From: Gammaproteobacteria bacterium
GTDB lineage: Bacteria; Pseudomonadota; Gammaproteobacteria; Pseudomonadales; Pseudohongiellaceae
DNA: 64,000 nt
Assembly (NCBI GenBank): GCA_030682575.1
Contig: JAUXNX010000016.1
Coordinates: 186,001 to 250,000, forward strand
Direction: 5' to 3'
The position numbers were made by a program, and so were the translations under genes. The notes beneath the pieces were generated by a model. The model was not told the origin of the DNA, made no database searches, and saw only the letters and a list, made by a program, of their open reading frames with translations. Position 1 is the stretch's first letter; each line of letters opens with the position of its first letter. Below, piece by piece: positions 1 through 64,000 of the stretch.

Positions 1-1234
1 CAATCACCAGCAGCGCGCCATCCACTTCCTCGGTCAATACGTAGATGTGACCATCCGGCCCCATCTGCACATCGCGAATGCGCTGCTTCAATCCTTCCAG
101 CAGCCGCTCACGCTTGATCTCGCCGAAGACATTGAAAGACACCCGCTCCAGATGGCCAGTACCAGGAATGCGCCCGGTCATGAGCCCACCGACGATCAGA
201 TCATTGCGCCAGCGTGGAAAGTACTCGCCGGTGTAGAACATCAATCCGCTTGGAGCAATCGAGGGCACCCAGACCAGAAGCGGCTGCACCATGCCTTCCG
301 CATATGGTTTTTCAAGCGCGGCAGCGGGACGACCACTGTAGTCGCGCCCGAAACTCACCAGTGGCCAACCGTAGTTATAGGTCGGCTGCACAATATTCAC
401 TTCGTCGCCGCCCTGGGGACCATGCTCCGCTGCCCACAACTCGCCAGTCTCGGGGTGGAAGTCCATGCCTTCGATGGCGCGGTGGCCCATGGACCATATC
501 TCGGGTTGATAAGCGTCGTTGCCGATGTAGGGATTGTCGCTGGCGGGCGTGCCGTCGTCGTTCAAACGCAGCAACTTACCGATGTGGCTCATGGGGTCCT
601 GCGGCGCCTCCGGGTGGCGGCGGAATGGCGAACTCATGAACAGTTTGCCGTCGGGCGCGAAGCGCAGGCGTGAGCCGTGCCCGCCTACAACATCACTCCA
701 GCCATTGGTGACCAGCAGTTCTTCCACATCATTCAGGGCGGTGCGCTCTGCATTCAATCGGCCCCTGCCCAGTGCTGTGGTCGTCCAGTAGTCCTGACCC
801 TCGGGCGCTTCGCCTGACTTGGTGTAGGTAAAATACACGTAACGGTTCTGATCGAACTGGGGGTGAAGCACGACATCCATCAAACCGCCCCACTCCGCAA
901 ACGCGATCTCGGGAATACCAGTGACCGGGTTCGGATCGAGATCACCCTTGCGGATAATCCGCAGCGTGCCCTTGCGCTCGGCGATCAACACATCGCCATC
1001 GGGCAGAAACGCCATGCCCCAGGGATGCTCGATACCACGGGCAATGACAGAAACGCGGATCTGGGAGGGTGGTGAGTAGGTGTCGAAGACCCAGGGGCCT
1101 TCACCGAGGGGGAACACTTGCGCGGAAATCGGAGCGGCAAAGGCGCAAAGCGCAAGGGAAAGCAGCAGGGAACCGGGGAGACTCTTCAGAAAAGCAACGA
1201 GAATGACATTCCTGGCTGTGGAAAACCTTGGCAT
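1..1234 (-). CDS. PQQ-dependent sugar dehydrogenase (partial, 3' end beyond left edge)
   Basis: I translated this frame by hand from the complement of 1234-1. It starts at ATG 1234 with a signal peptide (hydrophobic run around residues 20-38 ending in an ISAQ-like site), then a soluble beta-propeller domain with HPWGMAFLPDGDVLIAERKG, GLMDVVLHPQF, YVYFTYT and GHGSRLRFAPDGKLF. These are hallmarks of the glucose/sorbosone dehydrogenase family, periplasmic enzymes that use PQQ to oxidise sugars. The frame stays open to base 1, so the C-terminus is missing. It is divergent from the cytochrome c gene at 1473, a possible electron acceptor. The sugar specificity cannot be read from the sequence. Confidence 0.85.
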   Translation of the reverse strand, partial: MPRFSTARNVILVAFLKSLPGSLLLSLALCAFAAPISAQVFPLGEGPWVFDTYSPPSQIRVSVIARGIEHPWGMAFLPDGDVLIAERKGTLRIIRKGDLDPNPVTGIPEIAFAEWGGLMDVVLHPQFDQNRYVYFTYTKSGEAPEGQDYWTTTALGRGRLNAERTALNDVEELLVTNGWSDVVGGHGSRLRFAPDGKLFMSSPFRRHPEAPQDPMSHIGKLLRLNDDGTPASDNPYIGNDAYQPEIWSMGHRAIEGMDFHPETGELWAAEHGPQGGDEVNIVQPTYNYGWPLVSFGRDYSGRPAAALEKPYAEGMVQPLLVWVPSIAPSGLMFYTGEYFPRWRNDLIVGGLMTGRIPGTGHLERVSFNVFGEIKRERLLEGLKQRIRDVQMGPDGHIYVLTEEVDGALLVI

Positions 1235-1472
1235 GGGAAACCTCTTTCTGGAACAGGCTGTAATTTTTATTGGTCCGTATCCGGAGTGTTGGCCATCACC
1301 AGCACGCCTGATGTTGTTGTATCACACTTTTAATCTGCGTTGTTATTGTGTTTTCCAACAGCAGATTAGCATTTTCTTAGTATTTGTTTAGGCAAGAATT
1401 AGCATTGCCCGTGATCGCTTCGACGTATTCTGCGCTCGCTTGATCAACCCCTAAATCAATCGGAGTTCAGGA

Positions 1473-1994
1473 ATGAATGTCACAAGTTTTTTGCTAAAAC
1501 GCCCCGCTTTTTGCACTGCGGTGCTTGGCTTGCTGTTATCTACTGCCGCCCTTGCCGAAGACACTGAGGCAGGCAAGGCATCCGTCGATCGTGGCGAGTA
1601 TCTGGCCCGCGTTGCCGGTTGTAACGACTGTCACACCGCCGGCTATCCGGAAGGAGCCGGCAATGTTCCCAAGAGTCAGTGGTTGATGGGAGTGAACGTT
1701 GGCTTTCAGGGTCCCTGGGGCACCAGCTATCCGGCGAATCTGCGACTGTACTTTGCCAACATGGATGAGCAGCAGTGGCTGGAGAGAGCCCGTTTGCCCA
1801 TGCTGCCGCCCATGCCCTGGTTCGCGCTGCGGGACATGAGCGATGAGGATTTGCTGGCCATCTATCGCTTCGTCAGATCTCTGGGTCCGGCGGGTGAGCC
1901 AGTGCCCGCAGCCAGCGGTCCTGCTCAACCAGTCAGTACGCCGGTGATCGAGTTCTTCCCCAAGAATCTGCCGTTGCACGCACAGACTCAATGA
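1473..1994 (+). CDS. periplasmic c-type cytochrome
   Basis: This 173-residue protein has a signal peptide (hydrophobic core near residues 13-27, cleavage around ALA-ED) and a single haem-binding motif CNDCH near residues 51-55. The segment GPWGTSYPANLRLYF followed by a methionine-rich MLPPMPW stretch is typical of cytochrome subunits of membrane-associated alcohol/aldehyde dehydrogenases; the axial Met is probably in that stretch. It should be a periplasmic electron carrier. The last bases overlap the next gene as ATGA, suggesting translational coupling to the E1alpha gene, an unusual partner for a periplasmic protein. It could serve the PQQ enzyme encoded divergently. Confidence 0.85.
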   Translation: MNVTSFLLKRPAFCTAVLGLLLSTAALAEDTEAGKASVDRGEYLARVAGCNDCHTAGYPEGAGNVPKSQWLMGVNVGFQGPWGTSYPANLRLYFANMDEQQWLERARLPMLPPMPWFALRDMSDEDLLAIYRFVRSLGPAGEPVPAASGPAQPVSTPVIEFFPKNLPLHAQTQ

Positions 1995-3001
1995 ATCTCC
2001 ATCAAGCTGGAAAACCTGTCATGAATACTCTCAGCAATTCTCCGCTGCTTGAGCGTCAACCACGCTTGCATGGCCTCTATACCATGATGTTGATACGGGC
2101 CTACGAAGAGCGTCTGGCACTGTTGCAACAAAACGGGGCACCCGGCACCTGCACCAGCGTCGGTCAGGAAGCCTGTGCAGTCGGCGTCATCAGCACCCTG
2201 GATTGGCGCGACAGGATCATCACCAATCATCGCAGTGCTGCACACCTGCTGGCACGCGGAGCCGATCCGCAGCGCCTGATGGCTGAAGTGCTGGGACGCG
2301 CGGACGGTTACTGCGGTGGCCACAGTGGCAGTCTGCACATATCGGTGCGCGAACTGGGTGTCGTGCTGACCTCCACCATTGTCGGTGGCGGCCTGTCACT
2401 GGCACCCGGCGTAGCACTCGCACAGCGCATGGGGCAAGGAGAGGAAGGCGGCGTGGTCGTGGTCTTCTTTGGCGATGGCGCGGCCTGCGAAGGAATCCTG
2501 CACGAGTCGCTCAATCTGGCCGTGCAATGGCAACTGCCGCTGTTGTTCGTCTGCGAGAACAACCAGTGGCAGGCCTATGTACACCGACTCGAAACCATGG
2601 CCGACGATGCCATCTATCGCTGGGCCTGTGGTCATGGCCTGGAGACACAGCGTATCGACGGCAATGACGTGGATGCGGTGAGCGCGGCGGCGCGGCAGTC
2701 AGTGGCAGCCATCCGCGCCGATGGTCGGCCCCGCTTTCTCGAACTGCTGACCTACCGCCAGCGCGGTCATCTGGAGCCTGACGATCTGGCTTACGTCGAC
2801 CATGCCGAGCGCGAGCGGTGGCTGAAACGCGATCCGCTTGTATTGATGCGTGAACGCCTGAGAGCCGAGGGAGTTCTGCAAGACAATGACCTCGCCGCCA
2901 TGCAACAACAGGTAAGCCAACGCATCGACGCCGCGCAGAATTTTGCCGAGTCCAGCGCCTGGCCTGACCCACAACAACTGCTTCAACATGTATACGCCTG
3001 A
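1991..3001 (+). CDS. thiamine-diphosphate dehydrogenase E1 component, alpha subunit (acetoin/2-oxo acid type)
   Basis: The 336-residue cytoplasmic protein carries the ThDP-binding signature GDGAACEGILHESLNLA ending in CENNQW, and the upstream GGHSGSLHI and TSTIVGGGLSLAPGVA motifs of E1alpha subunits. With the beta subunit at 3017 it would form the decarboxylating E1 tetramer of an acetoin, pyruvate or branched-chain 2-oxo acid dehydrogenase complex. The start at 1991 overlaps the cytochrome stop (ATGA); an internal ATG at 2021 is an alternative. No E2 or E3 gene follows, so the substrate and partner enzymes remain unknown. Confidence 0.88.
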   Translation: MNLHQAGKPVMNTLSNSPLLERQPRLHGLYTMMLIRAYEERLALLQQNGAPGTCTSVGQEACAVGVISTLDWRDRIITNHRSAAHLLARGADPQRLMAEVLGRADGYCGGHSGSLHISVRELGVVLTSTIVGGGLSLAPGVALAQRMGQGEEGGVVVVFFGDGAACEGILHESLNLAVQWQLPLLFVCENNQWQAYVHRLETMADDAIYRWACGHGLETQRIDGNDVDAVSAAARQSVAAIRADGRPRFLELLTYRQRGHLEPDDLAYVDHAERERWLKRDPLVLMRERLRAEGVLQDNDLAAMQQQVSQRIDAAQNFAESSAWPDPQQLLQHVYA

Positions 3002-3016
3002 CAAGGAATAGAACTC

Positions 3017-4018
3017 ATGCCGATATTGACTGTAGAACAGGCAATCAATCAGGCGCTGCATGAGGAAATGCAGCGCGACCCGCGCGTTCTGGTGATGGGC
3101 GAAGGCGTAGCGAAATCCCGTGCGTCGCTGCTGCACAGTTTCGGAGCGCAGCGGGTACGCAATACCCCGCTGGCTGAGGCTGTGATCAGTGGCACAGCAG
3201 TGGGCGCTGCAGCCAGTGGGTTGCGCCCTGTCATCGACCTCCTGTTTGCCCCGTTTCTGACTTATGCCATGGATGCGCTGGTCAACAGTGCCGGCAAGCT
3301 TCGATATCTGTCGGGAGGACAACACGAGTTCCCGCTCGTGACACTGAGTATGACCGGCGCAGGCTGGTGCGTGGGAGCCCAGCACAACCATAACCTGGAA
3401 GCGATGTTCGTCCATGCACCGGGTCTGAAGGTCGTCATGCCGTCCACTCCTGCAGACTTCAAAGGCCTGCTCAAGACGGCCATCCGCGACAACAATCCGG
3501 TGCTGCTCTTTACCGACATCGGCCTGCTGCATCAGGCTGGTGAGGTTAGCGATGACACCGAGTTCCTGGTGCCTCTGGGCAAGGCCGCTGTCCCGCGCAT
3601 CGGCTCGGATGTGACGCTGGTGAGCTACGCCAAGACAGTCGGCATCTGCCTTGAAGCAGCGCAGCAACTGCGTGAGACCGGAATCAGCGCTGAGGTGATT
3701 GATCTGCGCAGTCTCAAACCCCTCGACGAGGAGGCAGTGCTGCGATCGGTGCGCAAGACCGGACGTTTGGTCATCGTCCATGAAGCCAGCGGACTGTGCG
3801 GCATGGCCGCCGAGATTGCCGCGCTCGCGGCGTCGCGGGCATTCGATGCGCTGCTCGCACCGGTGGTGCGGCTGACCGGCCCCGATGCGCCCGTGGGGGC
3901 TTCGTGGGCACTGGAGCAGGCCAGCGTGCCCACATCGGCTGCGGTCGTTCAAGCCGTGCGGGAGATGTTGCCGAGAACGGCTCACGCAGCAGAGAAACCA
4001 CTCACGGAACTGGCCTGA
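3017..4018 (+). CDS. thiamine-diphosphate dehydrogenase E1 component, beta subunit
   Basis: The 333-residue protein begins 15 bp after the alpha subunit with a good AAGGAA ribosome site. It shows the transketolase pyrimidine-binding domain (VMGEGV, TPLAEAVISGTAVGAAASGLRPV) and a C-terminal transketolase domain (EVIDLRSLKPLDEE, VIVHEA). The usual GAQHS motif reads GAQHNHN here. It is expected to pair with the alpha subunit in the cytoplasm. The gene ends one base before the convergent minus-strand gene, with no obvious terminator between them. Confidence 0.88.
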   Translation: MPILTVEQAINQALHEEMQRDPRVLVMGEGVAKSRASLLHSFGAQRVRNTPLAEAVISGTAVGAAASGLRPVIDLLFAPFLTYAMDALVNSAGKLRYLSGGQHEFPLVTLSMTGAGWCVGAQHNHNLEAMFVHAPGLKVVMPSTPADFKGLLKTAIRDNNPVLLFTDIGLLHQAGEVSDDTEFLVPLGKAAVPRIGSDVTLVSYAKTVGICLEAAQQLRETGISAEVIDLRSLKPLDEEAVLRSVRKTGRLVIVHEASGLCGMAAEIAALAASRAFDALLAPVVRLTGPDAPVGASWALEQASVPTSAAVVQAVREMLPRTAHAAEKPLTELA

Positions 4019-5362
4019 TCAGCCGACTGCCTCATGCAGATTGAGCGTGCCCGTCACCCGCAGACGAAAGCGCCCGCGGCCCGTCTTGTCGATCGCCAGC
4101 ACATCACAACGCTCCACCAAACGGCGCTGCAACAGGATCAGTCGCGCCTCCAGATTGTCGACCACATCTGGCAGGCGCAGACTGGTGTCGTGGCGCAGCT
4201 CGCGATTGGTGAACTCGTCGCGGCCCACTGCACTGTAGTCGCACAACAGCTTCCACAGGATGGCTCCGGCAACTCCCTTGATGAGGTAGTCATTGTTGAT
4301 GAACACACTCTGATCGGCGCGATAGAAGCACACATGCACCGGCTTGCCGACGGCCTTCGCGTCTGCAGCGGCATCGACCACAGACTCTTCGGCTGCCTCG
4401 CTGCAGCACTCCATTGACGTGATTGCCAACGCCAGATAATTCGCCAGTGCTACCAGGGCATCCTCATCGTCCCAACTGAAGCGCATCTCCTGAGGGCTTT
4501 CCACGTAAAGCACTCCCGTCACTCGCTCGCCACTGACGATGGGAACTGCCATCTGGCTGCCCGACTTGGCGAGGCCCGGCACGGGAATGCTCATTTCGAT
4601 GTCAGTCGCGGCATAACGCTGCAAATACGTTTCACGAACGGCGCGACCATACAGATACTCGGTAGCACAGTGACCAATACGGATCGGCACACGCTCGCGT
4701 GCGGCCACGCCAATCATGCCTTCGCCCAGACCGATCTCCGACCCCACGCCGGAGTGGTGATAGCCGCAACTGGCCACGGTATAGAGTTTCTCGCCTGCGG
4801 GGTCGAGCATCAGCAGCATGGCATGCGGCATGTCGAACTCCTCAGCCAGACAAGTCAATGCACTCTCGAGCAGCTCCGACAGATCCTGGCACGCCGCCAG
4901 GCGCGCCATGCTGCGCCGCAGTGTCGGCAACAGATTAGATGTTGGCGCAGACGCCAGAGGCGGCGGCGCACCCGTTATCAACTCGATGCGCTGCACCCGG
5001 TAGATGTCGGAACCCTTGAGTTGGAATACTTCGCTCATGCCGCTGTGGGACGCGATGCCGGCAAGACGCGCCTTCATCGACTCGAACAGCGGACCTTCGG
5101 AGACGGTTTTCAGATAGGAAATGTGCAGGTAATACTGTTCGGCCGTGACGGGGTCCATGAGCAGGATAGTTGCCGCTGGATTGGCCAGAATATTCCGCCG
5201 TGTCGTGTTGAAAAATTGAAACGACAGCGCGACGTGTTCCTCATCCATGTAATGCACCTGTGACAAGTAAGCTACATTGGGCGTGGCATTGGCGTCACAG
5301 GTCGCAATGATCGCGGGGACAGCGCCTTCAAAGCAGCGCCGCAATGTACTCAGACTGGGCAT
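4019..5362 (-). CDS. split-barrel / GAF / DNA-binding regulator
   Basis: A 447-residue protein starting at ATG 5362, which overlaps the stop of the upstream gene as ATGA; the open frame extends further upstream but without support. Residues about 1-130 resemble a pyridoxamine-phosphate-oxidase-like flavin split barrel (ATCDANATPNVAYLSQVHYM, FFNTTRRNILANP). Residues about 150-330 form a GAF domain (LGEGMIGVAARERVPIRIG, MAVPIVSGERVTGVLYVES). The C-terminal 100 residues look like a winged-helix domain (GAILWKLLCDY, FTNRELR, NLEARLILLQRRL). A sensory transcription regulator responding to a flavin/redox or small-molecule cue is inferred. Confidence 0.7.
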   Translation of the reverse strand: MPSLSTLRRCFEGAVPAIIATCDANATPNVAYLSQVHYMDEEHVALSFQFFNTTRRNILANPAATILLMDPVTAEQYYLHISYLKTVSEGPLFESMKARLAGIASHSGMSEVFQLKGSDIYRVQRIELITGAPPPLASAPTSNLLPTLRRSMARLAACQDLSELLESALTCLAEEFDMPHAMLLMLDPAGEKLYTVASCGYHHSGVGSEIGLGEGMIGVAARERVPIRIGHCATEYLYGRAVRETYLQRYAATDIEMSIPVPGLAKSGSQMAVPIVSGERVTGVLYVESPQEMRFSWDDEDALVALANYLALAITSMECCSEAAEESVVDAAADAKAVGKPVHVCFYRADQSVFINNDYLIKGVAGAILWKLLCDYSAVGRDEFTNRELRHDTSLRLPDVVDNLEARLILLQRRLVERCDVLAIDKTGRGRFRLRVTGTLNLHEAVG

Positions 5363-5892
5363 CACGTGGTCACCCCCAGCGGCTGCCCTGCTCCCGCTCC
5401 GGGTGTCTGGTCGAAGGCGGCGTTGGGCACAAAGCAGACACAAACGGCGTCTGTGATGCCGGGCGCCATCAATGCCTGCGAAAACGCCGGGGGATAACCC
5501 AGGGAAATCAGTTCGCCAGAAGCGCGCAGCCCATATCGATCGATCAATGCCTGATCTCCGGGCTGCAGTGGTTCAATGCGCACGGCAACTGCCTTTAGCT
5601 GCACTGTGCGGTGAGTCGTTGGCCGACTGAACACCACCGAGAACGCACCGCCATCACGCAGGTCGCGCAACACGTTGGCCGAGCGCGATTCCGACAGGAA
5701 CACGCAGACCTCATCCACGCCCGCTCCGTTCGATGAACGCGACACCCGGCACCCGTAAGCTTGCGAAATCGAAGGCACCAGATCCCTGCTGCAGGAACCC
5801 GCTTTCATGGAAATGGGGCCGAGCACGAAATCGACAAGATCGCTGGTGAGTAGCAAGGCGCCATGAACAGAAGAGCTCATGCAGAGATTCAT
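5362..5892 (-). CDS. pyridoxamine 5'-phosphate oxidase-like split-barrel protein
   Basis: A 176-residue cytoplasmic protein. The region DFVLGPISMKAGSCS, then VFLSESRSANVLRDLRDGGAFSVVFSRPTTHRTVQLKA, matches the FMN-binding split-barrel fold (residues about 15-110), where substrate or flavin binds. Its stop overlaps the start of the regulator gene at 5362, so the two are probably translated together. It may supply the flavin or haem-related signal sensed by that regulator; this is inference. No strong ribosome site is visible, and ATG 5880 is an alternative start. Confidence 0.6.
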   Translation of the reverse strand: MNLCMSSSVHGALLLTSDLVDFVLGPISMKAGSCSRDLVPSISQAYGCRVSRSSNGAGVDEVCVFLSESRSANVLRDLRDGGAFSVVFSRPTTHRTVQLKAVAVRIEPLQPGDQALIDRYGLRASGELISLGYPPAFSQALMAPGITDAVCVCFVPNAAFDQTPGAGAGQPLGVTT

Positions 5893-6019
5893 CCAATTGA
5901 AAGAGTAACGGGAAAGAAAAAGTGCGCAAAAATCTATTCCAGATTGCGATGGGCGTCAATCGCAGAATTCAGGCAATCAGAAAGTGCTGCAGCAAGGTGT
6001 TGGTCGAACCCGCCCCGAG

Positions 6020-6391
6020 TTACTGCAACAACGTGCGCCCGTGGGTCTGCCGCACTGGAATACCCCTTGGATCGAAATTCTCCAGACAGAACACGTTGAT
6101 GCCATAGCAGTCCGGCGCGGTACGCTTGCGGTGAAACGGATAGATGCCGCAGACCCTGCAGAAGAAGTGCCACGCGGTCTGCGTATTGAAACGATACTCC
6201 GTGAGAAACTCTTCGCCGCTGAGCAGCTTGAAGGCGCTCTCATGCACCTTCACCATCAGCGCGTTCTTGCGCGCACAGATGGAGCAGTCACACATCGTGA
6301 GTTCAGGAAAATCTGTTTCTATCTGGAATTTGATGGCGCCGCAGTGGCAGCTTCCCACCAAGGTTTGCATGGGTCTAACGTCTGTTCTCAT
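6020..6391 (-). CDS. GFA-family zinc protein (CENP-V/GFA, DUF636)
   Basis: The 123-residue protein has the zinc-binding cysteine pattern of the glutathione-dependent formaldehyde-activating family: GSCHCGAI, CDCSICARK, and FFCRVCGIYPFHRKR. The family binds zinc and, in characterised members, reacts with S-hydroxymethylglutathione, but most members are of unknown function. Its ATG overlaps the stop of the acetyltransferase gene upstream (ATGA), so it belongs to the same minus-strand operon. Confidence 0.85.
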   Translation of the reverse strand: MRTDVRPMQTLVGSCHCGAIKFQIETDFPELTMCDCSICARKNALMVKVHESAFKLLSGEEFLTEYRFNTQTAWHFFCRVCGIYPFHRKRTAPDCYGINVFCLENFDPRGIPVRQTHGRTLLQ

Positions 6392-6924
6392 ATGGTAGTC
6401 TCGCAGTACACCTCAGCCAGCACCTGACCGCCTATCGTGATATTACGGCTTCTTTGCGGATTCTCGACAAATCCCTCACCACAGTAAAATTTTCGCGCAC
6501 GTGTGTTGTCTTCCAAAACCCAGAGCATCACGCCGGTAAACCCGCGCCGCTGCAATTCCTCTCGTGCCGCCAGCCATAGTGATCGACCAAAGCCACACGA
6601 CCAGAATTCCGGATGCACGTAGATCGCCATCAACTCACCCACCGAGGGGGCCTCACCAGTTTCACGACTGGCTCCGAAGGAAATCAGCCCTGTAATTCTT
6701 TGTGAGGACACCGCTACCCAAAGCATCGGCATTCCCTGCCCGATCATCCGCGCCCAACCCTGCTCCCGAGCATCGATTGAGAGCGAAGCGAGATAGTCGT
6801 CAGGAACAATACCCGCATACGCTTTGCGCCAGGCTTCGATGTGCATTTCTGCAATTTCCCGTGCGTCGCTTATCAATGCCGGTCTGACATTTGTTGATTC
6901 TCCATTCATCTCTGCATCATCCAT
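6388..6924 (-). CDS. GNAT-family N-acetyltransferase
   Basis: A 178-residue protein. The start at ATG 6924 leaves a 20-bp gap from the previous gene; the open frame continues upstream but overlaps that gene. GNAT motifs are visible: ELMAIYVHPEFWSCGFGRSLW (motif A with a CGFGRS acetyl-CoA pyrophosphate loop) and MLWVLEDNTRARKFYCGEGF (motif B). The C-terminus overlaps the GFA gene. The substrate is unknown; the neighbouring second GNAT gene suggests a small acetyltransferase cluster. Confidence 0.85.
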   Translation of the reverse strand: MDDAEMNGESTNVRPALISDAREIAEMHIEAWRKAYAGIVPDDYLASLSIDAREQGWARMIGQGMPMLWVAVSSQRITGLISFGASRETGEAPSVGELMAIYVHPEFWSCGFGRSLWLAAREELQRRGFTGVMLWVLEDNTRARKFYCGEGFVENPQRSRNITIGGQVLAEVYCETTI

Positions 6925-6944
6925 GAATTCATTTGATTCCACGT

Positions 6945-7466
6945 CTACACCGAGCGCCCCATCACCACCACATCGATGAACTCGGCGCCAAGCCGAACAA
7001 GGCATGGCCGCAATCCATCGACATGAAAGCCCATTCGTTCATACAGTGCGATAGCGCGTGGATTGTTGGCAAAGACCTCGAGTTCCAGACGCGTGACGCC
7101 GACACTCTCCGCTCTCTCGAACAATGCATTGAACAGTGCGGAACCAACCCCCTGTCCGCGCACATCTCTGCGCACGGTAAGTCCCACATATCCCACATGC
7201 CTGCACTGCGGATGCCGCATCCCCTGCATGTCCATCGCGCCAACGATTTCGCCGTTGCGTTCTGCGAGGAGAAAGAGTGAATTCGGAGAATCATTCAGAC
7301 GCCGGATTGCCGCAAGTTCGGACTCAATCGTGAGGCGATGTTCCAGCGTGTAGATGGTGGGCAGCGCCTCGCTTTCCAGACGCAGCATGAAATGGTTCAG
7401 TGCTGGAGCATCGGCAAGAGTAGCGTCTCTGATGTGCAACGGACTTATGTTTAAATGACTGTGCAT
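6945..7466 (-). CDS. GNAT-family N-acetyltransferase
   Basis: A 173-residue protein. ATG 7466 is preferred because GAAAGG lies 6 bases upstream of it. Motif A reads VGLTVRRDVRGQGVGSALF with the RGQGVG acetyl-CoA loop, and motif B reads LEVFANNPRAIALYERMGF. It resembles the broad RimI-like acetyltransferase group. It lies between YajD and a second GNAT gene on the same strand. The substrate is not predictable. Confidence 0.87.
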   Translation of the reverse strand: MHSHLNISPLHIRDATLADAPALNHFMLRLESEALPTIYTLEHRLTIESELAAIRRLNDSPNSLFLLAERNGEIVGAMDMQGMRHPQCRHVGYVGLTVRRDVRGQGVGSALFNALFERAESVGVTRLELEVFANNPRAIALYERMGFHVDGLRPCLVRLGAEFIDVVVMGRSV

Positions 7467-7489
7467 GCAGTGCCTTTCACTTCTTGTTG

Positions 7490-7861
7490 TCACTCTTTCA
7501 GCTTCATGGCATCCCTGAGCCCCGCGAACGGATTATGCGTTGCAGCTTTCGTCTCGGTAGCGGTCGTGCTGCCATAGCGAATGAAATTCGCGAACTTGCT
7601 GTGTTCCTCGTCGTGACAATACAAACACAACAATTCCCAGTTGCTGCCATCGTTGGGATTATCGTCGTGATTGTGATTGACGTGGTGAACAGTCAACTCG
7701 GAGAGATTGGCGCGTGTGAACTCGCGAGCGCAGCGGCCGCAGATCCAGGGATAGAGTTTCAGCGCCCGTTCGCGATAGCCCTTCTCGCGTTTGGCGATGT
7801 AGTCGCGTTGCTCGGCGAGGGCGCGGTCGGTCTTGCTGGAGTTGGAATTATTCATCGCCAC
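7490..7861 (-). CDS. yajD: YajD-family HNH nuclease
   Basis: A 123-residue protein with paired cysteines CGRCAREF and the HNH core LTVHHVNHNHDDNPNDGSNWELLCLYCHDEEHSKF. The whole layout, including the HDEEH end, is that of the small YajD proteins of gammaproteobacteria, predicted metal-dependent DNA-cutting enzymes of unknown role. The start taken is GTG 7861, with GAGAGG 9 bases upstream; ATG 7855 is an alternative. It is the last chromosomal protein gene before the tRNA genes. Confidence 0.85.
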   Translation of the reverse strand: MAMNNSNSSKTDRALAEQRDYIAKREKGYRERALKLYPWICGRCAREFTRANLSELTVHHVNHNHDDNPNDGSNWELLCLYCHDEEHSKFANFIRYGSTTATETKAATHNPFAGLRDAMKLKE

Positions 7862-8033
7862 AGGGTACTACCTCTCACCCTGCGGGGGCTATATGCCTTG
7901 AACAGGATCGCAAAAATTCCATCCTCTCAAGATCTTTCCTCGCAATATCAATGAGTTGATTCCGGCCAAATGAAAGCATTTGTCCGACTATCTGAAATTT
8001 TCAGGAAATTGATCTTGCGAGGACGGAATGATT

Positions 8034-8120
8034 TGGTGCCCGGGACCGGAATCGAACCGGTACGACCTTTCGATCGAGAGATTTTAAGTCTCTTGTGTCT
8101 ACCAATTTCACCACCCGGGC
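8034..8120 (-). tRNA. leuZ: tRNA-Leu (anticodon UAA)
   Basis: The complement of this stretch folds as a class II tRNA of 87 nt. It has a GCCCGGG acceptor stem paired to CCCGGGC before ACCA, a D arm with GGTAGACAC, an anticodon loop CTTAAAA (UAA), a long variable arm, and a T arm GGTTCGATTCC. It closely resembles the third tRNA of the enterobacterial Gly-Cys-Leu operon. Its natural upstream neighbour, tRNA-Cys, is broken at 8264, so this gene is separated from its normal promoter by the prophage. Confidence 0.95.
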
Positions 8121-8216
8121 TTGAGAAGGTGGCCTTTCGAGGTTTGCCTGTTACAGCACGAGTAAAAACGGTAAAGCACCGGGTCGAGACCGGTGTTGCT
8201 ATCGGGGAGTGATTAA

Positions 8217-8264
8217 TGGAGGCTGGGGTCGGAATCGAACCGGCGTACGCGGAGTTGCAGTCCG
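8217..8264 (-). other. attachment site: 3' fragment of tRNA-Cys (attL)
   Basis: The complement gives the 3' part of tRNA-Cys: anticodon loop CTGCAAC (GCA), the T arm with GGTTCGATTCC, acceptor strand CCCAGCC and TCCA. Going further 5' the match stops after CGGA in the anticodon stem at 8264. The next bases do not give the expected D arm or acceptor strand. This is the signature of an integrated element that uses the 3' part of a tRNA gene as crossover core, leaving this copy at the left end and restoring the full tRNA at the far end. The core is estimated at up to 48 bp. Confidence 0.8.
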
Positions 8265-8541
8265 TGCCTTCAAGTAGCATATTTTCCTTTCTAATCAGCA
8301 CCTTAACTCGCTTTTCACGCCTGCAAAGTACGGCGGTCTTGAGCACTTTCGTGCATTATAGATCAATAACTTACAAAACTATAGCTGCGGTTTTCAGCGG
8401 CCACTGGCTGGCACGGGCACGTTATAATGCCCACGAAGTTCCATGTGCCACCGCTTTCTTGTATATTGGTCCCGTCAACAGCTTTCCAAGACAGCCTTCA
8501 CGCGGAAAGGATTTCAAATACCTAAAACCAAGGGGATAAAA

Positions 8542-9030
8542 ATGGGGAAGACACGGCTAATAATCTTATCGGTTTTCGTGATTGCGCTCACGATGGGCGC
8601 CTCCTCGGCGCAGATCATTCAGCTCCTGAATGATCCTGAAATTGTTGAAAGCGATGTCCAGGTAAACGGGAAGCTGCTCGTAAAAGGAGTGCCCTGGGGC
8701 TCTGTTGGCTTCCAGTCAGCGCTACAAGTGCTGCCAGAGGACCCGCTGGTCGGCGGGATCTACTCGGCAAGCTTTCAGGCCAACGGCATCAGTGGTTCTA
8801 CAAGAAATGGGAACGCTGTTCATGCCCTATCGTCTGGAGACGGGAATGGTGTTTATGCTGTGGCCATGCAGCCGGAAGGAAGGGCGGGCGTTTTTCAGCA
8901 CGTTGCGCAAGACGGCATAGCGCTTGAAGTTAGAGGGAAAATTGTAAAACAAATCGATCCAAAAAACAGAATCACTATTTACGATGATTCAGGCGCAGTA
9001 GTCGGTTCTTGGTTTTTCAGTTTTGAATAG
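8542..9030 (+). CDS. secreted prophage cargo protein, unknown function
   Basis: A 162-residue protein starting at ATG 8542 after AAGGGGAT. An N-terminal signal peptide (LIILSVFVIALTMGASSA) is followed by a glycine/serine/valine-rich beta-type sequence without known catalytic motifs. Its last 20 residues (ITIYDDSGAVVGSWFFSFE) resemble the end of the tail protein at 11990 (LSVYDETTNALIGTYRYSF). It is the only plus-strand gene at the tail end of the prophage, next to the attachment site. This is where lysogenic-conversion genes are usually found; that role is inference. A TATAAT at 8423 may belong to its promoter. Confidence 0.65.
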   Translation: MGKTRLIILSVFVIALTMGASSAQIIQLLNDPEIVESDVQVNGKLLVKGVPWGSVGFQSALQVLPEDPLVGGIYSASFQANGISGSTRNGNAVHALSSGDGNGVYAVAMQPEGRAGVFQHVAQDGIALEVRGKIVKQIDPKNRITIYDDSGAVVGSWFFSFE

Positions 9031-9040
9031 AGTTGCTCAA

Positions 9041-9063
9041 CCCGGCACATACTGCGTGCCGGG
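9041..9063. terminator. hairpin between convergent genes
   Basis: A perfect 8-bp stem CCCGGCAC / GTGCCGGG with a 7-base loop lies 10 bp after the plus-strand cargo gene and 40 bp after the end of the minus-strand late operon. There is no clear T run on either side, so it may be a weak bidirectional terminator or only a stalling structure. Confidence 0.4.
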
Positions 9064-9103
9064 GAGCGGCTTCCCGAATCAGGTATAGAGCAGAGCTGGT
9101 CCG

Positions 9104-9697
9104 TCAAGTTGCTGGCCAACCATAATCGATGTCAACCGAGGCAAGCTGCGTGATGGTGGTGCAGTCATCGATTGACTGCTGGATGAGGAAGTAGTTGTCT
9201 TGGCATGCTTGGAGAAAATTGTCCGCTGCAACGACCATTTGATCAAACTCATTTTTACTGAGTACGACCCGTGCATGCCTGGTGACTACACGCCGAGAAT
9301 TTTTTCCCCCAACTTTCGCGCCGATCAGCAAAGCCAGCGATCTGGCGTCTGTGCCTATTCGAATCCCCGCGTAGACAAAACCTCTCTGACTGACTTGGTC
9401 GTATTTCTCTGCAAGTGCATCCTTGAGAAACCCCTTGGCTTCGGTGATCGAGCGATCCGAAACAGCCCAGGACTGCCGCCACTCCCCCGCTTCGAATGCC
9501 GCCTCCCATGTGCTCACCTGGAGTCGGGCGTCAACGACGGGAGGCAGCACTTCGATCACTTCGACAATACCCTCACGCTCCATCCATTCGGCAGGCATTC
9601 CCTCCGGCGGCGACACATTCGGATTGGCCAGTCTCCACATTTCTTTGGTGTACGGACACACCGCCAGTTCACCGCTCTCGTCCAGCAATCCATACAT
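9104..9697 (-). CDS. tail-fibre-associated protein, DUF4376-like
   Basis: A 197-residue cytoplasmic-type protein. The N-terminus (MYGLLDESGELAVCPYT...) resembles short phage proteins that read through from fibre genes. Residues about 60-197 are helical, with an IGTDARSLALLIGAK segment that recalls DUF4376, a domain found in tail-fibre assembly-type proteins. It is the last gene of the long leftward late operon, just after fibre genes, which fits a role in distal tail or fibre assembly. The family match is by eye and moderate. Confidence 0.5.
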   Translation of the reverse strand: MYGLLDESGELAVCPYTKEMWRLANPNVSPPEGMPAEWMEREGIVEVIEVLPPVVDARLQVSTWEAAFEAGEWRQSWAVSDRSITEAKGFLKDALAEKYDQVSQRGFVYAGIRIGTDARSLALLIGAKVGGKNSRRVVTRHARVVLSKNEFDQMVVAADNFLQACQDNYFLIQQSIDDCTTITQLASVDIDYGWPAT

Positions 9698-9698
9698 A

Positions 9699-10331
9699 TT
9701 AAGCCACCTTGAAAAGTAGGGCGTTGGTCAGCCAGGTATTGCTGTATGACGCAGCTTCTGCCCTTGATGTCGATGTGCCAGCAGCCACAGGGAATTCATC
9801 CACAACGCGAATGTTAGTCAAATTATTATCTGAGTTGCCCAACAGCCTCTGATTAGTACTGCTGACGGTGCCAATGTCATCGTTGTTCGGCGCCTTACAA
9901 AAATGCGAGACAATCAATGCTGGCAGATCGGCAATCGACTGCGTGCCGGTTGATGCCGTGGTGCCGCTACCGTCATTTGTGGCGAGAGAAACAAAAGACA
10001 CCGAGCCGCCTGTAGGTTTATAAGCAATCATTCCACCACTCGTTCTTGATTGACTATTACCGAGTGTAAAGCTGGTTTCACTGCCCGTTGCGATCTTGAA
10101 GAACGTTGTGATGCGCGTGGTGCCGCTGCCACGATTTGCGCCGCTTGGCAAAGTCCAGCCGCTCGGTGTCGTGGTATCACCGCCGGAACACACGCACAAA
10201 ACGAGTAAATCACCAGCAGCAAAGCCAGACGGGAAGGTTACGGTAGGGCTAGAGCCGGAGAACATCGAGCTTGCTGCCCGAAACTCCAGAAGTTTTGGAG
10301 CTGCGGTCGCTCTTAATCTGTGATTCAACAT
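9699..10331 (-). CDS. distal tail protein, beta-rich, unknown
   Basis: A 210-residue protein rich in Ser, Thr and Gly with short beta-strand patterns (SGSSPTVTFPSGFAAGDLLVL, FKIATGSETSFTLG), similar in style to phage surface or fibre-tip proteins that bind carbohydrate. Its ATG overlaps the stop of the collagen-like fibre gene (TGATG). No signal peptide or enzymatic motif is seen. It may be a small receptor-binding or fibre-decorating protein. Confidence 0.5.
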   Translation of the reverse strand: MLNHRLRATAAPKLLEFRAASSMFSGSSPTVTFPSGFAAGDLLVLCVCSGGDTTTPSGWTLPSGANRGSGTTRITTFFKIATGSETSFTLGNSQSRTSGGMIAYKPTGGSVSFVSLATNDGSGTTASTGTQSIADLPALIVSHFCKAPNNDDIGTVSSTNQRLLGNSDNNLTNIRVVDEFPVAAGTSTSRAEAASYSNTWLTNALLFKVA

Positions 10332-11827
10332 CAGACGCCCACCTGCATCCCGTAAACAGTTGAACCGAGCTTAACCAACTCAATGAATGTGTAGCCGGTA
10401 GTTTTCAGGGTGGGTGCAGTGCCGCCATTTGTGCGCCACTCGTCAACTAAGCTCGCCCAGTTGATCGTGTATGCACTGCCATCGTCGATGGCAAGGAGAA
10501 TTGACTGCCCGCTCGCGGCAATGCCGTCTGTTGGTGTCGAATTGCCTGTCAGCGTCCAATACTGAATGTTGCCATTCGTTGCCGCAATTGTCGGTGTTGT
10601 GCCAGTGATGGTGTATTCACCTTCGGTGTACCCCGTAATCGTTTTTGCCGTCAGTGTCTGAGCGGCATCCGTGGTCACGACGGTGGAATTGGCGTTCGGA
10701 AATGTGTACGTTTTAGATGACGTGGCCGGACCCGACACTGCGAAAAATGCGTTGTTCGTGCCCCCGTTTGCGACAGGAAGAATTCCTGTGATTTGAGATG
10801 TGAGATCAACCCCGGATAAACTCCCCCCCAGCGTCAGGTTGCCTGAGCTGTCAACGGTTCCCGTCAACGTGATGCCGTTTACCGTGCCGGTCCCTGACAC
10901 CGACGTTACAGTGCCAGCGCCCGAGCCATCAGAGCCTTTCGCTGCGATCTTTATCCAACGGCCAGCAGCCAGGTCAGTCGAAAAGGTTCCCGATGTGTGC
11001 GAAATGTCGCAGACGAAAGTCTCGCCTCCCTCTGTAACCACGGACTTAGGATCATCGGCGGTGTACGGTGTATCTGTTATCCATGCTGTGACCGCCTGCC
11101 ACGCGGCGGGGCCAGTTGCCCCTTGTTCGCCCTGTTCGCCCTGTTCGCCCTGTTCGCCCTGAATTCCCTGTTCGCCCTGTTCGCCCTGAATTCCCTGTTC
11201 GCCTTGGATACCTTGCTCGCCCTGTTCGCCCTGTTCGCCTTTTAAACGACTGGAAAAGTCGCGGATGTCGGCAATGCGCGCAGTGATGATTCCGGTCTCA
11301 TCGTCCTCGACGTAGATCCTCGCGACTGGCAATGCTCCTATTGGCAGAGCGGCATCAGTGTCTGCATCATAAAACTCGTCATTCAGTCCGTTCGTGTCAA
11401 AATCGGTTTTCACAGCAGTGCCAGGTGTGCCCGTTGCGATTGCAAAGCCTGGCCCTGTTGGGCCAACGAAAATGTAGGCAATGTCATATCTGCCAAGACC
11501 TGTCGCCGGAACAGGCTCAACTTCCGCAGTCATGTCGGCGAAGTAAAACGCTGCCGCTTTCGTGACGGCCAGGTTGGCATACTCGAACGGATAAACAGGA
11601 GTCGCAGAATAGTCTGGGTTCCAGTGCGCCTCATCGCCAGTTGCCAGCCCGCTCAGTGCAACGGCCATGGTGCTGCCGTCGTCAACTTGAGTGACCTTGC
11701 AGCCGAATCCGACATACTGACCGGCAGCTGCATAGATCCCAGGATGGGGCGAAAGTCCGGTTACGCGCGCAGAAAGACCTGTCAGACGAGAGTTGATCAG
11801 CGCAATCTGTTCACTGGTGCTCGCCAT
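10331..11827 (-). CDS. tail fibre protein with collagen-like repeats
   Basis: A 498-residue protein. The start chosen is ATG 11827; an upstream in-frame start would overlap the preceding small gene more. Residues roughly 195-240 are an uninterrupted run of G-x-y triplets, mostly GEQ and GIQ, which form a collagen-type triple helix in phage fibres. Before it lies a DUF-like globular part with acidic residues (ARIYVEDDETGIITARIADI). After it come Thr/Ser/Gly-rich beta strands (GSDGSGAGTVTSVSGTGTVN) typical of trimeric fibre shafts and tips. It probably contributes to host recognition. Confidence 0.75.
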   Translation of the reverse strand: MASTSEQIALINSRLTGLSARVTGLSPHPGIYAAAGQYVGFGCKVTQVDDGSTMAVALSGLATGDEAHWNPDYSATPVYPFEYANLAVTKAAAFYFADMTAEVEPVPATGLGRYDIAYIFVGPTGPGFAIATGTPGTAVKTDFDTNGLNDEFYDADTDAALPIGALPVARIYVEDDETGIITARIADIRDFSSRLKGEQGEQGEQGIQGEQGIQGEQGEQGIQGEQGEQGEQGEQGATGPAAWQAVTAWITDTPYTADDPKSVVTEGGETFVCDISHTSGTFSTDLAAGRWIKIAAKGSDGSGAGTVTSVSGTGTVNGITLTGTVDSSGNLTLGGSLSGVDLTSQITGILPVANGGTNNAFFAVSGPATSSKTYTFPNANSTVVTTDAAQTLTAKTITGYTEGEYTITGTTPTIAATNGNIQYWTLTGNSTPTDGIAASGQSILLAIDDGSAYTINWASLVDEWRTNGGTAPTLKTTGYTFIELVKLGSTVYGMQVGV

Positions 11828-11981
11828 TCTCGTCCGCCTCTTTATCAATTAGTTGATTCGCGCCATGTTCGAAAACGGCTAGAATCCCTGTGGCCAGTTC
11901 AGGAGTGAGCGTGTTATTGACGTTGCGCTCCAGGATGCCTCTCAGGGCCGTAACCATCTGTGCGTGCTCTTCTTTTTTCAT
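11811..11981 (-). CDS. small phage protein between fibre genes
   Basis: A 56-residue helical, charged protein (MKKEEHAQMVTALRGILERN...). The start at 11981 has AGGA five bases upstream; an in-frame ATG at 11993 that overlaps the upstream gene's stop (ATGA) is possible. It overlaps the fibre gene start at its end. Position and size suggest a chaperone or accessory for fibre assembly, but nothing specific can be recognised. Confidence 0.5.
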   Translation of the reverse strand: MKKEEHAQMVTALRGILERNVNNTLTPELATGILAVFEHGANQLIDKEADENGEHQ

Positions 11982-11989
11982 TGCATTCC

Positions 11990-13324
11990 TCATATGTGGA
12001 AACTGTATCGATAGGTTCCGATCAGGGCATTTGTGGTTTCGTCATATACGCTCAAATAGTGCCCACTCACATTCGACTTCGTTATGTATCCCGACTCGAT
12101 AATCAACGCTGCGCCCCCTGCTGTATTGTGGGCATGGACACCTGCACCCGCTGAATTGTTGCTCTGTCCGTACACCCCAGTCATAGATCCTCTGCCGTAT
12201 ACACCTATGGCACTACTCAGCCCGGCAACACCGATCTTATCCGACGGTAAAATGGCCAACAGATTAGCGCGCCCGACGACACCAACATCGTCGCCGCTAC
12301 CGACAACGCCCGTCGGGCCATCGCCCACAACACCTGCGGCGTTTGTCGAAACGCCTTTCACACCTGCAGAATTGACTGATCTGCCAATCACCCCTATGAC
12401 GCTGGAACTGGCGGGCTCGCCAACCAGGGCTGCAGTATCGGTGACACTTAAAATACCCCCAGTGGCCTTGACATGGCCGGTCGTGTTTATGTCTCCTGCG
12501 AATGTACCCGTCGCGGCAGCTAGAGCCCCTGCGAACGTCGCATTACCATTCGATGCCTGAATTGAGAATGTCGCTACGCCGGACGCTGCGCCAATGATCC
12601 CCCACTCAGTAATCGCAATGCCCGTTCCACCGGTCAACGCGCCAGTGGTACTGTTCCACGTGATGCTGCCTACGCGGATTGCACCCGTGTTATTCGGCTG
12701 AATAACGCCTGCGAGGATTGCTGTGCCGGAAACCAGCAGCGTATCGCTGATTGATTTTCCAGATGCTGCATTGCTGGATATCGTACTGAGAGCAACGCCA
12801 CCGACGGTCACAGAGCCAGCGATGATTGATCCTGCTGTGATTGACCCGGAAATGGTCAGGTCAGAGCCATCAAACAAAAACTTCGGAGCAGAGCTGCCAC
12901 CCATCGCCATCGTTCCAGCATTGAGATTCAATGCTGTGCCTGCACTGGCACCCCAGTTGTTCGAGAGGATGGTGCCTGTTCTAATCACATCACCGACAAT
13001 CTGCGTGATCGATATCGGAAGAGCCCCGCTGGTGGTGCCATTCTGCTCTGCGATGATCTGGGCAATTGTCACAGTGCCCACAAGCACAATGTCCTGCGCC
13101 TGAATCAGAACCTCTTCATCCGAGTAAGCGATCAGCGTGCGAATGCCGTTCGCGTTAGCCTTGCCTTCCAGTATGGTTTCGACGTTCGACAGGCGGTCTA
13201 TCAGGCCAGCGATGATCTCGTCAGTGGATGGCAATGCGTCTGGCAGCGGGAAAGGAAGTGTTGGGGATTGCGCAACATCATTGAACAATCCAATCGATGA
13301 TCGGCCCCTGATGATGTTGCTCAT
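11990..13324 (-). CDS. tail tip/fibre protein, repeat-rich
   Basis: A 444-residue protein downstream of gpJ. The N-terminal 90 residues include a helical stretch (TDEIIAGLIDRLSNVETIL). The middle has the phage tip motif ITAGSIIAGSVTVGGVALSTI seen at the end of many gpJ-type proteins (DUF1983-like). Residues about 290-400 contain repeated GVxGxS/GVVGxG units (VGVVGRANLL, GVYGRGSMTGVYGQSNN) suggesting a beta-helix shaft. The final 20 residues resemble those of the secreted cargo protein at 8542. It is likely a structural or adsorption protein. Confidence 0.65.
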   Translation of the reverse strand: MSNIIRGRSSIGLFNDVAQSPTLPFPLPDALPSTDEIIAGLIDRLSNVETILEGKANANGIRTLIAYSDEEVLIQAQDIVLVGTVTIAQIIAEQNGTTSGALPISITQIVGDVIRTGTILSNNWGASAGTALNLNAGTMAMGGSSAPKFLFDGSDLTISGSITAGSIIAGSVTVGGVALSTISSNAASGKSISDTLLVSGTAILAGVIQPNNTGAIRVGSITWNSTTGALTGGTGIAITEWGIIGAASGVATFSIQASNGNATFAGALAAATGTFAGDINTTGHVKATGGILSVTDTAALVGEPASSSVIGVIGRSVNSAGVKGVSTNAAGVVGDGPTGVVGSGDDVGVVGRANLLAILPSDKIGVAGLSSAIGVYGRGSMTGVYGQSNNSAGAGVHAHNTAGGAALIIESGYITKSNVSGHYLSVYDETTNALIGTYRYSFHI

Positions 13325-16300
13325 GCTGGGCCCGCTACTGTCAGTGGAATGATGTTGCTACGCACGTACTGAGTTGTTTCGCCTGAGGTGGCTCTGCGCA
13401 CAAGACAGCAGGTCACACTGGCCCATGTCATATTGCTGGGAATTACTACCGGAATCGTGCCGGAATAGACAAACTCACCGCTCTCATCCTCAACGAATTC
13501 CGCTGCCATGATCTCGATGGCGTTGGTGAGCGGGCCCAGCGCAGGGTAGTAATGGCCAGTCTTGTTGCTCTGGTTAGCCTGCGTGCTCCCTTCTGCTCCG
13601 CGCTCCTCAACCTGCAGGTAGTACTGGCCGTCATACTTGATGCCGCTGTGCCTTATGACCTCACCATCCACCCACAGCAATTTGAATTCAGGCAGACGAC
13701 TGTCCCCGTAGTCGAGCTCGGCAATGTGGATGGTGTCACCAGGAGCGGGCACGAAGGGAAGTTCTTCCCCCTGCGGCATGACGAGTTCTGAGCTGCTGGA
13801 CTCCGCGACTTTGAAATACTGAGTGATGCCGTTGATAGATGACTCGATCGACATCCACCACATGCCGCTCAAATCAATGTCAGCAGTCCCAGCAACATCT
13901 GTGTACCGCACACGTTTTAATGTGCTGCCTGCTGCTACCGGCAGCGTAAAAAGGCCTGCGATGCCGACGCTCTTGATGTACAGCTTGGTCCCCGTGTCGG
14001 AGCCGATCTCAAAAGCATTCGGGGTGTCTGCTGCGCTGTAGAAAAGAACGAACCTATCGGGCACCGCTGCAGCGTCGTATTCATAACCTGCCGTGATCCG
14101 GATATCCGCAGTTGCCTTTTCGCGATTCGTGCTGATGAATAACTTCGGATCGATGGGCTCATTCAGGCCGATCGCAGCGATCGCGGTGTAGGTTCCCAGG
14201 TTGGTGAGCGATGTTTCTGCCCAGTCGCTGAACACCTCGCCCTGCACGTATACCGTGCGCACACGTACCTGGTGCTGCCCTATCTCACCGGTCTGCCATT
14301 CCCAGCGTGTTTCCAGTGCGTTGTACAACGGCTTCCAATCTGCGTGCCGAGCAAGGCGATACTGCGCCTCAAACGACTTAACATGGACGTCGTCGGCAGG
14401 GGCCGTGAAAGAGAACACCAGGTTGGTAACATAGTCCCCTGATGAGCTGAGCGCGAGCTCTGCAGTCAGAGACAAAGCCGTGGGCGAATTGATGATGTAT
14501 TCGCCGACCGTTCCAGCCCAGTATTTCCACGGACCTTTCGCACGCCCTATTCCAGCAACGCGCAGTTCAAGCGCACCGATCGGCGCTGGCATTTCCAGGT
14601 GCGTGTTCGTCGTAGTTGCCCATGTTTGCCAAGTAGCACCTTCGTCAAGACTTCGCTCCAGCACGTAGGATGTCGCGCCTGGTGCTGGCGACCAAGCGAT
14701 ATACAGGATCGCGGGATTAGCAGTGTTCTCGACCAGCAACGCACGTATCACCGGGGCATCGGCGTCACTTGCAATGGGAGCTGGCGTATTATCCGGAGGC
14801 GGGGTTGCTTCATCGGCAGTATGGACTGCGCCAACTTCTGCAACACACACCAGCTCCACCACGTTATCACCGCGCGGGCGAATTTCCTGCACGATCCACT
14901 CCACCAGAGTCGAGCCGGTCACGCCGATCTGATAGAGCGTGCGCACAGCAGCGCCACCAGTTTCTGGCGTCCAGCTCAGCGGGGAATTAAGGACGCATTG
15001 ATAGGGAGTGCTGCCAGCAGTCACGATGTGCGGACCAACGACAGTGCCATCTGGCTTTCTCAGTCTGATCGCATACGACCCGACACCAAACGTCAACGGC
15101 TCAGATGTCGTGAGCGTGGTACCAGACACAGCAACAATTTCTCCGCCCTGGTCCTGCCTGAAATCCTCATTCACGATGATGACCATGTCACCACGGTTGG
15201 GAATGTAGCCCTCTAGCTCTGTTTCAAACCTGCATACCTTGCGCTGCTTGAGTGCGCAGGCGGCGTCATACACGCCCTCGCGGAATGCCTGGTTGCGATC
15301 TGTCACGCCACGGTAAGGAACGCGCTTTGGTCGCAGCGCAGAACTACCCACTGGCTGACACAGCACTTGATTCGTGACCCAGCCAGAAGTGGGGTCGATG
15401 AATTCTGCCAGGACGCTGTCGTCTGATTCCTCGTTGAGCAGCGCATACTCCGCCTTGAAGTTGCGCAGGTTGTTGCGATTGAAGAGCGTTGCCGGCGCTG
15501 CTTGAGCGGCCGTGCGCACGAAGCTGATCACGGAGTTGTTCATGATCGGGTAAGCGCGCCCTGCCCTTGCAGCGACCTTCAGCGCCTCCCAAAGCGTGAG
15601 CGTTGTGTCGAAACGATAGTTGAATTCATCACCCCGGTTTTCCCACACAGCATCGAGTGTCAGCAGTCGATCCAGATCAATCTTGCTATCTGCCCGCTCG
15701 GCTCCGTACTCGGCACGCACGATGTCAGCCAGCGCCCAGGCAATCGAGCTTGTGGCTGTTGGTGCGGACCACTCGTCACCATCCCAGATCGGCAGCTTTC
15801 GCGTGGCCACGACATTAAATCTGCGCTGACTGTTGCTGTTCAGGTTTCCCGTCGCACGGGCGCGCACGGCGAGAACAGTCAGTCCGGCGTATGTGGCAGC
15901 GTCGTCCTCCAGATAAGCACGCAGGCCTTCCCACACGCAGCGGGTGAAAAGCTTCGTGCCATTCTGCCCAGCCTCACCTCGGCGCAGTCGCACCTCGTAG
16001 CGGCCAGGGTCTACTTCCGCACCGCGAGTGATGCGTAAAGGCGTGCGCCTGGCATCTGTGATCGTCTCGCTGAAAAGTGTTTCCCAGTCGCCCAGCGGAT
16101 CGCCATTGCTGTCAGTGGCAATCTCTCGGTATTCGCAGATGAGCGACGTAGTAGCCTGATCGGTGTCGCCATCAGAGCGCGCGCGGAACAGGCCTGACTC
16201 CCAGACAATATCCACTTCGAGTCTGTTAGCAGTGGTGTTGGAGGCAGAGGCCACGAACGGGCCGGTGAAGATCTCGCTAAGCTCTTGGCTGGCAGGCTCT

Positions 16301-16905
16301 GCACTGCTGACCACATTGGTCGGAAACAGCCTCACGGGCTCGTTGTAGTAATACTCGAAATCAATCTCTTCGAAGCTGCTGACATTGGTGTCTTCAATCA
16401 GGAGGTCTTCGCACTCAAACTCGCCAGCGCCCAGGCAGAACAATTGATACACGTACTGATCGTTGTTGTTGTACACGTGGAACGGCTGAGCGAGCAGGTC
16501 CATCCAGATCCGATGGCGGCCGTAGTGGATCGGCACCGGTGCGCCCAAGCGGGCGGCATTGCTTTGTGCACCGAGGCTATACGCAGGGCTTGTTTCTGCC
16601 TCTGATGGCGTCTTTGGGCGCGGCGTCAGGACAGCTGAAACGACAGACAGAACCGTCAACCCGATCTGTATCCAGGTGAGAGGATCCCCCGGCTTGAGCA
16701 TCACATAGATCTCGTCTGTGGAGACAAGCGCTTCGCTCCACTGCTCTTTCTCCAGCAGCTGGCCATTACGCACAACGATTGCGATGTGCTGCTCACGGCC
16801 TCGGTAGTGACTTTCTGACCACGCGGCAAAGCTCAGACCATCGGGAATGCAGTGATACGCCCGCTCGCGCAGGTCGAAGGCGTTCGGAAACTCAGTGATC
16901 AGCAT
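13321..16905 (-). CDS. tail tip attachment protein J (host specificity)
   Basis: About 1194 residues, matching the usual size of lambda gpJ-type central tail tip proteins. The N-terminus has the ubiquitin-like and membrane-facing start (IAIVVRNGQLLEKEQWS, WIQIGLTVLSVVSAVLTPRP), then the typical GAQSNAARLGAPVPIHYGRHRI. Fibronectin-type repeats occupy roughly residues 720-930. It sits in the canonical order after the NlpC/P60 gene and before fibre genes. ATG 16905 gives the usual MLITEFPN start; ATG 16923 is possible. It is expected to contact the host receptor. Confidence 0.9.
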   Translation of the reverse strand: MLITEFPNAFDLRERAYHCIPDGLSFAAWSESHYRGREQHIAIVVRNGQLLEKEQWSEALVSTDEIYVMLKPGDPLTWIQIGLTVLSVVSAVLTPRPKTPSEAETSPAYSLGAQSNAARLGAPVPIHYGRHRIWMDLLAQPFHVYNNNDQYVYQLFCLGAGEFECEDLLIEDTNVSSFEEIDFEYYYNEPVRLFPTNVVSSAEPASQELSEIFTGPFVASASNTTANRLEVDIVWESGLFRARSDGDTDQATTSLICEYREIATDSNGDPLGDWETLFSETITDARRTPLRITRGAEVDPGRYEVRLRRGEAGQNGTKLFTRCVWEGLRAYLEDDAATYAGLTVLAVRARATGNLNSNSQRRFNVVATRKLPIWDGDEWSAPTATSSIAWALADIVRAEYGAERADSKIDLDRLLTLDAVWENRGDEFNYRFDTTLTLWEALKVAARAGRAYPIMNNSVISFVRTAAQAAPATLFNRNNLRNFKAEYALLNEESDDSVLAEFIDPTSGWVTNQVLCQPVGSSALRPKRVPYRGVTDRNQAFREGVYDAACALKQRKVCRFETELEGYIPNRGDMVIIVNEDFRQDQGGEIVAVSGTTLTTSEPLTFGVGSYAIRLRKPDGTVVGPHIVTAGSTPYQCVLNSPLSWTPETGGAAVRTLYQIGVTGSTLVEWIVQEIRPRGDNVVELVCVAEVGAVHTADEATPPPDNTPAPIASDADAPVIRALLVENTANPAILYIAWSPAPGATSYVLERSLDEGATWQTWATTTNTHLEMPAPIGALELRVAGIGRAKGPWKYWAGTVGEYIINSPTALSLTAELALSSSGDYVTNLVFSFTAPADDVHVKSFEAQYRLARHADWKPLYNALETRWEWQTGEIGQHQVRVRTVYVQGEVFSDWAETSLTNLGTYTAIAAIGLNEPIDPKLFISTNREKATADIRITAGYEYDAAAVPDRFVLFYSAADTPNAFEIGSDTGTKLYIKSVGIAGLFTLPVAAGSTLKRVRYTDVAGTADIDLSGMWWMSIESSINGITQYFKVAESSSSELVMPQGEELPFVPAPGDTIHIAELDYGDSRLPEFKLLWVDGEVIRHSGIKYDGQYYLQVEERGAEGSTQANQSNKTGHYYPALGPLTNAIEIMAAEFVEDESGEFVYSGTIPVVIPSNMTWASVTCCLVRRATSGETTQYVRSNIIPLTVAGPA

Positions 16906-17290
16906 AGCGATAGTACTGAACATGCTGAAAGTTCATGCGCTTGAGCCCGCCGCGATCGTTGCACAGCACACCGGCCGGAGTTGCATGCAAGACCTTGCCG
17001 CCATCGACATCGAGCCAGACACCGACGTGATACGCCTCGCCTGCCCTTCTCATCACCACGGCATCGAATTGCTGAGGACGCCATACCTCACGCCAATCGC
17101 CAGACAGTATCTGGCCCTGCACCGCCGCATTGATGCGCGCCAGATGCCCTTCCATGTTGTCCATCCTGGGCAGTTCGATCCCACCCTGGTGTTTGCACAC
17201 GTGCCAGAGCAGTCCGTAACAGTCGAAAGAATCCGGGCCGTAGGAGTCGTGCTCGAACGGCTTCTGCATATACTCGAGTATCCAGTTCAA
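16892..17290 (-). CDS. NlpC/P60-type tail assembly peptidase (gpK-like)
   Basis: A 132-residue protein with the papain-like core of NlpC/P60 proteins: catalytic Cys in SFDCYGLLW (residue about 24) and His in AYHVGVW (residue about 87). In siphophages this protein, between the DUF1833 and J genes, is a tail-tip cell-wall hydrolase that helps penetration. Its start overlaps the stop of the DUF1833 gene, and its end overlaps the J gene. Confidence 0.88.
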   Translation of the reverse strand: MNWILEYMQKPFEHDSYGPDSFDCYGLLWHVCKHQGGIELPRMDNMEGHLARINAAVQGQILSGDWREVWRPQQFDAVVMRRAGEAYHVGVWLDVDGGKVLHATPAGVLCNDRGGLKRMNFQHVQYYRYADH

Positions 17291-17793
17291 CGTGACAGCC
17301 CTGGGTGGTCGTAGATGTTGTAATTGATTGACGGAAACTTGCGATTGATGTTGTCGGAGTTGCGCGCCTTGGCCACCACTTCCGTGGCGGTTGCGATCGC
17401 GCTGTCCAGAGTCAGGCGAGTGGGTGGATCCTCTGCAGGGCCGCTCGTGTCAGTGCTCAGGAATATCCGGTAGATCACCGTGATCGGGCCTGGGTTATCC
17501 ATCGCGATCTGCAGATAGTCAGATGCAACCTGGTCGACGTTGCTGATCGTGATGTCGATCGTCTCGGTACCGGCGTCACCTGCACGCGGAAGCACCAGGG
17601 CAAATCGGCTGGCCTCGAAACTCACCTCAGTGCTGGCGTCTTCCGGGGCTGTCGCCTCGAGTGTTGCGTCAAAGGCAGCAAAGTCGTTCACCAGTCGAAT
17701 CGGCGAAGGGAAACTGTCGTGCAGAAATTCCAGCGTTTCAACGATGACGACGCCGGCAGGAGCCGACGCGCGGACGGTGTTCAGATCAGGCAT
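17287..17793 (-). CDS. minor tail protein, DUF1833 family
   Basis: A 168-residue beta-rich protein (FLHDSFPSPIRLVNDFAAFDATLEA..., ETIDITISNVD, TVIYRIFLSTDTSGPAE) with the layout of DUF1833 phage proteins. These sit directly upstream of the NlpC/P60 tail peptidase and correspond to the lambda gpL position. A role in the tail tip ring is inferred from family and position. Confidence 0.75.
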   Translation of the reverse strand: MPDLNTVRASAPAGVVIVETLEFLHDSFPSPIRLVNDFAAFDATLEATAPEDASTEVSFEASRFALVLPRAGDAGTETIDITISNVDQVASDYLQIAMDNPGPITVIYRIFLSTDTSGPAEDPPTRLTLDSAIATATEVVAKARNSDNINRKFPSINYNIYDHPGLSR

Positions 17794-18202
17794 TCAGATA
17801 GGCGTCCAGGGAACTCTCGCTGGGGATTGCGGTGGTGCGCTGCTCGATCGAGAAGCTCACCAGTATTTTCAAACCTTGGGGCTGTGGACTGTAAATCCCG
17901 AGCATCCGTACTTCCTCCCAAGACATTGAGGAGCCGCCCCACACCTTGAAGTTGAACCATTGCGTACCGTTGTCCAGCTTGTGCAGATGCCATGCCTGGA
18001 AGTTCAGATACTGCACCTTGCTCATCAGCACCTGATAACTGCCATCCAGAATCGGAGTCAGGAATTGCTGGCGCACTTTACCGCCGCGCTCCATCGGTGT
18101 GCGGATCGTTGGGTCCACAACAGACTGCCCATGTGCCAGCAGCGGACTGCCGAACTTGTCGTATGGCCATGTCTGCAGAGCGCCATTCGGAGAGCCAGCC
18201 AT
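17786..18202 (-). CDS. minor tail protein
   Basis: A 138-residue protein starting at ATG 18202, overlapping the tape-measure stop (TGATG). Aromatic beta-rich stretches (WHLHKLDNGTQWFNFKVWGG, GLKILVSFSIEQRT) and its place after the tape measure suggest the lambda gpM-type distal tail role. The family assignment rests mainly on position. Confidence 0.6.
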   Translation of the reverse strand: MAGSPNGALQTWPYDKFGSPLLAHGQSVVDPTIRTPMERGGKVRQQFLTPILDGSYQVLMSKVQYLNFQAWHLHKLDNGTQWFNFKVWGGSSMSWEEVRMLGIYSPQPQGLKILVSFSIEQRTTAIPSESSLDAYLNA

Positions 18203-20352
18203 CAACCTGCTCCTCGTGCGCGCGACAGGCCGAACGATCCAGCCAGCACATCGTCTACTGAGCCATCGGTGATCGCACCACGCACGGCCTCAATGATGAT
18301 GTCCTGCTGCATTCGACCACCCTCCATTCTGCGAGTCCCTTGAGTCACCTGAACACCGGCATTGTTGATGATGTTCACTTGCACGCCGGCGCCTCCCATC
18401 ATGCGGGCTGTCTCAGCGCGGCCAGTGATGGCAGCAGGGCCTCTGATAATCTCCGGACCATACTCGCCAGCGATGCCCCACTTGCCAGCGGGCAATGTGC
18501 CACCAGAATCGAACATGCCGCCGAAGGCTGCGAGAATCGGATTGGCGTTGCCTGCCAGCCCACCGAAAAGAAACTTCAGAGCCTTCTGGGATGCAACCTC
18601 TGCAGCGGCCTTGCGCACTGTATCGCCCAGGCTCTTGAGCATGCCTTTCAACCCTTCGTCGAATGGGTCAAACAGGAACTCGGCGAAATTGTTTTGGATG
18701 TTGCGGGCAGCTTGTTTGCCGAACTCTTCTATTTCCTCCATGTTCTTCTTGATCTGTTCTGCTCGGACTTTGTCAGCCTCCTTTGCAGCGTCCAGCACAT
18801 CGATTTCTTCGGCCAGTGAAATCAGTCTCGCCTTCTGAGCTTCGTCCAGCATCACCAGGTTTCCGAATGTTGTTTCGAACCGGATGCGATCGGCTTCAGT
18901 GATTTCACCGTACAGCGCTATCTCGCGCTCCATCGCATCTTCGGTAGATGTGAACAGCTCTAGGCGCTCCTTTTCCTTTTCTGCAGCGGCGTCACTTGCA
19001 GCGAGCGCGTCCAACTGGATAGCGAGATTCTCCAGACGCAACGTCTGCTCTTCGTCAAGGCCTACCAGAGACCCAGAGCTCACGTCATAGCGCAGGCGCT
19101 CCAGCTCTGTGATCTCGCCGACCAGTGCCAGTTGCTCTTGATACTGCGCGATCCTTGTCGCGAAATCCTTGTTGAGCTTTTCGCGTAGAGCTGCCTGCTC
19201 AGATTGTTGGTCCTGCAAAATCGCGTTAGCCTCTACATCGACTTTCGGGACAATGACGCCAGCGACTGGATCAACATCTGGCCCTGCCTGAGCTGGCTTG
19301 CGAAGCGAATTAACCAGGTCAATCTGAGTGCGCAGCTGACTGATCTGCTCATCCATCTCTGCTCGCTGTTTCGCAGCGTTCGCTCCTCGGATGCGTGTGC
19401 GACGACTCTCAAGCTCTTCAATTTTCTCCAGTATGCGAGGAATGTCGTCCCAGGCAGGGCCGTGAATTGCAGCAGCAAAAGCCTCTCCCAGCCATTTCGA
19501 GAATTGCACCAACTCCTTCGCAGCATTGGCGGCACTGATTGCAATGTCAGCGATGCCGGTGACAACGAGCCGGATAGACTCCTGTGTTGCTGGCTCATTG
19601 ATCAGATCGGTGAACTCAACCATCTGAGGAAGGAGATCCTGCGCGAGCTGATTACCAGTGCCAGAGATCACTTTCCCCATGCGGTTCAGGTTGTCATTGA
19701 ACTCCTCCGCTGCCTTGCCTGTCTTCTCATCAAACACCTGACCCATGCGCTCTGCTTCCGCACGCATTTGCGCCAAGCCTTGACGACCACCATTGAGCAA
19801 CGGGATCAGCTTGGCGCCTGAGCGGCCCAGAATATCCTGTGCAAGCGCCGTCTTTATTGCCCCGTCTTCCATCCCTGCGAAGCGGTCAGCGACGTCTTCG
19901 AGGATCTCCATGTTGGAGCGCAGTACGCCGTTCGAATCGCGCACCTTAATGCCCAGAGCAGCATACGCATCTGCGCCAGCTCCGCTTCCTTGGGATGCTT
20001 CCTCAATCGCTCTTGCGGATCTTGTCAGACCTGTCGACAGCTGCTCGAAGGAAACGCCAGCAAGGTCTGCCCCGTAAGCGAGCCCTGATAGATCATCGAT
20101 CGCCACTCCTACGATTTGGGACTGCTTGGAAAATGCATCGGCCTGATTGATTGACGACTTGATGAGGGCGGCGCCAGCGGCCACGCCCGCGATGGCAAAT
20201 GCAGCAGCAGCTTTTGCCCCCTTGTTGAGGTCCTTTTCGATCTGACTCATCTTGCTGCGGGACGTGCGCGCGGCCTTGTCCATGCCCACTTCGAAGCCAC
20301 CCATTTTGAGAAGCAGGTCTATGGTAAGCGAGCCAAGTGAACGTGAGGCCAT
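18202..20352 (-). CDS. tail tape measure protein
   Basis: A 716-residue protein starting at ATG 20352 (GGAAG upstream, TAATG overlap with the chaperone frame). The N-terminus LGSLTIDLLLKMGGFEVGMDKA and an alanine-rich hydrophobic segment (AAAAFAIAGVAAGAALI, residues about 45-65) are typical of tape measure proteins. Long coiled-coil regions span about residues 290-540, and a glycine-rich C-terminal part contains FDSGGTLPAGKWGIAGEYGPEI. About 716 residues would correspond to a tail near 100 nm by the usual rule. Confidence 0.9.
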   Translation of the reverse strand: MASRSLGSLTIDLLLKMGGFEVGMDKAARTSRSKMSQIEKDLNKGAKAAAAFAIAGVAAGAALIKSSINQADAFSKQSQIVGVAIDDLSGLAYGADLAGVSFEQLSTGLTRSARAIEEASQGSGAGADAYAALGIKVRDSNGVLRSNMEILEDVADRFAGMEDGAIKTALAQDILGRSGAKLIPLLNGGRQGLAQMRAEAERMGQVFDEKTGKAAEEFNDNLNRMGKVISGTGNQLAQDLLPQMVEFTDLINEPATQESIRLVVTGIADIAISAANAAKELVQFSKWLGEAFAAAIHGPAWDDIPRILEKIEELESRRTRIRGANAAKQRAEMDEQISQLRTQIDLVNSLRKPAQAGPDVDPVAGVIVPKVDVEANAILQDQQSEQAALREKLNKDFATRIAQYQEQLALVGEITELERLRYDVSSGSLVGLDEEQTLRLENLAIQLDALAASDAAAEKEKERLELFTSTEDAMEREIALYGEITEADRIRFETTFGNLVMLDEAQKARLISLAEEIDVLDAAKEADKVRAEQIKKNMEEIEEFGKQAARNIQNNFAEFLFDPFDEGLKGMLKSLGDTVRKAAAEVASQKALKFLFGGLAGNANPILAAFGGMFDSGGTLPAGKWGIAGEYGPEIIRGPAAITGRAETARMMGGAGVQVNIINNAGVQVTQGTRRMEGGRMQQDIIIEAVRGAITDGSVDDVLAGSFGLSRARGAG

Positions 20353-20654
20353 TACTTCCAACTCTCCATTGCGTCTTTGAGGGACAATTTCTTCTTACGT
20401 TTTTGCGAGTACGGCATGTAGTTCTTCATCTCTGAATCGCCGCCCATCGACCTATTGAAAACCATCGCCAGCATTGCGAAGCCACGCTCCAGTTCACGAT
20501 TAACATTCAGTGGGCCGTAGCGCTGCATGTACTGCTGCCAGGCATAGAACTCATTCAGAGTGAGATTTCGCTTTGCTTCTTCGACTGTTCGCCCGCCGAT
20601 TCCGTGCAGCACCAGTTCGTGCCATGTCTCCTCCGCTGGCTTCAGCTTTTTTTT
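20352..20654 (-). CDS. gpT-like tail assembly chaperone extension (frameshift product)
   Basis: This frame is open from 20654, immediately after an in-frame TAA at 20657-20655. Read from the A run it gives KKLKPAEETWHELVLHGIGGRTVEEAKRNLT and ends just before the tape measure gene. Phage tail chaperones of the gpG-gpT type are made by ribosomal frameshifting near the end of the G gene; the T part follows the slip. Relative to the G frame this one is +1 (equivalently -2). An independent start at GTG 20612 is possible but would cut off the conserved TWHEL part. Confidence 0.65.
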   Translation of the reverse strand, partial: KKKLKPAEETWHELVLHGIGGRTVEEAKRNLTLNEFYAWQQYMQRYGPLNVNRELERGFAMLAMVFNRSMGGDSEMKNYMPYSQKRKKKLSLKDAMESWK

Positions 20655-20997
20655 TTACGCGTAGGCTGGGATTTACCCGAACAACAGCGGAGAGCATTGC
20701 CGCTCCCAGCCCCGGGTGCAGGTGATACGCCTGCTCATAGGTCAGGCGCTCAGATGCGTCATCGCCCAAACGAACAGCAGCGCAGATTAGCTGCGCGGTA
20801 TAAACGCGCCGTTGATCTTTTCCGGTGCTGTTTTCGGCAGAGATGGTGTGCACGTCCCCGTATGCGAGCTGAACAACGTGGATGAAGAAGGAGTCTTCCT
20901 TCTCCCCCTCTTCCGTATCCCTCACCCACGTGATTTCCTCGCGCTGAGGAGCAGATGGAATCACCCCTCCCAGCGCGGTGAGTTCAGCTAGATTCAC
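20551..20997 (-). CDS. gpG-like tail assembly chaperone
   Basis: A 148-residue protein. The start GTG 20997 overlaps the major tail protein stop (GTGA) and has AAGGTGG just upstream; an earlier ATG at 21018 lies inside the previous gene. The protein carries GEKEDSFFIHVVQLAYGDVHTI and VYTAQLICAAVRLGDDASERLTYEQAYHL, typical of phage tail assembly chaperones, which are non-structural and act on the tape measure. After the A10 run the G frame continues for about 32 basic residues to the stop at 20551. Confidence 0.75.
   Translation of the reverse strand: MNLAELTALGGVIPSAPQREEITWVRDTEEGEKEDSFFIHVVQLAYGDVHTISAENSTGKDQRRVYTAQLICAAVRLGDDASERLTYEQAYHLHPGLGAAMLSAVVRVNPSLRVKKKAEASGGDMARTGAARNRRANSRRSKAKSHSE
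20647..20656 (-). promoter_or_regulatory. A10 slippery site for G-to-GT frameshift
   Basis: On the coding (minus) strand there is a run of ten A following GCGT. In the G frame it reads GTA AAA AAA AAA GCT; in the T frame TAA AAA AAA AAG CTG. A net +1 or -2 shift on the run joins the G protein to the T frame. RNA polymerase slippage on ten A (loss of one, or gain of two) would give the same fusion. Confidence 0.6.
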
Positions 20998-21476
20998 GCA
21001 ACCACCTTCTTGGTCCATCGGCCCTGTCCAGATCGCTTGATCGCCAGCGCTGTTGCCACTGTGGAGTTGAGCTGGAAGTCCATCGGGAAATCGGTGACGT
21101 GGCCTTCGAACTCATACCAGGTGCGCGTGGTCGGAAGATTGAACTGGCCATTGGAGTCAACGGTCGGCGCTGCCGTCCCATCACTCCAGCCTACAACCCA
21201 CCATGTGCGGTTTGTCTCGGTGTCTACAGAGAGCTCGTGCAGCCTGATGTGGGATGGCTCTTGCGGATTCGCCATTATGTTGCCGCTGGCAGATCCAGGG
21301 GTCAGAAGCCCCTTCTCGTACTGGCGCGCAACCGTCTCGTCCAGATCTGTGGTTTCAACATCATCACCTGGGGAACTGCCAGGGTTGAATGCAGTAAGCT
21401 TCTTGACGCGCACCAGACTGTTGTCTGCCGGGTCGATGAAATAGAGGTGCGTACCCTTGGTTAGTATGTTGCTCAT
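20994..21476 (-). CDS. major tail (tube) protein
   Basis: A 160-residue protein with the opening MSNILTKGTHLYFIDPADN, the motif VETTDLDETVARQYEKGLLTPG, and beta-rich sequence including RTWYEFEGHVTDFPMDF. Size, sequence style and position (after tail completion genes, before chaperones and tape measure) match the tail tube protein of long-tailed phages (lambda gpV-like). It should polymerise around the tape measure. Confidence 0.85.
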   Translation of the reverse strand: MSNILTKGTHLYFIDPADNSLVRVKKLTAFNPGSSPGDDVETTDLDETVARQYEKGLLTPGSASGNIMANPQEPSHIRLHELSVDTETNRTWWVVGWSDGTAAPTVDSNGQFNLPTTRTWYEFEGHVTDFPMDFQLNSTVATALAIKRSGQGRWTKKVVA

Positions 21477-21513
21477 AGCAGTGGTCCTTTCTTGGGGTGA
21501 GGTTAAACGGAGT

Positions 21514-21885
21514 TCAGCGCTGGGTTATCCATTCAGCGTCGAAGCGGTAGCTGTAGTTTTTTGTAGTGGGGTCTCGATCTTCGCCACGGAAAGCGACGAC
21601 ATAGCCGGTTTGATCTGCCTCGATGGCATTGCGAATTGCTTTTGCAACATTGCGCGCGGTGTCTAAATCTGCGGCCCACACGTTAATCTGCGCTCCCCAG
21701 GTGTCGCTCTCGGCGGTGTCGCCAAGCGTGTTGTCTGGAGATCCGTAAACCGTCTGCCAGGTGACATATGGTTTCGCTACGGTCTGCGGGGCCTCTCCTG
21801 CCGGATACATCCTCATTGGCGAGGAGCCGAGAAAAGCCGTGACGGCCGGAGCGGCAAGACAGATTGTGAAGATCGGTGGAAACAT
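21514..21885 (-). CDS. tail completion/terminator protein, DUF3168 family
   Basis: A 123-residue protein. MFPPIFTICLAAPAVTAFLG, then RMYPAGEAPQTVAKPYVTWQTVYGSPDNTLG and WAADLDTARNVAKAIRNAIE, are the standard elements of DUF3168 phage proteins, which cap the tail tube before head joining. Its ATG overlaps the previous stop at 21885. It lies between the gp10-like and tail tube genes as in HK97-type phages. Confidence 0.85.
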   Translation of the reverse strand: MFPPIFTICLAAPAVTAFLGSSPMRMYPAGEAPQTVAKPYVTWQTVYGSPDNTLGDTAESDTWGAQINVWAADLDTARNVAKAIRNAIEADQTGYVVAFRGEDRDPTTKNYSYRFDAEWITQR

Positions 21886-22352
21886 CAGAGCAGCTCCAGC
21901 TTGGTGACCTGTTTCTCAAGCTCGGTGGCAACGGCCTCGAGAACGTTCTGATGGTTCGTCTCACCGGCAGGCCTGAGAAACGGTTGCGCGGGAGTATCTT
22001 CAGTGCCGAACTCGACAAGTCTCCAGTGCTGAGTTGCGCCGCCAGGGAGTCCTGATTTCTCGTCGCGCTTCCTTATGTCAGCCCCGCCCATAACGCCAAC
22101 TCGGATCGCAGCACCGCTGATCTTCCTGCTCAATCGGCGCGAGCCCTGTGTGCTGATGTTCTTTGCAATCAGTTCGGCAGTTTGCGGATCATCGATGGCC
22201 CTAGCATTGGCTCTGGCAGCATCTCGAATCACATTGGCGCCTTTGCGTGCAGCCGCAGCCAGACCCCTTTTTTGCAATTTTGGGCTGAAACTCTTCATGC
22301 CGCGCACCGCTGCATCAAGCCCTTGTATGTTGAAGTCAAGACCGTCAGTCAC
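21885..22352 (-). CDS. HK97 gp10-family head-tail joining protein
   Basis: A 155-residue protein with the family pattern: N-terminal FNIQGLDAAVRGMKSFSPKLQKRGLAAAARKGANVIRDAAR and C-terminal THWRLVEFGTEDTPAQPFLRPA (here QHWRLVEFG...). These small proteins act at the neck between head and tail. It follows the enzyme cassette directly, overlapping its last gene by 8 bp. Confidence 0.88.
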   Translation of the reverse strand: MTDGLDFNIQGLDAAVRGMKSFSPKLQKRGLAAAARKGANVIRDAARANARAIDDPQTAELIAKNISTQGSRRLSRKISGAAIRVGVMGGADIRKRDEKSGLPGGATQHWRLVEFGTEDTPAQPFLRPAGETNHQNVLEAVATELEKQVTKLELL

Positions 22353-22923
22353 AATTCACTCCAGATACTCGCAACGCTGCGGCCAGTGGCATTCTGACAA
22401 AGCACGCCAGCGCTGTTTCTTTTGAGCAGTTGATGATCGTGGTTCCAGCATTTTCGGCATGGGCCGCCAATGCTGAGAAATGCACCTGCCACTGTTGGCA
22501 TCGCTTCTCATCGGGGTTTTTTGTCTTCAGGTGATCGCCGTGAAAATGTGTTCCACGTGCAACAGAACAGTCATAGCCGAGCATCAGCACGCGAGCTGCA
22601 CCAGCATCGATGCTGAACTGGATCGCCATGGCACCGCTGTTGGTAACACCACGAAACTTTCCGTGACGGTTGATGCCATACGTCAAGGCCGTGTTCTCAA
22701 GACAAGTCCAGCGCTCTGCTGGAATGTCGATCTCCGCCCCGTACTGCTCCCACCAGCAATCGTCACCGGCATAAATGACGTCGGCGAACCTGGCGTACTT
22801 CCACGCGCTGTTCACGGCGACACATGGCAGTCCTGAGGCTTGAACCAAAGAGCAATCAGCGGGCGTAAGGGAAGGCCCGCTGGCGATACACACCACGGTT
22901 TTGCCTTTCCAATCGGGATACAT
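22345..22923 (-). CDS. DUF115/MptE-like Rossmann-fold protein
   Basis: A 192-residue protein. KTVVCIASGPSLTPADC near the N-terminus is the nucleotide-binding GPS motif of the DUF115 (6-hydroxymethylpterin diphosphokinase MptE-like) group. Later motifs are TNSGAMAIQFSIDAGAARVLMLGYD and TIINCSKETAL. Relatives are often found beside glycosyltransferases. A paralogue with the same motifs lies at 28746-29420. As a non-structural gene in the neck/tail gene order, it forms the distal end of the enzyme cassette. Confidence 0.6.
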   Translation of the reverse strand: MYPDWKGKTVVCIASGPSLTPADCSLVQASGLPCVAVNSAWKYARFADVIYAGDDCWWEQYGAEIDIPAERWTCLENTALTYGINRHGKFRGVTNSGAMAIQFSIDAGAARVLMLGYDCSVARGTHFHGDHLKTKNPDEKRCQQWQVHFSALAAHAENAGTTIINCSKETALACFVRMPLAAALRVSGVNCD

Positions 22924-22928
22924 TCAGA

Positions 22929-23627
22929 TTAGCTGTTGGCTGCTTCGAGCCACAATTCGTCGTGCTCTTGAGGTTTCCAGCCTGGAGTGAACGGTCCACC
23001 AAGAGTGAAATGTGCAATCTTTGGCGTCACAGGTTTAGGCTGCACGTTCACCAGCCAGTTGAACTCCGCTGGCAACTCTCCGATCTCAGAATCATTGAGC
23101 CAATAGAACCTGTGCAGATCCCGACCTGGGCGCTCGTTGACATCTTGGAGAGACAAGCGATGGTTGGCTGGATGATCACAGTTCCACAACATAACGCTCG
23201 ACCAGTTCTTCCGAGGATAAAATGTCTGCTCTTGCCCGTCCATTTTCGTCTTTTCCGTTTCCGGCTGCTGGTGCTTGACGACCATAACTGCTTTGTCAGG
23301 ATCGGCAAGCGCGAACAGATCAGCCATGTCAGCAAGGAATACCACGTCACAGTCGACAAACAGAGCGAATCCGCTCTGACATAGCATAGGAACCAAGAAT
23401 CTGGATATTGCAAAGTCTGTGGCCTGATTGGCATTGCTGCGAATGTCGTAGGTGTTACCGCGCCTGTCCTGCGGCCGGCGAAGCAATCCGTATACGGCTA
23501 GCATTTCCGCATTCAGTGGCGTGACTCGCACTGGCGTTGATGAACGTCGTCGCAAAGACGATTCCGCTACACGGTAAGCGTCCGCCTCTCTGTGATCGAA
23601 CCCGATAAAGACGTGTTCTGGATTCAT
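22929..23627 (-). CDS. glycosyltransferase, GT8-like
   Basis: A 232-residue protein. VFIGFDHREADAYRVAESSLRR at the N-terminus and FALFVDCDVVFLADMADLF (DxD metal site, residues about 88-106) are the hallmarks of GT-A enzymes related to family 8. A C-terminal KIAHFTLGGPFTPGW contains the family's late histidine. It would transfer a sugar from a nucleotide donor in the infected cell. Acceptor and sugar are unknown. Its start overlaps the HNH gene stop (ATGA). Confidence 0.75.
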   Translation of the reverse strand: MNPEHVFIGFDHREADAYRVAESSLRRRSSTPVRVTPLNAEMLAVYGLLRRPQDRRGNTYDIRSNANQATDFAISRFLVPMLCQSGFALFVDCDVVFLADMADLFALADPDKAVMVVKHQQPETEKTKMDGQEQTFYPRKNWSSVMLWNCDHPANHRLSLQDVNERPGRDLHRFYWLNDSEIGELPAEFNWLVNVQPKPVTPKIAHFTLGGPFTPGWKPQEHDELWLEAANS

Positions 23628-24079
23628 GCCGCGCGCGCCCTCCGAACTGTTCGCCGATTCACTCCCAAGGCACGCGCCACCTGCGAAACAGAATCTCCCC
23701 GATCAAGCCGCATTTTTATTTCCAGGTCTAGATGAGCAAGTGGGCGACGATAAATAATACCTTTGGGGCGCGCGCTCCGAGGCAGGCCTTTTTTTATGCC
23801 CTTGGCGGCGGCGTCAGCGTTGTTATCCGCGCGAGTTCCGATAAATAAGTGCTCTGGATTCACGCACTGCCGTATGTCGCATTTATGGCAAACACACATT
23901 CCACTGGGAATTGCCCCAATGAACGCCTCATAACTGGCCCTGTGCGCAGAGTAGAGCTTGTCCTTTGTTCGTATGCTTCCGTAGCCGCTAGATTTTCCCC
24001 AAGCCCATATCCAGCAGCCAGAGCTTGGCATCGGCACGGAGCGCTGCTGAATCAGGTCGCGCATTTGTTCTATATTCAC
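23624..24079 (-). CDS. HNH homing-type endonuclease
   Basis: A 151-residue protein taken from GTG 24079, which overlaps the methyltransferase stop (GTGA). The frame is open upstream but there it runs through the methyltransferase gene. The HNH_3 pattern is clear: CWIWAWGKSSGYGSI, SAHRASYEAFIGAIPSGMCVCHKCD and CVNPEHLFIGTRADNNADA. A C-terminal helix-turn-helix (DSVSQVARALGVNRRTVRRAR) probably recognises DNA. It is fitted between two cassette genes with 4-bp overlaps on both sides. Confidence 0.8.
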   Translation of the reverse strand: MNIEQMRDLIQQRSVPMPSSGCWIWAWGKSSGYGSIRTKDKLYSAHRASYEAFIGAIPSGMCVCHKCDIRQCVNPEHLFIGTRADNNADAAAKGIKKGLPRSARPKGIIYRRPLAHLDLEIKMRLDRGDSVSQVARALGVNRRTVRRARAA

Positions 24080-24597
24080 GGCTTCCTGGCCTCCACTCGC
24101 ATATCTCGATTGGCACGGGCGCCATGTGTCTTCGGTGGCATCATCACCACGCGCGTGAATCCGTTGCCTATCAAAAGCTGCTGGACAGTCTTTGGGGTAT
24201 ATCCATATTTGTGGCACATGTAAGGGTCTCTGTGACCCGGGTCGCCATACAGCGGCCACATGCACATCTGATCGTTCATCCCGGCCAACAAGTTGCGCGC
24301 AGCAGCCTCGATGTTCGGCAGCTCCAGCACCAAGCGACCGCCAGCTTTCAAAAGCCTGCGCCACTCCGACAGGAGCGCCGGGGCCTCCCAGGCATACACG
24401 TGTTCCAGAAAGTGCATGCTGTGGATCTCGTCTGCACATCCGTCCTGCAGCGGCACTGGATTGAGCAGTACCCCCTGAGGGTCGAACTGCAGAGCATGCA
24501 GCAGCTCAGGATCGCGAGGAGCCTTGGGGTTTCTCACAGCGTCAATGTTGTAGAAGCCTGGCCAAACCTGCTTACCGCACGCGAAGTTGATGCGCAT
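24076..24597 (-). CDS. class I SAM-dependent methyltransferase
   Basis: A 173-residue protein from ATG 24597 (GTG 24600 also overlaps the previous stop). It has an N-terminal INFACGKQVWPGFYNIDA motif (SAM-binding loop I), then CADEIHSMHFLEHV and LLSEWRRLLKAGGRLVLELPN, as in Methyltransf_11-type enzymes that modify sugars or small molecules. The acceptor is unknown. It belongs to the enzyme cassette. Confidence 0.75.
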   Translation of the reverse strand: MRINFACGKQVWPGFYNIDAVRNPKAPRDPELLHALQFDPQGVLLNPVPLQDGCADEIHSMHFLEHVYAWEAPALLSEWRRLLKAGGRLVLELPNIEAAARNLLAGMNDQMCMWPLYGDPGHRDPYMCHKYGYTPKTVQQLLIGNGFTRVVMMPPKTHGARANRDMRVEARKP

Positions 24598-25187
24598 CAC
24601 GCTGCCTTATAGATTGTTGTGTGGGCTTTCGCTTGAGGAGGTTCCGGTGTGTAGTAGTACAAGGCCAAGGATCTTCGCTGAACATCTGCAGGGCAATCGA
24701 GCGGGGCCGGATGCCCGTGCCAGCTTTGATCATTGGTTTCGAATATGACGCACCGTCCGCCGATCGGAGCAATCAACTTTGGATTCTCCAGACCCAACTG
24801 CAGGTGACCGCCCCAGGAATCTTCCCAGCGCTCGTTCAGGTAAATCAGAAGATTGACCCTTCGATGCCAGCCCTTCGGATGTACATTGTAGTCAATGTGT
24901 GTTTTCAGATATCCGCCGCGGGGAATGCAGTGCAGGCCAGCGCCGTAGAGATCAGAATCCGCGAACAGTCCGCTGATGCCGGTAGCTTTCTCCACCAAGG
25001 CAACGTCAATGGACTCAATAACGGACCGCGCGGAATCCGGTATCCGTTGGGTGTGCCACTTGACGCTCGTCTTGCCGGACTTCTTCGTCCAGTTCGTTGG
25101 CCAGTCCTGGTTGATCTGACGAACCACTTCCTGGCTGAGAAAGTCTTCAATCACCACGTGCGGGAATGGGGTTTCAAACGCCTGCAT
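24597..25187 (-). CDS. 2-oxoglutarate/Fe(II)-dependent oxygenase
   Basis: A 196-residue protein. The iron-binding HxD is in LKTHIDYNVH (residues about 95-104), the distal histidine in NDQSWHGHP, and the 2OG-binding arginine in RRSLALYYY. The fold is the double-stranded beta-helix of prolyl-4-hydroxylase-like enzymes. In this context it may hydroxylate a sugar, lipid or protein side chain. It overlaps genes on both sides. Confidence 0.8.
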   Translation of the reverse strand: MQAFETPFPHVVIEDFLSQEVVRQINQDWPTNWTKKSGKTSVKWHTQRIPDSARSVIESIDVALVEKATGISGLFADSDLYGAGLHCIPRGGYLKTHIDYNVHPKGWHRRVNLLIYLNERWEDSWGGHLQLGLENPKLIAPIGGRCVIFETNDQSWHGHPAPLDCPADVQRRSLALYYYTPEPPQAKAHTTIYKAA

Positions 25188-26013
25188 TGAGCACTCCGAT
25201 TAGCCACGGCCATACGGCTCCCCTGGCGCATTCGTCCGGAGACCATTGCCACCACGCTAGCCGGTGAAGAAATTCGATTCTTGTTTGTTCGTCCGGTTGG
25301 TTCTCGGCATCTGCGAGCAAAGATGGATAGATTGCTGCCGCAGCTCCATCCTCACACACAACCGGCACACCAGCCCTGCATGCATCAACAGCAACGTTCG
25401 AGTGGCGGCACACAACCAGAGAAGCACCTGCGACTGCTTGCTCGATCGAGCAAGTGGACACCAGATCGCACGACACTCCACGCTCTGCAGGCTTTTTTGG
25501 TTTGGGACGATAGGCGATCTTTCTGCCCGGGAATGCAGCCCTGATCTCGCGCGACTTCATCTCGCTCCATCCCTGGGCGCCAATCGCGTTCGACTTCGGA
25601 CCGTTGCCGGCAAGAAGTATCGGTCCGCCCGGATTGCCACCAGTGTTCGTTATTGACAGTCCGGAGCATTGCCACCTGGATGGATCAGGTCGGTTGCCTT
25701 TCATTACGAAAGCAGGAGGATGGAGGCCATCAATCGACACACGATACCTGCGCGCATTATCTGTCAGCGCTCTGTCCCAGTAGCCAGCGTCAAATACCAC
25801 CAGCCTCCCACCGCTTCTGACCTGGCTCTCAGCCAGCGGCAGCCTGTCAGCACCGCCCATGCCATACAGCATCAGCACGGACTCTGGATCCGCAGAGTGC
25901 TGGCCGACGATCTCAGCACTGACTCCCGCGGCCATGGCCCCACGAAGCAGAGCCTGTATCAAGTTGCGGCCACGAAACGGGGTCTGCTGGGTGATCAGGA
26001 GCTTGAAGTGCAT
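25174..26013 (-). CDS. GT-B-type glycosyltransferase-like protein
   Basis: A 279-residue protein from ATG 26013. Middle and C-terminal parts (GPILLAGNGPKSNAIGAQGWSEMKSREIR, AVAGASLVVCRHSNVAVDACRAGVPVVCEDGAA) look like the donor-binding half of GT-B or capsule-export type glycosyltransferases. The C-terminal LHRLAWWQWSPDECARG is paralogous to the end of the protein at 27358 (RRLAWAQWRLSEI). The exact reaction is not evident. Confidence 0.5.
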   Translation of the reverse strand: MHFKLLITQQTPFRGRNLIQALLRGAMAAGVSAEIVGQHSADPESVLMLYGMGGADRLPLAESQVRSGGRLVVFDAGYWDRALTDNARRYRVSIDGLHPPAFVMKGNRPDPSRWQCSGLSITNTGGNPGGPILLAGNGPKSNAIGAQGWSEMKSREIRAAFPGRKIAYRPKPKKPAERGVSCDLVSTCSIEQAVAGASLVVCRHSNVAVDACRAGVPVVCEDGAAAAIYPSLLADAENQPDEQTRIEFLHRLAWWQWSPDECARGAVWPWLIGVLNAGV

Positions 26014-26525
26014 TTCACACCGAAGGCAATTACCTCTGTTCTGCACAGCCATCGGTTACCCCACCGATCGTTCATTGCTGGCTGACGCTTCACTTTGCGG
26101 CCGCTGGAAAGGAGAGTTTTTTCCAGCCAGCGAATCTGTGGAAACAGAACATCGAGAGCCTCTGGTGTAAATCTCCAGTAATCATTCGGATATGCGTGAA
26201 CACGCCAGATGAATGGCACGCTCAGAAGCATTGTTCCTTCCTCTACCAAGCATTCCTGTAGAGTGCTGGCCACTTCCCAAGGACGAGATGAATGCTCGAG
26301 AACGGAACAGCAGTCCACGTGATCGAACTTGCCCAACTCTCCTGGAAGCCGCGCTTCCAGGTTGTGCACGTGATCGACGCCGTCGCCTTCGAGCATGTCG
26401 ACGCCAATAGCATTCCCGTAGAGGTCTCGTCGATCTGATCGACCTTCGTATATCTTGCTGCCGGATACCAGCGTCCGACCTGGCCGAACATCATGCTGCT
26501 TCAACAACGAGTCAACGCTGATCAT
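25995..26525 (-). CDS. class I SAM-dependent methyltransferase
   Basis: A 176-residue protein from ATG 26525, overlapping the upstream gene's stop (ATGA). The SAM motif region reads VSGSKIYEGR...GNAIGVDMLEGDGVD, followed by FDHVDCCSVLEHSSRPWEV (motif with LEH) and MLLSVPFIWRVHAYPNDYWRFTP, a combination common in methyltransferases of surface-polysaccharide clusters. The 18-bp overlap with the next gene indicates tight coupling. Confidence 0.72.
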   Translation of the reverse strand: MISVDSLLKQHDVRPGRTLVSGSKIYEGRSDRRDLYGNAIGVDMLEGDGVDHVHNLEARLPGELGKFDHVDCCSVLEHSSRPWEVASTLQECLVEEGTMLLSVPFIWRVHAYPNDYWRFTPEALDVLFPQIRWLEKTLLSSGRKVKRQPAMNDRWGNRWLCRTEVIAFGVKCTSSS

Positions 26526-27361
26526 CAGAGAGCTTCCATCCAATTCTTGTAGGTGCGTGCGACATCGGACAAGGTCAGCTGAGCCGCCCTCATTTCCCGC
26601 GCAATTTCTGTGCGAACCTGGAACGAGGTGAGCCTGTCAAATGCGCCAGCAAGGTCAACGGGAGCGGTGACAAAAGTCTCTGCTCCACAGGCCACAGACT
26701 GATAGCCAGCTTCAACGCTGCACACTGCTGGGAGTCCGAGCGCATGCAGGTTGCTGAGCTTCGTGCCAGGCTTCCAATTGCGCGCCGGATACCCGCCGCC
26801 GTGACGCAGGGCAATGCCAATATCCGCTCTGCGCATATCTCCGTTGATCATCAGCTCCCATCCGCGCCGGGCGCACTCCGCATCCAGAGCCCAGCGCCAG
26901 CGACCAAGATACCCTTCATCCCCTTCGTAACCGACGACTGAGATTGTCTCGCGAATCTCTGCAGGGTGATCAACGTATCGCTGCCACGAGTGGTGAGGCA
27001 GCACGGTGGAAGGGCCCAGAAAACCAGAGTCCGTCTGCATTTGCGGTGTTCCGAAAATCACTGCATCAGGCCGCAGCCTGGCCAGCGTTCGGCGAATCCA
27101 CGCTCTTGATTCATCGGACTCCCAGAGCGAAGGCTGCGGCCAGCAGTCCACCATGTCGAACACCCAGCGCTTACCGCTGCGGCGGATAGTGTTCAGCAGC
27201 ATCTCTGGAACACGCTTCACAACGACGATCAGGTCTGACTCTATGCAGTCACGCAGCGCGGCCATCGGCCTTACGCGCGCACCGATTGCTGACCCGAGTT
27301 GCTCGCCGCGAATACGCCAGCTGCCGGAGATGCCGCCCTTTCCTGTGACCAGTATTTTCAC
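26525..27361 (-). CDS. GT-B-type glycosyltransferase-like protein
   Basis: A 278-residue protein. GTG 27361 overlaps the previous stop (GTGA) and starts a natural KILVTGKGGISGSWRIRGEQL beginning. It has an acceptor-domain-like N-terminus and a donor-domain segment GTKLSNLHALGLPAVCSVEAGYQSVACGAETFVTAP, as seen in GT4-like enzymes. The frame upstream of 27361 is open but overlaps the previous gene. It is a candidate sugar transferase of the cassette. Confidence 0.6.
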   Translation of the reverse strand: MKILVTGKGGISGSWRIRGEQLGSAIGARVRPMAALRDCIESDLIVVVKRVPEMLLNTIRRSGKRWVFDMVDCWPQPSLWESDESRAWIRRTLARLRPDAVIFGTPQMQTDSGFLGPSTVLPHHSWQRYVDHPAEIRETISVVGYEGDEGYLGRWRWALDAECARRGWELMINGDMRRADIGIALRHGGGYPARNWKPGTKLSNLHALGLPAVCSVEAGYQSVACGAETFVTAPVDLAGAFDRLTSFQVRTEIAREMRAAQLTLSDVARTYKNWMEAL

Positions 27362-28083
27362 TTCAGCGCAGCATCCAGGAGGCGTCGAAAAGGAATTCCA
27401 TCGGTGATTTCTGAGAGGCGCCACTGCGCCCACGCAAGCCTGCGAAACATCTCCAGCCGGCCATTGTCGGTATTGTCTTGTTCCGCGATCCAGTTCGGCA
27501 TATGAGACTCAACCGGGATGCCCCACATCAATGCCTTGATTGCGGCACCACTTCCCCACGTGATCACCTTTCCGGCTCTGGCGAGATCTGCTTCCAACGA
27601 GATCGCCGCTCTGATGCCTGGGTGCTGTCTGGTCCTGCCCGGGATTCCACTGCCCCACGTTCTTGGCATCGCCACAGGTGCGCTGCCGATTCCACGCTGC
27701 AGCAGGATCACCGTCTCACCCTGCGTGCGCCACGGCAGCAGATCAATTGCGAGCGAGTCCCATCGCTCCGAGTCTCCTACTGGAAAGTTTCCCGCAGTGT
27801 TGTGATGGCTGCGCGCGATCGTGTACCAGCTTTCACCAGCGAACTCATTTCCCCAGGAAGCATTCTCTGCAACAACTACCGCGTTGCCAGCGGACTCAAA
27901 ACGACGAGCCGCAGCATCTGCATCGCCAATTCTGTTCCAGGTGACAAATATGTCTGATCCTTCCGGCTTTCTGGGTATCCCATCAACAGCGAGGAAACCG
28001 AGCGAGGCGAGGCCTGCGACAAACGCTGCACGGCGAGCTGGAACTGTATACCGCAGATTGAGCCACGCGCGAGGTCTAACCAT
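27358..28083 (-). CDS. capsule-type glycosyltransferase-like protein
   Basis: A 241-residue protein. Sequence such as GSDIFVTWNRIGDADAAARRFESAGNAVVVAENASWGN and LARAGKVITWGSGAAIKALMWGIPVESHMPNW resembles capsule polysaccharide biosynthesis/export-type proteins with a GT-B C-terminal lobe. It shares its C-terminal pattern with the protein at 25174, suggesting duplication within the cassette. It is the first cassette gene after the head-tail adaptor, with an 8-bp overlap. Confidence 0.5.
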   Translation of the reverse strand: MVRPRAWLNLRYTVPARRAAFVAGLASLGFLAVDGIPRKPEGSDIFVTWNRIGDADAAARRFESAGNAVVVAENASWGNEFAGESWYTIARSHHNTAGNFPVGDSERWDSLAIDLLPWRTQGETVILLQRGIGSAPVAMPRTWGSGIPGRTRQHPGIRAAISLEADLARAGKVITWGSGAAIKALMWGIPVESHMPNWIAEQDNTDNGRLEMFRRLAWAQWRLSEITDGIPFRRLLDAALK

Positions 28084-28438
28084 CGTTCACGCCGTCCTCG
28101 CAGCGCAGCCTCCACTCCTGCCTTCCCGTCACGTCAGTTTCTATCGACCTGATGTTGAAGACTCGGCCATCCCAAAGTATTCGCCATTTGTAGAATGCCT
28201 GGATATCAACATCGAACCAGCGCAGATTGATTCGAGCGGTAGTCTCCGCCTGAATCGCCCCGGCTGCGACCATCTCCTTGCCGGGACCCGTCAGCACTTC
28301 TGCCGGTACGGCCTCAAGCGGCGTGTTGGAATCCAGAAACACAGTTGCCCAAGCGGTGGAAAAACCACCAGAGGTTTGGCTCTGTATCTCAAGTGGCCAC
28401 TGAATTTCGACGCGGTGGCGTAAACGACCAGCCCTCAT
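28076..28438 (-). CDS. head-tail adaptor (head closure) protein
   Basis: A 120-residue protein with the family opening MRAGRLRHRVEIQWP, the middle GGFSTAWATVFLDSNTPLEAVPAEV, and the end YKWRILWDGRVFNIRSIETDVTGRQEWRLRCEDG. These are the classic elements of SPP1 gp16-type phage head-tail adaptors. It overlaps the connector gene by 4 bp. Confidence 0.9.
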   Translation of the reverse strand: MRAGRLRHRVEIQWPLEIQSQTSGGFSTAWATVFLDSNTPLEAVPAEVLTGPGKEMVAAGAIQAETTARINLRWFDVDIQAFYKWRILWDGRVFNIRSIETDVTGRQEWRLRCEDGVNDG

Positions 28439-28749
28439 ATCCCCAAGCCTTTGCGATGGAAGTGCAGGATATTTTCTGCAGCAGGATTGGCAACGAAGAT
28501 CGTTCCGACAATTGAGGCCTCTCGCAGGTTAAAGTAATCGCCTACCAGAAGAAGAATTGCTCTGCGCACATCAGCTGGAACAACATCTTCTGAGGACTCT
28601 GAATCAGATACCCAAGGCACCAGCGGGCGATTCATGAACTGCTCTGCATATGCTTCCGCAGAATCGATGCAGTCCTGAATGTCTGCATCCTGCGATGTGC
28701 CGATGACATTCAACTGCCGCCTGGCGCTCTCTAGTGTGGTGATGCTCAA
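28435..28749 (-). CDS. head-tail connector protein (gp6-like)
   Basis: A 104-residue mostly helical protein: LESARRQLNVIGTSQDADIQDCIDSAEAYAEQFMNRPL and VPADVRRAILLLVGDYFNLREAS are diagnostic of HK97 gp6/phage_connect_1 neck proteins that attach to the portal ring. Position between capsid-proximal genes and the adaptor is canonical. Confidence 0.9.
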   Translation of the reverse strand: MSITTLESARRQLNVIGTSQDADIQDCIDSAEAYAEQFMNRPLVPWVSDSESSEDVVPADVRRAILLLVGDYFNLREASIVGTIFVANPAAENILHFHRKGLGI

Positions 28750-29135
28750 TTCAATGCTTCCTCGAGAGTCATGCGCGGAAATGCAGTAAGCGCTGTGGCT
28801 CGGCTGCAGTTGATGATTTCAATACTGGGGTTGTCTCTTCTGAGCTGCGCAAACTGCGATGGCCAGGTGTGTATGGCACCGGCGTTGGCAAGACTGGCCG
28901 GATGGTTTCCGTGCCAGTGGCGCTTACCTTGGCTATGCTTCAGGTCGTAGCCCAACAAGATCACGCGCGTAGCACCGCGGGCGATCGCCAGAGAGATCGC
29001 GCCGGCCCCCGAGTTTCCATATCCCTTGATCTGGTAGTGCGGCACTGGATTGGTGCCCTGGTTCAGGGTTGCCAACTCACCTTCGAACTTGGTGACAACT
29101 TCAGGCAGATATTCACCCCACCAAGCTTGATCCAT
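28746..29135 (-). CDS. DUF115/MptE-like protein, start unclear
   Basis: From ATG 29135 the protein has 129 residues and shows GYGNSGAGAISLAIARGATRVILLGYD and IEIINCSRATAL, paralogous to the 22345 protein. The same frame is open much further upstream, to beyond 29420, and there encodes the missing N-terminal half (TVVCIASGPSLTAGDC and FRIAPWADVLWAMDQAWW) but has no ATG, GTG or TTG. That stretch is overlapped in another frame by the gene at 29162. The protein is either truncated or made by a frameshift at a C7 run (see findings). Confidence 0.55.
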   Translation of the reverse strand: MDQAWWGEYLPEVVTKFEGELATLNQGTNPVPHYQIKGYGNSGAGAISLAIARGATRVILLGYDLKHSQGKRHWHGNHPASLANAGAIHTWPSQFAQLRRDNPSIEIINCSRATALTAFPRMTLEEALN

Positions 29136-29161
29136 GGCCCAGAGAACATCTGCCCACGGGG

Positions 29162-29557
29162 CTATTCTGAAGCTGGTGTTGGTGACGATGACCGTCTTGG
29201 TTTGCGCGTCGCAGTCTCCGGCTGTGAGGCTGGGTCCGCTGCTGGCTGGGCCGCAGTGTCCCGGCTCGCAGGCTCCTGTGCTGGTGTCGGCGTGGCGTCC
29301 GCAGCAGCTGCAGCTTTCTCTCCACCGTCTGACGAGCTCGCAGTCTCCGGCTGTGAGGCTGGGTCCGCTGGCAATGCAGACGACGGTTCGCCAGCGGGTG
29401 GCGCTGGGGGGGTGTTGCCGACTGTCACCTCCTTGACAAGGCCATTTGCAGAGAGCTTGTCGAACTTCGCCTTGCTCATGAGATACGCGGGTGAGCTGGC
29501 CGTTTTCATCTTTCCGTCGAGAAAGGATCTGATCGGTTTGGCAAGAACGTCTTTCAT
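29162..29557 (-). CDS. small capsid-proximal protein with Ala/Pro-rich tail
   Basis: A 131-residue protein. The first 48 residues (MKDVLAKPIRSFLDGKMKTA..., MSKAKFDKLSANGLVKEVTV) look like the short proteins following HK97-type capsid genes. The rest is Ala/Pro/Glu-rich (TPPAPPAGEPSSALPADP, AAAAADATPTPAQEP) and contains DPASQPETA twice, from a DNA repeat. From residue about 50 its coding sequence overlaps, one frame apart, a DUF115-like frame. Function unknown. Confidence 0.55.
   Translation of the reverse strand: MKDVLAKPIRSFLDGKMKTASSPAYLMSKAKFDKLSANGLVKEVTVGNTPPAPPAGEPSSALPADPASQPETASSSDGGEKAAAAADATPTPAQEPASRDTAAQPAADPASQPETATRKPRRSSSPTPASE
29209..29241. repeat. 33-bp direct repeat, copy 1
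   Basis: The plus strand reads TCGCAGTCTCCGGCTGTGAG followed by GCTGGGTCCGCTG. The identical 33 bases recur at 29338-29370, exactly 129 bp away, so the spacing keeps every reading frame. It encodes part of DPASQPETA in one frame and SGPSLTAGDC in another. Confidence 0.9.
29338..29370. repeat. 33-bp direct repeat, copy 2
   Basis: Identical to 29209-29241. In the DUF115 frame this copy carries the better N-terminal context (TVVCIASGPSLTAGDC), so it is likely the ancestral copy and the one at 29209 the product of a 129-bp tandem duplication or recombination; this is inference. Confidence 0.9.
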
Positions 29558-29616
29558 TTCATCTCCTCAAAATGCGGGCCCGTCTCCAGGCCCGCATCAG
29601 CGCCTATCAGTTGGTG

Positions 29617-30807
29617 TTACCAGCTCGCTGACAGCGAGCCAGTGACGAAGGCTTCGGGGCGATACACGGAAAATGCCAGACGCTCTTCAGCGCGGATGGT
29701 TACCATGTTCTTCTCGAAGTCCTTGTCGTTCTCAGTGGAGATGAGAATTTCAATGCCCATGCGATCGAAGATCTGCGCGGCCATTGAGAAGGCACCGACC
29801 AGGAATTCGTCCTGATTGATGGCCTGAGTTTCAGCAACAGGCAGATTCCACAGGCGTGGCACAGTGCCTTCCTGAGGCTTGGCGATGATGTAGCGATTCT
29901 CGCTGTCCTTGGTCAGCTCGATAGTCGCCCAGTCGGTTGGGTGCAGCACGATACCTGTGGAGGGGAACTCCGCCAGTGTGGCCTGCAGCAGCGCCAAGCG
30001 AATGCGATCGATCATCTGGCCAGCAGTGACTGCAACACCAGAAGGCATTGAGTAAGCGCTCGCCTGAGGGATGATGCCGTGCACATTGTTGCCTGTGCCG
30101 TTCCCGTACAGCAGTTGCGCTTCTTCAGCCAGCAACAGACCGTAACGCGCCCGCACATCAATGTAGCTCTGAAGTGCAGGCGCATCGTCCAGGATCTGAC
30201 GAGACGCTTTGAACAGGTGCGCGATCGTGCGTACGGCCGCTGTTTCCAGTTCGAACGTGATGTCGGAATACGGCTTGCCATTCGCCGGATTCTCGCTCAC
30301 GGTCGTTGCAGCGTTCGTGAAACCGCTCTCCCGTACGTACTCGATGCTATTGCTCTCGGTAGTGCCAGGAGCAACGAGTTCGCGAATCGTCATGCGGCGA
30401 GTCGGGGGCGTGACCACACCTGGGATGCGCTGTGCTTCCACCAACGCCCCGCCGGAGGTGGAGGTGATGGCGGCACGTGGAACCTGCACGCGCTGTGAGC
30501 CACGGAAGGAGCTATTCACATTGCCCTCCTTCAACGCGTTCACAACCAACTGGCCGGCGCTTTCCTGAACTTCAGGCTCGTCGCGCTGATCGGCTTTCAC
30601 CAGTCTCTGCTCGGCGGCCTGCAGCCTCGCCTGCAGTTCGCCCTGCGCTGTCAAAAGCTTGTCCACCTGATCGCGAGTCTCGGCATTCATTTCGCCGTAA
30701 TTCTTGATCTGGCGGTTGGTTTCCTCAGCAGCAGCTTTGATGCTGTCGCCTACGACCTTGATGCTGTCGTTGAGCTGTTTAACCTGTACTTCAATTGAAT
30801 CGGCCAT
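29617..30807 (-). CDS. major capsid protein, HK97 family
   Basis: A 396-residue protein. Residues 1-75 are a coiled-coil scaffolding (delta) domain. Then come the HK97 capsid motifs GGALVEAQRIPGVVTPPTRRMTIRELVAPGTT, PYSDITFELETAAVRTIAHLFKASRQILDDAPALQSYID and LLYGNGTGNNVHGIIP, and the end VTIRAEERLAFSVYRPEAFVTG. It forms the head shell. The delta domain is probably removed by the protease at 30810. Confidence 0.95.
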   Translation of the reverse strand: MADSIEVQVKQLNDSIKVVGDSIKAAAEETNRQIKNYGEMNAETRDQVDKLLTAQGELQARLQAAEQRLVKADQRDEPEVQESAGQLVVNALKEGNVNSSFRGSQRVQVPRAAITSTSGGALVEAQRIPGVVTPPTRRMTIRELVAPGTTESNSIEYVRESGFTNAATTVSENPANGKPYSDITFELETAAVRTIAHLFKASRQILDDAPALQSYIDVRARYGLLLAEEAQLLYGNGTGNNVHGIIPQASAYSMPSGVAVTAGQMIDRIRLALLQATLAEFPSTGIVLHPTDWATIELTKDSENRYIIAKPQEGTVPRLWNLPVAETQAINQDEFLVGAFSMAAQIFDRMGIEILISTENDKDFEKNMVTIRAEERLAFSVYRPEAFVTGSLSASW

Positions 30808-30809
30808 GG

Positions 30810-31700
30810 TTAGGCTCCTTTGATTCTCTGGATGTTTTCGAACGCCTCTTGAAGCGAAGCGGAGATTGCAGTCTCGACAGCGCTGGGCGTGTCGGTCGTG
30901 TCAGCGCTGGGCGTGCCACCGCCAGCAGCGCTGAGCATGCTGGACTTGATTTCGTTGGTGAGGGACTTGCGCTCGCTGCGCGGGATTCCGGCGCGAGCCA
31001 GGGCGGCATCCATGCGCCGCATCGTGACGTTGCGATCCGCTTCTGCAGCGGGCTCTTCCTTGACGGCGTCAGACTCCAGCAGGGCATCAGCCCAACCTTT
31101 GTCCACCGCTTCCTTGCCGCCTATCCATGTTTCTGAATCCATCTGAGCAATAACTTCGGCGATATCCACGCCTGATCGCATCGCGTAGATATCCGCGATC
31201 GTGTTGTCGAAAGGCTCAAGCCACTCGGCAATCTCGCGCAGGTCATTACGATTGCCGCATGCACAAACCCAGGCGTTGTGGATCATGAAGAAAGCGGCAC
31301 GGCCAATCCGGATTACGTCACCCGCCATGGCAATGAAGGATGCCGCTGATGCCGCCAAGCCGATCACATTCACGGTAACCATGCCCTTGTGCTCTCGCAG
31401 AAGGTTGTAAATAGCCAGCCCTTCGAACACGTCTCCGCCCGGGCTGTTGATATTGACGATCACATCAGTGTCGTTCCCGATCGCACGCAACGCTGCGGAA
31501 ATTCTCTTTGCAGTCACGCCCTCACCCGTCCACCAGTCATAGCCGATCGGCTCGTAGATCGTGATGGTGCGATCAGGATCGTCACCTGCGGCAGACTTCA
31601 CTGATGGATTCCAGCGGTCAAGCGCACGCGGTACCAGGTCGCACTGAACGCCCGCGCGAGCGCGTGCCTCCGGAGCTGCCGGAAGGTTATGTGAATTCAT
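30810..31700 (-). CDS. head maturation protease, ClpP-like
   Basis: A 296-residue protein. ClpP-type catalytic elements are visible: INSPGGDVFEGLAIYNLLREH, the serine in GLAASAASFIAMAGD (residue about 124), and the histidine in FFMIHNAW. The C-terminal 80 residues are helical and Ala/Ser-rich and may act in scaffolding. It lies between portal and capsid genes as in HK97-like phages. Confidence 0.92.
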   Translation of the reverse strand: MNSHNLPAAPEARARAGVQCDLVPRALDRWNPSVKSAAGDDPDRTITIYEPIGYDWWTGEGVTAKRISAALRAIGNDTDVIVNINSPGGDVFEGLAIYNLLREHKGMVTVNVIGLAASAASFIAMAGDVIRIGRAAFFMIHNAWVCACGNRNDLREIAEWLEPFDNTIADIYAMRSGVDIAEVIAQMDSETWIGGKEAVDKGWADALLESDAVKEEPAAEADRNVTMRRMDAALARAGIPRSERKSLTNEIKSSMLSAAGGGTPSADTTDTPSAVETAISASLQEAFENIQRIKGA

Positions 31701-31710
31701 GGGGTTGTCC

Positions 31711-33033
31711 TCAAGAAGTTTTCGGGGTCGGCTGCTCAGGGTCGTTGAGCCAGTTGATCAGTGCATTTCGAGCTGCTGCTTCAGATCCAGATTGACCAAG
31801 CTGATCCAGTGGCACGAGGTTGCTTTGCACTGTCAGCACGTCTGCGTTTCCACCACGCCTGGGCAGATTTTCTTTTACGCGCATGTCGTCGCGGGTATAG
31901 ATTCCGTTCTGGCCCATGATGGAATAGAAAGAGGCCCTGGCAGCGCTGTCTGCCTTCAGGAATCCCTCCAGGGAGAATTCGGAATACAGCTTTATCCGGT
32001 CCACTGGGGTCATGAGCCACTTATTCACGCACTGTTGTATCTGCGTGGTAATGGAAGATATCCCGAATGTCAGGAACGCAATCATCTGCTGCTCCAGGCC
32101 AGTGCCCCAATTGCTGCCTTTGTCGGTGTGGCCAACCATCCAAGGAGGGCATCCGAACCAACGGCATATCTCCTCGACACTATAGTTTCGAGATTCAAGA
32201 AGCTGCGCATCGGCAGGATTTATCCCGATCGACTCAGGCTTTACTCCCTGCTCAAGGACAGGAGACTTTCCGGCGTTGAGAGCCCCGGAAATTGTGGCGA
32301 CATACTCCCGAAATTCGTCTCGCTGGGCAGGCTTCAGAACACGATCAACCGAGAACGCTACAGCGGGCATCATTCCGTTTTTGAATGTGCTGTTCGCAGC
32401 ATCGTCCGCAGACATCGCTGCGCCGAAAACATCAACGCCATACCGGATTGCTGAGAGCCCAACCTTTCCATCCAAGGAGAATGCAGGGATGTGAAACATG
32501 TCGGCGCGCTTGATCTCTCGCTCTGCTCCCTTGGGGGGCGTGTAGTAATAGCGCGGCACGCCGTCTGCCTTGCCAAGATCCAGCCTCACTTTGCTCGGCA
32601 GCAGGAAATCCAGGGCAACAACACGGCCAGCAGATCTGTGAATCTCGCAGTAGGCGTTGCCCCACAGAAGCATAGATGCAACCACCGCCTGCCAAAACTG
32701 GAAGGCTGTCATGTCAGCATTGGGATTCGCGTGGACCACGTCGTAAAGTGAGAAGGACCTGGCGTCGACTCTTCCTCCGTCTGCCTGTCTTTCGTAAATG
32801 CCCAATGGCAGGCCCGCAACGGCAGTGGACAGCAGTCGAACACAAGCCCACACGGTGGAGAGTTTCATCGCGCTGTTGGCTGTGACAGACTTGCCGCTGC
32901 TCGAAGTCACACCGCTGAACTGCGACCAGAATGAGCCATCCGTAAGCGCTATGGAGCGGCCGAACCAATCCGCCAGAGATGCCTGAGGCGAAAGGGTCGC
33001 CCGAGCAATTACCTCCCTCAGAGACCTACTCAC
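31711..33033 (-). CDS. portal protein, HK97 family
   Basis: A 440-residue protein with SAMKLSTVWACVRLLSTAVAGLPLGIY, MTAFQFWQAVVASMLLWGNAYCEI, FGAAMSADDAANSTFKNG and FGCPPWMVGHTDKGSNWGTGLEQQ, all typical HK97-type portal elements. It forms the dodecameric DNA entry ring. It overlaps the small membrane protein gene by 8 bp. Confidence 0.95.
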   Translation of the reverse strand: MSRSLREVIARATLSPQASLADWFGRSIALTDGSFWSQFSGVTSSSGKSVTANSAMKLSTVWACVRLLSTAVAGLPLGIYERQADGGRVDARSFSLYDVVHANPNADMTAFQFWQAVVASMLLWGNAYCEIHRSAGRVVALDFLLPSKVRLDLGKADGVPRYYYTPPKGAEREIKRADMFHIPAFSLDGKVGLSAIRYGVDVFGAAMSADDAANSTFKNGMMPAVAFSVDRVLKPAQRDEFREYVATISGALNAGKSPVLEQGVKPESIGINPADAQLLESRNYSVEEICRWFGCPPWMVGHTDKGSNWGTGLEQQMIAFLTFGISSITTQIQQCVNKWLMTPVDRIKLYSEFSLEGFLKADSAARASFYSIMGQNGIYTRDDMRVKENLPRRGGNADVLTVQSNLVPLDQLGQSGSEAAARNALINWLNDPEQPTPKTS

Positions 33034-33190
33034 TCGTCATGCCCTTGCGAAGGAATCCAGTGATCGCGAAGAGAGAAAAGGCGGCTGCAATAAATGACCA
33101 GCCGACGCCGGCCAATAGGAAAACCCCGCATATCAAGCAGCCAAATCCTGCCAATGCTGTGAGGATGAAAATAGTCAGCGGTGTATTCAT
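33026..33190 (-). CDS. small two-helix membrane protein
   Basis: A 54-residue protein starting at ATG 33190, overlapping the terminase stop (TAATG). It is almost entirely two hydrophobic helices (PLTIFILTALAGFGCLICGVF and GWSFIAAAFSLFAITGFL) followed by a short charged tail. Its place between terminase and portal genes is unusual for a membrane protein; the function is unknown. Confidence 0.6.
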   Translation of the reverse strand: MNTPLTIFILTALAGFGCLICGVFLLAGVGWSFIAAAFSLFAITGFLRKGMTSE

Positions 33191-34944
33191 TATAGGTAGA
33201 TTGGGTTCCTGATTCCGGCCATGAAGGATTCGTTGTCGTCGTCTTCTTCTGCTGTCTGGCCAACACCAATGGCCATCAGCAGAGCGCACATGTCATCGAT
33301 CTTGTCTGCTGATTTCTTTTTGTCCGGAGCCATGCTCAGGTTCTGGTCTCGCTTGGCAACGAGATTGGACGCACACCAGTTGAGCAGCTCATCGCCACCG
33401 TGCACCAGCTTGCCAGCGATGTATGCGAGCTCCAGTGCCTGCATGGCTGGATGGTATGACTTCGTACCCTGAACGAACTGGATCATGGGTAGCTCTTTGT
33501 CGACGAGACGGTTGACCAGATCAGTCGCGTTCCAATCGTCGTATCCGATGCTAGTGACGCTGAACCTCTCGCAAAGTTCGAGAATGTCCTTCTCGATCAC
33601 TGCGTAGTCGGTGACGTCCCCTTCAGTCTGCTTGAGCTGCCCCGTCTCTACCCAGCCGGCATATGGAACTGTGCCGCGCTCGGTCCTGTAAGCAACCGCA
33701 CTCTCTGGCGCCCACCGCACCCCATACGTGTAAAGCACGCCTTTGATATTCCAGACGAGTCTGAACGCTGCAATGTCTCTGGTGCTGGCCAAGTCGAGGC
33801 CCCCGGTGCACGGGTATTTCTCAAGCCACTTCAGATTCAGCGGCGCGTTGCAGGCCTGCCACTTGTTCAGATCCACCCAACCATCAGCAGTTGCCGCCTG
33901 ACGGTTCAGCCTCTTGATGCGAAACTCTGCGAGCTTCGAGGGCATCTGCTTCGCTTCGATCGCTTCTTTGCGAATCGCGGTGAGCAGATGCGGGTTCGCA
34001 TCCATCAGCGGATTGGCTTTGATCCAGCACGACTCATCAAACTCGTTGTCGGCTTTGATCTTGAGCGACTTGTTCTCGTCGTCAACGCAGTAGAAGACCA
34101 CCAGGAAGTGGTCCGCCCTATTGCCGAAAACGCCACCGAGCAGGCGCTTGGCGAACATTCGTATTTCAGCCCAGGGCCCGGGGTTTGTGTACCCCTCCGT
34201 AGTGGTATACAGCCACAAAGGGTTGCCCCTGGCGCCGGCTGCCGAAGTCAGAACGTTGAGAAGGTCCGGCGTCTTGTGCGCGTGGATCTCGTCGAGACCG
34301 ACATGCGACGGGTTCAAACCATCCTGCGTGCTGGCCTTGGCGTGAATCGGTTTGAAGCTGGCCCCAGACTCAGCGCGGCTGACCGATTTCGCCCAGACTT
34401 CCAGGCCAAAAGCTGTTCGCAGATCGACGGTTTTTTCAACCATCCGTTTTGCGACATTGAAAATGATAGAGGCTTGCGGGAACGTGGTGGCGGCGCTGAT
34501 GACCTGGGCGCCTTCCTCAGGTTCGCAGCACAGACAGTAAAGCAATATCCCCGAGCTCAGCGTGCTCTTCGCGTTCTTTCTGGCTACTGCGAACAGCGCT
34601 GACGTGAATCGCCTTGGATGAAACTCCCCATAGCCTTCGATGTATGTCGACTCACGCCTTCTGAAACCGAAGAGCTGGACAGTGAAGAAGACGTGCGATG
34701 CGTGCAGCGTGATCGTCTTGGTTTCCCACTTGCCTTCAACGTGGGGCAGCTTCTCGAGGAAGTCGCAGGCATCATTTGCGTGCCAGTCGTCAAAGTAAAA
34801 GTCGCACGCCTTATTCTTTGCGCGCTTCAAGTCATCCAGAAACCGCTTCGCAGCCTGTCTGATCAACAGGCCATGCCGCTTTCTATGCCTGTCCCGGATA
34901 GCGCCTTTCGCGTACTCGGTGGCTATCTCGACGTAGTCACGCAC
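33190..34944 (-). CDS. terminase large subunit
   Basis: A 584-residue protein from GTG 34944, 8 bp inside the small subunit gene. ATPase motifs are seen: a Walker A-like ARKNAKSTLSSGI (residues about 120-133) and Walker B HVGLDEIHAHKTPDLLNVL. A C-terminal RNase H-like nuclease domain holds GGLDLASTRDIAAF (first acidic residue) and SADKIDDMCALLMAIG. It packages DNA into the prohead. The family is the P27-associated HK97-type terminase. Confidence 0.93.
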   Translation of the reverse strand: MRDYVEIATEYAKGAIRDRHRKRHGLLIRQAAKRFLDDLKRAKNKACDFYFDDWHANDACDFLEKLPHVEGKWETKTITLHASHVFFTVQLFGFRRRESTYIEGYGEFHPRRFTSALFAVARKNAKSTLSSGILLYCLCCEPEEGAQVISAATTFPQASIIFNVAKRMVEKTVDLRTAFGLEVWAKSVSRAESGASFKPIHAKASTQDGLNPSHVGLDEIHAHKTPDLLNVLTSAAGARGNPLWLYTTTEGYTNPGPWAEIRMFAKRLLGGVFGNRADHFLVVFYCVDDENKSLKIKADNEFDESCWIKANPLMDANPHLLTAIRKEAIEAKQMPSKLAEFRIKRLNRQAATADGWVDLNKWQACNAPLNLKWLEKYPCTGGLDLASTRDIAAFRLVWNIKGVLYTYGVRWAPESAVAYRTERGTVPYAGWVETGQLKQTEGDVTDYAVIEKDILELCERFSVTSIGYDDWNATDLVNRLVDKELPMIQFVQGTKSYHPAMQALELAYIAGKLVHGGDELLNWCASNLVAKRDQNLSMAPDKKKSADKIDDMCALLMAIGVGQTAEEDDDNESFMAGIRNPIYL

Positions 34945-35359
34945 CCGGCCTACCGTTCTTAGCGAAAGCGTTGCCCTTCGGCTTCTCTCCGCCACTGGTG
35001 ACTTTTCGGCGGCTCGCCGGCGACATGCCGAACTCCGAGAGTAACGCCTTCAGCGCCATGTGCTCGGCTGACGTGGATTCCATATCCGCCTTCGCCTTCT
35101 TCCTCATGATCTGCCAGGCAACGCAGAGCTGCTCCAGCATATACAGGTCAACAGTCTGCAAGACCTTGGCGGCAACAAGCTGTGATCCGAGATCTTTCCA
35201 CATCGCCGCACCATCCGGATTCAGATGCTGGGGCGCGGCGGGGAACTTCTCGATCAGATCGAACTCGGGCGCGTCTGGCACCTCGCGATCAGGGCGATTC
35301 GTTCCCGCCAAGAGCTTGAGGGCCGGAGCCGTTGGCTTCCGTCCTCTGGCCATTTTCAT
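34937..35359 (-). CDS. terminase small subunit, P27 family
   Basis: A 140-residue protein beginning RGRKPTAPALKLLAGTNRPDR, continuing FPAAPQHLNPDGAAMWKDLGSQLVAAKVLQTVDLYMLEQLCVAWQ, and ending with the family's LLSEFGMSPASRRKV. It recognises phage DNA for packaging. Partner of the large subunit just downstream. Confidence 0.92.
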   Translation of the reverse strand: MKMARGRKPTAPALKLLAGTNRPDREVPDAPEFDLIEKFPAAPQHLNPDGAAMWKDLGSQLVAAKVLQTVDLYMLEQLCVAWQIMRKKAKADMESTSAEHMALKALLSEFGMSPASRRKVTSGGEKPKGNAFAKNGRPGA

Positions 35360-35455
35360 ACCTCAAATTTTCAAATCTTAATTTTGACTGCGCAAAAATC
35401 TGACTGGAGGCGCGGTCTATAGGCGAAAGGGCCTATGGTTTCGACCCTCCCCCCC

Positions 35456-35797
35456 CTATTCGCTGCCCCTCGGCCGTTGATTGCCGAATCCGCCGTCTTC
35501 CGATGCTGTCTTCGTCGAGTGGCACGCATGACAAAGGCCCTGCCAGTTGTCCCTATCCCAGAACAACACCATGTCGCCACGGTGAGGAATGATGTGGTCC
35601 ACATCGGTGGCGGCAGTTACTTTGTCCTGGAGCTGGCAGTGAACGCACAGCGGATGCTTTGCAAGGAACCCCTTGCGGGCCTTCTGCCACTTGTATCCAT
35701 AGCCACGCTGCGCGCTGGTGCTGCGCTGTTGCTCAGGAGCTTGGTGGCGCTTCGTGGTGTGGGCGTGGGGACGGTGGGTTGCTGGCTTAACCGGCAT
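35456..35797 (-). CDS. HNH endonuclease of the packaging module
   Basis: A 113-residue protein from ATG 35797; a longer open frame upstream overlaps another gene. The motif set HPLCVHCQLQDKVTAATDVDHIIPHRGD, FWDRDNWQGLCHACHSTKT is the classic HNH of cos-type phages, where the enzyme sits next to the small terminase and helps cut concatemers. It suggests a cos packaging mechanism here. Confidence 0.87.
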   Translation of the reverse strand: MPVKPATHRPHAHTTKRHQAPEQQRSTSAQRGYGYKWQKARKGFLAKHPLCVHCQLQDKVTAATDVDHIIPHRGDMVLFWDRDNWQGLCHACHSTKTASEDGGFGNQRPRGSE

Positions 35798-35981
35798 CGT
35801 CATCATCCAAGAACGATGGATGGATCCCGTCTCCGTCCATCTCAGCCGCGATCGATTCGGCCAGCAGCGCGATAAGATCCTGATTGGTCTTGCACATGTT
35901 GTTGATCGCTGCAGTCTGGGCCGTAATAGCCTCAGTCTGTGCATGCAGCGCTGCAATCAGATCGTCTGTCTTGTCACTCAT
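35787..35981 (-). CDS. small phage protein
   Basis: A 64-residue helical, acidic protein from ATG 35981 (TDDLIAALHAQTEAITAQTAAINNM..., ending FLDDDDAG). It looks like short phage coiled-coil proteins near the terminase. It overlaps the HNH start by 11 bp. The 150 bases upstream (35982-36131) hold no gene and are a reasonable place to look for cos, but I see no defined site. Confidence 0.5.
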   Translation of the reverse strand: MSDKTDDLIAALHAQTEAITAQTAAINNMCKTNQDLIALLAESIAAEMDGDGIHPSFLDDDDAG

Positions 35982-36131
35982 AGTAAATACCAGATCACAT
36001 CCGGAGCGGCCTTGGAGGTGAGGCCTTCGGAACGCATCACTCGATGCGCAGGGATTCAATCCGCAACGCTCTGGCTGCCGGTGATATAACGCTCTACCGG
36101 CTTACGCCGACCGCTTGGGGGTCGTGGGGGG

Positions 36132-36389
36132 TCAGTCGCAGAGGACGCGCTCCAGGCGCTCGAGGTCCTCTACCGTGGTGATGGTGCTGGCATCTATGCT
36201 CGCCGGTATCTCTATACGCTTGGCCGAGGCCCGGGCATTGGTCATCGGGTTGGGGCTGTCCGCGCTCACCTGTACGCACAGGCTGGCATTCTCTTCAGCG
36301 GCGACACCCAGCATCTCGTCTATCGTGGACGAGCAGGCTGTCAGCATCAGCAGACCAAGAGCCAGAACAATCATTGTGATTCGACGCAT
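36132..36389 (-). CDS. phage lipoprotein
   Basis: An 85-residue protein with a short signal peptide and lipobox LMLTAC at residues 14-19. The mature part (about 67 residues) has two more cysteines and is acidic. Being last in the lysis cassette it might act as an outer-membrane spanin subunit, but it lacks the proline-rich character of Rz1, so this is only a suggestion. It overlaps the lipase gene by 19 bp. Confidence 0.6.
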   Translation of the reverse strand: MRRITMIVLALGLLMLTACSSTIDEMLGVAAEENASLCVQVSADSPNPMTNARASAKRIEIPASIDASTITTVEDLERLERVLCD

Positions 36390-37093
36390 CTTGCATACTC
36401 CTTGCTGTAGTCGGTACTACGATGATCTGTGCCACGCTGATGCTGGCCCAGGGTGATAGTGCGATCGATAAACATACGCAGCCAGCCCGGGTCCAGCAGT
36501 CGTTTGCCACTGTTGCTGAGATAGACGCATGTGCCGGCGTGGCTGTACTTGAAGCGGGGCAGACGGGGAACGATGTCGCTGCCGTTGACTACTCTGATGT
36601 ACTCACCAAAGAGGGCCAGGCGCAGCTCCTGAGCAGTCGCAACCTTGGGCTGGCCGAATGTGATCAGCCGAATCGCCTTGGGGCGAAGCGCAACAGCCAG
36701 CAGTGTGGCGATCGCTCCACCCAGGCTGTGTCCAGTGAGGACAACCTCGGGGCGCGGGTTGCGGGCAATGATCTGCATCACGTCAACCAGAATAGACTCG
36801 GCAGCTCTCGCAAATCCTCGGTGCGCTTTGATGCCGTGAAACGAGGCCTTGATAATGCGGCTATTGCCGATCCAGTCACGCAGGCTCTCACTACCTGCCA
36901 CTGCGATGTACAGAGCACCCTGCGTCACGTAAACCATAGCCAGAGTGTCAGTGCCCTCGCACAGTATTTGCTCATATCCAAGAATGCCGAGTCCGTCCGG
37001 AACCGATGCGCTGTAACATGCATGGCTCAGGATCGCGCAGGTCTGGATAAGGTCAGCCACCAACGATCTCCCAGGCCGCAGCGAATCGCTCAT
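36371..37093 (-). CDS. class 3 lipase-like alpha/beta hydrolase
   Basis: A 240-residue protein from ATG 37093 (GTG starts nearer the upstream stop are also possible). VVLTGHSLGGAIATLLAVAL holds the nucleophile serine; the acid is probably in VNGSDIVPRLP and the histidine in FKYSHAGTCVYL, giving the Ser-Asp-His triad of class 3 lipases. It lies between the muramidase-like gene and a lipoprotein gene, so it may attack membrane lipids during lysis. No signal peptide is seen. Confidence 0.75.
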   Translation of the reverse strand: MSDSLRPGRSLVADLIQTCAILSHACYSASVPDGLGILGYEQILCEGTDTLAMVYVTQGALYIAVAGSESLRDWIGNSRIIKASFHGIKAHRGFARAAESILVDVMQIIARNPRPEVVLTGHSLGGAIATLLAVALRPKAIRLITFGQPKVATAQELRLALFGEYIRVVNGSDIVPRLPRFKYSHAGTCVYLSNSGKRLLDPGWLRMFIDRTITLGQHQRGTDHRSTDYSKEYARCVESQ

Positions 37094-37559
37094 TCCATCG
37101 ATCAGGTTTGGGCTTACCTGGACGCCACGCCCACAGATACTGTTCCCAGGCTTTCGCGGGCTGGGTGCGGGTGGGCAGAGGATCCGGAACGGTGAACAGC
37201 AGCAGGCGGGCAAAACAAACCGCCAAAATGTCATTGTGGATAAGGGCCTTGTAGATCGTCTCGACGTCAGCCGGGTATCCCAGCTTGTCCAGCACAACAC
37301 GAATAAGCGGGCCGGTGATGCGATGCTCGAGCACTCCACGAATGCCGATGCGCTCGAACTGCCAATAAGAAACGGCTGGACCAGAGAGAGACTGCCACCA
37401 GTTGCGATGGTTGCCGATCAACTGCTGGCGGTGCTTGAAGTCTGACTCCTGCAGGCCGATAGCAATGACCATGGCACGAGCTTCTGGGGTGTTGTACTGG
37501 GAGGGAAAAAGTTTGAGGCAGGAGGCAAGCAGAAAGTCGTGTGCGACCTGTGGCTTCAT
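37053..37559 (-). CDS. phage lysozyme-like muralytic enzyme (endolysin candidate)
   Basis: A 168-residue protein. AMVIAIGLQESDFKHRQQLIG has the catalytic glutamate context of lytic-transglycosylase-like enzymes (residue about 39), followed by GPAVSYWQFERIGIRGVLEH. It resembles short phage endolysin-type proteins without a signal peptide. It is directly downstream of a holin-like gene with a 4-bp overlap, matching a holin-endolysin pair. Confidence 0.65.
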   Translation of the reverse strand: MKPQVAHDFLLASCLKLFPSQYNTPEARAMVIAIGLQESDFKHRQQLIGNHRNWWQSLSGPAVSYWQFERIGIRGVLEHRITGPLIRVVLDKLGYPADVETIYKALIHNDILAVCFARLLLFTVPDPLPTRTQPAKAWEQYLWAWRPGKPKPDRWNERFAAAWEIVGG

Positions 37560-37816
37560 GGACCTTCACCCTTCCAGAATTTCAGGCCAGCGCCCAGTGC
37601 CAGAGCGCCGAGCAGGAAAGCCGTGAACATATTTGCGGCCGTTTTAATCATGGACATGCGGACAGTCCGCCAGGCCAGCAGCAAGGATCTAAGCTCAGCA
37701 ACGTCGTGCGCAGCGTCGTTGTCTTGCAGCCCAACAGAATGCAGAGCCTTGATAGCCCCACGCTCAGCGGCGCGCTCTATGATTTGCTCGATCTCTGATG
37801 GGGTCAGCTCTGACAT
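37556..37816 (-). CDS. holin-like one-helix membrane protein
   Basis: An 86-residue protein from ATG 37816, with GGAG six bases upstream. An acidic helical N-terminal half (LTPSEIEQIIERAAERGAIK, then GLQDNDAAHDVAELRSLLLAWR) is followed by one transmembrane helix (TAANMFTAFLLGALALGAGL) and a short tail. This plan is common for phage proteins placed before endolysins (DUF6127-like). Holin function is inferred from position. Confidence 0.55.
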   Translation of the reverse strand: MSELTPSEIEQIIERAAERGAIKALHSVGLQDNDAAHDVAELRSLLLAWRTVRMSMIKTAANMFTAFLLGALALGAGLKFWKGEGP

Positions 37817-37826
37817 TCCTGTCTCC

Positions 37827-37868
37827 AAAAAAGAAGGCGCATCCCCGCTCGTAGAAGGGATGCGCCTT
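37827..37868 (-). terminator. rho-independent terminator upstream of late genes
   Basis: A perfect 12-bp stem (AAGGCGCATCCC / GGGATGCGCCTT, loop 11) is followed on the minus strand by CTTTTTT. It stops leftward transcripts just before the lysis and head genes, so those genes need antitermination or a promoter inside the 50 bp after it. Confidence 0.85.
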
Positions 37869-37909
37869 TAAGGGTCGTCGGTAGTACTTGGTAAAACAGT
37901 CAAATTAAA

Positions 37910-38191
37910 TCAGGCAGCGAGCAACTCACCCCTGGACCGCAACATCGCCACATGGCTGCGGGCTTGATTACATGTAGTCAGCTTGCGTTGCGGTGCCTTG
38001 GCCTGGAAAGCGGCCTTCAGCTTGCGCCCTGTGTGATACACCTGCTCGAGACGAGTCTGGATTGTCGGGCCGAGCTCACGCACGGTGACAGAGAGAACGT
38101 CGACGAATGCTTCGACTGGCCAGCGACAGATGAACATCACTGCACTGAGCATCGTATAGAGGCCCCTGGTAAAGCGACTGGTAGTTCGCAT
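37910..38191 (-). CDS. small membrane-associated protein
   Basis: A 93-residue protein from ATG 38191 with AAGGA seven bases upstream. A hydrophobic segment (GLYTMLSAVMFICRWPVEAF) is followed by a basic helical tail. It is isolated between two terminators (37827 and 38232), so it is probably transcribed only by read-through or from its own promoter. Function unknown. Confidence 0.5.
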   Translation of the reverse strand: MRTTSRFTRGLYTMLSAVMFICRWPVEAFVDVLSVTVRELGPTIQTRLEQVYHTGRKLKAAFQAKAPQRKLTTCNQARSHVAMLRSRGELLAA

Positions 38192-38231
38192 GATCGATTC
38201 CTTGTGTGAAGGTTTGTGGAATTGCGGGCAT

Positions 38232-38256
38232 AAAAAAACCCGCGAGAGCGGGTTTT
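38232..38256 (-). terminator. rho-independent terminator
   Basis: Stem AACCCGC / GCGGGTT with a GAGA loop, followed on the minus strand by a run of seven T. A shorter T4 on the plus strand makes it weakly bidirectional. It lies 54 bp after the HTH gene ending at 38311. Confidence 0.8.
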
Positions 38257-38310
38257 GATTGTGGACGAATGCACCAAAGGGAACATTGTCCAGCTTAGAA
38301 AAAGATACCC

Positions 38311-38532
38311 CTATTTTGGGCACATTGCAACCGAGCGCCTGCGATGCTCTTCGGCCTCTGTCTTTATTTGTGCACACCCGAAAATTACGGCCCGGAACAG
38401 ATCATGCTCGTCCTTGTGCCACCGGGTCAGTGTGTTGGGGTGCTTGCCAGTAATCGCGGAGACTTCCGCAAGGCTTTCCAACCCTGCGGCTTTGGCCTCC
38501 TTGCTTGCAGATGACTGGGGCTTGGCCGTCAT
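38311..38532 (-). CDS. small helix-turn-helix protein
   Basis: A 73-residue protein. ESLAEVSAITGKHPNTLTRWHKD has the spacing of a helix-turn-helix that recognises DNA. It is the last gene of a row of small overlapping genes and the one nearest the terminator at 38232. A late-gene regulator such as an antiterminator or activator would fit the place, but there is no family evidence. Confidence 0.55.
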   Translation of the reverse strand: MTAKPQSSASKEAKAAGLESLAEVSAITGKHPNTLTRWHKDEHDLFRAVIFGCAQIKTEAEEHRRRSVAMCPK

Positions 38533-38828
38533 GCTCTCCCCGGCTGGACAGAGAAACCGCCTCCTTTCGCGTCCTCCAGACGCACCTCGTCGATCAGATC
38601 GTCTGCCACCGGATCGGCTTTACCTCCAGCCAGCAGATGGTGCGCATACCACGCGATGATCAGCCCGGCGACGTTGTCCTCATGGCCCATAACAACATCC
38701 AGATCAACGTTGTTGGCAACGCATATTGTCTGTATCGCCTCGACCCGGAAAGTCACGTCTCCGGTCTGGGTGTCGCGCCTCAGTTCGAGCATGGAAAAAT
38801 CCAGGTCTTCGGGGATACCCATTTTCAT
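38529..38828 (-). CDS. hypothetical phage protein
   Basis: A 99-residue protein with no recognisable domain; mixed alpha/beta character (GDVTFRVEAIQTICVANNVDLDVV) and an acidic C-terminal half. It overlaps neighbours by 4 bp on both sides. An in-frame ATG two codons in is an alternative start. Confidence 0.5.
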   Translation of the reverse strand: MKMGIPEDLDFSMLELRRDTQTGDVTFRVEAIQTICVANNVDLDVVMGHEDNVAGLIIAWYAHHLLAGGKADPVADDLIDEVRLEDAKGGGFSVQPGRA

Positions 38829-39106
38829 TTCATCACCTCAATTCGCCCCACGATTTTACGCAACGCCTTGAGCCGCAGGTCGAGATAGTAAGCGGCTGCG
38901 ATCAGATGGTGCGCAGGGTCATCCTCTGGATCGGTAAAGGTTGACGATGCTTTCGCCAGGGCTATTGATGCCTTGATGGCCAGGGCTCTGTGACGTTTCT
39001 GCTCTGCTTCGAGGTCATCGATCCACTCCAGCAGCGTTTCGCGCTGGGCCCCGATACTCCCAGCCCGGTCGAGGCGCTGGGAGATTGATCGGTCGGGGCG
39101 GCTCAC
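38825..39106 (-). CDS. hypothetical phage protein, helical
   Basis: A 93-residue, largely alpha-helical charged protein (ETLLEWIDDLEAEQKRHRAL, AYYLDLRLKALRKIVGRIEV), likely a coiled-coil. It is in the small-gene row between the antirepressor and the lysis genes. No function recognised. Confidence 0.5.
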   Translation of the reverse strand: MSRPDRSISQRLDRAGSIGAQRETLLEWIDDLEAEQKRHRALAIKASIALAKASSTFTDPEDDPAHHLIAAAYYLDLRLKALRKIVGRIEVMK

Positions 39107-39399
39107 TCGTCGTCCTCGAATTCTTCGATATCGAACATCGACTCGTCGAGCTGGAGCGTGACAGGAATCCTGTTGGCAGTGTCGAGGACGCCCAGCTCAA
39201 TCAGGCAATCTTCACCCATCTGCATTGGGCTTGCTGCATTTTCTGCATCCGAGAAAACGGGAGTGCAGTTGTAGTATTTACCGGATTCTGACTTCAGGTG
39301 ATCATCATAAGACTCTGACCACGGGCCATCTTTCAGATTGGCCATCAGAAAATCTTTGATCGCCTGCTTTCCGGTCTCGTTAATGGTGTAGATTTTCAT
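39103..39399 (-). CDS. hypothetical phage protein, acidic
   Basis: A 98-residue acidic protein (NETGKQAIKDFLMANLKDG..., ending MFDIEEFEDDE). The acidic tail and small size recall phage inhibitors or DNA mimics, though nothing specific is seen. The stop overlaps the next start by 4 bp. Confidence 0.5.
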   Translation of the reverse strand: MKIYTINETGKQAIKDFLMANLKDGPWSESYDDHLKSESGKYYNCTPVFSDAENAASPMQMGEDCLIELGVLDTANRIPVTLQLDESMFDIEEFEDDE

Positions 39400-39460
39400 G
39401 TATTTCTCCTGCTCATATAGAGCGTGATATGGGGTTGGTGGCCGTCCGTGGCCGGGACTG

Positions 39461-39712
39461 TTACTGCTCTGCGAACCACTGCGCTAAACGAGCATTGAAT
39501 GCGTCAACGTAGGCGGACTCTGCCGCTCTAATGTCTGCATCAGGGTAGAGGCGATTCAGCTCGCTATAATCGCCATCAGCGAACTCGGTGGCTTCTGTGC
39601 AGGGGATGGCCGAGTCGGTCTCATCACAAATAACCCAGTTCTTTTTGTCTGCGATGAGCTGCTCGCAGTATTCGGTTCCGGCGTCTGTTGCGAATTCGAT
39701 TGCAGTTTTCAT
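39461..39712 (-). CDS. hypothetical phage protein, acidic
   Basis: An 83-residue protein from ATG 39712 (AGAAAGAAG just upstream). Acidic and helical (DAGTEYCEQLIADKKNWVIC, YPDADIRAAESAYVDAFNARLAQWF). It is the first gene after the promoter at 39774-39801. Function unknown. Confidence 0.5.
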   Translation of the reverse strand: MKTAIEFATDAGTEYCEQLIADKKNWVICDETDSAIPCTEATEFADGDYSELNRLYPDADIRAAESAYVDAFNARLAQWFAEQ

Positions 39713-39773
39713 CTTCTTTCTCCTGCCCGCTTGGGGCGGTAACTGGTCGGCGTTATTGCCTTCCATGTGTTGT

Positions 39774-39801
39774 ATATTACACCACTATGGTGCATTTACA
39801 A
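39774..39801 (-). promoter_or_regulatory. putative leftward promoter
   Basis: On the minus strand, TTGTAA (-35) is followed after 16 bases by TAATAT (-10). Between them lies a short palindrome CACCA-TAG-TGGTG that may be an operator. It points at the small genes and, past two terminators, the late genes. Prediction by eye only. Confidence 0.45.
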
Positions 39802-39849
39802 GGGGTATTTTGCATTCTGCCGCTATATTCTGTCTCCTTGCCGTAGCGA

Positions 39850-40584
39850 TCAGCCGATGGCATGCATGGCATCGCTGAACAGCGCCCGAAGATCCTGCAG
39901 GCATTTCTGGCTGGCGGCGGCGCTGCTGCGAGCAATCTGCAGCTCCTCCTCCAGCGCGGCCACATCTCTTCTGGTGCCAGCGCTTGGCGCGCGGCGACGA
40001 CTCTCGCCGGGCAGCGCAGTGCTGGGGGGATGCTGGCACTTTTGCGACCCGGCAGAGCCAACATGCACTTCTGCGGGCATTGGGGGTACGCCCAGGAACA
40101 TGCACAGAGCCGGATACTGCTCCTCGCGCACGTCTTTGTAACTCCCCACGCTGAACTTGTCTTTGATGGATCGGTAAACAGCCGCGAATGAATTGCCTGG
40201 CACGCGGGCCAATCGTGACACAGCGATCTGAATATGACGCTGCTGGGAGGGGCTGAGGCACTTCCTGGGCACCTCATAGCGGCCCGTGGTCCTGATTGAT
40301 GGCAACACTTGTGTCACCACCCAGTCAGTGAATTCCTCAGCACTCTGAAGCTTTGATCTGAACGTCAGCCGGTACAGATCAGACTCGGGAATCAGGGTCA
40401 GAAATCCACCACCCTGTTTCGGGGTAGTGCTTGTACGCCTGCAATGGCGCGAGATTGCGTTCTCTGGCTTGGCGTATCCCAGAGCCCTGGCAACATCGAC
40501 AGCGACGAACATAGGGTTGAGCGGATCGTCTGAAAAGACCCTCACTGCATGGTTCTGAAAGTCGAACGGAACAACGTTTTGCAT
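39850..40584 (-). CDS. Bro-N domain antirepressor
   Basis: A 244-residue protein from ATG 40584. The Bro-N domain occupies residues about 1-110 (VRVFSDDPLNPMFVAVDVARALGYAKPENAI, FLTLIPESDLYRLTFRSKLQSAEEFTDWVVTQVLPSIR). A P22-antirepressor-like middle (SSQQRHIQIAVSRLARVPGN-type) and a C-terminal coiled-coil follow. Such proteins bind or titrate repressors during induction. It is the last gene before the promoter at 39.8 kb. Confidence 0.85.
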   Translation of the reverse strand: MQNVVPFDFQNHAVRVFSDDPLNPMFVAVDVARALGYAKPENAISRHCRRTSTTPKQGGGFLTLIPESDLYRLTFRSKLQSAEEFTDWVVTQVLPSIRTTGRYEVPRKCLSPSQQRHIQIAVSRLARVPGNSFAAVYRSIKDKFSVGSYKDVREEQYPALCMFLGVPPMPAEVHVGSAGSQKCQHPPSTALPGESRRRAPSAGTRRDVAALEEELQIARSSAAASQKCLQDLRALFSDAMHAIG

Positions 40585-40600
40585 GTTGCCTCCCGGGCAC

Positions 40601-41467
40601 TTACACCCTGCGTCTGATTTGCTCTTCGCCAGCGATCTCTGCATCCTGCACGGCATTGATGATTTGCCGGTAGCGACTCTCCCACTTCCTGTCCCACTCC
40701 CGATGCCCGCCAGGCAAGTCTAGGAGCTGAGCCCACCTTCGATCCGACAGATCTCGAAACATTGCAGGCGCGCAGATGTGCTCAATCACGACAACGGACA
40801 GGGATTTCTCAAGGAACTCAAGCGGGCGACTGTCAGACTCAGCTTTTGACCAGCCTTCCCGTTTGGCAATGGCGACTGCCACATCCCAAACGCCTTGCAC
40901 AAGGCTGGCGTGCACGCTGAAATCGCCAAGATGTTTATAGATCGCCAAATCACATGCCAGCTTCTTTGTCCTGTAGCGCCCGATCAGCTTTTCAACGTTC
41001 GGTGCCGGCACCAACTCGAAGGCAAAGGCGCTCAATATCTCGCCAGCCGTGAGCCCGGTGCCAGATCCACCGCAAGCGGAGAGAGGATCATTGCTGCGCA
41101 GGTTCAATCTGGTCAGCAGAGATTCCGACTTATCTGCGGGGGGATGCGAGAAACCGCTGATCGTCGGGCGAATGTGCTTCACGCCAGTGCCACGTCCTGG
41201 CTTTCTGTCTTCAGGGTCGACCAAGGCGACACTCTGTTTCTTCTTTCGATGAGGCGCGACCGGCTGTTGTGTTCTCTCCTGCAGCGATGACATCAACATT
41301 GTTGCCTTCTCCTCTTCTCGGGCTTCTTCCAGCTGCCGGGCGGCACGCAGTTCTGATGCTGCCTTTCTGGCGGTTTCAAAGTTCTGTGGTGTTTTGTCTT
41401 TCAGCCATTCTTCCCGCAGTTTTTCGTACTGACGCTTCAGACGCTTGATATCCACAGCCTCGGTCAT
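40601..41467 (-). CDS. hypothetical phage protein
   Basis: A 288-residue protein from ATG 41467, overlapping the resolvase stop (ATGA). The N-terminal third is a coiled-coil (IKRLKRQYEKLREEWLKD..., RAARQLEEAREEEKATM), then a basic Pro/Lys linker, and a globular helical C-terminal domain with several tryptophans (GVWDVAVAIAKREGW, HREWDRKWESRY). No family recognised. It sits in the replication/recombination region. Confidence 0.5.
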   Translation of the reverse strand: MTEAVDIKRLKRQYEKLREEWLKDKTPQNFETARKAASELRAARQLEEAREEEKATMLMSSLQERTQQPVAPHRKKKQSVALVDPEDRKPGRGTGVKHIRPTISGFSHPPADKSESLLTRLNLRSNDPLSACGGSGTGLTAGEILSAFAFELVPAPNVEKLIGRYRTKKLACDLAIYKHLGDFSVHASLVQGVWDVAVAIAKREGWSKAESDSRPLEFLEKSLSVVVIEHICAPAMFRDLSDRRWAQLLDLPGGHREWDRKWESRYRQIINAVQDAEIAGEEQIRRRV

Positions 41468-41922
41468 GCTGATGCACCCCTCGCGCGCGTCTGGCGCACT
41501 GCCACAAAACCGAAATATGCGGCCGATCTTGTCTCTGAGTTGCTTCTGCCGCGCCACCCGGTCAGGCGTTCAAAAAGTTCTTTTTTCTTCGCCCAGTTCG
41601 CTCCAGTTGGCTTATGAAGCACATATGGGATGCCACAATCATCCAGTTCACGCATAACCTCTGTTTGGGCCTGTTGACATCGACCAATGCTGACACCTAC
41701 AGCGGCATGAGCTGCCTTGCTTGGTTTGGCATGGGCGGCGTAAACAAAGTTCTGTGCCAGTACGTCCTCGATGCTGAAACGCAGTGGCCGGGTCTGCTGG
41801 GCGATCCATCGGCGTAATGCAGGGAGATTGAGCATCAGCAGCTCGGTCAGCACGCCATCCACGTATACGGCCACACCATGCTCTTTGCTGTCCGGGTCCA
41901 GACCCACCACGATCTCGCTCAT
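41464..41922 (-). CDS. RuvC-like Holliday junction resolvase
   Basis: A 152-residue protein with the RNase H-like nuclease pattern: IVVGLDPDSKEHGVAVYVDG (first Asp), RFSIEDVLAQNF (Glu), and SNSETRSAAYFGF near the end in place of the usual acidic D..DA motif. Family members cut branched DNA made during phage replication. It overlaps genes on both sides by 4 bp. Confidence 0.7.
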   Translation of the reverse strand: MSEIVVGLDPDSKEHGVAVYVDGVLTELLMLNLPALRRWIAQQTRPLRFSIEDVLAQNFVYAAHAKPSKAAHAAVGVSIGRCQQAQTEVMRELDDCGIPYVLHKPTGANWAKKKELFERLTGWRGRSNSETRSAAYFGFVAVRQTRARGASA

Positions 41923-42218
41923 CGCTGGCCACTCCCACCACGATAGTCTGCGCAGGCTTTTGAGCTATTGCGCTTATACCTGTTCCGGTGAGAGCGCAGC
42001 GACCTCACCATTCTGCGGTCGCTTTCCTTCTCTCGCGTCGATTCCCAGGGGATCAAACCAAAGCGCTTGCCCAGTCCGGCAAGCATCGGGCCATTCGTGC
42101 CCACATCACCATCAGGACCGGCTGCGTACAGAGTACGGATCGTTTTCGGCACCAAGCCAAACAGATCGCTCTGGTGAAACTGCGCATGCTCGATAATCTT
42201 CCACTGAAGCGGCGTCAT
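41919..42218 (-). CDS. hypothetical phage protein
   Basis: A 99-residue protein: MTPLQWKIIEHAQFHQSDLFGLVPKTIRTLYAAG, then a strongly basic C-terminus (SDRRMVRSLRSHRNRYKRNSS). The N-terminal part looks like a short helix-turn-helix-like fold and the basic end could bind nucleic acid. Unassigned; located between a resolvase and a DNA methyltransferase gene. Confidence 0.5.
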   Translation of the reverse strand: MTPLQWKIIEHAQFHQSDLFGLVPKTIRTLYAAGPDGDVGTNGPMLAGLGKRFGLIPWESTREKESDRRMVRSLRSHRNRYKRNSSKACADYRGGSGQR

Positions 42219-42709
42219 TAGAGTTTCAACCTTATGAACTTGCCCGGAATTTTTATCCGCCTCAGGTCAGCCGCATTGATTGCTCCGTAAGCGATCAGCA
42301 CGGACGGGGCTCCTGAGTTTGCTTTCGCGCGCGTGCCATCAACGTGATGGAAGTGAAGCCTGCCCTCAATGAACAGAACCGCGTGAGCTTCTGGCCAGAC
42401 ATGATCGAAGAACATTCGGGTCTCGGTGCGAGCGAACACCAATGCAATAGCGTTTCCGTGATCTGCACATCGAGCGAGCCACTGAGCAGCCTCCAAGCCA
42501 TACGGTGGATTGCACCAGACTCGTCCATGCCACGGCATCTGCAACCCGTTGTCGAGGATCGTGTAATGCGCTGCAGCGGTCGGCCACGGCCTGTTGATAG
42601 GCGAGCATGGATCAAGGTCGAACTCCCCGAGTGCCGCAATGATGTGGGGGGGGGTAAGCCATTCATCCTTCAGCGCAGCTGCGCTCTGGTGTGATCCCAT
42701 TCCGCTCAT
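42218..42709 (-). CDS. phage DNA N6-adenine methyltransferase
   Basis: A 163-residue protein. DEWLTPPHIIAALGEFDLDPCS and the catalytic VWCNPPYGLEAAQWLARC (NPPY), with VFARTETRMFFDHVW and AVLFIEGRLHFHH, are the standard elements of the phage Dam-like family. It methylates adenine in phage DNA, probably to escape host restriction or time replication. Confidence 0.9.
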   Translation of the reverse strand: MSGMGSHQSAAALKDEWLTPPHIIAALGEFDLDPCSPINRPWPTAAAHYTILDNGLQMPWHGRVWCNPPYGLEAAQWLARCADHGNAIALVFARTETRMFFDHVWPEAHAVLFIEGRLHFHHVDGTRAKANSGAPSVLIAYGAINAADLRRIKIPGKFIRLKL

Positions 42710-42888
42710 GCCGCAATCCCCGCACGCATAAGCGTCTCGATATTCATGTCTTCGTCATGCCAGCCGGCCATCCACCATGAGCGCGCTACACGCTGACCAG
42801 ATCCGCGAAGGTTGCAGGCGTTTCGACCGTAGTTAAATCTTCGGGCCTCACGACCGAGTTCGTAGTTTCTGGATTCGGAGGGGGTCAT
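42706..42888 (-). CDS. ribosome modulation factor/CrpP-like small protein
   Basis: A 60-residue basic protein. The spacing Y-x2-G-x2-A-x4-YGRNAC, then R-x2-W-WMAGWHDED, matches the pattern of ribosome modulation factor and the related CrpP/phage proteins. RMF dimerises ribosomes; phage relatives are mostly uncharacterised. It overlaps both neighbouring methyltransferase genes by 4 bp. Confidence 0.6.
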   Translation of the reverse strand: MTPSESRNYELGREARRFNYGRNACNLRGSGQRVARSWWMAGWHDEDMNIETLMRAGIAA

Positions 42889-44549
42889 GCCGCAGCCCTC
42901 TCGGCCACCAAAATCACCACGGAAACACTCGCTCCTGGGAACTGGTTGTCATAAGGCCCGTGCCAGTGCAGCCGGAAGCCCGGCAGTAAGTCCATGGCAG
43001 TCTTGGCGCCCGATGGGAGAATTGCCACAAGCCTGCCGTCTGCCGTCAGCATGCTTGCCGCCGCTTCCAAATGAGCGCGCCATCGGCCTTGGTCGAACGG
43101 GGGGTTCATGACGACACGGTCGAAAGTGGCGTTCTGTGTCAGGTCGGCCGCTTTCAGGAAGTCGCCCGTGAGTGCGTAGTGTCCCTTGGCGCGCAGGATC
43201 GTGGCATGCAGCTCACTAATCTCAATGCACGTCATATGGCGACAGGTTGGCACCAGGTCGGCAAGGCCTCCGGTTCCCGCGCTTGGCTCCAGGCAGGTAT
43301 GACCCGGCATGATGTCGGCAAGATCAATAACGCGCTGTGCTAACTCCCTGGGCGTCGGGTAGAACTGATGCGATTTATGATCCGGTATGCAGCCGCTGCA
43401 GACTATCTCGCCGATCACCTCGTCAGGATCGTAATCGAACTGGAAATAGCCCTTCTCGGTTTTCACGCCTCCAATTGATAACAGCACCTGTTCGGCTTCG
43501 GCAGTGACATGCTTATCGGTGCTGTGGCGGCGAAACTCCCGGGCGTTGTGAATGCGAATGAATGTATCGACTCGATAACCCTTGATCGGATTCAACTCCC
43601 TTGCCTCCTCCAGTCCGGCCAGCGCCTCAATTACCAAGAATGGCAGCGGTCTCTCCATCAGCACGAAATCTTTGATTTTGCGCTTCGGCTTTTCTCGGAA
43701 CTCGGAAGGAATGGCGGCGGGGTAAAGATTCGCCAGAATGGCGTTTAGTCGCCATGCCATTTCAGGATGCACTTCCAGGTGCGCCGTGCCTACGCCGTTG
43801 TAGATCCTCATGCGAAGATTTCCTGCATCAAGTGACACCCACTCTCCATTGCGGCGACGGATCACCTTCATGGCGGCGTCGGTGGATGTGTAATGCGGGT
43901 CATCGCGACCCATGAACTTAGCCACGATGCAGCGCAGATCGTTGATCAGGCCGGCTGTTGAGGTATTAACTGTGTCATAACTGGTGATAGCGCCAGCGAT
44001 AATCATGCGCTTGCTGAAACCTTGCGGGCAGTTGGTAACATGGGTTCGGCTGAGCCCGCGAAAGATCCCGTCCACGCGCTCCGCAAAGAATTTGCCGCGG
44101 CTTAGAAGTAGATCGCCAAGAGTTGACCGCACAGCCTCCTCTGTAAATTCAGGTATTGGCAGAACATCCCATTCGTTATTATGGCCTTTGCGCTTCTTTC
44201 CCTGGGGGTTATTGATTTGCTCAAACCATTCATCCCTGCGCTTCTGGGGCATGACATTGAGGACATCGGTCATCTTCAGAGCGCGATCCCAATATGTGGC
44301 ATTCAGTATCGGCAGCGCCTTGCTCAAGTCGAATATTGCAGATGGCTCGGGGGCGAATCTGGAAAAGCTGTCACGCGACCCTTCAATGAAATTGTTCACG
44401 GCAACCCGATAGCGGGTGTCGCTGAAGTACGACGCTATCTCTTCAACCTTGGCGCGCTCGGCCCGGTACTGTCCGACCAAACCATCCACCAAATCACTGG
44501 ACACCGGGGCGAAGAACTCTTCCGTACTTAGCAATACCGCTGCGCTCAT
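42885..44549 (-). CDS. DUF4942-methyltransferase fusion
   Basis: A 554-residue protein. Residues about 1-390 form a helical and beta domain of the DUF4942 type (GSRDSFSRFAPEPSAIFDLSKALPILNATYWDRAL, VMPQKRRDEWFEQI). Residues about 390-554 are a class I methyltransferase: FYPTPRELAQRVIDLADI, LEPSAGTGGLADLVP (SAM site) and VVMNPPFDQGRW (NPPF). It is probably a DNA adenine methyltransferase working in the replication region. Confidence 0.82.
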   Translation of the reverse strand: MSAAVLLSTEEFFAPVSSDLVDGLVGQYRAERAKVEEIASYFSDTRYRVAVNNFIEGSRDSFSRFAPEPSAIFDLSKALPILNATYWDRALKMTDVLNVMPQKRRDEWFEQINNPQGKKRKGHNNEWDVLPIPEFTEEAVRSTLGDLLLSRGKFFAERVDGIFRGLSRTHVTNCPQGFSKRMIIAGAITSYDTVNTSTAGLINDLRCIVAKFMGRDDPHYTSTDAAMKVIRRRNGEWVSLDAGNLRMRIYNGVGTAHLEVHPEMAWRLNAILANLYPAAIPSEFREKPKRKIKDFVLMERPLPFLVIEALAGLEEARELNPIKGYRVDTFIRIHNAREFRRHSTDKHVTAEAEQVLLSIGGVKTEKGYFQFDYDPDEVIGEIVCSGCIPDHKSHQFYPTPRELAQRVIDLADIMPGHTCLEPSAGTGGLADLVPTCRHMTCIEISELHATILRAKGHYALTGDFLKAADLTQNATFDRVVMNPPFDQGRWRAHLEAAASMLTADGRLVAILPSGAKTAMDLLPGFRLHWHGPYDNQFPGASVSVVILVAERAAA

Positions 44550-44929
44550 GCCGGCAACCCCTCGACATCGATGTCATAACCAGCGGCGTGGAAGACGTTG
44601 TAGCCGACAGCCCTGCTCACGGTCTTCAGATGTTCAAACTGAGCGCCATAGGCCTTCTCCCAACTGATCACACCCCTGTTGCCGTCGATACCATCCGGAC
44701 CCACATGCAGATCAAGCAGGATCGGAATAACCAGCCAGTCGGAAGGCCTCTGCCCTACTCCACGATTGATGCCAGCATCACTCATGCTGCCGCTGTGGCA
44801 GTGGTGGAGGGTTACATCACGCATGCCGGTCACAACACACGGCATCTGGCGTACTGCATCGTGATGGGCTGCAATGGCTTTACGCTCACGTAGCGGCAGG
44901 CGCTTCCAGGCTTTCGTCGATCGATTCAT
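44546..44929 (-). CDS. Ref/DUF968-like phage nuclease
   Basis: A 127-residue protein from ATG 44929; the frame is open upstream but overlaps two genes there. CVVTGMRDVTLHHCHSGSM and GVGQRPSDWLVIPILLDLHVGPDGID, with GVISWEKAYGAQFEHL, resemble the HNH-like phage nuclease families that act in recombination (Ref, YbcO). Histidines and the cysteine probably bind metal. Confidence 0.7.
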   Translation of the reverse strand: MNRSTKAWKRLPLRERKAIAAHHDAVRQMPCVVTGMRDVTLHHCHSGSMSDAGINRGVGQRPSDWLVIPILLDLHVGPDGIDGNRGVISWEKAYGAQFEHLKTVSRAVGYNVFHAAGYDIDVEGLPA

Positions 44930-45168
44930 CAGAACAGGCTCTCCTGAGCTGGCACCGGTATAAACACGACGTGTGGCCAGAGGCCTTCGCTGCAGTCCCT
45001 CGGGTCTGCTTTCTCGTCGAGAACGGCAATCTCGAGCTTCCCAACCTGGAACTGAGGCTGAGACGCAATGTTTTTCTTTGCGTCCCGCATGGCAGCATCG
45101 GTGCTCGTACCAATACCCCACACCACGCAGTCCTTTCTCTCGATGGCAGCGAACAGGCTCATGCGCAA
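44929..45168 (-). CDS. hypothetical phage protein
   Basis: A 79-residue protein; MSLFAAIERKDCVVWGIGTSTDAAMRDAKKNI suggests a small alpha/beta fold, like short phage accessory proteins. An ATG two codons later may be the true start. It overlaps the nuclease start. Confidence 0.45.
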   Translation of the reverse strand: MRMSLFAAIERKDCVVWGIGTSTDAAMRDAKKNIASQPQFQVGKLEIAVLDEKADPRDCSEGLWPHVVFIPVPAQESLF

Positions 45169-45407
45169 GCCCTCGCCTTGTAGTCGATCGGCTGCTCACG
45201 AACCGGCCTGTCAAACACCATGCCCAGCTTCTCGCCGATGGAATACAGGTAATTCGCCTGGGCCGTTGTCAGTCGGTAGTGGGATGGCCAGTTCGCAATC
45301 TTGCGGATGAATCGCTCTTCGTCACCACTGATCAGCCCGAGCTTGGCTTCGGCAGTGTTGATGATCTCGCGCTCCAACGCCTTAACACTCACGTAGTCAG
45401 ATTGCAT
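45159..45407 (-). CDS. hypothetical phage protein
   Basis: An 82-residue protein (MQSDYVSVKALEREIINTAEAKLGLISGDEERFIRKI, WPSHYRLTTAQANYLYSIGEKLG). The C-terminal part resembles the short helical motif seen in phage and plasmid proteins that follow replication genes (LT..Q..YL..I..K). No function can be given. It overlaps the next gene by 10 bp. Confidence 0.5.
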   Translation of the reverse strand: MQSDYVSVKALEREIINTAEAKLGLISGDEERFIRKIANWPSHYRLTTAQANYLYSIGEKLGMVFDRPVREQPIDYKARACA

Positions 45408-45408
45408 G

Positions 45409-46458
45409 TCAGCCCCCTGTTCCGGTCGCAGGCTCGGCCCAGCTGCGATCTGTCAGCCTGTGAAGAGCGCCCGCAACGCCTCGCTCGTTCGGTGTGCTGA
45501 TTTCTGCCGGACGCTGATTCCACATGCGCAGGGTGTTTTCGAAGAACATCGCGTTCCAGGCGTGGCGTGGCTCGTTGCGTTCGCGCCAGTACATGGCAAA
45601 CCGCGTGGCCTGATCCCAAATGAAATCCACAGCGACACCCCCGACACGCAGGCGCTGGATGGTCTCCTGATCTGGCTCCCAGCCCTCTGGCATTCGTGAT
45701 GCCGGGGTGCTGGATTTATACAGATCCCAGGTTTTAACGCATTGGCGAAGGAATGCCGCGTCGTGCGCGCCAGCGCTCTTCACGGCCCCTCGGTGATACA
45801 ACGTGAATTCAGGAATGGCGTCCTCGCAGAAAGTTCTGGGAACGCCTCTAGTGTTCGTGATCAACTCGAGAACTTGCTCGCTGGGCTTCCAGTCCTTGGT
45901 CATCTTGACCATCGCGCGATTTGGCACTTGAGAAGAAAACACATCAGCATCATAAGTATTACTACTGATGGGTTTTAATTGATGGTTAGATGGTGGTTCA
46001 TGGGCCACCTGGGTGGCACCATTATGGGTGCCAGAGCTGTGGCACCATTGTTCGGAAGACGGTGCCAAATTGGCACTATTTAATGGTGCCACGGTGGCAC
46101 CATCTTGTGCTTCCGGGCTATCCAAAGATGGTGCCAATTTGGCACCATTGTTTTCACTGACCACTGTACGCGCTTCCAGTAGATCAAAACTCTCCTCCAG
46201 CCGCAGCCGGTAGCTGTTTCTGCGCAGATTTGTCTGCACCTGCTTCGTGATTACAGAGAAGACATTAAGGTCCTTCAGCGCTGACATCTTGCGCTTGAGC
46301 GATCGCAATGGGATGCAGGTCTTCTGTTGCAGATCAGCCTGGGATGGAAAGCAAATGCCGTGATCATCCGCTCGCTCAGCCATGGCCAGCAGGATCACCT
46401 TGTAGTCCGGTGAGCACTTCACGTTGTTGAGCGCCCAGTTCACTGCCTTGATACTCAT
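45409..46458 (-). CDS. replication initiation protein (O-like, winged helix)
   Basis: A 349-residue protein. Residues 1-95 are a helix-turn-helix replication domain (ALNNVKCSPDYKVILLAMAERADDHGICFPSQADLQQKTCIPLRSLKRKMSALKDLNV). Residues about 100-150 are low-complexity (GAT/AP/NS) and are encoded by the repeats at 46014-46150. The C-terminal half (DWKPSEQVLELITNTRG, ARFAMYWRERNEPRHAWNAMFFENTLRMW-like) resembles DnaT-type DNA-binding domains. It should start phage replication and recruit host helicase. Confidence 0.75.
   Translation of the reverse strand: MSIKAVNWALNNVKCSPDYKVILLAMAERADDHGICFPSQADLQQKTCIPLRSLKRKMSALKDLNVFSVITKQVQTNLRRNSYRLRLEESFDLLEARTVVSENNGAKLAPSLDSPEAQDGATVAPLNSANLAPSSEQWCHSSGTHNGATQVAHEPPSNHQLKPISSNTYDADVFSSQVPNRAMVKMTKDWKPSEQVLELITNTRGVPRTFCEDAIPEFTLYHRGAVKSAGAHDAAFLRQCVKTWDLYKSSTPASRMPEGWEPDQETIQRLRVGGVAVDFIWDQATRFAMYWRERNEPRHAWNAMFFENTLRMWNQRPAEISTPNERGVAGALHRLTDRSWAEPATGTGG
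46014..46150. repeat. iteron cluster, putative replication origin inside the O-like gene
   Basis: Nine copies of GGTGCCA or its complement TGGCACC/TGGCACT lie in 137 bp: TGGCACCATT at 46014, GGTGCCA at 46027, TGGCACCATTG at 46040, GGTGCCA/TGGCACTATT at 46061 and 46071, ATGGTGCCA/TGGCACCAT at 46083 and 46095, ATGGTGCCA/TGGCACCATTG at 46128 and 46140. Several pair as palindromes with 3-bp spacing. Lambdoid phages have their origin iterons inside gene O, so this is the likely origin. Confidence 0.7.
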
Positions 46459-46682
46459 GCCGCCTTCCTCTTCTGCGCCACATCTTCTTCCTGATCGAGC
46501 TGGTCACGCGCCTGGTGCATGGCTGCGTGGTAGATGTGCTCCAGATCGTGACGCTTGAGCCAGTTGTACTTTTCCTGGGATTTCCAGCAGTAGTAGTAAT
46601 GCCCGCGCCTGTGCGCTCTCTGGTGCTTTACCAGCAGATCGAAAAGCTCAGTGAATACCTCTTCAGTGGATGACATTCGCAA
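46455..46682 (-). CDS. hypothetical phage protein
   Basis: A 75-residue helical, Tyr/His-rich basic protein (HQRAHRRGHYYYCWKSQEKYNWLKRHDLEHIYHAAMHQ). Overlaps the replication gene by 4 bp and the next gene by 20. No family recognised; operon position suggests an early replication-associated accessory. Confidence 0.5.
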   Translation of the reverse strand: MRMSSTEEVFTELFDLLVKHQRAHRRGHYYYCWKSQEKYNWLKRHDLEHIYHAAMHQARDQLDQEEDVAQKRKAA

Positions 46683-46995
46683 CGCCCCCCTGTATCGCCA
46701 GCACCTGGCAGACCAGCTTCATGACAGGGTCCGGGCCAGAGCGAAGCGCGGCGATCAGCTCGTCATAGGCTTCTGTGGTGAGCATCCGGAATTTGGGCAC
46801 CAGCCCATCTGTGTAGCCATCTGGAATGAATTCGAAAAGACGGAACACCACACTGGGCATGTTGATGAAGATCTGCAGCACCCGACACTGGAAGGTGTCC
46901 AGTGGGCATAGCCGAACAGCCGCCGCGAGCTGCGTCACTGGATTGCAATCTGGGCGCTCATCAATATCGAAAACTACGTCGCGGACCTGTGACAT
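46663..46995 (-). CDS. hypothetical phage protein
   Basis: A 110-residue protein (VVFDIDERPDCNPVTQLAAAVRLCPLDTFQCRVLQIF...) with several cysteines and no recognisable domain. It is the first protein gene after the tRNA gene in the leftward transcript. The 331 bases upstream of it (46996-47326) contain no gene I can support, only the inverted repeat at 47094. Confidence 0.5.
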   Translation of the reverse strand: MSQVRDVVFDIDERPDCNPVTQLAAAVRLCPLDTFQCRVLQIFINMPSVVFRLFEFIPDGYTDGLVPKFRMLTTEAYDELIAALRSGPDPVMKLVCQVLAIQGGVANVIH

Positions 46996-47093
46996 ACCCT
47001 GACTCCTGTGCGCTGCTTGTGCAGCGTTCTATGGTTTCCCGCCAGATAACCCGCTGACGGCACCGGGACAGTTCATCACCTTGCGATGCTTAT

Positions 47094-47155
47094 GCATCTG
47101 AATGACGACTGGTGCGCCCCCCTGGAACCCCAGAGGACAATCGTCATACAGATGC
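47094..47155. repeat. inverted repeat in a non-coding gap
   Basis: GCATCTG-AA-TGACGA (47094-47108) is mirrored by TCGTCA-TA-CAGATGC (47141-47155), a 13-bp paired stem with a two-base internal bulge and a 32-base loop that holds a further CTGG/CCAG pair. It lies between the tRNA gene and the next gene of the leftward transcript. It could be an RNA processing structure or a protein-binding site. Confidence 0.6.
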
Positions 47156-47326
47156 CCACTCTCTCGAATGGACAGCCGCCGAGGTTTTGCTATAACCAGA
47201 TCCCCATTTCTCCAGCCTCGGAAAGCTCAATGGTTGAGTCAGTCTCTCGGGCTCCCCGCTTCGACGGCTGACAGCCTCGGCGGATCGACACCTCTCGTCG
47301 GGTATTCCTGCCCATCTTCTGTAATT

Positions 47327-47402
47327 TGGTAGCGGGGGCAGGATTTGAACCTGCGACCTCCGGGTTATGAGCCCGGCGAGCTACCAACTGCTCCACCCCA
47401 CG
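47327..47402 (-). tRNA. initiator-type tRNA-Met (CAU)
   Basis: The complement folds as a 76-nt tRNA: acceptor CGTGGGG against CCCCGCT, D stem GAGC/GCTC, anticodon stem CCGGG/CCCGG around CTCATAA, T stem GCAGG/CCTGC, and encoded CCA. It has initiator features: a first-pair mismatch (C1 against T72), three G:C pairs next to the anticodon loop, and A11:T24. It sits inside the prophage, between the replication and immunity genes, on the leftward transcript. Confidence 0.9.
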
Positions 47403-47568
47403 CTTGTCTGTTTCACAACTCAGGTCTTTCCCCGATTATCAGCACCAGCAGTCCGCCGTATGCTGTAGTGGGAACTCTCGTACTATTCAGGTTCCCGCTG
47501 CGTTATCCGGCTTCGCTCGCGGGGCTTTACATCTTCGATGGCCTTGGCACCGGGCCAGCTTCTTGCTC

Positions 47569-47871
47569 TCAACTGCTCTGCTGAGATATCGCTCTGATCA
47601 ACTCCATCACACCGATCTGGATGGACGTTCTGCCCATTGCCGCCCACTTGAATGGCTCGGCCTTCTCGAATCTCTGCAGCTCAGCGGCCTCAGCATTGTT
47701 GTCGTGACGCCGGAACACCCGCTCTGCCGCGAACTTCTTTGCACGATGCTCAGCTTCAAGGTGAGAAACCGCCTCGGCGTGCAGATCCAGCAGCGCCTTC
47801 TCTGCCGCCTTCACCCGGCGCTTCCAGTCCACTGCGTAATCCCTACCACCCTTCCCCTCTACCATCTCCAA
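47569..47871 (-). CDS. hypothetical early phage protein
   Basis: A 100-residue basic, helical protein (YAVDWKRRVKAAEKALLDLHAEAVSHLEAEHRAKKFAAERVF), likely a coiled-coil, with a C-terminal hydrophobic segment (IQIGVMELIRAIS). It lies between cro and the tRNA gene, where lambda cII would be, but shows no CII-like helix-turn-helix. Unassigned. Confidence 0.45.
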   Translation of the reverse strand: MEMVEGKGGRDYAVDWKRRVKAAEKALLDLHAEAVSHLEAEHRAKKFAAERVFRRHDNNAEAAELQRFEKAEPFKWAAMGRTSIQIGVMELIRAISQQSS

Positions 47872-47931
47872 CCTCTACTGGATGGGTGTACACCTGTTGT
47901 TTTTACCAATTACCAATAAGCGACGAGGCGC

Positions 47932-48138
47932 TTATGCTGCAGCTGTGTCACTTGAGCGCTGTTCGTACAGAACAGGGTCGTATACCAACGCACCATTCGT
48001 CAGTCGCTCAAGCCTCATGGCCTGGGCCTCTGGAATGATGTCGCCCCACTGAGATATCGCTCCCTTGCTCAGCTTCAGAGCCTTGGCGACAAGCACCTGC
48101 TTGCCCGCGAAATGTTCGATGACCTTGTCTTTGCGCAT
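47932..48138 (-). CDS. Cro-like repressor
   Basis: A 68-residue protein. VLVAKALKLSKGAISQWGDIIPEAQAMRLERLTNGAL is the compact helix-turn-helix of phage Cro proteins, with the usual aromatic end YDPVLYEQ. It is transcribed leftward, back-to-back with the CI-type repressor, with the operators at 48162 and 48209 between them. It should repress the maintenance promoter and favour lytic growth. Confidence 0.88.
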   Translation of the reverse strand: MRKDKVIEHFAGKQVLVAKALKLSKGAISQWGDIIPEAQAMRLERLTNGALVYDPVLYEQRSSDTAAA

Positions 48139-48161
48139 GATGACCCTCTAAGTTTCGGAAA

Positions 48162-48177
48162 GTTTAGCGCAGTAAAC
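48162..48177. promoter_or_regulatory. phage operator
   Basis: GTTTAGCGCAGTAAAC, one base off the 16-bp palindrome GTTTAG-N4-CTAAAC that recurs at 48209 and 49803. It lies 23 bp upstream of cro, at the expected place for the leftward early promoter. Confidence 0.8.
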
Positions 48178-48208
48178 ATGAGCGGTAAAGCTCAATAAAC
48201 ATATAAAA

Positions 48209-48224
48209 GTTTAGAATGCTAAAC
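48209..48224. promoter_or_regulatory. phage operator overlapping the repressor start
   Basis: GTTTAGAATGCTAAAC, a full-match half-site palindrome, ends one base before ATG 48225 of the repressor gene. It contains TAGAAT (48212-48217), a good -10 placed so that transcription would begin at the ATG itself. So the repressor may control its own leaderless transcript. Confidence 0.8.
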
Positions 48225-48863
48225 ATGAACACATCGCACAAACTTAAAGACCGAATGAAAGAGCTGGGAATAAAGCCCGTTGATCTCGCGCGCGCTATAG
48301 GTGCGAGCCGGTCATCGTTGAGCCAGTGGTTGAATAGTGACGTGGAGCCCAGCGCGAAATTCATCCCTGCGCTGTGCCGCGAATTGCAGGTGTCCCCAGA
48401 GTGGATCGTTGAAACGGATTACTCAGTCAGATCGCCTGCGCCGCCTCCATACCACACCGGACCAACCCTTCGGCAAGTACCGCTGATCTCTTGGGTGGCG
48501 GCTGGCAACTGGTGCGAGTCTCCAGATCCATATCTGCCAGGAGATGCCGAGGAGTGGGTGCCATGCCCGTTCGATTTCGGGGTGGGCTCTTTTTGTCTGA
48601 GGGTAGTTGGAGATAGTATGTTTCCGGAATATCGCGAAGGGGAACTGATCCTGGTGGACCCAACAATTGAGGCCGCTCACAACGACGACGTGATTGCGAG
48701 AACGCCCGAAAGCAAGTACACGTTTAAACGTTTGCAGATCACTCCAGATGGCAGCTACTTGCTCGCACTCAACCCGGATCACCCAGAAAGAAAACTGAAG
48801 TTTCCGCCAGACAGCCACATCTGCGGAGTAATCACAGGCTCTTGGCAGCGCAGGAAAAGATGA
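48225..48863 (+). CDS. CI-type repressor with S24 autocleavage domain
   Basis: A 212-residue protein. The N-terminal helix-turn-helix spans residues about 5-60 (DLARAIGASRSSLSQWLNSD). The C-terminal LexA/S24 domain has the cleavage site in SWVAAGNW (Ala-Gly), the serine in VVGDSMFPEYREGE and the lysine in YTFKRLQ. It should keep the prophage silent and be inactivated by RecA after DNA damage. The first in-frame ATG (48216) is inside the operator; ATG 48225 is preferred. No ribosome site is visible, which fits a leaderless message. Confidence 0.92.
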   Translation: MNTSHKLKDRMKELGIKPVDLARAIGASRSSLSQWLNSDVEPSAKFIPALCRELQVSPEWIVETDYSVRSPAPPPYHTGPTLRQVPLISWVAAGNWCESPDPYLPGDAEEWVPCPFDFGVGSFCLRVVGDSMFPEYREGELILVDPTIEAAHNDDVIARTPESKYTFKRLQITPDGSYLLALNPDHPERKLKFPPDSHICGVITGSWQRRKR

Positions 48864-48906
48864 TCGCCGGAGCAAATTTCGTAATGCACATATGGAGGGA
48901 TAAATA

Positions 48907-49743
48907 GTGAAAAAAGCCATTCTGATGGCCGCCACATTACTGGCCTCTCACGCTCAATCGGCAGAACTTTCCGAAATTGCCGCTTGCGCGGCGCTGCAAA
49001 ACGATATCGCCAGGCTTCAGTGTTTTGATGGTATGGCGGCTTCTGCCGGGGCCGCCCCGATCGTGACAACTACCGGTGGCACCGGAGGCGAGGCCGGAAT
49101 GTGGACGACCCGGACCACAATAAATCCCATGGACGATACCACCACGATCGCGCTGGCATTACAGGCAGACACCGGCACAAACCGCTGGGGCGCCCCTATA
49201 ACACTTATAGCTCGTTGCCAAAGCAAGGAGGTGGATGTGTACATCGATTGGGGTGAGTATTTGGGTGACGACCCGACGCCTACTATAAGGCTCGATGGCG
49301 GCCAGGCATCGGAACAGGCGTGGAATATCTCAACTGACAACACATCAACGTTTAATCCAAACGGCAAACGGTTTCTCGCGCGTCTCGCAGAAGCGAGCCG
49401 ACTGGTTGCCCAGATCACCCCGTACAGCGAATCTCCAAGAACGGCTGTATTTACCCTCGCGGGCATAGAAAAGGCAGTCGAGCCCATATGGGCAGAATGC
49501 GGGGCCCCGGCGGTTCGCACGCCGAGTGCGACTAGAACAGTAAGGATTGCTGCAGGATCGCTCTTGTGCGAAAGCCCAGAGCAACATCAAGCTGCCATGA
49601 CCGCAGGCAACTATCGATCCCCTGGTTGCTTCGCTTTGGAAAATGAAAACAGAACGTTTGAGCAGGTCGGCGAAGATGATGGCCTGATTCAGGTGCGCAG
49701 GTTTGGCCAGACCCACTACACTTCCTCCGGCGGTCTTGAATAA
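48907..49743 (+). CDS. secreted VasI-like protein, lysogen-expressed cargo candidate
   Basis: A 278-residue protein from GTG 48907 after GGAGGG. A signal peptide (KKAILMAATLLASHAQSA) precedes CAALQNDIARLQCFD and a beta-rich domain (WTTRTTINPMDDTTTIALALQA, PITLIARCQSKEVDVYIDW, YLGDDPTPTIRLDGG). This matches the VasI-type proteins near type VI secretion genes. Its place directly after the repressor, same strand, is typical of genes expressed in the lysogen. A role in superinfection exclusion or host change is inference. Confidence 0.6.
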   Translation: MKKAILMAATLLASHAQSAELSEIAACAALQNDIARLQCFDGMAASAGAAPIVTTTGGTGGEAGMWTTRTTINPMDDTTTIALALQADTGTNRWGAPITLIARCQSKEVDVYIDWGEYLGDDPTPTIRLDGGQASEQAWNISTDNTSTFNPNGKRFLARLAEASRLVAQITPYSESPRTAVFTLAGIEKAVEPIWAECGAPAVRTPSATRTVRIAAGSLLCESPEQHQAAMTAGNYRSPGCFALENENRTFEQVGEDDGLIQVRRFGQTHYTSSGGLE

Positions 49744-49768
49744 AGCCCGACAATCAATCGGGTGATTT

Positions 49769-49784
49769 GTTTATTTATATAAAC
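49769..49784. promoter_or_regulatory. operator-like palindrome
   Basis: GTTTATTTATATAAAC keeps the outer GTTTA/TAAAC arms of the repressor operator but with A/T replacing the inner G/C. It lies 18 bp left of the full-match operator at 49803, as paired operators in lambda-type promoters. Confidence 0.6.
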
Positions 49785-49791
49785 TTTCCCA

Positions 49792-49819
49792 TTGACACTA
49801 TTGTTTAGCCTGCTAAACT
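49792..49819 (+). promoter_or_regulatory. repressor-controlled rightward early promoter with operator
   Basis: TTGACA at 49792-49797 (-35) is followed after 16 bases by TAAACT at 49814-49819 (-10). Operator GTTTAGCCTGCTAAAC (49803-49818) covers the spacer and -10, so repressor binding would exclude RNA polymerase. The promoter drives the plus-strand operon starting at 49852. Confidence 0.75.
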
Positions 49820-49851
49820 CTCTTCCGTAATCACACGGCGGAGAACAAGTT

Positions 49852-50274
49852 GTGTCAAACCTCGAAATCATCGGCTTACCCCTGCGGGAAGGTCAGGCTC
49901 TTGAGCTCACAGCTCAAGGCCTGACGACAAAGTTTGCCGCCAAGAAAATGGCGTGCAGCCCGCGCAACGTTGAAGCGTTGCTGAGCGCATGCATGAATCG
50001 CGTTGGCGCGAATAACCGAGCGCACCTCATTGCAAAAGCCTTCGAGCGAGGTTTTTTGCGCGTCGGTATGGCTGTCCTGATCTGCTCCACCCTCTTTTCC
50101 TTGGCTCCAACTCCCGCTTCGGCAGATGACGACCAGGTCATGGTGCGCCGTTCTCGCAGAGTGTCATCCAGAAGGCTCAAGGCTTTGCCGGCAGCCTCTG
50201 ATCTTGAATCCGTAGACCTTTCCCGCCCCCACGATCTGCTGTGGGACGGAGCGCTGTTCGTGGTGTACCTGTGA
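49852..50274 (+). CDS. LuxR-type HTH protein with membrane segment
   Basis: A 140-residue protein starting at GTG 49852 with GGAGAA upstream. Residues about 8-70 are a LuxR/GerE helix-turn-helix (REGQALELTAQGLTTKFAAKKMACSPRNVEALLSACMNRVG). It is followed by a hydrophobic segment (VGMAVLICSTLFSLAPTPASA) and a basic stretch. First gene of the early operon. A membrane-tethered regulator is unusual; alternatively the hydrophobic part is buried. Confidence 0.7.
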   Translation: MSNLEIIGLPLREGQALELTAQGLTTKFAAKKMACSPRNVEALLSACMNRVGANNRAHLIAKAFERGFLRVGMAVLICSTLFSLAPTPASADDDQVMVRRSRRVSSRRLKALPAASDLESVDLSRPHDLLWDGALFVVYL

Positions 50275-50390
50275 AGCCATCTGCCCTTCAAGTTCTCGCA
50301 TCCGCTGCACTCACGGTTCTTGAGACCCTCGGAGTGCTGGCCGTCCTGATAGGACTCTACACGCTTTTTGAAATGGCGGTGATGCGATGA
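50271..50390 (+). CDS. 39-residue membrane peptide
   Basis: GTG 50271 overlaps the preceding stop (GTGA) and the frame ends at 50390, overlapping the next ATG (ATGA). The product is a single transmembrane helix (VLETLGVLAVLIGLYTLF) with short tails. Coupled overlaps on both sides argue that it is translated. Confidence 0.55.
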   Translation: MKPSALQVLASAALTVLETLGVLAVLIGLYTLFEMAVMR

Positions 50391-50659
50391 ATGCACTTCA
50401 ATCCCGAATTCTGGATGTCCCCGCACCAGCGCAAGTCTGGACCTACACCGATCTGACAGAGACGGCAGAGAAGCAGATCGAGCGCCTGTTGGAGATCGCT
50501 GCCGAGAAACAGCGCCAGGGCGACCCGCTCCTGGCCAAGATCTATCAGGACTTCGCGCAGGGCGCATTCGTTCTGTGGAAGACACTCACCAAGGGCCGCT
50601 TCGATGATGTCGATCATGACCGCATTGAGAGAATGCTGGCCAGGAAGGTGATGCCATGA
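50387..50659 (+). CDS. hypothetical early phage protein
   Basis: A 90-residue helical protein (YTDLTETAEKQIERLLEIAAEKQRQGDPLLAKIYQDFAQGAF). No known domain. It starts on an ATGA overlap and is in the early operon. Acidic and basic residues alternate as in coiled-coils. Confidence 0.5.
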   Translation: MNALQSRILDVPAPAQVWTYTDLTETAEKQIERLLEIAAEKQRQGDPLLAKIYQDFAQGAFVLWKTLTKGRFDDVDHDRIERMLARKVMP

Positions 50660-50823
50660 ACCAAAACTACAAGGTCATCTTCGACCACAACGGCAGGCCA
50701 CAGACTTTCGTCACGCAGTCCAATTGCCCAGAGGGAGCCGAGGAGCGTTTTCGATCCTCGCCCTACGGGTCATTCCCCATCACCAGTATTGAAGTCCTGC
50801 CCAAAAGAGGAGCCAGAGCATGA
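50656..50823 (+). CDS. 55-residue early phage protein
   Basis: ATG 50656 overlaps the previous stop, and the stop 50821-50823 overlaps the next ATG. The product begins MNQNYKVIFDHNGRPQTFVT and looks like a small beta-hairpin fold. The 4-bp overlaps at both ends support it as real. Confidence 0.55.
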   Translation: MNQNYKVIFDHNGRPQTFVTQSNCPEGAEERFRSSPYGSFPITSIEVLPKRGARA

Positions 50824-51056
50824 GCAACGTGATTCCGTTTCGCACTTCGCAGGCCGTGGTTGCAGTTCCGCGCGCCAAGCGCATCAAACTCGGCTGGTAC
50901 GTCGTTCGGCTTCCGGGCCTTGCCTGGTATCGGCGCAGCCGCGAGCTCGCCGAGGAGGCCTGCAGAGGCTGGCTGATGCAGCAGCGCAACAGCACAGAGG
51001 TTCAGGGTTACAACAACGCGGGAGTCATGGCTCCCACATACCAGGAGAAAGCGTAA
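50820..51056 (+). CDS. hypothetical early phage protein
   Basis: A 78-residue basic protein (VPRAKRIKLGWYVVRLPGLAWYRRSRELAEEACRGWLMQQ). Possibly nucleic-acid binding; no domain recognised. Starts at an ATGA overlap; its stop shares one base with the next ATG (TAATG). Confidence 0.5.
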   Translation: MSNVIPFRTSQAVVAVPRAKRIKLGWYVVRLPGLAWYRRSRELAEEACRGWLMQQRNSTEVQGYNNAGVMAPTYQEKA

Positions 51057-51463
51057 TGCCAGTGACTGTCGATATATCCGATGACGGTTTTCTCAATCTT
51101 CTGCGATGCCAGAACGGCGGCGCACTGATTGAGGAGCTTGACCGTGAATTGATCAAGGGGGTGGGTGCCGTGCTGGATCACGGCGGTGCCAGCAAGATAA
51201 CCCTGCAGATCAGCCTCAAGAGAATCCGTGACCTGGACAGCGCGATGACCATTCATCACGACGTCAAAGTGTCGCACCCCAAAGAGCCCCGCCCAGCAAA
51301 GGCGATGTTCGTTACTCAGGGCAACGGGCTTGCAGATCAGAAAGCCGACCAGATGCGCTTGAGCCTTTCCGAATCCGCAACCCAACGGGCATCCGTGCTG
51401 AGTGCAGAAACAAGCTCTGGCAAGGTCTCCCGCCTACCTTCAGCAGGAGATAGAACAGCATGA
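51056..51463 (+). CDS. hypothetical early phage protein
   Basis: A 135-residue protein from ATG 51056, the only start that fits the operon spacing; the open frame extends upstream through two other genes. MPVTVDISDDGFLNLLRCQNGGALIEELDRELIKGVGAVLDHGG is followed by a strand-rich part. Often such proteins precede DUF2303 genes, as here. Function unknown. Confidence 0.55.
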   Translation: MPVTVDISDDGFLNLLRCQNGGALIEELDRELIKGVGAVLDHGGASKITLQISLKRIRDLDSAMTIHHDVKVSHPKEPRPAKAMFVTQGNGLADQKADQMRLSLSESATQRASVLSAETSSGKVSRLPSAGDRTA

Positions 51464-52305
51464 CTCAGACATCAGATCGCGGAGACTTTCAGTCCGCATT
51501 CGAGGCCGGCCAGGCCACACAGATCGTAACTGCCGACATCGAGGGCGTGCAGCACATTCTCGTGCCTCCCGGCTGCACGCTACAGTCGATGGAGCGTCTC
51601 ATGGATGCTCCGATCCGCATCAAGGCACACCCGTCGTTCAATGACGTTGCTGGCTTTGCTGAGTACGTCAAGGAGTTCGCCGAGGAAGGCTCTCGCGTCT
51701 TCGTTGATGACGCTCAGTACCGCTTCACCACCGTGTTTGATTGTCACGCCAAGGACCAGCCAGCCTGGGGCGATCACAGCGCCAGCATCACCATGGGACT
51801 TGCTCCCGAGTGGAAGCGCTTCCGAGAGTTCGACAGCAAGGCCATGAGCCCGAAGGTCTTCGCGGAATTTCTGGAAGACAACGTGGCATACGTGGACACA
51901 GCGCGCAGCGGCATGTCCGGAGCTGATGTGCTCACGATGGCCCAGACCTTCAAGGTGGACATCAAGGGCGAACTGGACGTGGAGGAGAGTTTGAGCCAGG
52001 GCCTGCGAAAGCTGGTCATCAAGGACGACTCCACGCTCAGGGGAAAGAACGTGCAGGGGAAAGAACTGTCATTCCCCGAGAAGCTGCACTTCAACCTGCG
52101 CATCTTCAAAAACCACAGCGCCTATCCGATCGAAGTATTCCTGCGCACCCGCACCACGAAAGAACAAGTGGTGTTCCTGATCAAGATCCCAGATCCGGAA
52201 GGATTGCTGGAAGAGGCTTTCGATCGAGTGATCGAGGACGTGTGCAATGCGACTGGCCTGCCAACACTCAAGGGCAGCTTCGAAGGTCCATCCCACAAGA
52301 AATAG
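51460..52305 (+). CDS. DUF2303 (YfdQ-like) protein
   Basis: A 281-residue protein with ILVPPGCTLQSMERLMDAPIRIKAHPSFNDVAGFAEYVKEFA, FDCHAKDQPAWGDHSASITM and a C-terminal RTTKEQVVFLIKIPDPEGLLEEAFDRVIEDV. These are the hallmarks of DUF2303, found in many prophages between early genes. Its molecular role is not known. Confidence 0.88.
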   Translation: MTQTSDRGDFQSAFEAGQATQIVTADIEGVQHILVPPGCTLQSMERLMDAPIRIKAHPSFNDVAGFAEYVKEFAEEGSRVFVDDAQYRFTTVFDCHAKDQPAWGDHSASITMGLAPEWKRFREFDSKAMSPKVFAEFLEDNVAYVDTARSGMSGADVLTMAQTFKVDIKGELDVEESLSQGLRKLVIKDDSTLRGKNVQGKELSFPEKLHFNLRIFKNHSAYPIEVFLRTRTTKEQVVFLIKIPDPEGLLEEAFDRVIEDVCNATGLPTLKGSFEGPSHKK

Positions 52306-52359
52306 CCCATCCGAGCGCCTGCAGCAGATTCCGGCTGCAGGCCAGGTGGCAAGGATTGA

Positions 52360-52989
52360 ATGATGCTGATTGTGTTTGAAGGCATAGACGGCTCTGGCAA
52401 GAGCTCGGTACTCGCCGCGGTAAAGCAGCGCCTGGCTGATCTGGGTGTGGAGTGTGAAGCCACGTCCGAGTTCGGCAGACCAGAGGACTGGAGCGTGGAT
52501 GCCAGAGAGAATCTGATGGCCTCACGCAACGCGCAGGAGGAACTGCACTACGTTATGGGCACTCGAGTGGTTCACCACGAGAGGATCCTCGGGCCCCTGC
52601 TGGCTCTGAATCACATCGTGCTGATGGATCGCTTTCTCATGAGCACCATGGCTTACCAGTCCAGCCTGACAATCTCTGAGGATTTCCTGCTGCAGCGTCA
52701 CATCGGCCTCGAGCTGCCAGTGCCGGATATCACATTCCTGATTGATGTTGCCTCTGAAACAGCGAAGCAGCGAATCGCGCACAGGCAGGACCAGAGCAAG
52801 ATCGATCAGCGGCCAGTGGCGTTCTTCGACGAGGCTCGGGGCCGTTACCGCCGCGCAACTCAGAAGCTCCTGTCTGTCGGATGGGACGTGCAGATCATCA
52901 ACGGGGAAGTCCCTCTGGCAATAATTGCCGAGAACGTCGCTACCCGTGTCATGGCCAAAATCAAAGCCACCGCGGGCGTCGCGGCATAA
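52360..52989 (+). CDS. thymidylate kinase-like nucleotide kinase
   Basis: A 209-residue P-loop kinase: Walker A FEGIDGSGKSSVLAAVKQRL (residues about 6-25), DR motif VLMDRFLMSTMAYQ and a lid-like RIAHRQDQSKIDQRP. It resembles dTMP kinases and would raise dTTP during phage replication. AAGGATTG precedes the start; ATG 52363 is an alternative. Confidence 0.82.
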   Translation: MMLIVFEGIDGSGKSSVLAAVKQRLADLGVECEATSEFGRPEDWSVDARENLMASRNAQEELHYVMGTRVVHHERILGPLLALNHIVLMDRFLMSTMAYQSSLTISEDFLLQRHIGLELPVPDITFLIDVASETAKQRIAHRQDQSKIDQRPVAFFDEARGRYRRATQKLLSVGWDVQIINGEVPLAIIAENVATRVMAKIKATAGVAA

Positions 52990-53017
52990 ACCACAACAAT
53001 CTCCCTCGGAGGCAACA

Positions 53018-53389
53018 ATGGACACAGCAACAGCAGTAGCAGCACCACAGATCAACACTCAGGTAGTCGGCACTCTTGAATGGTCTAACACCCTCCTGGA
53101 TGGCCGTCGCGTCTTGCGCAAGGAGGCAGAGGCTGCAGTGGCAGAGCTCGGCGATGGATGGCGCCTGCCGACTGTGGATGAACTCCAGACGATTCTGGAC
53201 CGCAGCCGCTACAACCCTGCCATCGACACCGAGAAGTTTCCAGACACGAAATCCACCTGGTACTGGACGAGCTCACCATGCGCTTGGGATGCCAGTGCCC
53301 GTTGGGTCGTCTATTTCAGCTACGGCAGTGTCCTCGACAGCTACGACTACGGCGACGCCTGCGTCCGGGCGTGTCGCGCCAGTCAGTAA
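53018..53389 (+). CDS. DGR target protein 1, C-type-lectin-fold (DUF1566-like)
   Basis: A 123-residue protein from ATG 53018 (GGAGG upstream). After 18 residues the DUF1566-type motif set follows: WSNTLLDGRRVLRKEAEAAVAELGDGWRLPTVDELQ, PDTKSTWYWTSSPCAWDASARWVVYF. The last 32 residues are the variable repeat. The fold is the one used by many DGR variable proteins, where varied residues line a ligand-binding face. It is a minimal domain: no signal peptide, no tail-binding part. It is expressed in the early operon directly before a close paralogue. Confidence 0.88.
   Translation: MDTATAVAAPQINTQVVGTLEWSNTLLDGRRVLRKEAEAAVAELGDGWRLPTVDELQTILDRSRYNPAIDTEKFPDTKSTWYWTSSPCAWDASARWVVYFSYGSVLDSYDYGDACVRACRASQ
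53294..53388 (+). repeat. DGR variable repeat VR1
   Basis: 95 bp aligning without gaps to the template repeat at 54298-54392. Thirteen positions differ, each where the template has A (changes to G, T and C); one further difference, C for G at 53384, is at the 3' end. The constant GCCTGCGTCCGGGCGTGTCG followed by CGCCAGT stretch just before it is the likely initiation-of-mutagenic-homing region. Confidence 0.93.
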
Positions 53390-53437
53390 CTCTTTGATTC
53401 TTTGACAATAACCCAGCAACACACTCAGGAGAACAAC

Positions 53438-53779
53438 ATGGGCGATCAGACCCCAGCACCACAACTCGAATGGTCCAGCACGCTGCTGGATGGAAAGGAC
53501 GTGACTCTCGCAGAGGCTGAGGCCGCAGTCGCCGCTCTCGGGGAAGGCTGGCGTTTGCCAACAGTGAAGGAGCTGTTCTCCCTCGTTGATCATGGCAGAC
53601 ACGCGCCAGCGATCGACACGGAGAAATTCCCCGATACCAAATCGGACTGGTACTGGACCGGCACTCCATGCAGCTGGAACGCCAATGCCCGTTGGGTCGT
53701 CTATTTCGGCGGCGGCAGTGTCAGCGGCTACTACGTCAGCAGCTACGCCTGCGTCCGGGCGTGTCGCGCCAGTCAGTAA
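53438..53779 (+). CDS. DGR target protein 2, C-type-lectin-fold (DUF1566-like)
   Basis: A 113-residue protein from ATG 53438 (CAGGAG upstream). It is paralogous to target 1 over its whole length (WSSTLLDGKDVTLAEAEAAVAALGEGWRLPTVKELF, DTKSDWYWTGTPCSWNANARWVVYF) but lacks most of the N-terminal extension. The C-terminal variable face differs from target 1 in nine of twelve template-AAY/GAC codons, showing independent diversification. Its coding sequence ends with the same ACVRACRASQ. Confidence 0.88.
   Translation: MGDQTPAPQLEWSSTLLDGKDVTLAEAEAAVAALGEGWRLPTVKELFSLVDHGRHAPAIDTEKFPDTKSDWYWTGTPCSWNANARWVVYFGGGSVSGYYVSSYACVRACRASQ
53684..53778 (+). repeat. DGR variable repeat VR2
   Basis: 95 bp, gap-free match to the template at 54298-54392. 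Fourteen differences, all at template adenines, plus the same G-to-C difference near the 3' end at 53774 seen in VR1. The first AAT is unchanged. Variable and template repeats are in the same reading frame. Confidence 0.93.
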
Positions 53780-53803
53780 TTTTTGCCCTTTGAGTCTTTA
53801 ATC

Positions 53804-54244
53804 ATGAAGAAAGACCAGCAACCAGAAATCGCGAAGATGGCCGAACGGCTACTTGCAGAGCTTGAGCGAGTGGTCCGAGGTTTCGCGCGGTATCACAAAT
53901 ACACTCTGGGCACTGACATTCGCAATCAGGCCATGACGGTGGTGCGCCATTGCCACCGTGCATGGAGGGATCGCGCGCGCCAGGAGTATTGGAAGTCGGA
54001 GTTGGTCTGGGCAATTGATGAACTGAAACTGAGCCTGCAGATCGGCTCTCAGATACATGCGTTCAAAAGCTTCTCCCAGTTCGAGTCGCTGATTCGCACT
54101 GCCGAAGAACTCGGTCGGTGTGCGGGCGGCTGGAAGCGTGGAACTTACCTTAAGGGCCAGAATTCGACGAGCGAAGCCTCACCGGAGCGCGCCCAGATAC
54201 TGAGTGGCCGTGCCGCCTCTGTAGCAATGGGGGCCAACCTATGA
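53804..54244 (+). CDS. avd: DGR accessory variability determinant (Avd-like)
   Basis: A 146-residue protein from ATG 53804 (no clear ribosome site, so maybe coupled to target 2). IAKMAERLLAELERVVRGFARYHKYTLGTDIRNQAMTVVRHCHRAW and WAIDELKLSLQIGSQIHAF follow the pattern of Avd four-helix-bundle proteins (family fingerprint FxxxHKYTLG). Avd forms a pentamer that binds the reverse transcriptase and template RNA in known systems. Its stop overlaps the reverse transcriptase ATG (ATGA). Confidence 0.87.
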   Translation: MKKDQQPEIAKMAERLLAELERVVRGFARYHKYTLGTDIRNQAMTVVRHCHRAWRDRARQEYWKSELVWAIDELKLSLQIGSQIHAFKSFSQFESLIRTAEELGRCAGGWKRGTYLKGQNSTSEASPERAQILSGRAASVAMGANL

Positions 54245-55596
54245 CGAAGCCATGCTACCTACAAGGATGCCTGCCAGAGTCGAAAGAGCACGGCAAGAAT
54301 GCCCGTTGGGTCGTCAATTTCAACAACGGCAATGTCAACGACAACAACGACAACAACAACGCCTGCGTCCGGGCGTGTCGCGCCAGTGAGTATCAAGGTA
54401 ACGTCACACTTAGAGAGCTTTACAATGCCTGGCGCATGGCCAGGCGTGGGAAGAAGCCCAGCAAGAATCAGCTGAGCTTCGACGCCAACTGGAGCGATGG
54501 CCTGCTGGAGATTCAGCGCCAGATCAACTCCGGCACCTGGGAGCCACGGCGCAGCGCCTGCTTCATCGCGGCCAGACCGAAGGCCCGGGAAATACACGCT
54601 CCGGATTTCGCTGACAGAGTTGTGCACCACTGGCTTGTGCCTCAGTTGGAGGCAATCTGGGAGCCCCTGTTCATCTTCGACAGCTACGCGAACCGCAAGG
54701 GTAAGGGTAGCCACGCTGCTGTGCAGAGACTGCAACAGTTCGTGCGTCAGGTCGACAGTGGCCAGGGCGGCGGGTGGTATCTGCAGCTGGACATCCACAA
54801 CTTCTTCAACTCGATCCACAGGCATTCGCTCTGGGTCGACATGAAACCAAAGCTGATGCGCGCTGGCGTGTCTCCCGAAGTCATGCGCACCACGCATGCC
54901 CTGCTTCGGCGCTCTCCTCTGCATGCCGGTGTCGCGTACCACGGCACTGCGGCAGAGCGAGAAATGGTTCCACCGCACAAGCGACTGGAGAATGCCGCCC
55001 GAGGCTGCGGGCTCCCGATAGGCAACCTCAGTTCCCAATTTCTTGCCAACGTGCAACTGGACAAGTTGGATCAGTTCGTCAAGCACACGCTCAAGGCGAA
55101 GCGATATCTGCGTTACGTGGATGACTTCGTCCTGGTGCATCACGACCGCGAGCAGCTCGCCGCCTGGCTGATCGAGATCGAGAAGTTTCTCGCCCGAGAA
55201 CTGCAGCTGAAGCTCAAGCCAGACATCCGGCTCCGACCACTGAAGGACGGGATCGACTTCCTCGGATACATCGTCAGACCTACTCACACGCTCGTTCGCC
55301 GCCGTGTCGTTGTGCATGCGCGCAGCACTCTTGCGGCGTGGGAGCAGCAACACGTACACGCCTCCCACATACAGGCAACGCCGCAGGAGCTGCGGGCGAT
55401 CCAGTCCACGGCAGCCAGCTACGTTGGGCACATGAAGCATGCCGACAGTACTCGCCTTCAGCGTGGCATCAGAAGGCGTTTCCGCTGGCTACCTGCAGCC
55501 ACCCGCCGCCGTCACTTTGATTACAGGCTGGAGGATCAGCAGGTTCGAATACCGCTTTCGAACAGTCAACGCTCACGCCTTGAGGTCAGAACATGA
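54241..55596 (+). CDS. DGR reverse transcriptase
   Basis: A 451-residue protein. Residues about 20-50 are the translated template repeat; the conserved RT begins with TLRELYNAWRMARRGKKPSK. Catalytic motifs are present: DIHNFFNSI (first Asp), GLPIGNLSSQFLANVQLDKLDQF, and RYVDDFVLVHHD (active-site YVDD). Then KDGIDFLGYIVRPTHTLVRRR follows. ATG 54241 overlaps the Avd stop; the next Met (54436) would remove part of the conserved start, so translation through the repeat is likely. It copies template RNA with adenine errors for transfer into the variable repeats. Confidence 0.93.
   Translation: MTKPCYLQGCLPESKEHGKNARWVVNFNNGNVNDNNDNNNACVRACRASEYQGNVTLRELYNAWRMARRGKKPSKNQLSFDANWSDGLLEIQRQINSGTWEPRRSACFIAARPKAREIHAPDFADRVVHHWLVPQLEAIWEPLFIFDSYANRKGKGSHAAVQRLQQFVRQVDSGQGGGWYLQLDIHNFFNSIHRHSLWVDMKPKLMRAGVSPEVMRTTHALLRRSPLHAGVAYHGTAAEREMVPPHKRLENAARGCGLPIGNLSSQFLANVQLDKLDQFVKHTLKAKRYLRYVDDFVLVHHDREQLAAWLIEIEKFLARELQLKLKPDIRLRPLKDGIDFLGYIVRPTHTLVRRRVVVHARSTLAAWEQQHVHASHIQATPQELRAIQSTAASYVGHMKHADSTRLQRGIRRRFRWLPAATRRRHFDYRLEDQQVRIPLSNSQRSRLEVRT
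54298..54392 (+). repeat. DGR template repeat (TR)
   Basis: 95 bp, rich in AAC codons (AACAACGGC, AACGACAACAACGAC then AACAACAAC), matching VR1 and VR2 except at adenines and at 54388 (G here, C in both variable repeats). It starts at AATGCCCGTTGGG and ends at GAGTA. The TR lies wholly inside the reverse transcriptase frame, 57 bp after its ATG, and is read in the same frame as the variable repeats. Confidence 0.93.
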
Positions 55597-55796
55597 AAAA
55601 CATTCTGCAGAGCAGATCAAGACGGTATGGATTCGACGGCTGGTCCTTGAAGCACCGAGATAGCGCCAAGCCATGGAGCAATGCAGTTTGCACAACCCGG
55701 GAAGAAGCGCGCGAAATCAAAGCGCAGGAGTTGCCAGAAATGCGAAGGAAACTGCAAGTGGTAAAGGTTCGGGTTGTCGTTGAGGTGGTGTCATGA
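55593..55796 (+). CDS. small phage protein after the DGR
   Basis: A 67-residue basic protein (SRRYGFDGWSLKHRDSAKPWSNAVCTTREEAREIKAQ, ending VKVRVVVEVVS). ATG overlaps the reverse transcriptase stop (ATGA). No recognised domain. May or may not belong to the retroelement. Confidence 0.5.
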   Translation: MKNILQSRSRRYGFDGWSLKHRDSAKPWSNAVCTTREEAREIKAQELPEMRRKLQVVKVRVVVEVVS

Positions 55797-56404
55797 CTGA
55801 TCACATCACTGCATACCCGTTGACCTGGCCAAACGGCTGGAAGCGCAGCAAGGTTCGCCAGCATTCGCAGTTCAGCAAGAAGACCGAGCGCACAAGGCGC
55901 GACGTCACGCTCACCGATGCCGTCACCTTTGTTCTCGACGAACTCAGACGCATGGAAGTGCGGGACTGGAACGTCATTATTTCCACCAATGTGGAACTTC
56001 GTCTGGATGGATTGCCGCGCGGGGGCAAGCCCGCCCCTGTCGACACCGGAGTGTCAGTCTGGTGGAAGGATGGAAACAAGCAGCTCGTTATTGCCATCGA
56101 CAAGTATTACCGGGTTGCAGACAACCTATACGCCATAGGAAAAACCATCGAAGCGATGCGCGGCATTGATCGCTGGGGCTCTGGCGAAATCCTTGAGCGC
56201 ACCTTCACAGGATTCCAAGCTCTTCCAAATCCCGACGCCGTGAACTGGCGTGACGTGCTCGACTACCGAGGTAATGATCTGGCTGAGTGCAAGGTTGCAT
56301 ATCGCCGTGCGATTGGCAATGCGCATCCGGACAGAGGCGGTAATGACGCTCAGGCAGCGATAGTCAACAAGGCGTGGGAAATGGCCCAAGGAGAGTTGTC
56401 ATGA
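55793..56404 (+). CDS. J-domain-like phage protein
   Basis: A 203-residue protein. Most of it is an alpha/beta domain of unknown type (FVLDELRRMEVRDWNVIISTNVELRLDG, SVWWKDGNKQLVIAIDKYYRV). The C-terminal 40 residues carry a J-domain-like AYRRAIGNAHPDRGGNDAQAAIVNKAWE with the HPD tripeptide. It probably recruits DnaK. Phage proteins of this layout are common in early operons. Confidence 0.75.
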   Translation: MTDHITAYPLTWPNGWKRSKVRQHSQFSKKTERTRRDVTLTDAVTFVLDELRRMEVRDWNVIISTNVELRLDGLPRGGKPAPVDTGVSVWWKDGNKQLVIAIDKYYRVADNLYAIGKTIEAMRGIDRWGSGEILERTFTGFQALPNPDAVNWRDVLDYRGNDLAECKVAYRRAIGNAHPDRGGNDAQAAIVNKAWEMAQGELS

Positions 56405-56631
56405 AGAACAAACTGACAGACCTGAACAATCATCTGTTTGCGCAGCTTGAGCGTCTCGGCGATGAGAGCCTCGATGGGGAGAAGCTGGAACAAGAGATCA
56501 ACAGGTCAAAGGCGATCGCTGGTGTTGCCGATCGCGTGATCCACAACGCTTCCTTGGTGCTAAAAGCCCAGCAAGCTTTCCACCAGGGAGAGTCACAGGC
56601 TCACCCCATGCTCTCCCAGGATCAAAAGTAA
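56401..56631 (+). CDS. hypothetical phage protein
   Basis: A 76-residue protein from ATG 56401 (ATGA overlap). LTDLNNHLFAQLERLGDESLDGEKLEQEINRSKAIAGVADRVI resembles small helical phage proteins that follow J-domain genes. Function unknown. Confidence 0.6.
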   Translation: MKNKLTDLNNHLFAQLERLGDESLDGEKLEQEINRSKAIAGVADRVIHNASLVLKAQQAFHQGESQAHPMLSQDQK

Positions 56632-57416
56632 TGAAATATACCCCAGAGCAGCTTCAGTTTCTCAAGGAGCAGTATCGCGTTCTCTTGCTGGACGAGCTCA
56701 CAGCTGCCTTCAATTCCAAGTACGGCGCCAGCAAAACGCGCACTGAAATTCACTCGACGCTGAAGAACCACGAATTCACCTGCGGCAGGCGCTCTGGCGA
56801 AGCCAACCTGGGAAAGTACAAGATACTGAATCCCGCGCAAGTCGAGTTCCTGCGGAAGCACTATCCGACCATGAGCCGCCGCGAGATTACTGCGGCCATC
56901 AACCAGGAATTCGGGCTCTCCCTCAAGTTGAGCCAGATCATCGCGTTCGTGAAAAACAACGGTATCAAGAGCGGACGCACAGGTCATTTCGTCCCTGGGC
57001 AAACATCTCACAACGCTGGAACGAAAGGGCTGATGAAGGCCAACTCTGGCAGTTTCAAGAAGGGGCAAACGCCGGACAACAGGCTGCCCGTCGGCACAGT
57101 CATAGTGGACTCATACGGTTACAAGAAAATCAAAGTGGCAGATCCGAGCGAGTGGGAGTTCGTCCACCGGCACCAGTGGGAGCAGGCTCACGGCCCCATC
57201 CCGGCAGGGCATGCGGTCGTCTTCGCTGATGGAGACAAGAACAACACAGCCCTGGATAACCTGGAGTGCATCCCCAGGGCAGAGCTCGGCGTCAGAAACA
57301 AGTTTGCCTATGGCGATGTTGCGGAGAAGCTGAAGCCAATTGCGAAGACTCTGGTCAAGCTCCGGATTAAAACCGGCGAGCTCCGGCGACGGAAGAAATC
57401 AGCGAGGGCGGCGTGA
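56631..57416 (+). CDS. HNH endonuclease with tandem HTH-like repeats
   Basis: A 261-residue protein. Two N-terminal repeats (EQLQFLKEQYRVLLLDELTAAFNSKYG and AQVEFLRKHYPTMSRREITAAINQEFG) look like DNA-reading helix-turn-helix units. An HNH core follows: GYKKIKVADPSEWEFVHRHQWEQAHGPIPAGHAVVFADGDKNNTALDNLECI. Such enzymes are often selfish homing nucleases in phage early operons. It is in tight 1- to 4-bp overlap with neighbours. Confidence 0.85.
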   Translation: MKYTPEQLQFLKEQYRVLLLDELTAAFNSKYGASKTRTEIHSTLKNHEFTCGRRSGEANLGKYKILNPAQVEFLRKHYPTMSRREITAAINQEFGLSLKLSQIIAFVKNNGIKSGRTGHFVPGQTSHNAGTKGLMKANSGSFKKGQTPDNRLPVGTVIVDSYGYKKIKVADPSEWEFVHRHQWEQAHGPIPAGHAVVFADGDKNNTALDNLECIPRAELGVRNKFAYGDVAEKLKPIAKTLVKLRIKTGELRRRKKSARAA

Positions 57417-57826
57417 TGACAGTTACCTCAGTAATTCAGCCGAAGCGCCCGACCTCCCCGGACTGGAAGCTGATGGATGTTCTTCCGAACCTCGGATTTC
57501 CTGCAGAGCGATGGTATAGCCGGTTCGGACATCTGGCGATCACAGCAGTTGAGGTAGTAGAGAACAGTGGGCTCGGCCCCGAGTATCACGTTTCTTTCAG
57601 CAAGAACGGTGGGCGCGTATCAGCTGACGAAGTGCCTGGCCTGCTGAAGGTGTTCGGCATGGAAGGCTCCGACGAAGACAACCATGTGCCAGGAGCAATC
57701 GCCAGAAATTTCTGGATGCCAGTAGCGGAGCGGTTGCACGGGTATGTATGCCCATGCAAGGACACAGAGCCAGTGGTGATTGAAGGCGACTACGAATGGC
57801 GGCCAATTGATGAGGGGAAAGCGTGA
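57416..57826 (+). CDS. hypothetical phage protein
   Basis: A 136-residue protein (LGFPAERWYSRFGHLAITAVEVVENSGLGPEYHVSFSKNG), probably alpha/beta, with a short cysteine pair (YVCPC). No family recognised. Early operon; ATG 57416 chosen over the in-frame GTG 57413. Confidence 0.55.
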   Translation: MTVTSVIQPKRPTSPDWKLMDVLPNLGFPAERWYSRFGHLAITAVEVVENSGLGPEYHVSFSKNGGRVSADEVPGLLKVFGMEGSDEDNHVPGAIARNFWMPVAERLHGYVCPCKDTEPVVIEGDYEWRPIDEGKA

Positions 57827-58152
57827 TGGGTTCCTGTGAGTACGTCAGAGAGTACTACAAGGTGCCGGCTGAGATCGGCAGGCGAGTCATCGTCAATGGA
57901 AAGCTTGGCGTGATTGCCGAGGACAGAGGCAACTACATCGGCGTGAACTTCGATGCGGACAAGCCCGGAGTCATCAACAACTGCCACCCAACATGGCAGG
58001 TTGTGTATGGAGAGATGGGGCCAATTCGCAAGATGACTCGCAGCCAACAGCGATACGAAAGATACCGCGAGTACTCCGATTGCTTCGACAGCTTCAGGGA
58101 TTTCCTTGCATGGGATTCAGAGCCGGAGCGTGAATGGAACAGGAGATGGTGA
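57826..58152 (+). CDS. hypothetical phage protein
   Basis: A 108-residue protein: KVPAEIGRRVIVNGKLGVIAEDRGNYIGVNFDADKPG, a small beta-barrel-like pattern seen in phage proteins that bind nucleic acid or regulators; the C-terminus is Tyr/Arg-rich. AGGGG lies 8 bases upstream of ATG 57826. Confidence 0.55.
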   Translation: MGSCEYVREYYKVPAEIGRRVIVNGKLGVIAEDRGNYIGVNFDADKPGVINNCHPTWQVVYGEMGPIRKMTRSQQRYERYREYSDCFDSFRDFLAWDSEPEREWNRRW

Positions 58153-58409
58153 TGGGCTACGCACAGAAGCCATATCAACCGAATCTGTTCACGCCTGGCG
58201 GCAAGCCTTTTACACCACGGGCGATGGCTGACGAGACAAAGCTGTCCGTGCTCACAAGCCTTGGCGCGCTCTACGGACAGATCTCCATGGATGAACCTTG
58301 CCCGGTTTGCACCGCCCCACAGATTTTCATTGTCCCGATCCCTGCAGCTTTCGCGTACTGCAAGGATTGTGGCTGGCACATTGATGACATTTTTGAAGAG
58401 GAAGCGTGA
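58152..58409 (+). CDS. small zinc-ribbon-like protein
   Basis: An 85-residue protein from ATG 58152 (AGGAG seven bases upstream). Two cysteine pairs, CPVC and CKDC, 23 residues apart, suggest a zinc ribbon (DEPCPVCTAPQIFIVPIPAAFAYCKDCGW). Possibly a nucleic-acid-binding accessory in the early operon. Confidence 0.6.
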   Translation: MGYAQKPYQPNLFTPGGKPFTPRAMADETKLSVLTSLGALYGQISMDEPCPVCTAPQIFIVPIPAAFAYCKDCGWHIDDIFEEEA

Positions 58410-58999
58410 TGAGAGGTATGAGAATGGCAAAACCCAGCGAGAAGGATATCGAGTGCGGCGGCAAGCTTATGCAGATACTCAACGCTATCGATGGGCGTTT
58501 CGGTGGGCCATTTCCAACTGATGGCCCAGAGGATCTGCTTGCGCTGCTGGGGGACGATGAGTTTGATTCAGACCGGGTCGAGCATCTTCAAGCGCTATAC
58601 AACAGCCTGGCGGCACTGCTCAGAACATCAGCGTCATTCCACAACAGGATCATTGCTGGAATGTGCTACGTCATCATGTATGACAAGAACGAGATCATCG
58701 ATCCCGATTCAGACACGCTGGATTTACATCCTCGTTTTAAAGCGCCAGCCGATTCAGCAGTGCCCGAACCGGACGCCACCCTGGCCGTCGACCTGCTCAG
58801 CGCTCTCGAAGCATCGACTCGCGAGATGATCGCAGAGCGTGACTGCTTCTATGAGGGATGCAGCAATGACGAAGGTGTAATCCCTGACGATGAAGACCGC
58901 GATGCCTTGAGTGACATGGATGCAGCGATCGACAGGAACCAGGCAGTGATAGCCCGGGCCAAGAGCTTCCACCAAGCACCAGGCAGGAGTGCGACATGA
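58409..58999 (+). CDS. hypothetical phage protein
   Basis: A 196-residue acidic protein (GPEDLLALLGDDEFDSDRVEHLQALYNSLAALL, RDALSDMDAAIDRNQAVIARAKS). No domain recognised. Starts at ATG 58409 inside a GTGATG; ATG 58424 is possible. Confidence 0.5.
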   Translation: MRGMRMAKPSEKDIECGGKLMQILNAIDGRFGGPFPTDGPEDLLALLGDDEFDSDRVEHLQALYNSLAALLRTSASFHNRIIAGMCYVIMYDKNEIIDPDSDTLDLHPRFKAPADSAVPEPDATLAVDLLSALEASTREMIAERDCFYEGCSNDEGVIPDDEDRDALSDMDAAIDRNQAVIARAKSFHQAPGRSAT

Positions 59000-59556
59000 C
59001 ACTTACCCAGCAGCGCCAGGAATACATGCGCAAATTTGCTGGCATCAAATCCAGCGCAGAAATGGCGACAGACCTTGGTATCTCGAAGACGAATGTTTCG
59101 GTGATTGCTCACAAGGCAGGCATCAGTCTGGCAATGCCAAAGCTGAAGAAATCTGCCAAAGGTGCTCCGAAGCCGAAGCAGAAACCGGTCAGCCGGATAT
59201 CCGCACCCACCGAGAAGCAGATCGAGACGATGAAAACCTTCGGCGGGAAAATCCCGTTCAAAGAGTTGGCCAAGCTGGTGGGCATGTCTCAGTCGACTCT
59301 ACGCATTGAGGCCTCCAAGCGCGGCATTGGCATTCGATTCCAGAAGAAACCAGCACCCAGAGCCAAGAAGCCGAAGGCGCCGAAACCGGAGAAGCCTGCG
59401 GTTTCCGTGACGATGGAGTCGGAAAGAAAACTTGAGGAGGCAAGCAGGCTTCTACGCACTGCAGGCTGGACAGTACTTCGACCAGATCCGTTCCTGACTA
59501 TCGATCGGCAAAGACTTCAAAACAACAATCAATCATCAGCAGGGTCGTCACTATGA
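58996..59556 (+). CDS. protein with two HTH-like units and basic linker
   Basis: A 186-residue basic protein. KFAGIKSSAEMATDLGISKTNVSVIAHKAG and TFGGKIPFKELAKLVGMSQSTLRIEASKRG are two helix-turn-helix-like repeats joined by Lys/Pro-rich linkers. It is probably DNA-binding. It precedes an XRE-type gene in the operon, overlapping by 4 bp. Confidence 0.6.
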   Translation: MTLTQQRQEYMRKFAGIKSSAEMATDLGISKTNVSVIAHKAGISLAMPKLKKSAKGAPKPKQKPVSRISAPTEKQIETMKTFGGKIPFKELAKLVGMSQSTLRIEASKRGIGIRFQKKPAPRAKKPKAPKPEKPAVSVTMESERKLEEASRLLRTAGWTVLRPDPFLTIDRQRLQNNNQSSAGSSL

Positions 59557-59801
59557 ATGAGAACTCTAAGTTCACGCCAGCCACACTCTTCGCCAAGAAG
59601 AAACTCAGGCAGACCAGGCTCGATAAAGGCTGGACTGTCAATCACGCTGCACAGCAAATAGGAATAGAGCGGAAGGTTCTGGAAGACGTCGAGGCCACGC
59701 GCTACTACGGCTGTCATCTGTCACTGGATCGAATGCTCCAGATTTGTAAGGCATATGGATTGTCGCTGAATGATTTGGTCAAGCCTGGGAGAGCGCGGTA
59801 A
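59553..59801 (+). CDS. XRE-type helix-turn-helix regulator
   Basis: An 82-residue protein. LFAKKKLRQTRLDKGWTVNHAAQQIGIERKVLEDVEATRYYG is a Xre/Cro-type helix-turn-helix, with LSLDRMLQICKAYGLSLNDLV completing the fold. A plausible regulator of the early operon or of the nucleic-acid genes after it. Confidence 0.75.
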   Translation: MNENSKFTPATLFAKKKLRQTRLDKGWTVNHAAQQIGIERKVLEDVEATRYYGCHLSLDRMLQICKAYGLSLNDLVKPGRAR

Positions 59802-60979
59802 TGGCTGATCAAACTGGCATCGAGTGGTGCGACTCTACGCACAACGAATGGATAGGCTGTACCCGCGTGTCGCCTGCCTGCGATCACTGCTATGCCGCTG
59901 TGAGCACGCCCGCACGAACTCATGGCATTGAATGGGGCGCCGGGAAGCCCAGAACCCGCACGAAAATTGCGAACAGAATGCGTCCACGACGCTGGAACAG
60001 AAAAACTTTCTTCCAGTGCGACGACTGCAGATGGCGAGGAGATAACCCCGCATCGGAGCAGTGTGAGAGCACGGATGATCCCGTGTGTCCGAAGTGCGCC
60101 GGGACGGTTAGCGAAGCCCGTCGCCGCGTCTTCTGCTCTTCCCTGTCCGACTGGCTCGACAACGAAGTGCCCATAGAGTGGCTGGTGGACCTCTTGGACA
60201 CGATCAGGGTGACGCCGAGCCTTGACTGGCTGTTGCTTACAAAGCGTATTGGAAACTGGCGACAGCGCATACACGCCTCGCTTGCTTACATTGAACAGAG
60301 CCGCACTGGTGATACGGCGAACGCTCTCAGATGTTTTGCTATATCAAAATGGCTTCATGACTGGCTCGAAGGCAACGCTCCAGCAAATGTCCAGCTAGGC
60401 ATTACGGTAATCAATCAGCCTGAAGTTGACCGAGACGTGGGAAGGCTTCTCGCTGTTCCAGCTCGCATTCACTTTCTGAGCGTCGAGCCAATGTTGGGGC
60501 CAATCGAATTGCCTTGGGCATTTCCTGATATTCGTACTTCTTGCTGTCATGTCTGCGGCTTCCGCACTAACGCAGTGGGCGGCTTATGTCCTAACGATGG
60601 GCATGCGCTCCGCGGCGATATCGGGATTAATTGGATCATCTGCGGCGGCGAGTCCGGGTACAGCGCTCGGCCCATGCACTTAGATTGGGTGAAGTCTTTG
60701 CGCGATCAGTGCGTAGCTGCTGGCGTCCCTTTTCTTTTCAAACAGTGGGGCGAGTGGCTGCCAAGCGACGAGTTCACTCCTGAGCTGAATGCCGAGGATG
60801 GTAACTGGCCACACCACGGAAACAGCAAGTGGCCATACCTCGATTATCACGACGGCGATCAGGAATGGCGCGAGTGGCCGGCGCCCGGAGAAGAATCAGT
60901 CTGGCGGGTCGGGAAAAAGCGCGCTGGGCGAAGACTAGATGGCCGCACATGGGATCAGTACCCGGAGGTGCCGGCATGA
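59801..60979 (+). CDS. DUF5131 (phage Gp37/Gp68-type) protein
   Basis: A 392-residue protein. The N-terminal GIEWCDSTHNEWIGCTRVSPACDHCYA cysteine pattern (metal or Fe-S-like), DWLLLTKRIGNWRQRI, LSVEPMLGPIELPW and NWIICGGESGYSARPMHLDWVKSLRDQC are diagnostic of DUF5131. Homologues are common in phages and near radical-SAM-like proteins; the function is not known. An extra four-cysteine insert (CDDCRWRG...CPKC) is present at residues about 70-110. Confidence 0.88.
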   Translation: MADQTGIEWCDSTHNEWIGCTRVSPACDHCYAAVSTPARTHGIEWGAGKPRTRTKIANRMRPRRWNRKTFFQCDDCRWRGDNPASEQCESTDDPVCPKCAGTVSEARRRVFCSSLSDWLDNEVPIEWLVDLLDTIRVTPSLDWLLLTKRIGNWRQRIHASLAYIEQSRTGDTANALRCFAISKWLHDWLEGNAPANVQLGITVINQPEVDRDVGRLLAVPARIHFLSVEPMLGPIELPWAFPDIRTSCCHVCGFRTNAVGGLCPNDGHALRGDIGINWIICGGESGYSARPMHLDWVKSLRDQCVAAGVPFLFKQWGEWLPSDEFTPELNAEDGNWPHHGNSKWPYLDYHDGDQEWREWPAPGEESVWRVGKKRAGRRLDGRTWDQYPEVPA

Positions 60980-61812
60980 AAGCCGATTTGATAAAGCAGG
61001 CGATCCCGTCTGAGTCCGCATTGTGCGAATTCTTCATGGAGGAGTTCAATAGCCTCGACGGATGGATCTGCTACCCAGAGACGGGCGAGTTCGACATCCT
61101 GGTTGTGCATGAATCCGGCCGTCAAATAGGAGTGGAAGCAAAGCTGCAGCTGAATGCCAAAGTCGCAGACCAGATTCTTCCTTCACGCCATTGGTATAGC
61201 CAAGACGGCAAAGGCCCAGATCACCGGCTTGTGATCGTCCGTAGCATTACAGAGGCAAACGCTGGCATTGCCAAGATGCTGAAAATGATGGGTGTCGATG
61301 TCTGGTCACCCTGGGTTAGCGAACAATCTAGAAGAAATCCCATAACTCGTGATTACGAGATCTTCACAAAAGTGGAATTCCAGATTTCCACCAAGCTCTG
61401 GGAAGACGACCGTTGCTCGAAAGCTGATCATCACAATGGACACTGGGCCTGCGCGCTGTACGACTGGAACCCGAAAGAGCGTCTACAGGTGCCGGGGGCT
61501 GTCCCGAACCACCCGGCTGGAGTGCCAGCGCCAGTGAGAATGACGCCATGGAAACAGGCGGCCGTCAGGGTCTTCGCCAGGCTGCGCAAGCAAGGCTATA
61601 TCACCACCAAACAAATTGCGGCCGAAGGCTGTAGCCCGACCGTATGGACGCAGAAATGGCTGGACCGCCACGCCGAGCGCGGTAAGTGGATCGAGACAGA
61701 CCGTTTACCAGCATTGGACAAACAGCATCCTGAACTTTTCGAAATCGCGATGAATGCGGAGTTGACCCCCGAACCCGGCACCCGGGATCTGCATCTGGAG
61801 GTAAGATCATGA
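60976..61812 (+). CDS. PD-(D/E)xK nuclease-like protein with winged-helix tail
   Basis: A 278-residue protein from ATG 60976 (ATGA overlap). TGEFDILVVHESGRQIGVEAKLQLN has the Asp followed by E-A-K of PD-(D/E)xK nucleases (residues about 34-60). The C-terminal FARLRKQGYITTKQIAAEGCSPTVWTQKWLDRH looks like a winged helix. It may cut DNA in recombination or in competition with other phages. Confidence 0.6.
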   Translation: MKADLIKQAIPSESALCEFFMEEFNSLDGWICYPETGEFDILVVHESGRQIGVEAKLQLNAKVADQILPSRHWYSQDGKGPDHRLVIVRSITEANAGIAKMLKMMGVDVWSPWVSEQSRRNPITRDYEIFTKVEFQISTKLWEDDRCSKADHHNGHWACALYDWNPKERLQVPGAVPNHPAGVPAPVRMTPWKQAAVRVFARLRKQGYITTKQIAAEGCSPTVWTQKWLDRHAERGKWIETDRLPALDKQHPELFEIAMNAELTPEPGTRDLHLEVRS

Positions 61813-62531
61813 AAGCCACCCCCATGCTCATGCAGGGCCCGCTCGTTCTGGCATCACTTCGCAACGAGAAAACTCACACCAGGCGCCTCAGCGGATTGGA
61901 ATCAATCAATGCAGCGCCAGACATGTGGTCACTGCTCAGTGCAGGGCGCCTGGATAGCGAAGAGCACCAGCACCACGGCAAGTACGGTGCGACGTTTTCA
62001 GGCCCTGAGTATTCCGTCTTCGTTCCCTGCAGATATGGTGCGCCAGGCGATCTGATCTGGATCAAGGAAACTTTCTACGCCTGGGGACGATGGGAGACAC
62101 GCTTCAGCCAGAAGAAAGAGCGTGACGAGTGGCACTTCGTGGACATGACTCTCGAGTGCGGCAAGGAGTATCGATACGCAGCCGATGGCATGTTCACCTC
62201 TGCGAAGAAGAACTGCGTGACACCGGACTGGCACATGCGCCCGGCCATCTTCATGCCACGCCAGGTCAGCAGACTCACCGCGCAACTGATCAGCGTACGG
62301 GTAGAGAGGATCCAAAGCATCACCGAAGCAGCTGCAAAAGCAGAAGGCACGAAGCTCACAGCACAGCCTCAGCGATCGGCAGCACCCCTCACCTACCGCC
62401 TTTGCTTTTCCCATATGTGGGTGCAGATCAATGGCGTGAACAGCTGGGCAAATAACGACTGGGTGTTCGACCTGGAATACAAGGCGATTGCTCAGAACAT
62501 TGATGCCGTGATTTCCAAAGGAGAGTACTGA
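61809..62531 (+). CDS. ASCH-like phage protein
   Basis: A 240-residue protein. MLMQGPLVLASLRNEKTHTRRLSGL, YGAPGDLIWIKETFYAW and IFMPRQVSRLTAQLISVRVERIQSITEAAAKAEG match the ASCH-type pattern of phage proteins that bind nucleic acid or act on nucleotides. Function not established. 4-bp overlap with the gene before it. Confidence 0.72.
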   Translation: MKATPMLMQGPLVLASLRNEKTHTRRLSGLESINAAPDMWSLLSAGRLDSEEHQHHGKYGATFSGPEYSVFVPCRYGAPGDLIWIKETFYAWGRWETRFSQKKERDEWHFVDMTLECGKEYRYAADGMFTSAKKNCVTPDWHMRPAIFMPRQVSRLTAQLISVRVERIQSITEAAAKAEGTKLTAQPQRSAAPLTYRLCFSHMWVQINGVNSWANNDWVFDLEYKAIAQNIDAVISKGEY

Positions 62532-62728
62532 TGGCAACAACAGTGAACTGTGACATCTGCAAGCAGGAGCTCAAGGGCCCGAATCTGTTCATGATGGATG
62601 GTGGCGTTTATTCAATTGCCGTGCATCCGCATCACGTACCTCCTGGCCTCAAAAAAATTGAAGACATCTGTGCACGATGCCTGGCAAAGAGAATGAAGCC
62701 GTTGGAAGACATGGAGACCGCAGCGTGA
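62531..62728 (+). CDS. small zinc-finger-like protein
   Basis: A 65-residue protein with VNCDICKQELKGPNLF and IEDICARCLAKRM, two CxxC pairs that could hold one zinc. Early operon accessory protein of unknown role. Confidence 0.6.
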   Translation: MATTVNCDICKQELKGPNLFMMDGGVYSIAVHPHHVPPGLKKIEDICARCLAKRMKPLEDMETAA

Positions 62729-63213
62729 ACAACAGTGCCATCATCGCCAGTTGCCAGCAGTACCGGTACGCACTGACCAGAGCCCCGCTCGCGGCGGTGG
62801 TAAGCAATCCACCGGCTGTCTTCATCATGCTGAACCCCAGCACCGCAGACGCCACACAGGACGATCCAACGATACGCCGCTGCAGAGGCTTTGCCAGCAG
62901 CTGGGGAGCGAACGGCATTGTCGTTGTGAATCTCTATGGTCTGCGAGCAACGGATCCTGCAGCGCTGTGGCAGCACCCTGATCCTGTCGGGCCAGAGAAC
63001 GATGAATGGATCCGCCGATTCGCACTCGAGGCAAAGTCAGTGGTCTGCGCCTGGGGTACGAATGCCAGGGCGGATCGCGTCAAGACAGTGACTTCGATGC
63101 TCATCGATGCAGGCGTGCACCTGCTGTGTCTGGGAGTTACCAAGCACGGAGCGCCACGACACCCGCTTTATATTCGAGCAGACCAGGAACTGGAGGCGTA
63201 CACCCTGTGCTGA
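62725..63213 (+). CDS. DUF1643 protein
   Basis: A 162-residue protein from GTG 62725 (GTGA overlap). YRYALTR, AVFIMLNPSTADATQDDPTIRRCRGFASSWGANGIVVVNLYGLRATDP and LCLGVTKHGAPRHPLYI are the family's signature. DUF1643 proteins appear widely in phages and mobile elements without known function. Confidence 0.88.
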   Translation: MNNSAIIASCQQYRYALTRAPLAAVVSNPPAVFIMLNPSTADATQDDPTIRRCRGFASSWGANGIVVVNLYGLRATDPAALWQHPDPVGPENDEWIRRFALEAKSVVCAWGTNARADRVKTVTSMLIDAGVHLLCLGVTKHGAPRHPLYIRADQELEAYTLC

Positions 63214-63506
63214 TCGCAATTGACTACGACAAGACATGGACCCTTGACCCACATTTGTGGGAGATATTCGCGGGCAATTGTCGCCTCTACGGCCACCGGC
63301 TAATTTGCGTTACGGGCAGACATCCATCACAGCCAGTGCCGCTTCAAATGCCGATCGTGTATGCACACAATGAATTCAAACGCCGAGCTGCAGAACGAGC
63401 TGGGTACAAGGTGGACATCTGGATTGATGACATGCCGGGGGTCATCGAGGACACCCGCATTCTTTCATTCGATGATGATGGCGCTACGGCGCGGGAGGAT
63501 TCATGA
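63207..63506 (+). CDS. HAD-like phosphatase
   Basis: A 99-residue protein from GTG 63207; the frame upstream is open but overlaps DUF1643. LIAIDYDKTWTLDPHLWEIF carries the DxDxT catalytic motif and WIDDMPGVI the late aspartates of the HAD superfamily. It is short, with a minimal cap, like phage HAD proteins that act on nucleic-acid 3' or 5' ends. Confidence 0.7.
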   Translation: MLIAIDYDKTWTLDPHLWEIFAGNCRLYGHRLICVTGRHPSQPVPLQMPIVYAHNEFKRRAAERAGYKVDIWIDDMPGVIEDTRILSFDDDGATAREDS

Positions 63507-63778
63507 CACTCGGTAAATTTATAGTTTGCACCATCGGCGTCGTGCTGGCATCGATATATTTCGTAACTGCATATGTCGGGGCGAAGCATCAGGAGGCCAC
63601 TGTCCGGATCGCTGAGCTCGCAGTTGAGGCTGCCCGCATCGAATTGCGGCATCTGGAATTGTGGGGCGAGCTGTGTGTCACCTACGAAGCATGGAAGCAC
63701 CATCAGCAGTACATAGGAAAAGACCTCATGAACGGAAAGTGCGATGACGTAATCTCGGCGCAGGAGTCAAACCAATGA
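63503..63778 (+). CDS. small membrane-anchored protein
   Basis: A 91-residue protein with one N-terminal transmembrane helix (KFIVCTIGVVLASIYFVTAYVG) and a helical cytoplasmic or periplasmic part (AELAVEAARIELRHLELWGEL). Function unknown. Confidence 0.6.
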   Translation: MTLGKFIVCTIGVVLASIYFVTAYVGAKHQEATVRIAELAVEAARIELRHLELWGELCVTYEAWKHHQQYIGKDLMNGKCDDVISAQESNQ

Positions 63779-64000
63779 GCATGCAACCTATATCGCCAGA
63801 CAAGAACGGCACGATGCGATTCCATGAAAACAAGATCGTTCGCGATCTTCTCGACTTCGCATCATCACGCGGCTTCGGCCTGAACGAGATCGCATGCGGC
63901 GATTACACGCGCGAGGACCGGCAACAGCTTGCACAGTTGATCGGTTACAGCCTGAGCGGATATAGCGAATTGTCCTATGTCGATGATGAGAGTTTCGCTG
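63775..64000 (+). CDS. early phage protein, partial (cut by right edge)
   Basis: ATG 63775 overlaps the preceding stop (ATGA). The readable part encodes MSMQPISPDKNGTMRFHENKI, then VRDLLDFASSRGFGLNEIACGDYTREDRQQLAQLIGYSLSG, a pattern of small helical phage proteins. The frame is open to the window end. Confidence 0.6.
   Translation, partial: MSMQPISPDKNGTMRFHENKIVRDLLDFASSRGFGLNEIACGDYTREDRQQLAQLIGYSLSGYSELSYVDDESFA

Follow-up and report, generated by a model that had tools for sequence, protein, structure and literature searches.

Can one RNA be both translated through the template repeat (TR) of a diversity-generating retroelement (DGR), to yield its reverse transcriptase (RT), and folded as the template of that enzyme? 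This conflict is posed by a complete DGR with two target genes in a siphophage-like prophage, found on the 64,000-nt stretch of DNA analysed here (the window). The DGR mechanism is known mostly from BPP-1, where the initiating RNA follows the template. The reading that we favour, with a probability of roughly 0.78, is that of a complete DGR in which the RT frame runs through TR, a structured RNA precedes TR and cDNA would be primed from an arm of that RNA, the priming being proposed by analogy.

One template and two adenine-varied targets

The element comprises, all on the forward strand, one TR, two variable repeats (VRs) differing from it at adenines, an avd gene and a DGR-type RT gene. Target genes 1 (53018-53389, 123 aa) and 2 (53438-53779, 113 aa) each encode a free-standing Lcl_C/DUF1566 domain (PF07603), above the Pfam cut-off in both (E-values of 1.8e-20 and 2.2e-21, respectively); target 2 had no sequence match in PDB at E<=0.1. 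DUF1566 is ascribed a C-type-lectin-like fold in PMC6642488, in agreement with the C-type-lectin-fold targets of the first-pass annotation. VR1 (53294-53388) and VR2 (53684-53778) sit at the ends of these genes. Avd (53804-54244, 146 aa), also called previously beside the template, matches PHROG 3206 ("Avd protein of DGR", E 9.9e-18) though it scores under the Pfam and NCBIfam cut-offs. The RT (54241-55596, 451 aa) matches PHROG 1423 (E 1.5e-98) and its nearest solved relative is the RT of the BPP-1 DGR (8ub7), with E-values of 3.2e-32 by sequence and 3.8e-21 by fold; PHROG, PDB sequence and PDB fold all identify it as a DGR RT. It contains YVDD and IGNLSSQ, which we take to be motifs of DGR-kind RTs. 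Together with the TR/VR alignment, the Pfam, PHROG and PDB matches bear out the call of a complete DGR with two tandem targets.

TR (54298-54392, bounds taken from the first-pass annotation), VR1 and VR2 align without gaps over 95 bp. Of the 14 differences between VR1 and TR, 13 fall on TR adenines, as do 14 of the 15 between VR2 and TR; the sole non-adenine difference is the same in both, a G-to-C change at TR position 91 (G at 54388, C at 53384 in VR1 and 53774 in VR2), hereafter the discriminator. With 27 adenines in the 95 bases of TR, this bias has a hypergeometric p of 7e-8 for VR1 and 1e-8 for VR2. Between the two VRs there are 14 differences, every one at a TR adenine, consistent with their independent variation from a single template. 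The pattern described from the sequence alone was confirmed when the alignment was run.

Relatives were taken as the best 80 of 112 loci and the best 80 of 110 loci, so that all clade counts refer to the loci listed, several of which are Stenotrophomonas genomes. The frame count excludes nine loci that were duplicates or came from the window's own genome (L001-L003, L006-L010, L012), L054 and L078 lack TR because their contigs begin there, and loci sharing the same translated leader and TR were collapsed into single entries, which left 82 of 102. Among 166 TR/VR pairs from the 82 unique relatives listed, 2379 of 3951 TR adenines differ versus 15 of 14,023 other positions, a contrast partly built in because the finder gives a penalty to non-adenine mismatches and extends no further than the 3' discriminator. 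A less biased test compared orthologous VRs between phages with RT genes of 97% identity or more (17 comparisons). Differences were found at 77 of 390 TR-adenine positions; non-adenine positions did not vary at an equal rate (0 of 1529), and adenine-directed change is upheld, as an indirect sign of mutagenic retrohoming. In the same phages TR differs at 0 of 1919 positions and the 200 nt before the VRs at 26 of 3400. The 77 differences all come from 7 comparisons; the other 10 of the 17 show none and are probably the same genome twice. Ordinary divergence or gene conversion as the source of the VR/TR differences is contradicted by their restriction to adenines, both in the window and in relatives, and its probability is negligible.

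TR, VR1 and VR2 are the only three TR/VR copies in the genome (3.73 Mb, 33 contigs); two other TR/VR-like matches span 19 and 24 bases (E 0.165), and no additional VR was found. A closely related isolated phage was also sought and rejected: RT identity was below 60% in all 108 matching phage records and 36.5% in the one with the best coverage, DNA matches to phages spanned just 5-7% of the query, and positions 48000-53000 had no DNA match among phages. With BPP-1 (mtd, avd, TR, brt) the element shares the order target-avd-TR-RT, the Avd protein, adenine-specific VR changes, a TR/VR mismatch at the 3' end and, in the template RNA, a segment that complements VR there. Whereas BPP-1 has a single tail-protein target, both targets here are small, free-standing and located away from tail genes. 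Several DUF1566 targets per element are also described for DGRs such as that of Stenotrophomonas sp. SKA14, in an account (PMC6642488) whose available part describes neither the position of TR in the RT gene nor a template RNA structure.

A template within the reverse transcriptase frame

The first-pass annotation was right in recognising a DGR and in placing the template with the YVDD RT; it was incomplete in that TR lies wholly inside the RT ORF (54241-55596), as codons 20-50 of the frame, and in that a structured RNA 5' of TR was overlooked. TR overlapping the RT ORF is already known, likewise in the 5' part of the ORF (PMC3521204), and with TR within the RT ORF the element falls in DiGReF group 3. 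The published account, in its available part, is based on annotated ORFs, without conserved coding through TR or an RNA fold. In our analysis, the RT frame is open through TR in all 102 clade loci listed with a detected TR, and the avd stop overlaps the RT start as ATGA (54241-54244 in the window) in 80 of the 82 unique loci listed. Comparison among these loci shows a conserved RT frame predicted to begin at an avd-coupled start codon and to cross TR.

Could RT instead start internally, leaving TR untranslated and its open frame a consequence of high G+C and of the frame of VR? Codons that would allow such a start (ATG, GTG or TTG) do occur in frame inside the TR part in 74 of the 82 loci, and RT residues 1-52 are disordered in the structure prediction. 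However, from TR start to RT core the window and seven other loci (8 of 82) offer no in-frame ATG, GTG or TTG, five loci read TR in a different frame from VR and yet remain open, and the overlap of the RT start codon with avd is nearly constant. We regard an internal start as quite unlikely, and retain a frame crossing TR.

A conserved fold upstream of the template

For RNA analysis, near-identical RT genes were removed, leaving 78 loci, of which 62 entered alignment A3. A predicted structured RNA (54142-54300) spans the end of avd and the RT leader and ends at TR. It comprises a hairpin (54155-54193) formed by helices 1 (54155-54157/54191-54193) and 2 (54163-54167/54182-54186), followed by helix 3 (54207-54294; 54207-54213/54288-54294), inside which lie the RT start codon and helices 4 (54217-54218/54231-54232) and 5 (54249-54255/54269-54275). 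The fold carries 222 two-sided changes versus 47 when shuffled, and 20 of its 22 consensus pairs are able to form in the window, where folding energy is ordinary (z -0.63) and the minimum-energy fold includes the helix between the arm and TR described below. Synonymous codons are constrained in this region. Third codon positions of the leader vary 1.42 times as much as other positions, versus 1.6-2.6 times after TR, and Q16 is encoded by CAA in all 62 rows having Q there. Conservation of the leader as protein alone was rejected on these last two observations. Comparison within the clade shows a conserved fold, as predicted from aligned sequences, upstream of TR and across the RT leader and the end of avd.

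Rfam yielded no match at E<=5 in positions 52500-56500 of the window and only tRNAs in 11 related loci, and the portions of the DGR literature searched contain no description of a fold 5' of TR; what is added to the known overlap of TR and RT ORF is a covarying 5' fold without an Rfam match. A model of this RNA (R1) matched 20 of 57 distant loci at E<=1, 15 of them at E<0.01. Its matches end within 12 nt of the independently found TR start in 13 of 19 loci with TR, and five of 19 lie 88-189 nt off TR.

The arrangement differs from BPP-1, in which TR lies outside the RT gene and a 144-nt structured spacer follows it. Treated with the same pipeline, 37 BPP-1-like loci gave energies of 0.00 upstream and -27.3 downstream of TR, versus -42.2 and -0.01 for 37 loci of the window clade, in which no covarying fold was found downstream of TR. 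The BPP-1-like upstream region is not bare, as one 7-bp helix between avd end and spacer covaries. No BPP-1-type structured spacer was found between TR and RT: one concealed in the first RT codons was rejected (alifold energy 0.00 to -0.01), and a spacer model (R2), run on the window and on 67 further loci listed via the window's RT, had no match at E<=1. The template RNA seems, from these comparisons, to be built in reverse of the textbook example, with the folded part before the template.

That the fold serves solely as a translation regulator, enclosing the RT start and the preceding G-rich stretch and coupling RT to avd, is suggested by helix 3 and by the ATGA coupling in 80 of 82 loci. 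Against this, RNA and TR together lie ~750 nt upstream of the RT core in L118, the RNA stayed in place where the start codon had shifted by ~33 nt (L019, L021 and L022), and the RNA has an arm that forms a helix with the TR 3' boundary and agrees with VR at the discriminator. Regulation as the only role is very unlikely, and we favour a fold belonging to the template RNA.

The pairing arm and a proposed target-marking base

Between the hairpin and helix 3 lies the arm GATACTGA (54196-54203), whose GATACT pairs with AGTATC at the TR 3' boundary (54389-54394) and whose G54202 faces the discriminator. Pairing with the boundary is perfect in 75 of 78 loci listed, versus 31 when permuted. At the single fixed TR/VR difference, the arm base is complementary to VR and not to TR (81 versus 19 of the 82 loci listed). 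In distant loci, a recognisable arm is the top helix in ~20 of 41, and helices of at least 8 bp occur in 34 of 41 versus 20 with the TR base and 20.7 (maximum 30) with flanks of other loci; L164, L156 and L161 scored highly but are A/T-rich and were excluded as arms. A looser free helix search in distant loci, which preceded this comparison of discriminator bases, gave a weak signal (19.1 versus 17.7, sd 0.45).

A corresponding segment exists in BPP-1, located 3' of TR and not 5' as here: the spacer contains AGGTGGTCA, which is the complement of VR TGACCACCT, and the last A in this segment falls at spacer position 56, presumably the BPP-1 priming adenine. Priming from an internal spacer adenine is described for BPP-1 in PMC12875486. 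By analogy, RT and Avd would bind the 5' fold, the helix of arm and TR would form the initiation duplex, and cDNA would start beside the discriminator, primed from the arm as from the spacer adenine in BPP-1, with A54203 as candidate priming position. The cDNA would then cross TR with errors at adenines, terminate at the 5' fold and replace VR. The C at the VR discriminator would be maintained by the arm base and not by TR, so that VR would stay a target and TR would never turn into one. A 2025 Nature paper on the BPP-1 ribonucleoprotein reportedly finds that upstream and downstream RNA are both needed and that an RNA duplex occupies the active site; it may already cover part of this mechanism.

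Two other roles deserve weighing. The fold could be an RT stop, with the arm helix merely joining the template ends and priming occurring at a VR nick (target-primed) or elsewhere; in BPP-1 a motif at the avd end halts reverse transcription, and an earlier proposal was target priming (PMC12875486 and PMC3240598). This reading, improbable but to be taken seriously, leaves the preference of the arm base for VR over TR unexplained. The arm might also be a guide recognising the VR end and no primer, as its ACTGA is complementary to VR TCAGT, with matched changes in L144 and L147. A guide is nevertheless unlikely: it would form just 5-6 bp with VR, and the pairing of VR alone with the 5' flank is close to that seen with shuffled sequence (15.5 versus 14.9, sd 0.34), a chimera of VR base and TR flank alone standing out. 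We infer priming from the 5' side, as analogy with BPP-1 suggests.

The target side differs from BPP-1 too. BPP-1-type targets have a GC-rich hairpin of 7-10 bp after VR (PMC3240598), whereas VR1 and VR2 have no perfect stem of at least 7 bp within 70 nt, the score covering perfect stems. Such perfect stems follow 2 of 166 VRs in the clade and 15 of 56 in BPP-1-like loci, and 30-nt folds after VR resemble those of shuffles; the hairpin was consequently dropped.

Retrons have the order structured RNA, copied part and RT gene, with the RNA ends held by a helix. They share this order and the end-joining helix with the arrangement proposed here; the differences concern the branch nucleotide of retrons and the window RT, which is closest to the DGR RT by sequence and fold. 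We consider it slightly better than an even bet that a large DGR branch, extending from Lysobacterales prophages to several other phyla, uses an inverted template RNA: TR comes after the fold and the priming arm, the RNA is closed around TR by this arm in retron fashion, and the target-marking base is set by the arm rather than by TR. In the window clade this RNA would at the same time form the avd end and the RT leader and, via TR, contribute to the RT protein, the mRNA of the enzyme thus doubling as its template. If this is true, the initiation machinery can occupy either side of the template with an unchanged rule of complementarity at the target mark, and other DGRs could be searched by a simple sequence rule for their initiation site and TR/VR discriminator.

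The retroelement, its prophage and its relatives

Gapless alignment of the diversity-generating retroelement (DGR; 53018-55596) places the template repeat (TR, 54298-54392) and the variable repeats VR1 (53294-53388) and VR2 (53684-53778) where the first-pass annotation had put them, and bears out its count: VR1 departs from TR at 13 adenines and VR2 at 14, both carrying in addition the same G-to-C change at position 91 (54388, the discriminator). Against random placing of the differences, the adenine bias has p = 7e-8 for VR1 and 1e-8 for VR2. Comparing the two VRs directly shows 14 differences, every one at an adenine of TR, and a search of the whole genome found no fourth repeat copy. The target proteins (123 and 113 aa) are scarcely more than one Lcl_C/DUF1566 domain each. 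PHROGs recognise both Avd (53804-54244) and the reverse transcriptase (RT, 54241-55596); the RT match, together with a PDB comparison in which a DGR RT ranks first, supports the DGR type proposed for the RT.

The host element is a siphophage-like prophage encoding tail protein J (13321-16923, 36 kb from the DGR), tape measure, head protein, protease, portal, terminase, an O-like replication protein, methyltransferases, an antirepressor and a CI-like repressor (48216-48863). The DGR lies on the + strand past the repressor, with a thymidylate kinase-like gene on one side and an HNH gene on the other; DUF2303 and thymidylate kinase-like genes (51460-52989) precede it and a DUF5131 gene (59801-60979) follows it, all on the same strand. 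A tRNA-Met (47327-47402, minus strand) sits between the replication genes and the repressor, and a tRNA occurs about 2-4 kb downstream of RT in 4 of 11 relatives searched; these tRNAs are candidate attachment sites. Among 137 genomes of the family the RT was found (E<=1e-80) only in the source genome, as expected of a prophage.

Related loci were drawn from IMG/VR and GTDB (best 80 of 112 and best 80 of 110 matches). The clade sample holds at least 102 loci with a TR and an RT at least 53% identical, 82 of them unique by translated leader plus TR, and two further loci without TR, where the contig begins. GTDB hosts named among the listed matches include Stenotrophomonas, Xanthomonas, Pseudoxanthomonas, Lysobacter, Luteimonas, Arenimonas, Dyella, Rhodanobacter and Solimonas. 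Over 166 TR/VR pairs, differences affect 2379 of 3951 adenines versus 15 of 14,023 other bases, a count biased by the repeat finder, which prefers adenine differences and ends its alignments at the discriminator. Comparison of phages whose RT genes share at least 97% identity also agrees with the expected adenine-only variation around a constant TR: orthologous VRs differ at 77 of 390 adenines versus 0 of 1529 other positions, and TR at 0 of 1919. All 77 differences fall in 7 of 17 comparisons of near-identical phages, these seven being non-independent (L055 and L056 are alike); the remaining 10, all with identical RT genes, show zero VR differences.

Many relatives carry, several kb upstream of the cassette, a second or third DUF1566-like target whose VR corresponds to the same TR (L016, L019-L021, L027, L032, L039, L046-L048, L097, L103, L106 and others); the window has two adjacent targets only. 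A short T-rich motif, consensus CAGTAATTGGCCTTTTTG, is conserved after the VR end across the clade (window 53384-53410 and 53774-53800), and no hairpin was found in it among clade VRs.

TR within the RT gene and the structured RNA ahead of it

No stop interrupts the RT frame across TR in any of the 102 clade loci, and in 80 of the 82 unique loci the RT start and the avd stop share an ATGA. An in-frame ATG, GTG or TTG between the TR start and the RT core is present in 74 of the 82 and absent in eight, window included. Five loci (L064, L070, L081, L097, L166) read TR in another frame, still open, and have a threonine-rich RT N-terminus, which is asparagine-rich elsewhere. AlphaFold2 gives 296 of 451 residues a pLDDT of at least 90 and residues 1-52 one below 50, so the TR-coded part looks, in this model, like a flexible tail. 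Overlap of TR with the RT ORF is already reported in PMC3521204, and PMC8144416 describes TR as intergenic in most cases. A stop shuts the RT frame ahead of the TR start in 33 of 38 distant loci with a TR, and full embedding is thus mostly a trait of the window clade.

Where the amino acid is the same, codons agree 1.40, 2.06 and 1.76 times as often as expected over the final three ten-codon blocks of avd and 0.97-1.21 times as often in earlier ones (77 loci). Over the RT leader and TR the ratio is 1.49, 1.52 and 1.36 (78 loci); directly downstream of TR it is 1.27, no clear rise given values of 0.91-1.26 further along RT. Run over the stretch that begins 96 nt ahead of the RT start and ends at RT codon 19, RNAalifold returned an energy of -26.95 versus -0.13 (sd 0.29) for shuffled columns, and 0.00 on TR, the stretch after it and six other RT stretches (78 loci). 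Across 62 loci, 96.9% of cells in the 22 consensus pairs are paired, with 222 two-sided changes versus 47.3 (sd 7.8) and a covariation of 0.558 versus 0.179 (sd 0.010), slid partners reaching at most 0.125. The window sequence (54142-54300, over the avd end and RT leader) is able to form 20 of the 22 pairs, and no Rfam match to this 5' RNA was found. In L019, L021 and L022 the overlap of avd stop and RT start (ATGA, or TGATG in L022) is shifted downstream by about 33 nt, and the RNA element is kept in place.

R1, a model of the 5' RNA, matches 41 of 42 clade loci left out of its building, many of them close kin of its rows and one match cut by a contig end. It also matches 20 of 57 distant loci at E<=1, 15 of them at E<0.01. 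In 13 of the 19 matched distant loci that have a TR the match ends within 12 nt of the independently found TR start; one other lies 39 nt and five lie 88-189 nt from TR. In L118 the RNA lies next to TR, both about 750 nt ahead of the RT core. Across 390 genomes of the order, source genome included, R1 has two strong and three weak matches.

An arm of the RNA, the TR boundary and the discriminator

A long-range helix scan over all column pairs identified a single TR-spanning helix, GATACT (54196-54201) in an arm of the 5' RNA (54196-54203) pairing with AGTATC (54389-54394) at the TR 3' boundary. Pairing is perfect in 75 of 78 loci versus 31.3 when permuted (maximum 44, 1000 permutations), and its variable pair is seen as A-T, C-G, T-A, T-G and G-C. 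The helix appears in the window's own minimum-energy fold, whose energy as a whole is unremarkable (z -0.63).

Directly after the pairing bases of the arm comes G54202, opposite the discriminator, which is G in TR and C in VR. GTGAG in TR becomes GTCAG in VR in 163 of 166 pairs; the VRs of the other three likewise read GTCAG, the gapless alignment ending earlier. A helix of at least 8 bp through the discriminator forms in 81 of 82 loci with the VR base, in 19 with the TR base and in 27.7 (maximum 36) with a shuffled flank. In the 41 distant loci the score averages 21.9 when the VR base is used, 17.0 when the TR base is used and 16.8 (sd 0.6, max 18.5) against the flanks of other loci. Matched changes include VR ACAGTG/arm CACTGT, VR ACAATG/arm CATTGT (L144, L147) and the arm GTTTGCGGT of ruminant-sample loci. 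In 15 of the 41 distant loci a recognisable arm accompanies a discriminator that reads A in TR and C in VR, contrary to the G expected at random, since A>G is the commonest change at TR adenines (A>G 1315, A>T 736, A>C 328 over the 166 pairs).

A mirror arrangement in BPP-1-like loci

As a mirror control, 37 loci related to the DGR of Bordetella phage BPP-1 and 37 window-clade loci were passed through the same pipeline. The BPP-1-like loci gave an energy of 0.00 over the 150 nt upstream of TR and -27.3 over the stretch between TR and the RT start (24 pairs, 122 two-sided changes); the window clade gave -42.2 upstream of TR (30 pairs, 158 two-sided changes) and no fold downstream (-0.01). One 7-bp helix in the BPP-1-like loci links the end of avd to the spacer and shows 32 two-sided changes. 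Of seven loci retrieved with brt, six match R2, a model of the BPP-1 spacer, one of these at E 0.34; among 68 other loci, window included, R2 has no match. The two groups stand far apart on a tree of 87 RTs, and loci with a 5' arm, a label resting partly on our own reading of helix scores, occupy several branches of the part other than the BPP-1-like one.

BPP-1 obeys the same complementarity rule at VR as the window clade, but on the other (3') side of TR, its spacer segment AGGTGGTCA being complementary to VR TGACCACCT. Numbered from the annotated end of TR, the last A of this segment is base 56 of the spacer, and adenine 56 is reportedly the one that primes in BPP-1. That an internal spacer adenine primes in BPP-1 is stated in PMC12875486. 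BPP-1-like VRs score 18.6 versus 14.0 (sd 0.55) with the 3' flank, where helices of at least 8 bp number only 9 versus 5.6, and show no such pairing with the 5' flank (15.1 versus 14.6; 37 loci). Among 78 window-clade loci, a chimera of VR base and TR flank forms a helix of at least 8 bp with the 5' flank in 76 (shuffled 17.4) and shows no such excess with the 3' flank (25 versus 20.0); VR alone paired with neither flank better than shuffled.

Relative to the literature covered, the 5'-side arrangement appears to be new. With the DGR, the TR in the RT frame, the 5' fold, the arm-TR helix and the discriminator match established, we propose that RT-Avd would bind the 5' fold, that priming may, by analogy with BPP-1, proceed from the arm near A54203, and that the arm would be the source of the VR mark.
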